Source of the DNA: an uncultured Arachnia sp.
Lineage (GTDB): Bacteria > Actinomycetota > Actinomycetes > Propionibacteriales > Propionibacteriaceae
Assembly (NCBI GenBank): GCA_947499145.1
Contig: CANMNB010000020.1
Span: 1 to 36,487, forward strand
DNA: 36,487 bases
Direction of reading: 5' to 3'
The notes below the pieces were generated by a model. The model was not told where the DNA came from, searched no databases, and worked only from the letters and a program-made list of their open reading frames with translations. Position numbers and translations under genes: made by a program. Positions 1 through 36,487 of this stretch are shown here, piece by piece. How positions within the stretch are numbered: position 1 is the first letter of the stretch; each line of letters opens with the position of its first letter.

Positions 1-168
1 GGTGGTCCCGGGACCACCAACTACCTCATGGTCCAGTACATCTACTCGACCGGTTTCGAGCGCGCGCGGATTGGCTACGCAAGCGCTGCGTCCATGGTGC
101 TGATGGTGATCCTGTTGGTGATCGCAGGGATCCAGATGAGGTTCGACCGGGGGGCTGAGTACGAATGA
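1..168 (+). CDS. Carbohydrate ABC transporter permease, MalF type (C-terminal fragment)
   Basis: The frame is open from the first base of the window and ends in TGA at 166-168, so only the last 55 residues are present. The fragment starts GGPGTTNYLMVQYIY and has one hydrophobic segment (about residues 31-45), then a short charged tail with RFDRGAEYE. This is the usual ending of the first of two sugar-ABC membrane subunits (MalF/UgpA-like), in which a GGP..T motif precedes the last transmembrane helix. The stop overlaps the next permease's start as ATGA, so the two are translationally coupled. The family call rests on this tail plus the adjacent MalG-type gene. The substrate cannot be told. 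Confidence 0.8.
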   Translation, partial: GGPGTTNYLMVQYIYSTGFERARIGYASAASMVLMVILLVIAGIQMRFDRGAEYE

Positions 169-1022
169 GGACACCTGGCCGCAGGCGAGGCCTGCCCGAG
201 CACCGTCAGTTCCTGCCCTCGGCGCTCCAGACCGCGGTGCTCTGGGGCCTGGCCCTGGCCTTCCTCCTGCCCCTGGCGTGGTTCGTGCTGAGCTCCTTCA
301 AGCCGGCCAGCGAACTGTTCCGCTTCCCACTGACGCCGCTGCCCGAGCGGTGGAGCGTGGAGGGCTATGCGACGGCGTGGGAGCGCTACGACTTCGCTCG
401 GTACTTCCTCAACACCACCGTCGTCGCGGTCGTCACCACCGCGCTGACCGTCATCGTCAGCGCTGCGACGGGCTTTGCGTTCGCGAAGTACAAGAACCGC
501 TGGCTCAAGGTGTTCTTCATCTGCATCCTGGCCACGACGATGCTGCCCACCGAGGTGATCATGCCCTCGACGTTCGCGGTCATCCGCGACCTGGGGCTCT
601 ACAACAAGCTGGCGGGCGTGATCGTGCCCTCGATCATCACCGCCACCGGCATCTTCATGTTCCGGCAGTACTTCCGCACCGTGCCCGACGAGCTCCTTGA
701 GGCAGCACGCATCGACGGAGCGGGCGAGATGCGCATCTTCTGGTCGATGATGTTGCCGTTGGCCCGGCCCATCGTCTTCACGCTGGCCATCTTCTCGTTC
801 CACTGGCGGTGGAACGACTACATCTGGCCGCTCATCGTGCTGAACGACCAGAAGCTCTACACGCTCCAAGTGGCCCTGCGGTCCATCGTGGGCGCTGAGA
901 ACATCGACTGGTCCGTGCTGCTCTCGGCGTCGGTGATCTCCATCGTGCCCATGGTTCTGGTCTTCATCGTGTTCCAGAAGTACATCCTCAACGCGGACAT
1001 CAACAGCGGGCTCAAGGGCTGA
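165..1022 (+). CDS. Carbohydrate ABC transporter permease, MalG type
   Basis: This 285-residue inner-membrane subunit belongs to a CUT1-type sugar importer. A first hydrophobic helix lies at about residues 22-43, followed by several more. The cytoplasmic EAA loop that docks on the ATPase is clear at residues 179-202 (EAARIDGAGEMRIFW, then MLPLARP). Length and C-terminal ending (NADINSGLKG) match the MalG/UgpE family. The ATG at 165 overlaps the stop of the preceding permease by four bases. The solute-binding protein and the ATPase are not in view; the ATPase is often a shared MsmK/UgpC-like protein elsewhere in actinobacteria. Given the lyase-like gene three bases downstream, the substrate is likely an oligosaccharide from polysaccharide breakdown, but this is inference. 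Confidence 0.92.
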   Translation: MRTPGRRRGLPEHRQFLPSALQTAVLWGLALAFLLPLAWFVLSSFKPASELFRFPLTPLPERWSVEGYATAWERYDFARYFLNTTVVAVVTTALTVIVSAATGFAFAKYKNRWLKVFFICILATTMLPTEVIMPSTFAVIRDLGLYNKLAGVIVPSIITATGIFMFRQYFRTVPDELLEAARIDGAGEMRIFWSMMLPLARPIVFTLAIFSFHWRWNDYIWPLIVLNDQKLYTLQVALRSIVGAENIDWSVLLSASVISIVPMVLVFIVFQKYILNADINSGLKG

Positions 1023-1025
1023 GCG

Positions 1026-2717
1026 ATGACTGGCGATGCACTGCTGGCGCGGGTCATCGCGGGCCTGCGCGACACGTGGTCCCGGGCCACCCCTGACCCC
1101 ACCACACCACACCGCGTGCTGCAGAACGCCGCGGAGGCCGCCTGCTACTGGCTGCTCCTCACGGACGCGGGTGTCGATGACCGCGCCCACGCCGCGGGCG
1201 TCGCCAAGGCCGCCGTCGATGCGCTGGCGTTGCAGCAGGATCCCGCCACGGGACTGTTCCTGGTGGGCGACAACGGGCTGTCGCCGCCGGATTCGGGCTT
1301 CACCATCAATGGGCTGGCGCGGCTCGTCGAGGTCCTGCGGAACGCGGCTGGGGGACCCGTGCCCGAGGGACTCCATACGCAGGTGCGGCAGGTGATCACG
1401 GCCGCCCTGCCGTCGCTGCGAACGGGCGGCGTCCACACCCCGAACCACCGCTGGGAGCTCGCATCCGCCCTGGTGCGCTCCGGGGTACTGCTGGAGGATG
1501 CCGCCGCGCTCGCCCGGGCGGACGAGTGGCTGGCGGAGGGGATCGACGTCCAGCCGGACGGTCTCTACTCCGAGCGCAGCCCGCTGTACGCGACGCACGT
1601 CACCAACCCCGCCCTCCTGGCGATCGCCCACCACCTGGGGCGGCCCGCTCTTGTTGACGTCGTCCACCGCAACCTCCATGCCCACGCCCTGCTGACCGAT
1701 GCCGATGGACAGGTGTGCACGCTGCAGTCCCGGCGGCAGGACCAGGCCCGTCCGTTCAGCGTCGCGGACTTCGAACACGACTACCGTGCGGTCGCGCACC
1801 TCACCGGCTGCGCCACGTGTCGTGCCATGGGTGAGTTCGCGGGATCGTTGGGAGGCTCGAACGCGGTGCCTTTGGCCGCAGGCCTGTTGCTCGGTCTGCT
1901 GGAGGTGGGCGACGGCGTCGGTGACCGCCCGGAACCGGGGCCGGGTTGGCACGATTTCACTGCCTCACATCTGGTGGTCCACCACGCCCCCGACGGCGGG
2001 CGACTCGTGGTGCGCGCCGCTCCGGACGTCGCCGTCCACCGGCGCGTGGCGTCGGGACTGAACCACTGCCCCGACGTCGTGGCGCTCCGCACGGGTGGGC
2101 TCAGTGTCGAGGGCATCCGGCTGACGCGGCGGTTCTTCGGGCTTGGGCCGTTCCGCGCGACGTCGTTGGACCGGGAGGGCGATTCGGTCGTCCTCCGCGA
2201 GACCGCGAGCGCCGCCTACTACCAGCCCATCCCGGCTGGCGAGCGCCGGGAGGAGGGTGACTACGTCGTCGGTTTCGAGGGTCGGTTCGCCGCAGCCATG
2301 GACTTCGACGCCCGCCCCCGGGACGACGTCGTCATGGCCACGCAGATCTCCGTCCATCTCGCGGAGGATGCGATCGGCCTGGTCGTCGCGACCGAGGGCC
2401 CGGCGGTGCCGCTCGCCCTGGAGATCTCATTCGGCACCCGTCCGGTGGGGGTGGCAGGGCAGTGCACCGCCGTCGACGACCGGAGTTGGCGCCTCAGGGG
2501 TGTGACCCGGCTGCGCGTGGCGGAGGACGAGTCGTGGAGCTTCCTCCCGGCGGGCGCGGCCCTGCTGGACTCCGACTTCTACGAACCCGGGGAGGCGTGG
2601 CGGTACCTGGGCGGCACGGACCGACGGGACGGGCCGCGCCTGCTCGTCTCCTGGATGGCGGGCACCCCGTTCGAGCTGGTGATTCGGCGGGATCGCCAAC
2701 CGGCCGACCGCCGCTGA
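1026..2717 (+). CDS. Polysaccharide lyase-like protein (heparinase II/III-like architecture)
   Basis: A 563-residue protein without a signal peptide. The first half is rich in helices and carries a conserved-looking [12 protein letters not shown] stretch and a [20 protein letters not shown] stretch, both typical of (alpha/alpha)6-toroid lyases and related hydrolases. The second half, from about residue 310, is beta-rich, as in the C-terminal sandwich of heparinase II/III-like enzymes. It starts three bases after the permease stop, with an AAGGG about eight bases before the ATG, so it belongs to the uptake operon. It probably degrades the imported oligosaccharide in the cytoplasm. I recognise the fold class rather than a characterised enzyme, and no catalytic residues can be assigned with certainty. 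An alternative is a glycoside hydrolase with the same toroid fold. Confidence 0.6.
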
Positions 2718-2762
2718 CCGGAGCCTTCGTGGCACCGACATGCCCGTCGCGCCGCTGGGAAC

Positions 2763-2768
2763 TAGTCT
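2763..2768 (+). promoter_or_regulatory. Candidate -10 box (TAGTCT) for a leaderless serS transcript
   Basis: TAGTCT ends seven bases before the serS ATG at 2776, the spacing expected when transcription starts at or next to the start codon. No Shine-Dalgarno sequence precedes the ATG. No convincing -35 is visible. Confidence 0.45.
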
Positions 2769-2775
2769 TGGCTCC

Positions 2776-4053
2776 ATGATCGATCCCAAGTGGCTCCGCA
2801 CCGACCCCGACCGCGTCCGACGCTCGCAAGAGGCCCGCGGTGAGTCGGTGGAGCTGGTCGACGAGCTCATCGCCGCCGACGAGGCCCGCCGCGCCGGGAT
2901 CGTGATGTTCGAGACGCTCCGGGCGGAACAGAAGGACCTGGGGAAGTTGGTCGCCAAGGCCCAAGGCGAGGAGAAGGCGGTGCTGCTGGCCCGCACCAAG
3001 CAGCTGTCCGCCGACGTGAAGGCCGCCCAGGCCGACGCCGACGCCGCAGGGGCCCGGTTCGACGAGCTGATGCTGCAGGTCGGCAACCTCGTCATCGACG
3101 GGGTGCCCGAGGGCGGCGAGGACGAGGGCGTCGTCCTGGAGACGGTGGGAGAGCCGCGCGACTTCGTCGCCGAGGGCTTCGAACCCCGCGACCACCTGGA
3201 GATCGGCGAGCTCCTCGGCGCCATCGACATGGAGCGCGGCACCAAGATCTCCGGGTCCCGGTTCTACGTGCTGACAGGTGCCGGCGCCCAGCTGGAGATG
3301 GCCCTGCTCAACCTGGCGATGGCCAAGGCCGCGGAATGGGGGTTCACGCCCATGATCCCGCCGGCGCTGGTGAAGCCCTCGGCCATGGAGGGCACCGGAT
3401 TCCTCGGCCAGGCCGCGCAGGACGTCTATCACCTGCCGGCCGACGACCTCTACCTCGTTGGCACGTCCGAGGTGGCACTGGCCGCCTACCACAGCGACGA
3501 GATCCTCGACGCCGCCACCCTGCCGCGCCGCTACGTCGCCTTCAGCCCCTGCTTCCGTCGGGAGGCCGGCTCCTACGGCAAGGACACCCGCGGGATCTTC
3601 CGTGTCCACTGGTTCGACAAGGTGGAGATGTTCGTCCACTGCCGGCCAGAGGAGGCCGAGGACTGGCACCAGAAGCTGCTGGGCTTCGAAAAGGAGTTCC
3701 TCGAGGCCCTCGAGATCCCCTTCCAGGTGCTCGATGTGGCCTCCGGCGACCTCGGGTTGTCCGCCGCCCGCAAGTACGACTGCTACGCCTGGCTCCCCAC
3801 CCAGCAGCGCTACCGCGAGGTCACCTCCACGTCGAACTGCACCCAGTTCCAGGCCCGACGCCTGGCCATCCGCTACCGCGGTGACGATGGCACCGAGCCC
3901 GTCGCGACCCTCAACGGCACGCTCTGCGCGATGACACGGATGATCATCATGCTGCTGGAGAACCACCAGCAGGCGGACGGTTCCGTGCGGGTCCCCGACG
4001 CGCTGCGCCCCTACTTGGGCGGCCGCGAGGTGCTGTACCCGGTCGCCTCGTGA
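2776..4053 (+). CDS. serS: Seryl-tRNA synthetase
   Basis: A 425-residue class II aminoacyl-tRNA synthetase that charges tRNA-Ser with serine in the cytoplasm. The N-terminus ([17 protein letters not shown]) leads into the long antiparallel coiled-coil arm at about residues 30-100, which contacts the long variable arm of tRNA-Ser. Motif 2 is at about residues 260-285 ([20 protein letters not shown]). Motif 3 is at about 379-395 ([20 protein letters not shown]), in a form I associate with actinobacterial enzymes. I chose the ATG at 2776 over the in-frame ATG at 2740 because the family begins MIDPK/MIDLK and because the -10 box at 2763 suits a leaderless start there. It overlaps the next gene by four bases. 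Two of the cognate tRNA-Ser genes lie later in the window. Confidence 0.97.
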
Positions 4054-4835
4054 GCGGCGGCTTCACCCCGAAGCTGGTGGCGTTGGACATCGACGGGACC
4101 CTCGTCGACGCCGAGTCCCGGATGCCGGCGACGGTCAAGCGCGCCGTGGGGGAGGTCGCCGAGGCCGGGGTACCAGTGGTGCTCAGCACTGGGCGTTCCT
4201 GGTGGGCGACACAGATCGTCTTCGACGAGCTCGAGTTGCCGCCAGGCTGGGCCGTGGCCTCCAACGGTTCGAAGGTCATCACGTACCCACCGGTGGAGGT
4301 CCACGTCGACCACCTCTTCGACCCGGAGGACGTCATCCGGCAGGTCGCCGGTCTGGCGCCCGAGGCCCTGATCGCCGTCGAGGAGGGCATGTCGTGGCGG
4401 GTCAGCCGTCCCTTCCCGGAGGGGGAGCTGCACGGCGACGTCGTGGTCGAGTCGATCGAGGAACTGGCGTCCCGGCCCGTCTCCCGTGTCGTGATCCGCG
4501 ATCCCAACTCCTCCGAGGAGAAGTTCCAGCAGCTCACGGACCGGCTGAACCTGCACGAGGTGGCGTATTTCATCGGCTGGTCCGCCTGGCTGGACATCGC
4601 GCCCCAGGGGATCGACAAGGCCCATGGACTGCAGCGGGTGGTCGACGAGCTGGGTCTTTCCGCGTCCGACGTACTTGCCATCGGTGACGGCCGCAACGAC
4701 ATCGAGATGCTGCAGTGGGCTGGCCGTGGCGTCGCGATGGGCAACGCTCCCGAGGACGTCCGGGCAGCAGCCGACGCCGTCACCGGACACTTCGTCGATG
4801 ACGGCGTCGTGGCTGAGCTGCGGCGCTGGTTCTGA
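4050..4835 (+). CDS. Cof-type HAD-superfamily hydrolase
   Basis: A 261-residue cytosolic phosphatase of the haloacid dehalogenase superfamily, subclass IIB. Motif I is LDIDGTL with the catalytic pair D13/D15. Motif II serine/threonine lies in VVLSTGRS. The conserved lysine is in the GIDKAHGL region, and motif IV is [10 protein letters not shown] at about residues 212-221. The large cap domain sits between motifs II and III. The GTG start overlaps the serS stop (GTGA), so translation is coupled. The serS-HAD pairing is, as I recall, common in actinobacteria. Its substrate is probably a sugar phosphate or similar small phosphoester; it cannot be named from sequence. Confidence 0.9.
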
Positions 4836-4846
4836 CCGCGGGTCAG
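4832..4846. terminator. Short perfect hairpin between convergent stop codons
   Basis: CTGACC (4832-4837) and GGTCAG (4841-4846) form a six-base-pair stem around a GCG loop. Each arm holds the stop codon of one convergent gene (HAD phosphatase and WhiB-HTH). It may serve as a small bidirectional terminator. There is no T-tract, and the stem is short. Confidence 0.35.
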
Positions 4847-5403
4847 GCCGCGCGAACCGGCGCAACGGGGGTGCCGTGCAGCACCTCGCGGGCAGCGGCC
4901 ATGACCTGGTCGGGCGTGGGCTTGGCAGCCGGCTTCGGCTGCTCCTGGATGCCCTCCCGCTCAATCCTGCGCAGGTGGCGCTTGACGGTGGACACCGAGC
5001 ACCCCATGCGCGCGGCAATGGCCGACAGCGGCTCCGTCGGGTTGGCCTGGCGGAGGCGGTAGATCTCATTGCGGTCGAACTGGCGGCCGGAGTTCACGCC
5101 CGCGTAGGTGTCGAAGTCGTCGTCGTCCACGGTGATGCCCAGGCGGACGCGGATCTCCCGGCGCTGCTTGCTGGTGGTGCCGGCGACGAAGCCAGCCACG
5201 TCGTGCTGGGTGACGGCGTTGGTGAGGCACTCCGCCAGGAGCGGGCAGCTGCCGCAGAGCTTGTCGCCCTGGGAGCGCAGCATCGCGTACTCCCGGCGGC
5301 TGGCCTGGGTGTTGGCGGACTCCGACTCCTCCATGAGCGGATGCAGGTACACGTTCGCGTACTGCACACACGGAGTGACGATGTCGGTGGCGGTGACAGT
5401 CAT
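4843..5403 (-). CDS. WhiB-family Fe-S regulator fused to a C-terminal helix-turn-helix
   Basis: A 186-residue protein. The N-terminal WhiB domain has four cysteines at 12, 50, 53 and 59 (C..CxxCx5C), the ligands of the family's [4Fe-4S] cluster. They are followed by VAGFVAGTTSKQRREIR, the degenerate equivalent of the family's G[VI]WGG turn. Residues 108-140 (IYRLRQANPTEPLSAIAARM, then SVSTVKRHLRRI) read as a helix-turn-helix like those in phage- or MarR-type DNA-binding domains. Canonical Wbl proteins have only a short basic tail here. The start ATG has GGGAG about eight bases upstream. It converges with the HAD gene and is divergent from the aldo/keto reductase. It is likely a redox- or NO-responsive DNA-binding regulator; its targets are unknown. 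Confidence 0.85.
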   Translation of the reverse strand: MTVTATDIVTPCVQYANVYLHPLMEESESANTQASRREYAMLRSQGDKLCGSCPLLAECLTNAVTQHDVAGFVAGTTSKQRREIRVRLGITVDDDDFDTYAGVNSGRQFDRNEIYRLRQANPTEPLSAIAARMGCSVSTVKRHLRRIEREGIQEQPKPAAKPTPDQVMAAAREVLHGTPVAPVRAA

Positions 5404-5528
5404 GTTCAGGCTCCCTTTCCAAGTTCCCCCGAGCTTTCGCTGGGGCCCTACTGGCTGATGTCTGAAAGCCTGCCGGAACGGCGTCGAGGGGGATAGGGGT
5501 TTTCCTGTGAGGTACTACCCGTTTCGCG

Positions 5529-5567
5529 TAGGTACATGCTGCCTACGGCTTTGAGTACATGTACCTA
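5529..5567. promoter_or_regulatory. 10-bp inverted repeat in the whiB/aldo-keto reductase intergenic region
   Basis: TAGGTACATG (5529-5538) and CATGTACCTA (5558-5567) are perfect reverse complements with a 19-base spacer. The right arm overlaps the palindrome GTACATGTAC (5555-5564). A smaller repeat, GTAGG/CCTAC (5528-5532 and 5542-5546), nests inside. It sits in the 239-base divergent region and is relatively A/T-rich. It could be an operator for one or both genes. Confidence 0.5.
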
Positions 5568-5607
5568 TTGACCGACCGAAGGCCGCTGTCAGCCGCATCC
5601 CCAGGGA

Positions 5608-5613
5608 TACGGT
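5608..5613 (+). promoter_or_regulatory. Candidate -10 box (TACGGT) for the aldo/keto reductase
   Basis: TACGGT lies about 30 bases before the ATG and ahead of the AGGAGG ribosome binding site. No clear -35 is visible. Confidence 0.3.
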
Positions 5614-5642
5614 GCTCAGGAAATCACGACTCAGGAGGACTG

Positions 5643-6647
5643 ATGGAGTACCGCTACCTCGGCAACTCGGGGCTCAAGGTGAGCGCCGTCACCTACGGCA
5701 ACTGGATCACCCACGGGTCGCAGGTGGAGAACGAGCGCGCGCAGGCGTGTGTAGCCGCGGCGCTGGACGCAGGCATCACGTCATTCGACACTGCGGACGT
5801 GTACGCGAACACCCAGGCCGAGACGGTCCTGGGCGAGGCCCTCAAGGGGGAGCGGCGCGAGTCGCTCGAGATCTTCACCAAGGTGTACTTCCCGACCGGC
5901 CCGATGGGCGCCAACGACTGCGGCCTCTCGCGCAAGCACATCATGGAATCGATCAACGGCTCGCTGGAGCGGCTGCAGACCGACTACGTCGACCTCTACC
6001 AGGCCCATCGGTTCGATGTGGAGACCCCGCTGGAGGAGACCATGCAGGCCTTCGCCGACGTCGTCGGCCAGGGCAAGGCCCTCTACATCGGCGTCTCGGA
6101 GTGGAACTCCGACCAGCTGCGACGGGCACACGCAATGGCGGGCGAGCTCGGGTTCCAGCTCGTCAGCAACCAGCCCGAGTACTCCATGCTGTGGCGGGTC
6201 ATCGAGGGCAAGGTGGTGCCGGCGTCGGAGGAGCTGGGGATCTCGCAGATCGTCTGGTCGCCGATGGCGCAGGGGATCCTCAGCGGCAAGTACCAGCCGG
6301 GCCAGCCGCCGCCGGAGGGCAGCCGCGCCACCGACGACAAGGGTGGGCGGAACTTCATCGAGCGGTGGATGCGCGACGACGTGCTCACCGCGGTGCAGAA
6401 GCTCCGCCCCATCGCGGACGGACTGGGCATCACGATGGCGCAGCTGGCGATCGCCTGGGTGCTGCAGAACGACAACGTCGCCGCAGCGCTGATCGGTGCG
6501 TCCCGGCCGGAGCAGATCGCGCCCAGCGCGGCGATGAGCGGCATGAAGCTGGATGACGACGTGATGGCAGCCATCGACGAGGCGCTGGACGACGTGGTGG
6601 AACGAGATGCGTCGCTGACCAGGGCTCCGGAAAAGCGTCCCTGCTGA
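5643..6647 (+). CDS. Aldo/keto reductase, Kv-beta/YghZ-like
   Basis: A 334-residue NADPH-dependent oxidoreductase with a (beta/alpha)8 barrel. The catalytic tetrad is visible: D49 and Y54 (FDTADVY), K80 (FTKVY) and H122 (YQAHRFD). The N-terminal MEYRYLGNSGLKVS and later SNQPEYSMLWR and WSPMAQGILSGKY segments resemble the AKR6/AKR14 group (potassium-channel beta subunits, YghZ). The ATG at 5643 has a perfect AGGAGG four to five bases upstream, which rules out the in-frame ATG at 5559 inside the regulatory repeat. The likely role is detoxification of aldehydes or methylglyoxal-like compounds; the substrate is not determinable. Confidence 0.93.
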   Translation: MEYRYLGNSGLKVSAVTYGNWITHGSQVENERAQACVAAALDAGITSFDTADVYANTQAETVLGEALKGERRESLEIFTKVYFPTGPMGANDCGLSRKHIMESINGSLERLQTDYVDLYQAHRFDVETPLEETMQAFADVVGQGKALYIGVSEWNSDQLRRAHAMAGELGFQLVSNQPEYSMLWRVIEGKVVPASEELGISQIVWSPMAQGILSGKYQPGQPPPEGSRATDDKGGRNFIERWMRDDVLTAVQKLRPIADGLGITMAQLAIAWVLQNDNVAAALIGASRPEQIAPSAAMSGMKLDDDVMAAIDEALDDVVERDASLTRAPEKRPC

Positions 6648-6683
6648 CCAAGAGCCAACCGAGGGCAGCGTAGAGAAAGTCGC

Positions 6684-6752
6684 CGCCACCAATCTCTGGC
6701 TATTTGGAGCCCGTAAGCGCACCATGGAGTCAACGGCCAACGATTGGTGGTG
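6684..6752 (+). promoter_or_regulatory. Long-range inverted repeat that would cover the next gene's ribosome binding site
   Basis: CCACCAATC (6686-6694) is the exact reverse complement of GATTGGTGG (6742-6750), and C6684/G6752 extend the pairing past a G-T wobble. The right arm is the only purine-rich stretch before the ATG at 6758, so pairing would hide the ribosome binding site. The intervening loop is 47 bases. Confidence 0.3.
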
Positions 6753-6757
6753 ACGTC

Positions 6758-8356
6758 ATGTCAACCCGGAATCGAGCGCCTGGAAGAGCGATCGTCTCGC
6801 GTCTCCTGGTAGGCGTTCTTGTTCTCATCGCATCGTTCACAGGAACGCGCGCTGAAGCCGCGGACCTCTTCGGCCACGACGTGTCGTGGCCCCAGTGCCC
6901 AGCCCCCGAGGGCTATGGCTTGCCCATGCCTCCGTCGGATACCAAGTTTGTGATCATCGGTCTGACCAAGGGTCTGGCGTTCACCAGGAATCCGTGCCTG
7001 CAGAGCCAGGTGGAGTGGGCCACGTCCCGGTCCAAGCCGACCCAGGCGTACGGAATGGCCACGTATCCGACGGCAGCCCAGCTGACGCAGTACGGCGCGA
7101 GTGGTCCGTGGCGCACGACGACCTTGGCCGGTCGGCTCAGCAACGTCGGCTATGCGGAGGCCAAGTACTCGGTGGCCTACATGCAGTCCATCGGGTGGAA
7201 GCCGCCGGTCGTGTGGATCGACGTCGAGCCGCGCCCGGCCCAACCGTGGCCCGGCGGCACGGCAGCCAAGCGGGCACTCAACCGTGCGGTCATCGACGGG
7301 TTCATGCGAGGTCTCTCAGAGTCCGGGTACAGCTACGGCATCTACTCGTACACGAATGGCTGGAATGAGATCGTCGGCAACTGGAAGCTGCCCACCGTCC
7401 CGGTCTGGGCGACTGCCGGGCGCCTGGACTACCCCACCGAAGCCCTGGATCGTTGCACGCAACCGAGTTTCTCCGGTGGACGGGTGCTCATCTCGCAGTG
7501 GTACGACGACACCCGCGACTACAACCGGACGTGCGGCACGTACCAGTTCACGTCGTTCTCGCGACCGCTGCCACCCACCACCGGCTTCGGCAACGACATG
7601 AACGGGGACTGGAGGAACGACATCATCACCCGTTCCCCGGATGGACGCCTCTGGCGCCTACCGGGAAACGAGCGCGGCCAGTTCCTGGCCCGGGAGCAGA
7701 TAGGCCGGAGTTGGGGGGTCATGAACCTCATCGAGACAGTCGGTGACGTCAGCGGAGACGGCAAGAGCGACTTCATCGCACGTGAAGCGCGGACCGGAGC
7801 CCTCTACCTGTACGTGGGATACGGGTACGGCGGAGGATCGCGCAGCCAGATCGGGCGCCACTGGAACTCCATGGCGGCCATCGCGGGCGTGGGTGACTTC
7901 AACGGGGACGGCAGGGTGGATCTCGTCGCCGTCCAGCGCAACACGGGGGAGCTCTGGCTGTACAAGGGAAACTCGTTCGGCGGGCTGTCCCGGCAGAGGA
8001 TCGGCACAGGTTGGGGGGTCATGGACCTCCTGGTCTCCGCCGGGGACTTCAACAGCGACGGTAACCCCGACCTCATCGCCCGGGACGGGCGGTACGGCTC
8101 CCTGTGGCTGTATCCCGGTGATGGCCGGGGCAGCCTGGGGCTGCGGTCCCGCATCGGCAGGGGCTGGGAGGTCATGGACATGATCACGGGGCCTGGCGAC
8201 GTGACAGGCGACCGGATACCCGACTTGGTGGCGCGCACCCGTGGCACCGGTCAACTCTGGGTGTACCCCGGCAATGGGAGCGGAACCCATGCGGCTCGTT
8301 CGCTGCTGCCCCGACCGGAGGGCATCTCCTGGCTCAGCTACGACGCGATCGCCTGA
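6758..8356 (+). CDS. Secreted GH25-like/DUF1906-like protein with FG-GAP repeats
   Basis: A 532-residue exported protein. The signal peptide (about residues 1-35) is basic, then hydrophobic (LLVGVLVLIASF), and ends at an AEA-A site. Residues 36-285 resemble the GH25 lysozyme-like or DUF1906 glycosidase fold, with a GHDVSWPQCP start, a WIDVEPRP strand carrying the candidate acidic residues, and YGIYSYTNGW. From about residue 290 there are five blade-like repeats about 50 residues apart, four with GD(V/F)(S/N/T)xDxxxD calcium-loop motifs. Each ends in a LW.Y(P/K)G strand and an IG..W..M linker, as in FG-GAP/VCBS propellers. The start at 6758 was chosen because it begins the signal peptide. It may cleave peptidoglycan or another wall glycan while docked through the propeller. 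Confidence 0.82.
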   Translation: MSTRNRAPGRAIVSRLLVGVLVLIASFTGTRAEAADLFGHDVSWPQCPAPEGYGLPMPPSDTKFVIIGLTKGLAFTRNPCLQSQVEWATSRSKPTQAYGMATYPTAAQLTQYGASGPWRTTTLAGRLSNVGYAEAKYSVAYMQSIGWKPPVVWIDVEPRPAQPWPGGTAAKRALNRAVIDGFMRGLSESGYSYGIYSYTNGWNEIVGNWKLPTVPVWATAGRLDYPTEALDRCTQPSFSGGRVLISQWYDDTRDYNRTCGTYQFTSFSRPLPPTTGFGNDMNGDWRNDIITRSPDGRLWRLPGNERGQFLAREQIGRSWGVMNLIETVGDVSGDGKSDFIAREARTGALYLYVGYGYGGGSRSQIGRHWNSMAAIAGVGDFNGDGRVDLVAVQRNTGELWLYKGNSFGGLSRQRIGTGWGVMDLLVSAGDFNSDGNPDLIARDGRYGSLWLYPGDGRGSLGLRSRIGRGWEVMDMITGPGDVTGDRIPDLVARTRGTGQLWVYPGNGSGTHAARSLLPRPEGISWLSYDAIA

Positions 8357-8364
8357 TCGGGCGC

Positions 8365-10104
8365 CTACTCCACGTGGTCCCATCGTCCGGTGGGAGGCAA
8401 CGACAGGGGACGAAAACCGATATCCGGGTCGAACAGCAAGCGGGCCAGCGGCTCATCACCGAGTCCGTGCACGGCGATCCTGATCGTCCCTTGTGACCCC
8501 AGGCTCACATCCACATCATCGCGTGTGGAGATGGAGGTGAGGAAACCCACGTGCCTCCCCCGCTTGGCCCACCTCAGGCAGAAGGCCGGGGAGTGGGGGG
8601 CTTCGGGGGTGGGTGCCCAGCCGGCCATCGGGTCCTCCGAACCGCGGTGGCTGACTCCTTCGTCGATGGGAAGGTACTGCTTGATGTGGACCGTCCCGTG
8701 CGGGTCGGTGAGGACGGAGCCGCTGTGATCCGCTGCCATGGCCACGTCGTCGAAGGTGGCGCCGAACTGCCAGGTCTGGTGAGCGCGAACGACGGCGGAC
8801 GCCCTCACCTCGTCCCGGACCAGCAGGATGTCCAGGTGCGGCAGGAAGGCGATGGACCGGGTCCGTACCGTGTCCCGGTAAGGGACTCCCGTGAGGTGGA
8901 GGAGGTGGAGTTCGTGGGAGGGGTCGCGCCCCGTGATCACGGTGTGCTCCCTCAGGTCCGTGCCGCGCTTCCAGTCGAAGGGTCCGGCGCCGGTCAGGGA
9001 GACAACCGAGTGGGACACCTCGCTCAGCTCGTAGCTCCGCCGCACCTTGTCCGAATAGCCGCTGAAGCCGGGATCCTCGAGCACGGGACGTCCGTGCGTG
9101 TACCACAGGATCGATGTGTGGTCGCGGTGTCCGTGGATGCGTCGGTAGGTGCCGTAGCGGACCGTGAGGTGGGACTCCTCGGCGGCTGGGCGGTTCTCGC
9201 CCCACCCGGAACGGATGAACGCCCACCCGTCGTCGTAGATCATCTGGCGAGAAGCGGGCGGAGGGGTGGGCGAGTCGGGACCGCGCCAATAGGCAAGATC
9301 GTCGGCGACGTCGGTGGAGGGCTGTCGAAGCATCGAGTCTCCCACCTGCACGACGTAGCCGTCCGGCCGGGTGGCCCAGAGCAGGAAGCCGGGGATGTGG
9401 TTGCGGCGGTGGAGTGCAGCGCTGATGGGAAGACCAGCCGCTGACAGTTCAGCGATGGCGAGTCCCAGCTGCTTGTGGATGTAGACGGCGTAGTGCGGCG
9501 CCTGCTCGGCGACCACCCCTTGCGCGTCGACGTACGCAACGGCGGCTTCGTCCAGCCTGGCGCTGGCCACCGCCCCTAGCGACGGGTCGTCGAGCGCCCG
9601 GGCTGCCCTCAGGAGGGCGATGTTCTGGTCCAGCCCGTGGTTCCATGCGCCCTCGTAGTTCTCGTCTCGCGAGAGGTGGTCAGCGTGCAGGCGCAGGCTC
9701 TCCCGCACGGCGTCGTCGGTGGCGAACCCGGCGGAGAAGAGGTACGCGAGCAGGCCGGTGCGCAGACCGGTCGCGTGTCCGTGCCATGCGGGGGAGTCGT
9801 CCGGTGTCCCGCAGGCACGGATCCAGCGCAGGGCCAGCTCGCGGGCCTTTGTAGCGTAGGCGGGATCCCCTGTGGAGCGGTAGGTCTCCGTGAGCGTGTT
9901 GAGGAATGTCAGGCTGTGGAACCGGAAGGCCGCCGTGGACTCGTCAGTGAAGTAGCGCCAGTGCGCGTCCTCGGCCAAGGACACGGGCTCAAGCCCGGGT
10001 TCGCTGTACACGTCTGCCATGAGGAGCGGAACATGGTGGTTGCGGGCGACCTTGTTGGAGGGCTCCCAACCGGGATGCTCGGTGTCTCGGGAGGGGAGCG
10101 TCAC
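8365..10104 (-). CDS. Heparinase II/III-like protein of the glycan operon
   Basis: A 579-residue protein with no signal peptide. The N-terminal half is an alpha-helical toroid (HGHATGLRTGLLAYL, NYEGAWNHGLDQNIALL, QAPHYAVYIHKQ). The C-terminal half is the beta-sandwich of heparinase II/III-like proteins, with the marker region RIHGHRDHTSILWYTHGRPV then EDPGFSGY. The GTG at 10104 is preceded by GGAGG at the right distance and overlaps the stop of the upstream glycosyltransferase (GTGA). An upstream in-frame extension would lie inside that gene and is rejected. In polysaccharide-synthesis clusters, such proteins act as lyases that trim or remodel the nascent glycan. Here the predicted uronic acid (ManNAcA) would be a fitting target for a beta-elimination enzyme, but this is inference. 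Confidence 0.82.
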   Translation of the reverse strand: MTLPSRDTEHPGWEPSNKVARNHHVPLLMADVYSEPGLEPVSLAEDAHWRYFTDESTAAFRFHSLTFLNTLTETYRSTGDPAYATKARELALRWIRACGTPDDSPAWHGHATGLRTGLLAYLFSAGFATDDAVRESLRLHADHLSRDENYEGAWNHGLDQNIALLRAARALDDPSLGAVASARLDEAAVAYVDAQGVVAEQAPHYAVYIHKQLGLAIAELSAAGLPISAALHRRNHIPGFLLWATRPDGYVVQVGDSMLRQPSTDVADDLAYWRGPDSPTPPPASRQMIYDDGWAFIRSGWGENRPAAEESHLTVRYGTYRRIHGHRDHTSILWYTHGRPVLEDPGFSGYSDKVRRSYELSEVSHSVVSLTGAGPFDWKRGTDLREHTVITGRDPSHELHLLHLTGVPYRDTVRTRSIAFLPHLDILLVRDEVRASAVVRAHQTWQFGATFDDVAMAADHSGSVLTDPHGTVHIKQYLPIDEGVSHRGSEDPMAGWAPTPEAPHSPAFCLRWAKRGRHVGFLTSISTRDDVDVSLGSQGTIRIAVHGLGDEPLARLLFDPDIGFRPLSLPPTGRWDHVE

Positions 10105-12272
10105 GTGGTACCTCCGATGGGTGCGGAGCCCAGGATGTGGGTCATCCAGAGGTCGGCGATGCGAGCTGTGTCGAAAGCTGCTGCGTCCTTCTTGATCAAC
10201 GCGGTTCTCCGTCGATGGTCCGACGCGTCCTGGGTGGCGCTGAGCACGCACTGTGCCATCGAGTCGATGTCGGCGAAGAGGTACTCGTCGCCGAAGATCT
10301 TGTCGACGCCATCACGAGGCCAGAACAAGGGCAGTGCGCCGGACGCCATCCCTTCAGCGGGAGCCAGGTGGAAGCTCTCGTGCGTCGACGGTGATACCAC
10401 CCATCCGATTCTGCGGAGCCAGTTGGCCATGTCAGGGGAGAACGGGGCGAAGACCACCTTCTCCGACAGCCCGGGAGTCCGTCCGATCCTCGAGAAGAAG
10501 TCCAGATAGGGTTCGCGCTCCGCCGGCTTGGCCCAGATCCATGGGTACTCCCACGGCATCCTGCCCTTGATGTGGAGCGAGAACCGGTCGTCCTCGCGCA
10601 GGAGTGCCTCGAGCAGGTCGAGTGCCCGGTCGGGGCGCTTCAGGAAGGGGACGATCCCGACGAGGCCCAGCGTGTACTCGGCGCCGGGGTGTTTGGGTCG
10701 GTCCAGGTCCACCGCGTCCAAGGAGTTCGGGATGTGGTGGATCCTGTCGCATGGCCAGGGCTTGGTCTCCGCCACGAGCTCCTGGTAGTAGCGGGACACC
10801 GTGATCAGGGCGTCGACGTTGTCGATGTCGATGGTGTCGATCCACGGGGCGGTGAGTTCGAACCTGTGGAGCCGCACGAGCAGGCGCTGGTCGGGGCGCT
10901 TGCGCTGCGAGTACCAGACCGCGTTGTGGCCGGCCCACTCGCACACGATGACGTCGGCCCACTCCAGCAAGGTCTGGGAGGCATCGGCATCGTGTTCCCG
11001 CAGCGCCGCCCACCGGTCGATTCGCAGCTCGACGTCCGGCCGTGTCTCGAGGATGTCGATGAGTTCCCCGGCGAACTTCAGGTCGTGCCCGGCGACCACC
11101 ACCCTGACAGGCTGCCCGCGGCGGGGGAAGGCTGCCAGGTTGGGCTCGGCCCGCTGGAAGTACCCCTCGAAGCGCCGGGCCGTGGCGGTGCCAGAGTAGG
11201 GAAGGACGGATTGCTGGGCGCGGCGCCGGATCAGGGGCAGGTGGTCTCGGGCCGCGAGCAGGGCGGTGATGACGCTGTCGACATCGTCCTCCACGAGCAG
11301 CGGGTAGTCCGATCCCAGCAGGGCCTCGTGCGCCGGGGTGCGGTTGACGAGCGGGGGAGTGCCTGCCGCCGCGTACTCCAGCAGCTTCGTCGAGATCTCG
11401 AGGCTGGTGTCGAGGGCCGTTGAGCGCCAGCTGAGCCCCACGTCGTGGGCGGCTACTTCCTCCAACGCCCGTTCGCGTGGGAGCCCCCCCTTCCAGGAGA
11501 CGCCCGTCCCGGGCGACTCGAGGGCAGTCCGCATGGCCGTGACCCAGGCGGCGTCGTTGGACTGGAACTTGTCCCCCAGCATGGTGAGCGAGGCGTTGAG
11601 GCCCCGTCGCTCGAGCTGCTCCGGCAGGGAGGTGATCTCCAGGGTGCGCCAATCGGGGTGGAGCTTCCCTGAGTAGACCAGACGCAGCTCCCGCTGGGGC
11701 TCCTCCGCCGAATCGAGGTCCACGAAGAACTCGTCCGGAACGATGGGCGTCATCAGGAGGCACTTGCCGGCGGCCTCGGGAACGATCGACTCGACGTACT
11801 CCCGGGTCTCCTCCGTCTGCACCAGCAGACGCCGGGAGTGCCCGGCGATCCGCCGCATTCGCGCCAGCTGCACATCGCTCACGAGGGTGACGGGGAAGGG
11901 GAAATCGGTCACGTAGCTCCACAGCCTGGGCGCCAGCACGGTGGACGAGCTGCAGGCCTCGGCCAGTTGGCTGCCTCGGACGATGACGACCGATGCGTCC
12001 ACTTCGCGGGCGACGTCCTCCAGCCGGGCCACGGCCTCGGCCGGGCTCATGGCGGGGGAATCCTCCGCCGTGGCGGCAGGATGCACCACGACGTTCGGCA
12101 CGTCAGTGATGCGGGTGAGCAACCGGTCGGTGGTGATGTGGGCCTTGAGTACCACGTGGACCGTCGAGCGGGTCAGCGCGAGTGTCTCCGCCAGGGAGAC
12201 GAGCCAGATGGCCGAGCCGTCGATGATGTTGAGGTTCACATCGCCGTAGATGACGACGTCGCGCCGCGTCAC
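10101..12272 (-). CDS. Tandem-module glycosyltransferase (two GT-B units)
   Basis: A 723-residue protein that looks like two GT4-type glycosyltransferases in one chain. Module 1 (about residues 1-375) begins VVIYGDVNLNIIDGSAIW and has LRLVYSGKLHPDWRTLE and a nucleotide-sugar-binding segment (TKLLEYAAAGTPPLV). Module 2 (about 380-723) begins VRVVVAGHDLKFAGELI and has YTLGLVGIVPFLKRPDRAL. It has an EX7E motif in STHESFHLAPAEGMASG. Module 2 is a paralogue of the C-terminal domain of the 963-residue protein at 26025-28916. The GTG start overlaps the stop of the upstream membrane-protein gene (GTGA), and its own stop overlaps the heparinase-like gene. It is likely cytosolic and adds two successive sugars; donors are unknown. 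Confidence 0.85.
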   Translation of the reverse strand: MTRRDVVIYGDVNLNIIDGSAIWLVSLAETLALTRSTVHVVLKAHITTDRLLTRITDVPNVVVHPAATAEDSPAMSPAEAVARLEDVAREVDASVVIVRGSQLAEACSSSTVLAPRLWSYVTDFPFPVTLVSDVQLARMRRIAGHSRRLLVQTEETREYVESIVPEAAGKCLLMTPIVPDEFFVDLDSAEEPQRELRLVYSGKLHPDWRTLEITSLPEQLERRGLNASLTMLGDKFQSNDAAWVTAMRTALESPGTGVSWKGGLPRERALEEVAAHDVGLSWRSTALDTSLEISTKLLEYAAAGTPPLVNRTPAHEALLGSDYPLLVEDDVDSVITALLAARDHLPLIRRRAQQSVLPYSGTATARRFEGYFQRAEPNLAAFPRRGQPVRVVVAGHDLKFAGELIDILETRPDVELRIDRWAALREHDADASQTLLEWADVIVCEWAGHNAVWYSQRKRPDQRLLVRLHRFELTAPWIDTIDIDNVDALITVSRYYQELVAETKPWPCDRIHHIPNSLDAVDLDRPKHPGAEYTLGLVGIVPFLKRPDRALDLLEALLREDDRFSLHIKGRMPWEYPWIWAKPAEREPYLDFFSRIGRTPGLSEKVVFAPFSPDMANWLRRIGWVVSPSTHESFHLAPAEGMASGALPLFWPRDGVDKIFGDEYLFADIDSMAQCVLSATQDASDHRRRTALIKKDAAAFDTARIADLWMTHILGSAPIGGTT

Positions 12273-13105
12273 TCGGAGGCCGCCTTCGAATCGGAGTGCT
12301 CCAGGAGGATGTCGAGGAGTGGTGCCCGCCCTCCGTCCTCACCCCTGACCGACTCCGCGACGACCATGGCCTCGGCGCGAAGCGCGGGCGCCCCCAGGCG
12401 CGCCCTGCGGCCCGGGATGACATAGCAGATCCCGTCCGCGTCGCGGATGGACTGCTGGGCCTGCCGGATCTCGGTCAGCAGCGCCGAGCCGGCCGGATCC
12501 AGCGCGCCCGCCCACGGGCCCCCATCCAACGAGTCCTCCTCCACCACCAGCGTGGCGGGCCGTGCGTGTGCCAACTCCGCCGCGCTCACGCGAGGATGCA
12601 GGCGTTGGACGGTGAACCGGGAGCGGAGACGCTCCGCCAGTGCGTCGGACCCCACCAGGGCGATGCTGCGGGGGGTGACGTCGGACACGTCGGGTGATCC
12701 GAAACCGGTGGTGGCGGCGAAGAGGCGGAAGGGGGCGTCGGGATCGGCCGCGACTTGCGCGGCCGCTCGGCCCTGGGTGGCCGAGTACGTCGTCTTCGGT
12801 GGCGTCCACACGCCCACGCGCCGGAGCTTGCCCCCCGGGTCGGGCGACACCTGGGGGGCGGGGGACGTGGTAGCTGGCCGCCGTCTGCCGGACTCGGACT
12901 GCCCGAGCCCCTGACGGAGGCGCTGGAGGGAGACGATCGTGGCCTGCTGCTTCCACAACATCACGCCCACCACCGGTCCCAACAGCACTGTACCCACGGC
13001 GGCGAGGATGTGGCCGGCCAGCAGGAGTTCGGCCGCGATCAGCAGGACAGCCGCTGCGGTCAGCGCCGCGGCGGCAGCGAGCAGCGGGGTGATCCGCTTG
13101 GTCAT
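12269..13105 (-). CDS. Unknown two-helix membrane protein of the glycan operon
   Basis: A 278-residue protein I do not recognise. Two hydrophobic helices lie at about residues 7-31 and 33-52, followed by a basic, Pro/Ser-rich linker (about 70-105). The cytoplasmic domain has Rossmann-like strands (SIALVGSDALAERLRSRF, ATLVVEEDSLDGGPW) and helix-rich flanks. I chose the ATG at 13105, which has GGAAGGA just upstream. A GTG at 13129 in the same frame would overlap the dehydrogenase stop and has a poorer ribosome binding site. It lies between the dehydrogenase and the tandem glycosyltransferase, with 14- and 4-base junctions, so it is part of the same operon. It may scaffold these enzymes at the membrane; this is a guess from position. 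Confidence 0.75.
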   Translation of the reverse strand: MTKRITPLLAAAAALTAAAVLLIAAELLLAGHILAAVGTVLLGPVVGVMLWKQQATIVSLQRLRQGLGQSESGRRRPATTSPAPQVSPDPGGKLRRVGVWTPPKTTYSATQGRAAAQVAADPDAPFRLFAATTGFGSPDVSDVTPRSIALVGSDALAERLRSRFTVQRLHPRVSAAELAHARPATLVVEEDSLDGGPWAGALDPAGSALLTEIRQAQQSIRDADGICYVIPGRRARLGAPALRAEAMVVAESVRGEDGGRAPLLDILLEHSDSKAASE

Positions 13106-13119
13106 GGGGTCCTTCCGGA

Positions 13120-14346
13120 TCAACGCCACAAGCCTCGGCTGTCAATCACGACCTTGCCCTCCACGCGGGTCTTGGGTACGGACGTGAACGCGTCGTGGTC
13201 CACAAGGACGACGATCACGTCGGCCTCATCCAGGGCGGGATCGAGCTCACAGAGGGTGAGGTTCGAGCGTCCGCGGAGGCTCGTCGGGAGTTCGCTGACG
13301 TGTGGCTCGACGGCCAGGACTCGGGCCTGGGGGAGGCCCTCGGCCAGGTCTCGGGTGATCGCCAGCGCGGGGGACTCGCGGAGGTCGTCGATGTTGGGCT
13401 TGAAGGCGAGTCCGAGCGTGGCGATGGTGGGGGCGTCGATCCCCTGCACGGCGCGGCGCACCCGCTCGATGACGTGGCCGGGCTTGCTGTCGTTGACCTC
13501 ACGGGCGGTGCGGATCAGCCGGGCCTCCTCCGGCGCCGCTGCCACGATGAACCAGGGGTCCACGGCGATGCAGTGGCCGCCCACCCCTGGTCCGGGTTGC
13601 AGGATGTTGACCCGGGGGTGGTGGTTGGCGAGCTCGATGAGCTCCCAGACGTCGATGCCCAACCTCTCACAGATGATGGACAGCTCGTTCGCGAAGGCGA
13701 TGTTCACGTCCCGGTAGCTGTTCTCCACCAGCTTGGCCATCTCCGCGGTGCTGGCGTCGGTGAGGAGGATCTCGCCGCGGCAGAAGGTGCGGTACAACTC
13801 GGCGGCCGCCTGGGCGGACTCCGGGGTGAGTCCTCCCACGATGCGGTCGTTCTCCACGAGCTCCGTCATGACGCGCCCCGGCAGCACCCGTTCGGGGCAG
13901 TGGGCGAACTTGAGCGCAGCGCCGGCCAGGTCGGGTCGCTCCTCGAGCACGGTGTCCGCCATGTGCTGCGTCGCCCCCGGCGGGGAGGTGGATTCCAGGA
14001 CCAGCAGCTCGTCGCCCCTGAGGTAGGGGGCGACGGCGCGGGCTGCGGATTCGATGTAGGAGAGATCGGCACTCTTGTCCTCGCGGAAGGGTGTCGGGAC
14101 CGCGATGATGAAGGCGTCCGCCTCGGCGGGAGTCAGCTGGGCGTGCAAGAGGTTGCTTTGAAGCGCGCGCAGGATGTAGGTCTCCAGGTCCGGCTCCACG
14201 AACGGGACGCGACCCTGGTTGATCGCGTCGACCGAGCTCTGCTTGACATCGACCCCGATGACCGAAAGACCGTGGCTGGCCAGGATGGCCGCGGTGGGCA
14301 GCCCGATGTAACCGAGCCCGACGACGCAGACCTGTGAGATTCTCAT
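13120..14346 (-). CDS. wecC: UDP-N-acetyl-D-mannosamine dehydrogenase (nucleotide-sugar 6-dehydrogenase)
   Basis: A 408-residue cytosolic enzyme that oxidises C6 of a UDP-HexNAc twice with NAD+, giving the uronic acid. The NAD-binding Rossmann motif is VVGLGYIGLPTAA at residues 8-20. ESTSPPGAT is at 118-126, the conserved lysine K205 is in TAEMAKLVENSYRD, and the catalytic cysteine C259 is in GPGVGGHCIAVDPWF. FKPNIDDLRESPAL marks the UDP-binding domain. The TP-F-REDKSADLSY segment and the WecC-like core favour UDP-ManNAc over UDP-Glc as substrate, and a wecB-type epimerase lies 4 kb away. A GAAAGG ribosome binding site precedes the ATG. First gene of a four-gene minus-strand operon. UDP-GlcNAc dehydrogenase (WbpA-like) is the main alternative. 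Confidence 0.9.
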   Translation of the reverse strand: MRISQVCVVGLGYIGLPTAAILASHGLSVIGVDVKQSSVDAINQGRVPFVEPDLETYILRALQSNLLHAQLTPAEADAFIIAVPTPFREDKSADLSYIESAARAVAPYLRGDELLVLESTSPPGATQHMADTVLEERPDLAGAALKFAHCPERVLPGRVMTELVENDRIVGGLTPESAQAAAELYRTFCRGEILLTDASTAEMAKLVENSYRDVNIAFANELSIICERLGIDVWELIELANHHPRVNILQPGPGVGGHCIAVDPWFIVAAAPEEARLIRTAREVNDSKPGHVIERVRRAVQGIDAPTIATLGLAFKPNIDDLRESPALAITRDLAEGLPQARVLAVEPHVSELPTSLRGRSNLTLCELDPALDEADVIVVLVDHDAFTSVPKTRVEGKVVIDSRGLWR

Positions 14347-14388
14347 GATGGAATTGCCTTTCGCTGCAGGGCTGCCGAAGCCGGATGG

Positions 14389-14394
14389 ACTCTA
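14389..14394 (-). promoter_or_regulatory. Candidate -10 box (TAGAGT) for the wecC operon
   Basis: TAGAGT on the minus strand lies about 43 bases before the wecC ATG. A TTGGTA (14415-14420, minus strand) sits 20 bases further up, which is longer than ideal. The divergent CWB2 gene uses the same -10 hexamer. Confidence 0.35.
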
Positions 14395-14541
14395 CCACGA
14401 GGGCGGAACTCGGTTACCAAGCGAGCTGAGCGGCACTGGCTGGTCGGCAGGTCGAGGGACGGGCCGATGGTCGTCCCACAAGCTGATGTGCACGAAACCT
14501 TCATCCTGAGGTCGAGAGTTTCGCTCGTCTTTGGAGTTGTG

Positions 14542-14571
14542 TTATGTCTGTCGGTGTTGGAATGCTAGAGT
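14542..14571 (+). promoter_or_regulatory. Candidate promoter of the CWB2 protein gene
   Basis: TTATGT (14542-14547), an 18-base spacer and TAGAGT (14566-14571) make a plausible promoter in the most A/T-rich part of the 293-base divergent region. Transcription would start near 14578, at the base of a stem-loop. The rest of the region toward wecC (14400-14540) shows nothing I can name. Confidence 0.45.
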
Positions 14572-14577
14572 CCTCGA

Positions 14578-14601
14578 CGTTGGCGTAAAAGCTCACCAAC
14601 G
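14578..14601 (+). promoter_or_regulatory. Stem-loop at the predicted 5' end of the CWB2 mRNA
   Basis: CGTTGG (14578-14583) pairs exactly with CCAACG (14596-14601) around a 12-base loop. Its first base coincides with the predicted transcription start, and the strong ribosome binding site (AGGAGAAAGGA) lies free downstream. Such 5'-terminal stems protect abundant mRNAs from decay. Confidence 0.4.
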
Positions 14602-14639
14602 CAAACCCAGAGTCTCCATTTCAGGAGAAAGGAACCAGC

Positions 14640-16556
14640 ATGAACCTTAAGGTTCGTAATCGTTTCGCTGTCGCGGCGGTCGGTGCTCTTGCCTGCTCGC
14701 TCGCTTCAGCTCCGCTCGCCTCCGCAGCACCCGACGCCGAGGGCAGCACCTCGGACGAAGGTGACGGCCTCTCCATCGTCACCGGGGATTACCACGGCCG
14801 CATCTCCGGCCAGAGCCGCTTCGGCACCGCCGTGGCAGCGTCCAAGGCAGCCGAGGACATCGGCAACACCGTCATCCTGGCCAATTCCACCGCGTGGTCG
14901 GACACCTTGGCCGCCACGCCGCTGGCTGACATCCTCGACGCGCCCGTGTTGTACACGTACCGGGACAAGCTGGAGGACGTGACGATCGCAGAGCTGCAGC
15001 GCCTCCAGGACGAGGGCGTGACCGATGTCGTGCTCGTCGGTGGCGAACTCGTGATCCAGCCTGCCGTCGCGGCGCAGCTCGCTGCCATGGGCTTCACTGT
15101 CGATCGTATCGGCGGCACCAGCCGGTACGACACCGCGCTCCTGCTCGCGGCGGAAGCCGTGGACTACTACGAGGACGGTATCGGCCACCTCGCTTCGGAC
15201 CGCGCTGAAATTGCCCAGCTGAAGGCTCTGGAGGCCGCGTTCCAGGCTACTCTCGCCAAGTGGGAAGCAGCTCGCGGCGTCACGGACGCCCGTTTCAACG
15301 ATGTCCTTTCGGCCCAGGAGGTCCTGGACGAGCTGAATGCTGACCTGGCCGAAGCCACCGAGGCCATCCAGACCGTGCCGTCGGTCGTCATTCCGGGCGT
15401 GGGCACGGTGGACAGCCTCGACGCCTACAACAACCTCCTCGCGCTGTGGCAGAACCGTGCCTCCAACGCCACCACCCTCCAGGCGTTCGTGGCCGACCGT
15501 CTGGTCGAGTACGTTGCTGTCAACTCGGAGGACTTCCAGGACGACTCGTGGAACGACGATGTCGTGCCGTTCTTCGGCGCCACCGAGTTCTCGATCACGC
15601 TCAAGACCGGCGCCGGCGAACCGGTGACCTACACCGGCACGCTGACGGAGCTCCAGGCCCAGATCCTGCTGCTGGACTGGTCTGTCGACCTGTTCGGTGA
15701 TGCCGACACCGTGAAGATGGTCCAGGAGGACCTCGAAAACGAAGTGGACTTCTCCAACGGGCAGGCAGCCTCGGTGCGCGACAGCTACGCACAGATCGTG
15801 CAGCGCATCCAGGAGCGCCTGGAAGCCCAGGAGAACAACGCGGCCCTGATGGCGGAGATCCGTGCCATCCAGGACGACATCGACGACGCCGAAGTGGCGC
15901 TGGACGACGCCGTTGAGGCCTTCGACGAGGCAAACGCTGCCGAAGCTGTCGCCAAGGCCGCGTTCCTGGAAGCGGCTGAGGAGCGTCCCGATGGTGAGCG
16001 GATGTCCCACTCGCAGCTTGAGTACGAGACCACCCTCGCTGGTGTCATCGACGACGGGACGAAGTACCCGGCCTTCCTGGCCACCGGTCTGGACTTCCCG
16101 GACGCTCTCGCCGCCGGCCCTGCTGCCGCTGCCGAGACCGGCGTGATCCTGCTGACCCGTGGTACCGCCGTCCCGGACGCCACCCAGCGTTACCTTGACG
16201 AGGACCCGAACACCGTCGCTGTCGGTGGCCCCGCCGCCGCGGCCGTTGAAGCGGATGTCGAGTACGTTGGCTACTCTCGTTACGAGACCGCCACCGAGAT
16301 CGCCGCCGCGTACTTCAACGATCCGAGCTACGTGGGCCTCGCCTCCGGTGCTGTCGCAGCGGACGCAGTGATTGGTGGTGCCCTCATGGCCAACGTGGAC
16401 GGCACCCTGGTGCTGACGCGTCACAATGCCCTCCCGGACACCACGCGCGACTTCCTCTCCTACGAGGTGGATGAGCCGCACCTGGTTGTCTTCGGTGGCC
16501 CGCTGGCCATTTCCGAGGCTGCCGAGCAGGCAGCTGTGGAGGCTCTGGGGAACTGA
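14640..16556 (+). CDS. Secreted CWB2-repeat wall-binding protein with a large internal insertion
   Basis: A 638-residue exported protein. The signal peptide is residues 1 to about 30 (ASAPLASAA-PDAE). The C-terminal and N-terminal parts form three cell-wall-binding type 2 repeats (PF04122-like). Repeat 1 is residues 54-152 (RISGQSRFGTAVAAS to LVGGELVI). Repeat 2 starts at 156 (DRIGGTSRYDTALLLA), is interrupted at about 179 and resumes at about 474-538 (FLATGLDFPDALAAGP to VAVGGPAA). Repeat 3 is 541-638 (YSRYETATEIAAAYF to VVFGGPLAI). The insertion is acidic and mostly coiled coil. Codon choice is less GC-extreme than in neighbouring genes, and the gene has a strong ribosome binding site and terminator, all fitting a highly expressed surface protein. 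In Clostridioides difficile three CWB2 modules anchor surface proteins by binding an anionic polymer; the same role is inferred here. Confidence 0.88.
   Translation: MNLKVRNRFAVAAVGALACSLASAPLASAAPDAEGSTSDEGDGLSIVTGDYHGRISGQSRFGTAVAASKAAEDIGNTVILANSTAWSDTLAATPLADILDAPVLYTYRDKLEDVTIAELQRLQDEGVTDVVLVGGELVIQPAVAAQLAAMGFTVDRIGGTSRYDTALLLAAEAVDYYEDGIGHLASDRAEIAQLKALEAAFQATLAKWEAARGVTDARFNDVLSAQEVLDELNADLAEATEAIQTVPSVVIPGVGTVDSLDAYNNLLALWQNRASNATTLQAFVADRLVEYVAVNSEDFQDDSWNDDVVPFFGATEFSITLKTGAGEPVTYTGTLTELQAQILLLDWSVDLFGDADTVKMVQEDLENEVDFSNGQAASVRDSYAQIVQRIQERLEAQENNAALMAEIRAIQDDIDDAEVALDDAVEAFDEANAAEAVAKAAFLEAAEERPDGERMSHSQLEYETTLAGVIDDGTKYPAFLATGLDFPDALAAGPAAAAETGVILLTRGTAVPDATQRYLDEDPNTVAVGGPAAAAVEADVEYVGYSRYETATEIAAAYFNDPSYVGLASGAVAADAVIGGALMANVDGTLVLTRHNALPDTTRDFLSYEVDEPHLVVFGGPLAISEAAEQAAVEALGN
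15174..16058 (+). other. Coiled-coil insertion domain within CWB2 repeat 2
   Basis: Residues about 179-473 of the CWB2 protein. Helical heptad-like stretches at about 185-245 (QLKALEAAFQATLAKWEAAR) and 375-450 (QIVQRIQERLEAQENNAALM) flank a mixed segment at about 246-370 with a VIPGVGTVDSLDAYN turn and beta-prone ATEFSITLKTGAGEPVTYTG. The two long helices could pair as an antiparallel stalk that carries the middle part away from the wall. No named domain recognised. Confidence 0.7.
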
Positions 16557-16592
16557 GCCTAGGCGAGGCGTAACACACGCCGACCCGACTCT

Positions 16593-16636
16593 CAACAGGA
16601 AGGCCCCGGCGGGAAACCGTCGGGGCCTTCCTGTTG
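16593..16636. terminator. Strong hairpin terminator after the CWB2 gene
   Basis: CAACAGGAAGGCCCCG (16593-16608) is perfectly complementary to CGGGGCCTTCCTGTTG (16621-16636). The stem continues inward through a G-T wobble and three more pairs to a GAAA-type loop, about 20 pairs in all. There is no long T-tract, as is usual in actinobacteria. It may stop transcription from both sides. Confidence 0.9.
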
Positions 16637-16669
16637 CCGTCTCAGGTGGTGGTCCAGCCGTCATGACAC

Positions 16670-16703
16670 TGGGGGCGCCATCCCCGCAGGGAAGGCGCCC
16701 CCA
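16670..16703. terminator. Hairpin terminator downstream of argG
   Basis: TGGGGGCGCC (16670-16679) pairs with GGCGCCCCCA (16694-16703) around a 14-base loop. It lies just past the argG stop on the minus strand, so argG and the CWB2 gene each have a hairpin. Flanking GACACT (16665-16670) and AGTGTC (16716-16721) could extend the structure. Confidence 0.7.
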
Positions 16704-16719
16704 TCGAACAGGACTAGTG

Positions 16720-18156
<1,437 letters not shown>

Positions 18157-18241
18157 GTCGGTCCCGGCGGATGGCTGCGAGGCGGTTCCGCCCCGGTACG
18201 GGAGATGGCTACGCTGAGGGCACCAGCGACGGAAGGCAGCC

Positions 18242-19390
18242 ATGAAGAAGGTTATGGTCATCTACGGGACCCGCCCCGAGGCCGTGAAAATGGCTCCCCT
18301 TGTCCGGGCTCTAGGGGAGTCCGACACCCTGCGCCCGGTGGTGGTGAGCACCGGCCAGCACCGCGAGATGCTGGACCAGGTCAACCACTGGTTCGGCGTC
18401 ACCCCGGACATCGACCTGGAGGTGTTCCGTGACGGGCAGTCCCTCACGGCGCTGGCGGCCCGCATCCTGGACGGGCTGCCGCACGTGGTCGACGAGGTCC
18501 GGCCCGACGCCGTGGTGGTCCAGGGCGACACCACGACGGTCGCCATGGCGGCCATTTGCTGCTTCTACCAGCAGGTCCCCGTCGTGCACCTGGAGGCCGG
18601 ACTCCGCTCGGGTGACATCCACTCCCCGTTCCCGGAGGAGGCCAACCGCAAACTGGCCGGGCAGGTCACCGCGCTTCACTTGGCGCCCACCGCCGCCGCC
18701 CGCGACAACCTGCTGCGCGAGGCGGTCGACGCCACCACCGTGACCGTGACCGGCAACACCGTCATCGATGCCCTGAACTGGACGGCCGAACAGCCGGTCG
18801 CGTTCGAGGATCCACGGCTGGCCGAGGCCCAGGCCGCCGGGCGCCGCATGGTGCTGTTGACCACCCATCGTCGCGAGAACTGGGGCGAGCCGATGGAGCG
18901 CATCGGCCGGGCGGTCGCGGAGCTGGCGGGACGGTTCCCCGATCACCTGATCGTGTTCCCGGCCCACCTCAACCCGCGAGTGCGCGCCGCCGTCGAGCCG
19001 GCGGTGGAGGGCCTGGCGAACGTGCTCGTCGTTGACCCGCTCGACTACCCGCAGTTCGTCCACGCCCAGCGATGGGCCGAGGTCATCCTCACCGACTCCG
19101 GGGGTGTGCAGGAGGAGGCCCCGAGCTTCGGACGGCCGGTGCTGGTGCTGCGCGAGAACACCGAACGCCCCGAGGCCGTGGACGCCGGGACCGTGCGACT
19201 GGTGGGGACCAGCAGCGAGCGGATCGTCGCGGAGACCGCCCGGTTGATCGAGGACCCGGCCGCCTACGAGACGATGAGCCGGGCGGTCAACCCCTACGGC
19301 GACGGGAGGGCGGCCGAACGCTGCGTGGCGGCCATCAGCGAACTGCTCGGCGTCGGGCAGCGCCTCCCCGACTTCACGGTCGCTCCCTGA
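18242..19390 (+). CDS. wecB: UDP-N-acetylglucosamine 2-epimerase (non-hydrolysing)
   Basis: A 382-residue cytosolic enzyme interconverting UDP-GlcNAc and UDP-ManNAc (WecB/MnaA family). It starts MKKVMVIYGTRPEAVKMAP. Catalytic acids by alignment memory with E. coli WecB are D96 (VQGDTTT), E118 (HLEAGLRSGD) and E132 (PFPEEANRK). The TTHRREN histidine and the UDP-binding DSGGVQEEAPSFGRPVLVLR then TERPEA are intact. A GGAAGG ribosome binding site precedes the ATG. With the wecC-type dehydrogenase it completes the route UDP-GlcNAc to UDP-ManNAc to UDP-ManNAcA. The 3' end overlaps the convergent glycosyltransferase gene by 17 bases. Confidence 0.96.
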   Translation: MKKVMVIYGTRPEAVKMAPLVRALGESDTLRPVVVSTGQHREMLDQVNHWFGVTPDIDLEVFRDGQSLTALAARILDGLPHVVDEVRPDAVVVQGDTTTVAMAAICCFYQQVPVVHLEAGLRSGDIHSPFPEEANRKLAGQVTALHLAPTAAARDNLLREAVDATTVTVTGNTVIDALNWTAEQPVAFEDPRLAEAQAAGRRMVLLTTHRRENWGEPMERIGRAVAELAGRFPDHLIVFPAHLNPRVRAAVEPAVEGLANVLVVDPLDYPQFVHAQRWAEVILTDSGGVQEEAPSFGRPVLVLRENTERPEAVDAGTVRLVGTSSERIVAETARLIEDPAAYETMSRAVNPYGDGRAAERCVAAISELLGVGQRLPDFTVAP

Positions 19391-20561
19391 CCTGGTGCGC
19401 CAGCCGCGCCAGGACAGCGAGCGTCGCCGTGAAGTGGCCCACGGGTGACTCGAAGGCGAATCCGCCGATGCTGTGCAGCGTCGACCCCTCCTCGGTGACG
19501 GCCCAGATCCTGCTGGTGGTGCCGCGGTAGTCGCTCCACTTCGACGGCAGGAACGGGTTGCCGCCCATGCCGGCCGGCGTCTGCGCGTCCTGCAGCAGCA
19601 GCACGTCCATCTGGTCCGCTGCGTTGAGGAAGTCCAGGAACGGCAGGAACGGGTGCACCGCCGTGCAGTGTGCGATCCCCAGGTCCTGCACCGCTGCTCG
19701 CAGCGGCGCGGGGTCCGAGGTGAAGACGTGGAGCTGCAGGCGTTCCGAGAGCCGCCGGTCGAGTGCCGCGAGGGCCCGCAGCACCATGTCCAGACCCCGG
19801 CTGGCGTACAGGTTGCCGAAGTAGCCGATGTGGGTCCGTCCGGGGGTCAGGTCCAGGCCGGCGCTGCCGAGGTCGTAGAAGGACCGCGGCAGCGTGGGAT
19901 GGGCGCTGACCTCGCACTTCGCGGCCACCTCGTCGGCGAGCGCGACATCCACGCGGGAGAGCATGAAATCGCGCTGGCGGTCGTTGGTGAACACCACGCG
20001 GTCCGCCATCGCGAAGGTCATCACCTCGCACCACTCGAACAGGTTGCCCGACGTCGGCGTCCGGTGGCCCGCCGCCTGCACGGCCCGGCGCAGGCGGTCA
20101 AGGAGGGGGGACTCGTCCACCGGTACGTGTCGCACGCGGCCGGCGACGTCGTGGGACAGCGGGTCGGAGAACTCCGCCGTCCACCGCAGATCCGGGCGTG
20201 CCGCACGCAGGCTCGCGGCCAGGAAGTGGGACGCGGCGAAGTGGGCGCGTGAGTACACCTCGCGGTACGGGCCGTCGATGTCCTCCCACCGTGTGGCGAC
20301 GCTCGCGCCCTCCTCGGCGTAGGTGGACACCGAGCGCCAGCTGGCGAAGGCGGACGGTGTCTGGAGCACGGCGTAGCGGTCCACCAAGTGGCCGCAGATC
20401 GCGGACAGCGACGGGTCGGTCCGCCGCATCCGGTCCATCGCGACGGTCACGACGTCCACGCGCTCGCCGCGCTCCCGCACCCGTTTGGCGGCCACCACGC
20501 CGGCGGTGTCGCTGTAGGGCGGGAAGCAGTAGGCGCTCACCAAGGTCCGGTGCCGATCCAT
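19374..20561 (-). CDS. Glycosyltransferase, GT4-like (GT-B fold)
   Basis: A 395-residue cytosolic glycosyltransferase. The N-terminal Rossmann domain begins TLVSAYCFPPYSDTAGVVAAKR, the usual GT4 acceptor-domain opening. The C-terminal domain has THIGYFGNLYASRGLDMVLRAL and a donor-site region (PSKWSDYRGTTSRIWAVTEEG) in place of a textbook EX7E, so it is a divergent member. The ATG at 20561 has AGGGG six bases upstream and starts eight bases after the stop of the CgeB/GT2 protein, forming a two-gene operon. The open frame continues upstream past this ATG, but that part overlaps the preceding gene and is not real. Donor and acceptor unknown. Confidence 0.85.
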   Translation of the reverse strand: MDRHRTLVSAYCFPPYSDTAGVVAAKRVRERGERVDVVTVAMDRMRRTDPSLSAICGHLVDRYAVLQTPSAFASWRSVSTYAEEGASVATRWEDIDGPYREVYSRAHFAASHFLAASLRAARPDLRWTAEFSDPLSHDVAGRVRHVPVDESPLLDRLRRAVQAAGHRTPTSGNLFEWCEVMTFAMADRVVFTNDRQRDFMLSRVDVALADEVAAKCEVSAHPTLPRSFYDLGSAGLDLTPGRTHIGYFGNLYASRGLDMVLRALAALDRRLSERLQLHVFTSDPAPLRAAVQDLGIAHCTAVHPFLPFLDFLNAADQMDVLLLQDAQTPAGMGGNPFLPSKWSDYRGTTSRIWAVTEEGSTLHSIGGFAFESPVGHFTATLAVLARLAHQVRERP

Positions 20562-20569
20562 GCAGACCC

Positions 20570-22480
20570 CTAGCAGGTGACGTGTTGCTCGGCGGGACCG
20601 TAGAAGCGGAGCTCGGAGGATCGGGCCAGGATGTGGTCCGCCGAGACCGTCCAGGTGTGCTCTGCCGAGTTGGTGCTGCGGCGGCTGACGAAGTTGAATC
20701 GGTCGCTCGAGTAGACGCGGCCGTCCTCCCGGTGCACCTTCTCGAGGAACGTGGTGTCGACGCGCCGGGGGAGAGGCTCGAAACGCAGCCCGGTTGCCAC
20801 CTCGCGTGGGGTGATGATGGTGCCGCCCTGCACCAGGCGGGTGTAGCGGTGCTCGGAGTCGGCGAAGCGCAGGAGGGTGGGGCCGGAGTCGTCGCCGATG
20901 TGGACGTAGTGGGCCCACTTCCCGACCACCAGGGCATCGGTCCAGGAGAAGGCCCTGACCAGGTCCCGCAGGTAGTGCTCCGCGTAGTAGTTGTCGTCGT
21001 CCATCTTGGCCACGTAGCGTCCGGACGCGGCGTCGACGCCACGGTTCATGAGCGTCCCCAGCGGCAGCCGGGCGTCCGCGGCCACGACCTCGACGGCGGT
21101 CAGTGGCCATCGGGCCTGCAACTCGGCGACCCGGGTGCTCCCGATATCGAAGCCGTGGGTCACGAGCACCAGCTGGACGTCGGGGTGGCTCTGGCGGTGC
21201 ATGAAGCGCCAGACGTTGTCCAGCTGGTCGGGGCGCATGGTGGGGACGACGGCGGAGACGGACCGGTCCTGCTCTGGGGCATCGACGCCGATGGTTCGCA
21301 GCACGGTGGCCGCGCGGTGTTCGTAGAGGTGCTGGTCGTGGACGCGGCGGTGGGCACGTAGGGCCTGACGATCCCGCAGTTCCGCGTGCGCCAGCAGGTT
21401 GTGCAGCACCTCGTCCGCCGCCTCGGGGGTGCTGACAATGGGGATCGTGTCGCCGAAGAACGGCTCGATGGAGGCGGCGGGGGCGCTCACCACGGCTGTC
21501 TGGGCCGCTGACAGTTCGAAGAGCCTGCGCGAGCACATGCTGGGCGACCGCGTGACGGAGTTGACGTTGAGGAAGACCTTGTAGGCGGAGTAGGCGGCGA
21601 GCATCCGGTCGTAGGGCAGCGAGCCCACCACATGGGCGGCGAGGTCCGGCGGGAAACGGTAGCGGGGGTCCTCGAACTGCATGCGGGAGAAGATGTGCAG
21701 GCCGTGGTCCAGCGCGGGCCGCAGCAGCATGTCCACCTGGGCGCGCCGTTCCGGATGCTTCTCCGTGAAGTAGGTGCCGGCGAACGCCACGTCGTGGGGG
21801 CGGGTGGCGCCGGAGTCGTCGTGGCGCACGGGGTTGTGAATTCGAGGCTGGGCGGCGAAGGGCAACAGGTGCACCCGGTCATGGCCCAGGTCGTGCTGGT
21901 AGTCGGGGATGCGCTCGGCGTCGACCGTGAAGACGTGGTCGAACAGCCGGGCCGTGGGCAGGAAGCGTTGGTAGTTGGGGGGGTCCTCCTTGTTCCAGAA
22001 GACCGTGGGTATGTGTTGTGATCGGCACCACGAGACCAGGTCCACGAGCTCCGGCGCCGGGGCGCCCTCACCGGACATCGTGTGTTGCCAGGCACCGGCG
22101 TTGCCGCGCCAGGCGGACTCCACGAACAACAGGTCGGGCCGGCGCTCGGCGAGCTCGGATCGCCAGGTGCCGGGCATCACGCGAACTTGTTGCCATTCGT
22201 AGCGCAGGGCCATTTCGGAGAACTCGTCCAGGATCACTGCCGCGCGGACCTGCGGGCGGTTGAGGGGGCCGGCGGGCAACTCCCCCCGTGGCAGCCGCAC
22301 CCGGGTGGGGGTGACACGGCGCCGGAGTCGGCGCGCCGAACGACGCAGGCGGCGACCGGCGCCTGTGATCACCTTGCGCCGCACGTCGGGATCCAGTGGG
22401 AGCGCCCGGAGTGTCGCCAGCCGAGAGGTCCACCGTCGGGTCCGTGGCTCCGGGGTCTTGTCGTCGCTTCCGTCTGGCAC
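20570..22480 (-). CDS. Bifunctional glycosyltransferase: CgeB-like GT-B plus GT2 domain
   Basis: A 636-residue protein. After a basic N-terminus (about 1-70), residues 75-395 resemble the CgeB/spore-maturation glycosyltransferase family: DLLFVESAWRGNAGAW, PTVFWNKEDPPNYQRFLPTA, DVAFAGTYFTEKHPERR and FLNVNSVTRSPSMCSRRLFE. Residues about 410-600 are a GT-A domain of family 2 with VSAVVPTMRPDQLDNV and the metal-binding DXD in AKMDDDNYY near residue 492. The GTG start has no ribosome binding site but has TAGCGT six bases ahead, suggesting a leaderless transcript. It heads a two-gene unit divergent from the plus-strand export genes. Two domains imply two sugar additions, perhaps a repeat-unit polymerase; this is inference. 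Confidence 0.87.
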   Translation of the reverse strand: MPDGSDDKTPEPRTRRWTSRLATLRALPLDPDVRRKVITGAGRRLRRSARRLRRRVTPTRVRLPRGELPAGPLNRPQVRAAVILDEFSEMALRYEWQQVRVMPGTWRSELAERRPDLLFVESAWRGNAGAWQHTMSGEGAPAPELVDLVSWCRSQHIPTVFWNKEDPPNYQRFLPTARLFDHVFTVDAERIPDYQHDLGHDRVHLLPFAAQPRIHNPVRHDDSGATRPHDVAFAGTYFTEKHPERRAQVDMLLRPALDHGLHIFSRMQFEDPRYRFPPDLAAHVVGSLPYDRMLAAYSAYKVFLNVNSVTRSPSMCSRRLFELSAAQTAVVSAPAASIEPFFGDTIPIVSTPEAADEVLHNLLAHAELRDRQALRAHRRVHDQHLYEHRAATVLRTIGVDAPEQDRSVSAVVPTMRPDQLDNVWRFMHRQSHPDVQLVLVTHGFDIGSTRVAELQARWPLTAVEVVAADARLPLGTLMNRGVDAASGRYVAKMDDDNYYAEHYLRDLVRAFSWTDALVVGKWAHYVHIGDDSGPTLLRFADSEHRYTRLVQGGTIITPREVATGLRFEPLPRRVDTTFLEKVHREDGRVYSSDRFNFVSRRSTNSAEHTWTVSADHILARSSELRFYGPAEQHVTC

Positions 22481-22486
22481 ATGCTC

Positions 22487-22492
22487 ACGCTA
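22487..22492 (-). promoter_or_regulatory. Candidate -10 box (TAGCGT) for a leaderless CgeB/GT2 transcript
   Basis: On the minus strand TAGCGT is followed by six bases and the GTG start at 22480. It lies in the 66-base divergent region shared with the plus-strand glycosyltransferase-exporter operon. Confidence 0.4.
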
Positions 22493-22546
22493 CAGGATGT
22501 GACTCGCACGGCTGCCCGACTGGGTGACGCCACGGGGCGTGAGAAC

Positions 22547-24316
22547 ATGGACAGCGTGGCAGAAGAGTTGCGCGCAGCGAGCGGCATGGGATCCGTTCCC
22601 GTCGGAATCCGGGTGCTGCGCAATGCGCCCGCCGCTGTATCGGTTCTCGCCAAGTTCCTCGTGGGAGGGCGGGTCTCGGCGGCGTCGGCCTTGTTGAGGG
22701 TGGCGCCAGGGTGGCTGCTCGGCGCGTGGGGACGCAGTCGTCGCTTCCCTGTCCTCGCCGGACTGTCGCTGGCGGCGCTGGGCCGACCCGACGCAGCAGC
22801 CGAGCGACTCGTCAGTCTGGGGTCGAGAAGCCGCGGACGCGGCGCCGCCGTGGACGCGCTGGTGGCGCTGCACCGCCCGGACCTCGCCCGCGCGATGGTC
22901 GATGGGGCGCCCGGTGTCGTGGACGCCCGGGCGCATGCCCGCCTACTGGTCGAGGAGGGCCACTACCACCGTGCCCTCCTCGCGCTTGGGCCGTCCCCAC
23001 GCCACCGCCTCCTGCGGCAGGCCATCGAGGGCGAGTTGGCAAGCCTTGACCCGGGACGCAGGGTCCCGTCCGCCCGATCGGCCACGAGGTCCTCGCCCGA
23101 TCTGGGGCGTGTGGTCCACTTCGTCACCACCTCGCTGCCGGAAGCGCAGACCGGCTACACCATCCGCACCCACGGCATCGCGGCCGCCCAGGTCGCAGCC
23201 GGCTGGCAGACGGAGGTGGTCACCAGGCTGGGGTTCCCGGTCGACCGGGGTCGTCTCACGGCCAGGCAGCGGCAGGTTCACCAGGGCGTCTCGTACCTGC
23301 GCGACGTTCCGTGGGGGCCGCTGCCGTTGGACTCCGGTGCCCGGTTGGACCTGGCCTGCCGCCGCGCGCGGGAGCGGCTCGAGAGGCGATCCCCGGCGGT
23401 CCTGCACGCCCACTCGAAGCACGACAACGCGCAGGTGGCGCTGGCAGCGGGCAGATCACTGGGCCTACCCGTCGTGTATGAGGTCCGCGGGGCGCTGGAG
23501 GAGACATGGCGTGCGCGTGGCGGGGATCCCGCCAGCGAGCGCTATGTGCGCTCCCGCGACGCCGAGACCGCGTGCATGATCGCGGCCGACGCCGTGGTCA
23601 CCTTGTCGCGGACGATGCTGCTGGAGGTCATCTCCCGAGGCGTCGCGCCCGAGGCGGTCTTCGTCGTTCCGAACGCCGTCGAGGCGGCGGCGCTCGCTGA
23701 GCCGATGCCCCCCGCTGCGGCACGCCGCCGTGCCGGGCTGGGGGAGGGGGACATCATCGTGGGAATCGCGGGCACGCTCAACGCGTATGAGGGGTTCGAG
23801 ACGGTGATCCGGGCGGCGGCAGGACTCCACGATCCCCGCGTGTCCCTGCTGGTGGTGGGTGACGGCCCGGCGCGCCGCGACTGGGAGAGGGTGGCTGGCG
23901 AGGCCGGGGTACGGGCGCGCTTCACCGGCCGGGTGCCGCATCGGGAGGTACGCGATTTGGTGGCGGCCATGGACCTGTTCTGCGTTCCGCGACGCGACAC
24001 CGCCGTCACGCGGTTGGTGCCGCCGCTCAAACCGTTGGAGGCGGCGGCCTGCGGAGTCCCCGTCCTGATGAGCGACCTGGCGCCCCTGCAGGACCTCGTC
24101 GACGAGGGCCCGATCGGGTGGACGGCCCCCGCCGGCAGCATCCCGGGGTGGACGGCCCAGCTGGAGCAGCTACTGTACGATCGTTCCGCTCTGCGAACTG
24201 TCGGGGCACAGGGACGGGCCTGGGTGCTGCAGAACCGCACCTGGCCGATTGTCACCGAGCGATATGGCAGTGTCTACGAGTACGCGGCGGCGCGCGCTGC
24301 CGGATGGGGAAGGTGA
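22547..24316 (+). CDS. Glycosyltransferase, GT4 family, with a helical N-terminal extension
   Basis: A protein of about 589 residues. Residues 1-190 are Ala/Arg-rich and helical, with TPR-like spacing (LAALGRPDAAAERLVSLG, LLVEEGHYHRALLALG). The GT-B part begins at about 205 (RVVHFVTTSLPEAQTGYTIRTHGIAAA). It contains LHAHSKHDNAQVALAAG, VFVVPNAVE, IIVGIAGTLNAYEGFETVI and a donor-site helix KPLEAAACGVPVLMSD. The start is uncertain: ATG 22547 is chosen, and in-frame GTG 22499, ATG 22481 or GTG 22556 are possible; none has a strong ribosome binding site. It is followed by the exporter genes, so it probably acts in the same pathway just before export. The open frame upstream of 22481 runs across the opposite-strand gene and is discarded. 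Confidence 0.85.
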   Translation: MDSVAEELRAASGMGSVPVGIRVLRNAPAAVSVLAKFLVGGRVSAASALLRVAPGWLLGAWGRSRRFPVLAGLSLAALGRPDAAAERLVSLGSRSRGRGAAVDALVALHRPDLARAMVDGAPGVVDARAHARLLVEEGHYHRALLALGPSPRHRLLRQAIEGELASLDPGRRVPSARSATRSSPDLGRVVHFVTTSLPEAQTGYTIRTHGIAAAQVAAGWQTEVVTRLGFPVDRGRLTARQRQVHQGVSYLRDVPWGPLPLDSGARLDLACRRARERLERRSPAVLHAHSKHDNAQVALAAGRSLGLPVVYEVRGALEETWRARGGDPASERYVRSRDAETACMIAADAVVTLSRTMLLEVISRGVAPEAVFVVPNAVEAAALAEPMPPAAARRRAGLGEGDIIVGIAGTLNAYEGFETVIRAAAGLHDPRVSLLVVGDGPARRDWERVAGEAGVRARFTGRVPHREVRDLVAAMDLFCVPRRDTAVTRLVPPLKPLEAAACGVPVLMSDLAPLQDLVDEGPIGWTAPAGSIPGWTAQLEQLLYDRSALRTVGAQGRAWVLQNRTWPIVTERYGSVYEYAAARAAGWGR

Positions 24317-24368
24317 GGGGAATGGACTCGAGGATCCCCCGGCCGGAGAGCCGTAGGCAGGGGCAGCG

Positions 24369-25250
24369 GTGATGGGTGACGGCACGGCCGAGTTGCCGTA
24401 CGACCAGGTCTGTGCCCGAGCCACCGCCGCCGGCCTGCGGAAGGTCGGGACGCGACCCCCCTTCCGCGACTATGTGGTCGACCTGTGGACCCGCCGTAAC
24501 TTCCTCTGGGCACTGTCGTCTGCCAAGAGCTTCGCCAAGAACGAAGGACAGCGACTGGGGCAGCTGTGGGCGTTCGTGAACCCGCTGCTCCTCGTGGCCA
24601 CTTACTTCTTCATCTTCGGATACCTGCTCAACACCGGCCGGGGCATCGACAACTTCATCGGCTACCTGACCATCGGGATCATCCTGTTCAGTCTGTCGGC
24701 CTCCACCGTCACCGGTGGGTCGCGTGCCATCCTCAACAACACCGGGCTGGTTCGAGCGCTGCACTTCCCCCGGGCGGTGTTGCCGCTGTCCACCGTGCTG
24801 ACCGAGGCCATCGCCCTGCTGCCCGGTCTGCTGGTGATGGTCGTCGTCCTGCCATTCACGGGTGAGCGGCCCACCTGGTCCTGGCTGCTCTTCCCGGTGG
24901 CGGTGGTCCTGCAGGTCCTGATGCAGGCGGGCCTAGTTCTGATCCTGGCCCGAGTCGTCAACGCCAGCGTTGACCTGTGGAACCTCATCCCAGTGGTGGT
25001 TCGGGTGCTGCGCTATCTCTCGGGGGTGTTCTTCTCCATCTCGGTCGTGACGGCGAACAACGAGGTGTTGGGGGCCATCCTGGAGTACCAGCCGTTCGCG
25101 CTCCAGTTGACCCTCGCGCGACAGGCGCTGATGCACGAGTTCCCGATGGAGCCGCTGGCGTGGGGCGTCGGCTTCTTCTGGGCGCTGCTGTTGCCTGTGG
25201 TGGGTCTGTGGGTCTTCTGGGGAGATGAGGCGAGGTATGGCCGTGGCTGA
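24369..25250 (+). CDS. Polysaccharide ABC exporter, membrane subunit (Wzm/TagG type)
   Basis: A 293-residue ABC-2-type membrane protein. A cytosolic N-terminal region ends in the amphipathic RNFLWALSSAKSFAKNEGQRLGQLW segment typical of O-antigen and teichoic-acid exporters. About six helices follow, at roughly 73-93, 98-115, 133-162, 172-197, 213-233 and 256-285. AILNNTGLVRALHFPRAVLPLSTVL is the conserved cytoplasmic loop that contacts the ATPase. GTG 24369 and ATG 24372 are adjacent possible starts behind GCAGGGG. It overlaps the ATPase gene by 14 bases. It would move a lipid-linked glycan across the membrane. Confidence 0.92.
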   Translation: MMGDGTAELPYDQVCARATAAGLRKVGTRPPFRDYVVDLWTRRNFLWALSSAKSFAKNEGQRLGQLWAFVNPLLLVATYFFIFGYLLNTGRGIDNFIGYLTIGIILFSLSASTVTGGSRAILNNTGLVRALHFPRAVLPLSTVLTEAIALLPGLLVMVVVLPFTGERPTWSWLLFPVAVVLQVLMQAGLVLILARVVNASVDLWNLIPVVVRVLRYLSGVFFSISVVTANNEVLGAILEYQPFALQLTLARQALMHEFPMEPLAWGVGFFWALLLPVVGLWVFWGDEARYGRG

Positions 25251-26028
25251 CCAGAGGGCGGAGGCGGACCCTGCCGTCATTGCCTGGCATGTGAACGTCA
25301 CCTACCAGGTCTACGGGAGCAAGCGGCGTGGCGCAGCGACGGGGCAGAGCGAGAACCTGGCCCTCAAACGACTCCTCCGACGCGACCGCCAGATCGGTTC
25401 GGTGCGCTACGTCGAGGCCGTCAAGGACGTCTCCTTCACCGCGCACCGGGGCGAGTCGATCGGCATCATCGGCAAGAACGGTTCCGGCAAGTCCACCCTG
25501 CTGAGGGCGCTGGCGGGTCTGCTGCCACCGACCACAGGGCACGTCTGGCTGCAGGGTCAAGCCTCGCTCCTGGGCGTCAACGCCGTTCTCCTGAACGAGC
25601 TCAGCGGAGAGCGCAACGTCTACATCGGGGGACAGGCGCTGGGTCTCACGTCGGCCCAGATCCGTGACAAATACGATGACATCGTCGCCCTCGCCGACAT
25701 CGGCGAGGCCATCGACCGCCCGATGTCCACCTACTCGTCGGGTCAGGGGGCAAGGCTCAGGTTCGCGATCTCCACCGCAGCCCGGCCTGACATCCTCATG
25801 ATCGACGAGGCCCTGGCCACGGGTGACGCTGCGTTCAAGGAGAAGTCGCTCGCGAAGATCCGGGAGATCCTCGGCGAGGCCAGCACGGTCTTCCTCGTCT
25901 CCCATTCGAACAGCACCATCAGGGACATGTGCTCCCGGGCGCTCTGGCTGGACGAGGGCAGGCTGGTGATGGACGGGCCCGCAGAGGACGTCGTCTCCCA
26001 ATACTCTCAGGGGAAGGTCCCGGACTAG
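25237..26028 (+). CDS. Polysaccharide ABC exporter, ATPase subunit (Wzt/TagH type)
   Basis: A 263-residue ATPase of the ABCA/TagH-Wzt group. Walker A is GIIGKNGSGKST at residues 77-87. The signature is the modified YSSGQGARL seen in this group. Walker B is ILMIDEALATGD, and the H-loop is LVSHSNSTI. The N-terminal KRLLRRDRQIGSVRYVEAVKDVSF preceding the nucleotide-binding domain is characteristic of polysaccharide exporters. The protein ends about 15 residues after the nucleotide-binding domain, so it lacks the C-terminal carbohydrate-binding domain of O9a-type Wzt. I chose the ATG at 25237 because an AGGCGAGG sits before it. The ATG at 25225 would add four residues. The stop overlaps the convergent glycosyltransferase stop (CTAG). 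Confidence 0.93.
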   Translation: MAVADQRAEADPAVIAWHVNVTYQVYGSKRRGAATGQSENLALKRLLRRDRQIGSVRYVEAVKDVSFTAHRGESIGIIGKNGSGKSTLLRALAGLLPPTTGHVWLQGQASLLGVNAVLLNELSGERNVYIGGQALGLTSAQIRDKYDDIVALADIGEAIDRPMSTYSSGQGARLRFAISTAARPDILMIDEALATGDAAFKEKSLAKIREILGEASTVFLVSHSNSTIRDMCSRALWLDEGRLVMDGPAEDVVSQYSQGKVPD

Positions 26029-28916
26029 CTGGACGCCTCCGGGTCCCGTCCCAGCAGCACGCGCCGGTAGGCGCGGTCGTGGGCGGCAAGGGGGAACCGG
26101 GCAGCGACACGATTCCGTGCCGCCTCCGCCGCTGCCGCCCACTCCGACGGGTCATCGTGGGCGAGGATGCGAGCCTCCGCCTCGTCGAGGGACTCCACAG
26201 TCCAGTCGTCGCCGAACAGTTCGCGGGCCCCACCGAGCCCGCGGTAGGTCGGCCAGTTCCGGATGACCGGTACGGCGCGGGAGGCCGCCATTTCGAGTAC
26301 GCCGATGTGGAACGACTCCCTGAGGCTGGAGCTGATGGCGAATCCCACACCGTCGAGGTGCTGCTCGAGGTGAGGGGTGTGGGCAACGAACTCGATGGCG
26401 CCGCAGACGTCAGGTGCCGCTATGCGCTCACGGAATTGCTCGGCGTAGCCGGCCTCCGAAGCCCGAGCGGGTTTCTCGGGGAAGTCGTGTCCGATCAGCC
26501 GGAGGCGCCATCCGGGGTCGCGGCTGCGCAGCCGGGCCAGGAGCTCCACCGTCCACAGAGGATCCTTGACCCGCTGTCCCCAGCCCACCATTCCGAGCCG
26601 CCGGTGAGCGGCTCCCGTTGGGGGGCGATCCAAGCGGCCGACCTCGACGGCATGCGTGATGGTGTGCAGCCGGCAGTGGGCGATCCTCTGGCCCAGCAAC
26701 TGCTGCACCGCGCGGCGGAGGTGGTCGCTGACGAACACGATGTCCGTGACCCGGCCCCAGTCCACAAGGAACTGCCAGGGCGAGAGCGAGTCCACCCCGT
26801 GGAACCGGACGACCAGCCGCGTGCCGGGGCTGGCCGCCCGGCTCACTGCCACCGTCGCCTTGTCCACCCAGTCAGCGAACACGACGTCAGCGGACCGCAG
26901 GAGGGCCGAGACCGGGTCATCTCCGCCCGGCCCCTCGTGGGCTGGTTGGAGGCGGGCGGCCACGTCAGGAACGGACATGCCCATCGTGGCCCAGCTGCGC
27001 GGGACCTCGTCAGGGTCAACCACGGTGAGGTCTGCGTGATCTGCGACGGCGGAGAGCGCTGGTCCGGTGAACTTGGGATAGGCCCCACGGAACACGACAA
27101 GTTTCGGGCGTCCCTGGACTGCGGTCACGGTGGCGCGAGCCGAGTCGCGTGTCAGCGCCTCCCAGGTACGGCACGAGAGAAGCGGGCCCACGACGGCCTC
27201 CGGTGTTGCCGCCAGCAACGGGACGCCCTCCGCATCGTCGCTATCGGGGTGAAAGAGATAGGCCAGGGACCAGGTCAGCAGCGCGGCGGCGCGCGCGTGG
27301 TCCCCGTTGGCCATGGCGTGGTCGACGGCTTGGAGGGTTTCCCGCACCACGGTCTCACCCTCGCTGGGGCGGGCACCCCCGGCACGGGCGACCTGCAGGA
27401 GGCACTCCAGCATGGCTGTCCCAGCGTCGGTGACAGCCAGGGGGTGGCGCGCACGGCTCAGGGCCAGAACTTCCTGTGCGGCGGCGTACCGGGAGGAGTT
27501 GATCAGTCGCCACGCGATCATCGAGTAGACGCGGGCGGGTGCCGGCGATCCCCCGAGCCTCGGGTTGCGGCGGGCCACGGTCGCCACGGCGCGGGCCAGG
27601 TGGTGGGGCACCGGCGTGAGCCCGGTTGCAGCACTCATCACCAGGCCTTGGAGTGCAAGCTGGGCGTGGTCGTCGGTAGGGGATTGCGCGGCCAGCAGCC
27701 TCCCAGCCCGGTCCAGAGGGATCACGGTCCCCGACAGGGGGGACGTGCCGGTACGTCGCAGGCTTCGGGCTGCCAGAGGGGTGGCCAGGAGGGCCGGGGC
27801 GTGGCGTGACGCGGTACGGGTGCCAGCGCCGTACACCCGGCGCAGCGCGGTTGTGGCGCGGCGGGCAATGCGTGGCCCGGATCGTCCGCCGGGCGAGGGA
27901 ATCGTGAGGGCGTCGGCGTCAGGTCCCAGGGGCAGCCGCTCGTGGGGCAGCGCGGACAGGACCTCGGGCAGGCTGCCGGTGACGAAGACCAGGCTCACGC
28001 GGGTCCGGTGCGCAAGCAGCACGATCTCGTCCTTGACGGCAGCGAGTGCGGATGCGCTGCCCGCGACGATCGTGAGGGGCCCCACGGCGCTCGAGGGGTC
28101 ATGGTCGGTGACCTGGTCGAACGATGGCCACCCAGGGATCCGGTCGTCACGCCACCCCAGTTCTCGAAGCAGATGCAGGGTGAGTGGCGCACGTTCGGCG
28201 GGCAGCTCCGGTCGGGCCAGCAGGCTGGCTATGGCTCGCTGCTCCTCCTCGACGGTCGGTGGACGTGTCTCCACGCCGCGGAGAAGGGCGCCGGCGCTGC
28301 CCGGGATCGAGTCAACCTGCGCGAAACGATGGCGGTAAGGGGCGAGGACACCGGTCAGGAACACCGCCGGGGCCAGCGGACCCAGCTGCGGGTCGAACCG
28401 GGCTCCGCCGATCCAGGACCGGGGCAGCAGCAGGAGCCCGGGATGCCTGAGCAGCGCAGCCGTGTCAGCCAGGGACGAGAATCGGGGTTGGCGGGTGGAC
28501 TGGGGGAGCCCACGTCGGGAGTCGCTGGCGGCAGCAGGAAGGTTGCGCCCGTCTGCCACCGTGCAGAGCTCTCGCAGGTAATTCGGCGACGGGGCCTCTC
28601 CCGACCGGAGGAAGAGGATGTGCGTTCCGGTGGCCAACTCGAGGCATGCGTTCCAGCCTTCGGCCGTGGAGGTCCCTGTGTCGAGGGTGATCAGCTCCAG
28701 GCACGGGTGGCGACCCTGGAACTCCTGCAGGGCAGAGCAGGACGCGGTGTCGCCGGCAGGGACTGCAACGATGATCTCGGTGGCGACGTCCGGGTGCTGG
28801 TGCTGGAGGGCGTCGAGGGATCGGGCCAGCCTGGCAGGTCCGTGGGTGGCTGCGAGCGCAACGGTCACGACCGGGTCTTGCGTCCGGGAATTCGTCCTCG
28901 GGCTGGCTGGGGACAC
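26025..28916 (-). CDS. Large three-part glycosyltransferase (GT2-like, helical repeat, GT4-like)
   Basis: A 963-residue protein. Residues about 15-240 resemble a family-2 GT-A domain (VVTVALAATHGPARLARSLDAL, ILFLRSGEAPSPNYL), but the usual DXD is replaced by LRSGE, so this part may be inactive. Residues about 400-600 are helical and TPR-like (YAAAQEVLALSRARHPLAV, MANGDHARAAALLTWSL). Residues about 610-963 are a GT-B unit with LVVFRGAYPKFTGPAL, RLGMVGWGQRVKDPLWTV and an EX7E in LRESFHIGVLEMAAS. This last part is paralogous to the C-terminal module of the protein at 10101-12272. The GTG start has no ribosome binding site but a TAGACT box six bases ahead. The gene follows the GT2 gene by about 19 bases. 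Confidence 0.85.
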   Translation of the reverse strand: MSPASPRTNSRTQDPVVTVALAATHGPARLARSLDALQHQHPDVATEIIVAVPAGDTASCSALQEFQGRHPCLELITLDTGTSTAEGWNACLELATGTHILFLRSGEAPSPNYLRELCTVADGRNLPAAASDSRRGLPQSTRQPRFSSLADTAALLRHPGLLLLPRSWIGGARFDPQLGPLAPAVFLTGVLAPYRHRFAQVDSIPGSAGALLRGVETRPPTVEEEQRAIASLLARPELPAERAPLTLHLLRELGWRDDRIPGWPSFDQVTDHDPSSAVGPLTIVAGSASALAAVKDEIVLLAHRTRVSLVFVTGSLPEVLSALPHERLPLGPDADALTIPSPGGRSGPRIARRATTALRRVYGAGTRTASRHAPALLATPLAARSLRRTGTSPLSGTVIPLDRAGRLLAAQSPTDDHAQLALQGLVMSAATGLTPVPHHLARAVATVARRNPRLGGSPAPARVYSMIAWRLINSSRYAAAQEVLALSRARHPLAVTDAGTAMLECLLQVARAGGARPSEGETVVRETLQAVDHAMANGDHARAAALLTWSLAYLFHPDSDDAEGVPLLAATPEAVVGPLLSCRTWEALTRDSARATVTAVQGRPKLVVFRGAYPKFTGPALSAVADHADLTVVDPDEVPRSWATMGMSVPDVAARLQPAHEGPGGDDPVSALLRSADVVFADWVDKATVAVSRAASPGTRLVVRFHGVDSLSPWQFLVDWGRVTDIVFVSDHLRRAVQQLLGQRIAHCRLHTITHAVEVGRLDRPPTGAAHRRLGMVGWGQRVKDPLWTVELLARLRSRDPGWRLRLIGHDFPEKPARASEAGYAEQFRERIAAPDVCGAIEFVAHTPHLEQHLDGVGFAISSSLRESFHIGVLEMAASRAVPVIRNWPTYRGLGGARELFGDDWTVESLDEAEARILAHDDPSEWAAAAEAARNRVAARFPLAAHDRAYRRVLLGRDPEASS

Positions 28917-28922
28917 GCCGAC

Positions 28923-28928
28923 AGTCTA
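28923..28928 (-). promoter_or_regulatory. Candidate -10 box (TAGACT) for a leaderless glycosyltransferase transcript
   Basis: On the minus strand TAGACT is followed by six bases and the GTG start at 28916. It lies in the short gap after the upstream GT2 gene, so it would be an internal promoter. Confidence 0.4.
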
Positions 28929-28935
28929 GGGCCTG

Positions 28936-29847
28936 TCAGCGCCGGTACTCTGCGTGGTTGATTCCCGCCAGCCCCGCCAGTGACCCGAACCCCGAAATGC
29001 ACCGTCGGAGGCCCTTGATGCGGCTCCGGCGATGGCCAACGCCGATGACCAACAGGAACCCGCCGTGCAGCAGACGTGCCAGGCCGAGCAGCAGGGACGT
29101 TGCCCAACCCCGTCCGCCCGGGTGGATCAGGCGGCGACTGATGGTGTCCCCGGCGCCGGACCGGAACGCCCGCCGCACCAGCCAGGACAGCCGTGCCCGC
29201 TCGGGGGGGATCACCTCCTCGATCACGGCCTCGTCGTCCCAGATGATGACGAATCCGGCGGCGGCGACACGCAGGAAGAAGTGCAGGTCACTGGAGCCTG
29301 TGTAGCGGAAGGCGGGGTGGAAGGCCGGGGTAACGCGATCCAGTACGGTCTGGCTGACCAGGGTGTTGTTGGTGTAGGCCCGGGAGATCCTGTCGCCCGT
29401 TTGATGGCGCCCCCGGCTGTCGTAGACATCGGACACCCGAGCCCACCCGGGCGCCTCCGGCGGCAGGAGGCCTCGCACCGGTCCGGTGACGACGTCCGCG
29501 TCGGTCTCCCGCCAGGTGCTGAGGAGTCGTTCCAGCCACCCGGGGGGAGCGACCTCGTCGTCGTCCACGAACACCAGCGCGTCGGCCCCAGCGCAGAACT
29601 CCACGGAGCGCTGGCGCGCGAAAGGGATCCCTGGTTCCGGTTCGATGACGTAGTCGATGGGGAACCTGCCTCTGCATCGCTCCACGACGGGGCGGGCCGA
29701 ACCATCGGCGGCGTTGTCCACCACGACGATGCGGATCTCATCCCCCTCGCTGACCTCCTGGGACTGCAGGCTCGCAAGGAGGGCCGCCAGCAGGGCGGGG
29801 CGGTTGTACGTGATGACCGCGATGCTGATGCGACGGGATTCGGGCAC
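28936..29847 (-). CDS. Glycosyltransferase family 2 protein
   Basis: A 303-residue GT-A enzyme. The opening RISIAVITYNRPALLAALLASL and VVVDNAADGSA bind the nucleotide. The metal site is ALVFVDDDEVAPPGWLE at about residues 90-105. NNTLVSQTVLDRV and the SSDLHFFLRVAAAGFVIIW region (with the E/D acid in the following segment) complete the donor-acceptor cleft. A C-terminal hydrophobic stretch (about 248-270, TSLLLGLARLLHGGFLLVIGVG) may attach it to the membrane. The GTG start lies three bases after the stop of the oxidoreductase gene and has no good ribosome binding site, suggesting coupling. It probably extends the lipid-linked glycan. Confidence 0.88.
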   Translation of the reverse strand: MPESRRISIAVITYNRPALLAALLASLQSQEVSEGDEIRIVVVDNAADGSARPVVERCRGRFPIDYVIEPEPGIPFARQRSVEFCAGADALVFVDDDEVAPPGWLERLLSTWRETDADVVTGPVRGLLPPEAPGWARVSDVYDSRGRHQTGDRISRAYTNNTLVSQTVLDRVTPAFHPAFRYTGSSDLHFFLRVAAAGFVIIWDDEAVIEEVIPPERARLSWLVRRAFRSGAGDTISRRLIHPGGRGWATSLLLGLARLLHGGFLLVIGVGHRRSRIKGLRRCISGFGSLAGLAGINHAEYRR

Positions 29848-29850
29848 TGG

Positions 29851-30822
29851 TCAGTGCACCAGAATGATCTTGCCGACGTTCTCGCCGCTCTCCAGGAGTT
29901 CGTGCGCACGGCGCACCTCCGCGAAGGGTATCCGGGTCTCGGGGGCTGGCCTGATCCGGCCGTCCTCCACCATGGGCCACACGGTCTCCGCCACTCTGGC
30001 ACAGATCGCGGACTTCTCCTCCACCGAACGGAAACGCAGCGACGTGGCGTGGATGGAGCCCATCTTCTGCAGCAGCAGTCCCAGGTTCAAGGTCCCCTTC
30101 ACGCCGCCCTGCAGACCGATCACGACCATCCTGCCGCGTTTCGCGAGTGCCTTGACGTTCATCTCCAGGTACTTGGCGCCCATGATGTCGAGCAGCACGT
30201 CGGCTCCGTGGCCGCTGGTGGCGTCCTTCAGGGCGGTCACCCAGTCCTCGTGGTAGTTCAGCGCGATGTCTGCGCCGTGATCGAGACAGTGATCACGTTT
30301 GGCGTCGCTGCCGGCCGTGGTGGCGACGGTGCACCCGATGGCCTTGCCGTACTGGATGGCGAACGTGCCGACGCCACCCGCGCCGCCATGGACCAAGAGG
30401 ATTTCACCGCTCCGGAGCCCCGCCACGTCCATGTTCGAGACGACGGTGGCAGCTACTTCCAGCAGTCCCGCGGCCGTCACGAGATCCACTGACGTGGGAG
30501 GGGGCACCAGCTGCCCCTGGGGGGCCAGGAAGTGCTCGGCGTAGCCGCCGCCGGACAACAGGGCCACCACCTCGTCACCTTCGACCCAGCGGGAGACGCC
30601 GTCGCCGACCGCCTCCACGATGCCCGCGGCTTCGAGCCCGATGGTCTCCGTGACACCATGTGGTGGTGGATAGTGGCCCCGACGTTGGAGAAGATCCGCC
30701 CGGTTCACACCCGAAGCAACCGTCCGCACCAGCACCTCCCCCGGGCCGGGCGAAGGCGTGGGCGCCTCACCCATCTCCAACGATTCGATGTCTCCAGGCT
30801 CGGCAACGGTGACGACTCGCAT
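29851..30822 (-). CDS. Zinc-free NAD(P)H:quinone oxidoreductase (PIG3/QOR-like)
   Basis: A 323-residue member of the medium-chain dehydrogenase/reductase superfamily. It starts MRVVTVAEPGDIESLEMGEA, lacks the zinc-binding cysteines and has the quinone-reductase features VASGVNRADLLQRRGHYPPP and LEAAGIVEAVGDGV. The NADP-binding motif is LVHGGAGGVGTFAIQYGKA. SLRFRSVEEKSAI and the ending GKIILVH resemble p53-inducible-gene-3-like enzymes. The ATG at 30822 has AAGG upstream; an earlier in-frame start at 30924 would overlap the pseudouridine synthase gene. It probably reduces quinones or enals; no link to the glycan pathway is evident. Confidence 0.92.
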   Translation of the reverse strand: MRVVTVAEPGDIESLEMGEAPTPSPGPGEVLVRTVASGVNRADLLQRRGHYPPPHGVTETIGLEAAGIVEAVGDGVSRWVEGDEVVALLSGGGYAEHFLAPQGQLVPPPTSVDLVTAAGLLEVAATVVSNMDVAGLRSGEILLVHGGAGGVGTFAIQYGKAIGCTVATTAGSDAKRDHCLDHGADIALNYHEDWVTALKDATSGHGADVLLDIMGAKYLEMNVKALAKRGRMVVIGLQGGVKGTLNLGLLLQKMGSIHATSLRFRSVEEKSAICARVAETVWPMVEDGRIRPAPETRIPFAEVRRAHELLESGENVGKIILVH

Positions 30823-30859
30823 GCCGTCAACCTTGCCATACGGCCAACGCGCGCCGACC

Positions 30860-31801
30860 CTATCCCCCGTCGGAGGTGCCCGGCCACGTGAGACAGCGAC
30901 CGGAGGTGAATTCGCGACGGGCACCGTCGACCGGATCGTGGAAGCTCAGTCGGTGAGCCAGGAGCTGCATCGGGGTGGAGAAGTCGTCGACGTCGACGGT
31001 CGTGATGACGGGATAGAGGGGATCCCCGGCGAGCGGAAGCCCCAGGGAGTGGAAGTGGGCCCGAATCTGGTGGGTCTTCCCGGTGCGGGGAGTCACCTCG
31101 TACATCGCCCAGGGTGGCCGGGAGTCCAGCAGTTCGATGTCAGTCACGGCATTCGGCGTACCTGGCAGGGTCTCCGCCTGCAGGGTGCCGACCCGCTTGG
31201 TCAGGCGGGACTCGACACGTCGGGGGAACGTGAGGTCGTCCCGGATGGGAGCGATGGCGCGATAGGTTTTCTGTGTCCGCGGGTCGCTGAAGACGGAATG
31301 GTACGCCGCCCGCCACCGCTTCTCGGTGGTCATGAGCAGCACGCCCGCCGTACCGCGGTCCAGTCGGTGCGCCGCTGACAGCTCGGGGAGGTCCAGCAGC
31401 TGACGGGCCTTCACCACCACGCTCTGCAGCACATGGCGGCCGCGGGGGATGGAGGACAGGAAGTGGGGCTTGTCGATGACGACGATCCGCTCGTCCTGGT
31501 GCAGGATGACGATCTCTCCCGGCACGGGCGGCTCGTCGCGCAACTCGCGGTGGAACCAGACGAACGTGTGCGGACGGTACGGCTCCTCGCCGCTCCACGG
31601 GTGACCGTGTTGATCGACGAACTCACCTCGAGCGAGCATCCCGTCCACCGCTTCTCGTGCCGGACCGATCTTGGCGAACAGGAAGTCGCGCATCGTGGCC
31701 CACGGCATCGGGACGTCGGGGTCTCGGTCGGGTGTGCGTACCCAAGCAGCCTGCAGGCCATGGCGGGGAGGGAGCGGCGATTTCGGGGGCACGTCTCCCA
31801 T
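30860..31801 (-). CDS. RluA-family pseudouridine synthase
   Basis: A 313-residue RNA-modifying enzyme. Residues 1-95 form an N-terminal extension (MRDFLFAKIGPAREAVDGML, FVDQHGHPW) that resembles an RNA-binding S4-like region. The catalytic domain starts at IVVIDKPHFLSSIPRG, with the catalytic aspartate D148 in AAHRLDRGTAGVLLM. YEVTPRTGKTHQIRAHFHSLGLPLAGDPLYP is the usual C-terminal signature. The ATG at 31801 follows a GGTGG; an open frame upstream crosses the tRNA gene and is not coding. It converts uridine to pseudouridine in rRNA or tRNA; the target site is unknown. Expressed divergently from tRNA-Ser(UGA). Confidence 0.93.
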   Translation of the reverse strand: MGDVPPKSPLPPRHGLQAAWVRTPDRDPDVPMPWATMRDFLFAKIGPAREAVDGMLARGEFVDQHGHPWSGEEPYRPHTFVWFHRELRDEPPVPGEIVILHQDERIVVIDKPHFLSSIPRGRHVLQSVVVKARQLLDLPELSAAHRLDRGTAGVLLMTTEKRWRAAYHSVFSDPRTQKTYRAIAPIRDDLTFPRRVESRLTKRVGTLQAETLPGTPNAVTDIELLDSRPPWAMYEVTPRTGKTHQIRAHFHSLGLPLAGDPLYPVITTVDVDDFSTPMQLLAHRLSFHDPVDGARREFTSGRCLTWPGTSDGG

Positions 31802-31812
31802 TGTCCACCGGA

Positions 31813-31840
31813 TTGCGGCGCGGTGTGCGAGCGCTACGAT
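31813..31840 (+). promoter_or_regulatory. Promoter of tRNA-Ser(UGA)
   Basis: TTGCGG (31813-31818), a 16-base spacer and TACGAT (31835-31840) lie 24 bases before the tRNA. The second tRNA-Ser gene in the window has the same -35 hexamer. Confidence 0.6.
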
Positions 31841-31864
31841 GTGGGGACTGTCCAAGAGGCCAGT

Positions 31865-31949
31865 GGCGAGGTCGCATAGTGGACTAGTGCAGCCGCCTTG
31901 AAAGCGGCCGAGTGGCAACGCTCCGTGGGTTCGAATCCCACCCTCGCCG
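31865..31949 (+). tRNA. tRNA-Ser, anticodon UGA
   Basis: An 85-base gene ending at the discriminator G, without an encoded CCA. The acceptor stem is GGCGAGG/CCTCGCC, the anticodon stem GCCGC/GCGGC with loop CTTGAAA (anticodon TGA). A long class II variable arm (CGAGTGGCAACGCTCCG) and T-arm GTGGG-TTCGAAT-CCCAC follow. The long variable arm plus TGA anticodon make it serine-accepting, reading UCA (and UCN by wobble). Confidence 0.97.
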
Positions 31950-32047
31950 CACTGTGATGTCACCGGTGCCCCTTCTCCACTCCCATGCGACCGGATGACC
32001 ATCTCGCCGCCCCGGGATGTCGCCCTCTGCTGCTGGCTTCTCGTCAG

Positions 32048-32053
32048 TAGGGT
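32048..32053 (+). promoter_or_regulatory. Candidate -10 box (TAGGGT) for a leaderless transcript
   Basis: TAGGGT is followed by six bases and the ATG at 32060. The rest of the 110-base gap after the tRNA shows no other recognisable site. Confidence 0.4.
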
Positions 32054-32059
32054 GCTCCC

Positions 32060-32521
32060 ATGCCCGAGAGTCGCTACGTCCTCAAGCCGCGCCCGCCGAT
32101 CCGGGCCTTCCTGATGGCTGCAGGTGTGAGCATCGTGGGCGCGATGCTCCTGGTTCTCTCCCTGGCCAATGAATGGTCGGCTGTCGTGGGCGTCCTGTCT
32201 GGGTTCCTGCTGGCGCTGGGGGTCGTCGTCGCGGTGCTGGCCCTCGTCATGATGCGTGCCTTGGCCGTGACCGTGACTCTGACGAGCGAGGGCTACGCCA
32301 TCGAAGGCTCCTCCGGGCCCCAGCGGGGCCGCTGGAGCGAGGTGGGGCGGGTCAGCCGGTCGTCCGATGGGTCGATTGTCAACATCTACGACCATGAAGG
32401 CACTCGGCGTCGGCTGGCCTTCGCCAACCCCGCGGATCCGCAGATCGACGACCTCCTCGCCGACGTCGCCCAACGCCTCGATGACTCCCGCGGCTACACC
32501 GGCTATGGGACGGGGTTGTAG
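32060..32521 (+). CDS. Small membrane protein with a PH-like C-terminal domain
   Basis: A 153-residue protein. Two helices lie at about residues 14-35 and 40-66 (FLMAAGVSIVGAMLLVLSLA; GFLLALGVVVAVLALVMM). The C-terminal half (about 70-135) has TVTLTSEGYAIEGSSG, RGRWSEVGRVS and IVNIYDHEGTRRRLAF, a strand-turn pattern like bacterial PH-domain membrane proteins. It is probably leaderless. The last 19 bases overlap the convergent LCP gene. I cannot assign a function; small proteins of this kind are common near actinobacterial tRNA and LCP genes, as I recall. Confidence 0.8.
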   Translation: MPESRYVLKPRPPIRAFLMAAGVSIVGAMLLVLSLANEWSAVVGVLSGFLLALGVVVAVLALVMMRALAVTVTLTSEGYAIEGSSGPQRGRWSEVGRVSRSSDGSIVNIYDHEGTRRRLAFANPADPQIDDLLADVAQRLDDSRGYTGYGTGL

Positions 32522-34143
32522 GCGCAAGCGTCGGTGACTTCCTGGGCGCCGTCCACCAGGACCGGGGCGCTTGTTGACGCCGTATCGTCCGGGTCGGCGG
32601 GGGTCTGGTCCGCGCTCTGCGTTCCCTCAGGCGTGGCGGGGGCGCTCGACGTCGACTCGCCGGTGGGGGCGGGATCGGCGGTATCCGGGCTGGGTTTGAT
32701 CGCGTCGTCAACGGAACGGCGCATCTCGGCGAAATCGGGATTGTTGTAGTCGTAGCCGTTCTTGCCGGGTGTGAACACCAGGCGCTCGATCGTGGCGTCC
32801 TTGACGTCCAGGGACAGGTCGATGAGTGGCTCGAGCGCCTGGCGGGGGATGTCGGTCATCACCATGTCCGACGAGGCCCGTGCAATCGCTTCGTACGACG
32901 TGAGCATGGTCGACGGACTGGCCTGCTTGATGATCGCGTCGATGAGGCAGGACTGGCGCGCCATGCGGTCGTAGTCGCTGGTGGTGGATCGGCTGCGGGC
33001 ATACCACATGGCGTGGTGGCCATCGAGGTGCTGGTCCGGTCCCTGCTCCAGCCAGCCGGTCGGCGGGCGGCCGGAGGTGTCGCCGCCGATGGGGAGGCGT
33101 TGGTTGATGTTGACCGTCACCCCGCCCATCGCGTCGATCAACTCTCGAAGTCCATCGATGTTGAGTAGAACGAAGTAGGCGATCTTGAGACCGGTGATTC
33201 CCTGGACGGCCTGCTTGAGGGCCTCGGCGCCCCGATACGTCTGACCCCTGAACAGGTCGGGACGCCCGGCCTCGACGTGGTTCCAGACGTTGTTGATGAG
33301 GAACTCCCCGGTGCTGCCCTCGCCCCGGAAACCGTCGGGGAACTCCTGCGCCATCTCGGAGCCCGCCGGGAAGGGTGCGTACTGGACGTTGCGCGGGATC
33401 TGGATGAGCGTGGTGTTGCCGGAGTGGGTGTCGATCGAGGCCACCATGATGGTGTCCGTCCGAATTCCCAGCGAGGCATCCCGGCTCTCGGCGCCGTCGC
33501 CACCCAGCAGCAGGATGTTGAGGCGGGGAATCTTCTCCCACGGGTTGGCCGCCTCATGGTCGACAGTGGGCCGGGAGGTGGACTGGATGTCGCCCTCATC
33601 GGCGAAGATCGTCTCCACCAGTTGCTGCTGGTCGAAGGTGTAGCGCGACGCGACGGCGAGCGGTCCGAAGATTCCAAGGCTCAGGACGCCAACCAGCACG
33701 GCGCCGATCAGCTTCCGGGTTGACGTCATCCCGGCCGGGCGCGTCATGAGGTGAGTCACGAGGACCAGTACCACCCAGAACAGCGCGAAAAGGAGCAGGA
33801 CTGTCCTGAGGGTGGCGAGTTGGCTGGTGTTGCCGCTGAAGCCAGCGAAGCGACCCAGGTCGATGGCGGCGGACACAGCCACCCAGAAGAGGCCACCCAC
33901 GACCGTCAGAGGCACCACGACGCCGACGGTTCGAGCCAATCTGTTGCTGGTTCCCAGCAGTCCGATCCCCGGGATCACGGCGCTGGCGACGGTCAGGAGT
34001 AGGCTGCGCCTCAGGCTGCCCCGGCTGCTCCCTCGCGGGGCAGCGCGCCTCGGGTTCCACACCGGCCAGATCTCCTCCGACAATTCCTCGTCAGGGTGGA
34101 CCTCGTGGGCGCGTCGGGGTAGCTTGCGAGCTGACTGGTCCAT
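32503..34143 (-). CDS. LytR-CpsA-Psr (LCP) family glycopolymer transferase
   Basis: A 546-residue membrane enzyme that transfers a lipid-linked glycopolymer to peptidoglycan outside the cell. An acidic, then basic N-terminal region (about 1-47) precedes four predicted helices at about 47-66, 71-92, 111-132 and 143-165, more than the single anchor of classical LCP proteins. The LCP domain (about 205-400) contains LNILLLGGDGAESRD, the conserved RTDTIMVASID with arginine and aspartates, IQIPRNVQ, and WYARSRSTTSDYDRMARQ with the lipid-phosphate-binding arginines. A Pro/Ser/Thr-rich tail (about 490-530) follows. ATG 34143 is behind GGAGGAAGGGG. It is the likely ligase for the glycan exported by the transporter in this window. 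Confidence 0.92.
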   Translation of the reverse strand: MDQSARKLPRRAHEVHPDEELSEEIWPVWNPRRAAPRGSSRGSLRRSLLLTVASAVIPGIGLLGTSNRLARTVGVVVPLTVVGGLFWVAVSAAIDLGRFAGFSGNTSQLATLRTVLLLFALFWVVLVLVTHLMTRPAGMTSTRKLIGAVLVGVLSLGIFGPLAVASRYTFDQQQLVETIFADEGDIQSTSRPTVDHEAANPWEKIPRLNILLLGGDGAESRDASLGIRTDTIMVASIDTHSGNTTLIQIPRNVQYAPFPAGSEMAQEFPDGFRGEGSTGEFLINNVWNHVEAGRPDLFRGQTYRGAEALKQAVQGITGLKIAYFVLLNIDGLRELIDAMGGVTVNINQRLPIGGDTSGRPPTGWLEQGPDQHLDGHHAMWYARSRSTTSDYDRMARQSCLIDAIIKQASPSTMLTSYEAIARASSDMVMTDIPRQALEPLIDLSLDVKDATIERLVFTPGKNGYDYNNPDFAEMRRSVDDAIKPSPDTADPAPTGESTSSAPATPEGTQSADQTPADPDDTASTSAPVLVDGAQEVTDACAYNPVP

Positions 34144-34166
34144 GGCTGCCCCTTCCTCCGCTTCCC

Positions 34167-34197
34167 ATTCTAGAACCATGGGACATTTCAGTCCCAT
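34167..34197 (-). promoter_or_regulatory. LCP gene promoter with an overlapping inverted repeat
   Basis: On the minus strand TAGAAT (34172 to 34167) is a strong -10 about 24 bases before the LCP ATG. ATGGGAC (34178-34184) and GTCCCAT (34191-34197) form a perfect 7-bp inverted repeat with a 6-base spacer. It covers the spacer and the expected -35 position, so a bound repressor would block the promoter, or an activator would replace a weak -35. Confidence 0.55.
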
Positions 34198-34204
34198 TGC
34201 CGTT

Positions 34205-34234
34205 TTGCGGCACTCGTGAGCCCTCGGCTAGGCT
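34205..34234 (+). promoter_or_regulatory. Promoter of tRNA-Ser(GCU)
   Basis: TTGCGG (34205-34210), an 18-base spacer and TAGGCT (34229-34234) lie 11 bases before the tRNA. The start of transcription would be within a few bases of the mature 5' end. Confidence 0.65.
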
Positions 34235-34245
34235 GCTCATCACGT

Positions 34246-34339
34246 GGAGGCGTCGCCTAGTCCGGTCTATGGCGCCCGCCTGCTAAGCGGGTTTGGGGCT
34301 TCAACCCCATCGCGGGTTCAAATCCCGCCGCCTCCGCCA
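34246..34339 (+). tRNA. tRNA-Ser, anticodon GCU
   Basis: A 91-base body (34246-34336) plus an encoded CCA (34337-34339). The acceptor stem is GGAGGCG/CGCCTCC, and the anticodon arm CCCGC-CTGCTAA-GCGGG gives anticodon GCT. A long variable arm (TTTGGGGCTTCAACCCCATC) and T-arm GCGGG-TTCAAAT-CCCGC follow. It reads AGC and AGU. The encoded CCA differs from the other tRNA-Ser in the window, which lacks it. Confidence 0.97.
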
Positions 34340-34365
34340 GTAAGTGTTCCGGGACGTCAGGCGAT

Positions 34366-34389
34366 GCCGGCCCCGGCTCCGGGGTCGGC
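34366..34389 (+). terminator. Hairpin terminator after tRNA-Ser(GCU)
   Basis: GCCGGCCCCG (34366-34375) pairs with CGGGGTCGGC (34380-34389) with one G-T wobble around a GCTC loop. It lies about 27 bases past the tRNA. There is no T-tract. The remaining sequence up to 34521 (about 130 bases) shows no gene I can support. Confidence 0.65.
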
Positions 34390-34521
34390 GTCGTTGGCGT
34401 CCTCGAGGCCGTCTGAGGATTCTGGGTCGGACTCAGATGGCGGAGAGCCGGCGGAGAAGGAGATGACGGTGACACGTCCATCACATGCCGCGCGGCCGCA
34501 CCGGCTGCTGGGAGTCTCGCG

Positions 34522-35259
34522 ATGACGAACTCCCCACCCGGCGTCGGTCCAGACAACCGCATCCCAGCGCAGGCGCGCACCCTGAGCGGCTTCATCTCCA
34601 AGGCTGTCATCTGGGGAACGGTGGTCCTGTCAGTCCTCCACATCGTCCTTCACCTCTGGAACGGGCAGCTTGAGGAGCTCTGGGGGAAGCACATCACCCG
34701 CTGGTTCGACCTGAACGCCGAGACCTCCGTCAGCACCTGGTTCAGCGTGGGGCTCATCCTCCTGCTCGGCTGCTCCGCCGGCGTCGCGGCCGCGTCAGCC
34801 AGGTCTCGCGCGACCTCCGTGGCGTGGGGAGTCCTCGCAGTTCTCTCCCTTGCCCTGAGCCTGGATGAGAAGATCTCCATCCACGAGGCCCTCCCCGACC
34901 TGCTGGGCAGGGAACGGGGTGCGGGCATCACTCACGAGTGGCTCCTACCCGGGGTGATCATCGGCGGTCTTGCGGTCCTCACAGCCGGGTGGTTCCTTCG
35001 CTCCCTGGATCGTGTGGTCAAGCGCGGCCTGGTGATGGCGGCAGGTCTCTTCTTCGGCGGCGCGGTAGGGGTTGAGCTCTTGAGCGGCATGGCGATCCGT
35101 GTCCTGGGGCCGGAGCACCTGCTCTCGCGTGCCATGCCCATATGGGAGGTGATCGAGGAGTCCCTCGAGCTGCTGGGCGCAGGACTGGCGCTCGTGGTCG
35201 TCCTCCGACACCTCGAGGATCGCCGTGTCGTTGACAGCACCCGTTGGCGTGTCCGATAG
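34522..35259 (+). CDS. Polytopic membrane protein of unknown function
   Basis: A 245-residue protein with about six hydrophobic segments: roughly residues 24-45, 70-90, 96-114, 138-158, 168-192 and 213-226. After the third segment lies LSLDEKISIHEALPDLLG, a polar motif with adjacent acidic residues and a histidine (DEK..IHE). A later helix has PIWEVIEESLELLGAG. I recall similar L.LDE..SIHE motifs in uncharacterised membrane proteins but cannot name a function. The buried acidic/histidine groups suggest a metal site, proton path or catalysis. GGGAG lies six bases before the ATG. Confidence 0.75.
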   Translation: MTNSPPGVGPDNRIPAQARTLSGFISKAVIWGTVVLSVLHIVLHLWNGQLEELWGKHITRWFDLNAETSVSTWFSVGLILLLGCSAGVAAASARSRATSVAWGVLAVLSLALSLDEKISIHEALPDLLGRERGAGITHEWLLPGVIIGGLAVLTAGWFLRSLDRVVKRGLVMAAGLFFGGAVGVELLSGMAIRVLGPEHLLSRAMPIWEVIEESLELLGAGLALVVVLRHLEDRRVVDSTRWRVR

Positions 35260-35308
35260 ACCCGTGCCCTCGCACGCCACCCGGCGTCCGGCAGGAGGAA
35301 GGGTTGGG

Positions 35309-36487
35309 TCAGCGCTTCTCGAAGTGGTGCCAGTCCCATCCGGAGAGCCACTGCCAGCCGCGCGCCTTGAATGCCTTCACCGGGGCGCTGTGGGAATACA
35401 ACATCCCCTTCACCCCGGCGGGCCGGTAGCTGCTGTACCGAGTGGAGGGCCACCACTTGCCGGTCGGGTCCCGGTACGGGTTCTGGGCCGGGTTGATGTC
35501 GACGGCAATCCCGCGGGCGTGCGGTGACCACACGTTCGGGTTGCCGACCACCTTGCGGCAGTTGAACCCGGAGGTGTTGTTGGCGGCCATCATCTTCGGA
35601 TCGTTACCACCGAACTTGTTGGGATTGACCATCTGGTGGATCGGGAACTTCTTGTTGAAGGCGTCGGTGAACACCGCCGCCACATCGTTCGCGCGGCTCT
35701 TGTGGACGATGATCTCGCCACGCACCACCTTCCAGTCGAAGTTCCAGTGGTTGACGCGGATCGTGCGCAGGTCATTCGGCCCGACGGGGCAGCCGGACCG
35801 ATAATGCCCAGACACCTCAGCCAAGGTGGTTTGGGTGATGACAGCATTCGCGTCCAGGGTTCGCCTGTAGGTGACCTGCGGGGTGTACTCGACGCCGGTG
35901 GGACGCTGAGCGGCGACCCGCCACAGCTGCGCAGCAGTCGAGTTGGCGCCGAAGGTCAGTGGGATCGTGTAGGCGCCGCCGACCGAGGCAGTTTCAACCG
36001 AGGCGGTACGCGACCAGCGATTGACGTCCGCGCGCCACACCTCACCCCACACACGAACCGGGTTGCCGTCGGTTTTGAAGGCGCCGGTGAGTTTGCCTGC
36101 GGCAAGGATCGGCTTGGGTCCGTCGTGGTGGATGGTGGCCTGGTAGGAGCGGGTCAGGGTGACGGTTGCGGAGTACTCGCGGGAACCGTCCGGCCAGATA
36201 CCAACAGCCCGCCACTGCTGGGTGCCTGCGGCTTCGGCGCCGTAGGTCAGTTTCAGGTTGAACGAGCCATCGTCGGTCGCGACAGGGGCAATGGATGACC
36301 ACCGGTTCTTCGACGGCACCCACACTTCGCCGCGGACTTGCATCGGTTCGGCCGCGTTGAACGATCCGGTCAGGTAGGACGGCAACCCGACGGCCACGTC
36401 GTCGACGCGGACCGATGGCTGTTCCCGTGCCACAGTGACCTCGCCGCTGCGGACAGTTCTCCCGTCGGCGGTGGCGGACACCCGCCA
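35309..36487 (-). CDS. D-Ala-D-Ala carboxypeptidase-like M15 peptidase with tandem repeats (N-terminus outside window)
   Basis: The frame is open to the window edge, so at least 392 residues are seen and the N-terminus is missing. The C-terminal domain (last about 180 residues) is a VanY-like M15 zinc peptidase. The SPHARGIAVDINPAQNPY segment carries the zinc-binding His and Asp (SxHxxGxAxD), and DWHHFEK near the end carries the third ligand. It would cut D-Ala-containing peptides or endolytic cross-links in the wall. Upstream are two complete repeats and the tail of a third, each about 80 residues, which resemble bacterial Ig-like or wall-binding modules. A signal peptide is expected beyond the window. 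Two-cysteine pairing (SGCPVGP, FNCRKV) suits an extracellular protein. Confidence 0.88.
   Translation of the reverse strand, partial: WRVSATADGRTVRSGEVTVAREQPSVRVDDVAVGLPSYLTGSFNAAEPMQVRGEVWVPSKNRWSSIAPVATDDGSFNLKLTYGAEAAGTQQWRAVGIWPDGSREYSATVTLTRSYQATIHHDGPKPILAAGKLTGAFKTDGNPVRVWGEVWRADVNRWSRTASVETASVGGAYTIPLTFGANSTAAQLWRVAAQRPTGVEYTPQVTYRRTLDANAVITQTTLAEVSGHYRSGCPVGPNDLRTIRVNHWNFDWKVVRGEIIVHKSRANDVAAVFTDAFNKKFPIHQMVNPNKFGGNDPKMMAANNTSGFNCRKVVGNPNVWSPHARGIAVDINPAQNPYRDPTGKWWPSTRYSSYRPAGVKGMLYSHSAPVKAFKARGWQWLSGWDWHHFEKR
35858..36373 (-). repeat. Tandem beta-type protein repeats in the M15 peptidase
   Basis: Repeat copies at 36373-36146 and 36091-35858 share LTG(S/A)F, V(R/W)GEVW, NRWS, T(Y/F)GA..., QLWR(V/A) and a final basic turn. 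The tail of another copy (WRVSATADG to VTVAR) runs to the window edge, which shows the array continues upstream. Confidence 0.75.

Follow-up and report, generated by a model that had tools for sequence, protein, structure and literature searches.

A predicted helical stalk inside the second repeat of a CWB2 wall-anchor protein from an uncultured Arachnia sp.

The CWB2 triad in described proteins and in P0001

CWB2 triads are the non-covalent anchors of many Gram-positive surface proteins and have been described as closed units, with further domains standing before or after them. According to the accessible parts of the respective reports, anchoring in C. difficile requires three CWB2 repeats, the ligand is PSII and the proline of the PILL motif is dispensable (PMC4973711); the triad forms a prism whose base faces the cell wall, and SlpA tiles via the lateral faces of this prism (PMC8881574); and two conserved surface arginines, whose correspondence to the SRxxTA arginines described below is not established, have been proposed as PSII contacts (PMC5817068). 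In known CWB2 proteins the other domains precede or follow the triad, as the available text of PMC5842191 has it and as the original prediction for the present locus had also stated.

We analysed a 36,487-nucleotide stretch of DNA from an uncultured Arachnia sp. (contig CANMNB010000020.1; hereafter the window). It carries an open reading frame of 638 codons at the position originally predicted (Table 1), the product of which, P0001, looks secreted from its sequence: residues 1-30 comprise a positive start, a hydrophobic helix and an ASAA end, and the structural model places a helix at residues 3-22 with low pLDDT.

Table 1. Features of the split-CWB2 gene and its surroundings, in window coordinates
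Feature	Position	Strand	Basis
UDP-N-acetyl-D-mannosamine dehydrogenase (WecC type), divergent neighbour	13120..14346	-	NCBIfam NF008286, 576.6 bits (cut-off 459); Pfam
Purine-rich, ribosome-binding-like stretch	14623..14633	+	Read from sequence, just 5' of ATG; putative function
Whole gene, CWB2 protein with split repeat 2	14640..16556	+	638-aa ORF
Signal-peptide-like N-terminus, residues 1-30	14640..14729	+	Sequence pattern, by eye
CWB2 repeat 1, residues 54-147	14799..15080	+	CWB2 profile, 83.4 bits, positions 1-92 of 93
CWB2 repeat 2, first part (strand and helix 1), residues 156-176	15105..15167	+	CWB2 profile, 9.0 bits, positions 1-21
Insert in repeat 2, helix 1/next-strand connection, residues 179-473 (295 aa)	15174..16058	+	Profile, alignment, model
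Outgoing long stalk helix, residues 183-241	15186..15362	+	AlphaFold2 model
Tip region, residues ~246-357	15375..15710	+	AlphaFold2 model, block pLDDT 66-89
Returning long stalk helix, residues 383-447	15786..15980	+	AlphaFold2 model
CWB2 repeat 2, second part, residues 474-535	16059..16244	+	CWB2 profile, 60.7 bits, positions 22-85
CWB2 repeat 3, residues 543-631	16266..16532	+	CWB2 profile, 75.8 bits, positions 3-91
Terminator-like 20-bp hairpin, 3' of gene, between convergent genes	16593..16636	.	Folding energy
Non-hydrolysing UDP-GlcNAc 2-epimerase (WecB)	18242..19390	+	TIGR00236, 450.1 bits (cut-off 210.15)
ABC-2 exporter, permease and ATPase	24369..26028	+	Pfam
LytR-CpsA-Psr glycopolymer transferase (LCP)	32503..34197	-	Pfam; TIGR00350, 74.1 bits (cut-off 62.3)

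An HMM search with Pfam PF04122 (CW_binding_2), which had been proposed as a check, matched P0001 well above the curated cut-off (111.6 bits vs 24.9, E 2.7e-32) in four stretches, a pattern that fits one repeat, two halves and one further repeat. The sequence landmarks of the three repeats (SRFGTA 59, VGG 133, SRYDTA 161, VGG 528, SRYETA 546 and FGG 618) lie where the original prediction put them, except that SRFGTA starts at 59 and not 60. It had also been claimed that repeat 2 breaks between helix 1 and the next strand. With a 93-position CWB2 profile, which was started from the family's first and third repeats and then iterated on 121 proteins, we found repeat 2 cut after helix 1, exactly at model boundary 21|22, with residues 177-473 lying between two complementary halves, so that the profile agrees with the predicted break. 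On its own the first half is a weak match (E 0.012), and the case for a split repeat therefore rests on the complementary coordinates, on conservation and on the structural model. Conservation peaks at residues 154-178, with a mean pairwise identity of 0.72 among 18 members (P0001 and P0003-P0019; P0002 was excluded as a near copy, and short and distant forms were compared separately), and the three parts of the insert show 0.33-0.38 in the same set. Across all 28 members the SRxxTA-type arginine of each repeat, located at the start of helix 1, is invariant. Each repeat also carries a PILL-like hydrophobic motif (VLY/VLL, VVLL/VILL and LVLT-like, respectively), the leading proline of which is found in 14/28 members for repeat 1, in none for repeat 2 and in four for repeat 3.

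Complete repeats on either side of the insert, the alternative named together with the original prediction, are rejected: only complementary halves match, and the model closes a single triad. Nor does the insert appear to hide a degenerate CWB2 repeat, as the profile gives only a negligible 0.3-bit match at residues 198-236. A sequencing or assembly artefact is unlikely, given that at least 28 proteins from several sources have the layout in common. Taken from profile, alignment and model, the split-triad architecture is near certain to be real.

Predicted structure of the triad and its insert

Structure prediction had been suggested as a further check and returned three CWB2 modules, the second built from two distant segments. 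The AlphaFold2 model of P0001 (pLDDT 84.3, pTM 0.64) joins residues 48-179 and 474-638 across the insert into a single triad with the pseudo-threefold fold of CWB2 proteins, and 288-297 of its residues superpose at 2.3-2.5 Å on C. difficile Cwp6, Cwp8 and SlpA. P0001 resembles Cwp6 and Cwp8 (PDB 5J72 and 5J6Q), which are wall-bound surface proteins, in its triad fold and conserved motifs; however, their extra domains stand before or after the triad, whereas the sole accessory domain seen in P0001 lies inside repeat 2. Compared with the SLPH subunit of SlpA (PDB 7ACY and 7ACX), no SLPL or HID part was recognised in P0001, and the NCBIfam S-layer_Clost equivalog for SlpA-type proteins scored 48.7 bits against a cut-off of 650.

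The insert is modelled as a long helical hairpin of ~9 nm with a small mixed tip. Its outgoing helix of 59 residues would span ~88 Å at 1.5 Å per residue and its returning helix of 65 residues ~97 Å, and between them the tip of P0001 contains a helix (260-294) and a beta hairpin (317-333). The predicted insert of about 295 residues is thus helical as proposed, but not the coiled coil alone that had been expected, since the tip region is mixed. Both modelled forms, the long P0001 and P0020 (the sole short form modelled), keep the hairpin, and the tip region of P0020 is all helical. The motif FQxDxW was counted by eye in the tips of 14/19 long forms. With a pTM of 0.64, the model leaves the angle of the stalk loose. 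PrgA is a covalently anchored, stalked surface protein of enterococci. The match of P0001 to its structure (PDB 6Z9L) fell within the tool's range for unrelated helical models.

Pfam matches to the insert all lie below cut-off (DUF2508, E 0.019; three others, E 0.12-0.26). A search for homologues of the insert outside the family, with residues 179-473 alone, recovered P0002 only among the matches listed; it carries little weight, a limit on the candidates being the likely reason, and the full-length search adds P0003-P0019, which share the insert.

A family of split-CWB2 proteins and its distribution

Counting the protein of the window, at least 28 proteins form a family with this layout. Among the best 120 of the 193 proteins returned by a first search were 18 long forms (P0002-P0019), three short forms (P0020-P0022) and the distant P0027, and a search seeded with P0027 yielded five more members (P0122-P0126) together with a plain triad, P0127. 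One of them, P0124, is the copy of genome G035, its sequence being contained in that genome's ORF; no end overlap was found between contigs C101 and C17 of G035. Insert length is 276-297 residues in all 19 long forms of alignment A1, 215-221 in the three short forms and 291 in P0027.

To place the family, we inferred a quick maximum-likelihood tree from 89 rows (SH-aLRT only, rooted at the midpoint, poorly filled columns removed), whose plain-type rows represent at most 61 of 100, namely the first 60 of 99 plain triads plus P0127. The 28 members and P0127 fall together on the same side of a branch whose support is 98. P0127 itself has a long branch at an unresolved fork inside the family clade; it may be of the plain ancestor's kind, a loss or a misplacement. 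A plain-triad ancestor may have acquired the insert in a single event, with diversification thereafter, yet a single gain does not follow from the tree, because with P0127 at this fork two state changes are required.

We also asked how often CWB2 repeats are split. A test for an excess gap of 60 to <500 residues beside a truncated repeat flags 25 of the 28 members (P0018, P0021 and P0122 are missed) and 0/366 other CWB2 ORFs, using a profile that was trained partly on the family and may favour it; the stricter version, in which both halves must score, flags 12/28. Ordinary actinobacterial PF04122 proteins, of which the second CWB2 protein of this genome is one, have CWB2 repeats too, but none of the 366 shows a comparable split. 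The 394 non-redundant ORFs came from 128 proteins and fetched loci, to which 59 stretches were added from the matches listed when 198 genomes of the phylum were searched with PF04122; this sample is mostly actinobacterial, skewed towards the returns of searches with P0001, and no census. The largest inserts outside the family, in the unrelated CWB2 proteins P0054, L020, L030 and L073, measure 20-43 residues, and several at or near model position 21|22 may mark a permissive loop. A locus search with P0001 alone gave no loci; one with alignment A1 gave at least 77, and the test marked none of the ORFs in them as interrupted by a large insert.

The family is rare. A full-length relative was found in 2/39 genomes of the same genus (G000 and G035), in 2/198 of the taxonomic family (up to six candidates scored per genome), in 2/391 of a draw from the order and, at E 1e-20, in 1/394 of a draw from the class (up to three candidates each). 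The genome has one copy. A mobile origin was also considered and is not supported: 80% of the protein was covered in 0/11 plasmid and 0/4 phage records with any match. In the part of the open-access literature that was searched, no CWB2 repeat is described as carrying a large insert, in line with the earlier remark that no described protein with this layout was known. The split layout is a variant of the CWB2 anchor, not a new kind of system.

Genomic surroundings and possible roles

The split-CWB2 gene is located in a variable surface-glycan island that holds precursor genes for a ManNAcA-type sugar. Besides the genes in Table 1, the island holds several glycosyltransferases. The exporter probably carries a glycan. 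Teichoic acid and galactan export are the best NCBIfam names of its ATPase, none of which reaches its cut-off. Five genomes of the genus share a backbone of serS, a HAD gene, argG, an alcohol dehydrogenase, a pseudouridine synthase and LCP, although not every backbone gene lies within each fetched stretch, and in the window (2740-34197) this backbone encloses surface-glycan cargo that varies from genome to genome. Three of the five (G006, G016 and G028) have more distant relatives of WecB or WecC, at 31-34% identity. Within the island, an FG-GAP repeat protein with a signal-like start is encoded at 6704-8356, and a relative likewise lies near argG in G028. A Heparinase II/III-like protein, possibly a lyase of uronic-acid polymers, adjoins glycosyltransferases at 8365-10251.

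The split-CWB2 gene is probably a single transcription unit, given the 3' hairpin and the convergent argG that follows it. The hairpin folds at -44.2 kcal/mol (z -8.1; 0/200 shuffles equally low); a consensus terminator scan of the region remained at chance level (1 found vs 0.8 expected). The codon adaptation of the gene, 0.595, is ordinary (window genes 0.44-0.71; mean 0.73 for a reference set of 18 ORFs chosen by length and codon-position GC, some of them non-ribosomal), and by this indirect measure expression at the level of an S-layer protein is unsupported.

We consider it probable that the protein is a polymer-bound wall anchor, probably on the island's own polymer, and that it presents a stalk with a variable tip on its middle module. 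The protein would be secreted and held to the wall non-covalently, its triad binding a glycopolymer that the surrounding island would make and that perhaps contains N-acetylmannosaminuronic acid, by analogy with the binding of PSII by CWB2 triads in C. difficile. The SRxxTA arginine marks the start of helix 1 and the insert springs from the other end, so that the stalk probably emerges opposite the polymer-binding face and would point outward from the wall. The fast-changing tip would then be presented as a ligand-binding head or adhesin; divergence is indeed faster in the insert than in the triad, which would be expected of an exposed head. Data on the ligand, localisation or adhesion of the family were not found, and we infer ligand, outward direction and adhesive role. 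Against a display anchor stand the ordinary codon adaptation, the rarity within the taxonomic family and the acidic triad (net -33), which has no obvious fit to an anionic polymer. In addition, the nearby polymer genes could be unrelated to the protein, since the island backbone is also present in relatives without the split-CWB2 gene.

The superposition of the triad on SLPH would also suit an S-layer-like lattice, in which triads tile the wall through their lateral faces as in SlpA while stalks or tips form a second layer of contacts; helical arms make the lattice contacts of C. glutamicum PS2, a protein described without a CWB2 anchor in the accessible part of PMC12337289. With ordinary codon adaptation, a single gene copy, relatives in just two genomes of the genus and an SlpA equivalog score far below cut-off, we regard such a lattice as unlikely. 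It seems quite unlikely that the stalk faces inward, to the wall or the membrane, where it would serve as a spacer or, like the helical domains of RipA or PcsB, regulate peptidoglycan hydrolases. The low conservation of the insert and the small inserts at or near the same position in other CWB2 proteins could instead reflect a tolerated, drifting loop expansion without specific role; the narrow length range in the long forms, the hairpin kept in both modelled forms and the recurrent tip motif make this improbable. Because the stalk grows from the middle module's helix 1 and the opposite end of this helix bears the conserved arginine that may touch the polymer, binding or pulling at the tip is conceivably coupled, mechanically or allosterically, to a looser or tighter grip on the wall, which we hold to be very improbable.

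The family shows, at the level of the models, that the loop from helix 1 to strand 2 of a CWB2 repeat can carry a 9 nm stalk. If confirmed, a display anchor of this kind would be a natural marker for the outward-pointing face of the triad, and the loop a possible surface-display site. The family also makes it possible to ask, for an environmental actinobacterium, whether non-clostridial CWB2 triads recognise an adjacently encoded polymer.

Two tRNA genes lie at 31865-31949 and 34246-34336, both on the plus strand; the start of the minus-strand ORF 30860-32527 is probably over-extended, because the first of them lies inside it. The last 77 bases of the window (36411-36487) overlap exactly with the end of contig C21 (L137 10382-10458), within a gene for a repeat-bearing surface protein (an M15 peptidase with repeated domains), which suggests that the two contigs adjoin. 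If they do, the only other CWB2 gene found in the genome (L137 6193-8286 on G000:C21) lies ~22 kb from the split-CWB2 gene. By eye it appears to encode a glucosaminidase followed by an ordinary, contiguous triad, with a much lower codon adaptation of 0.354.
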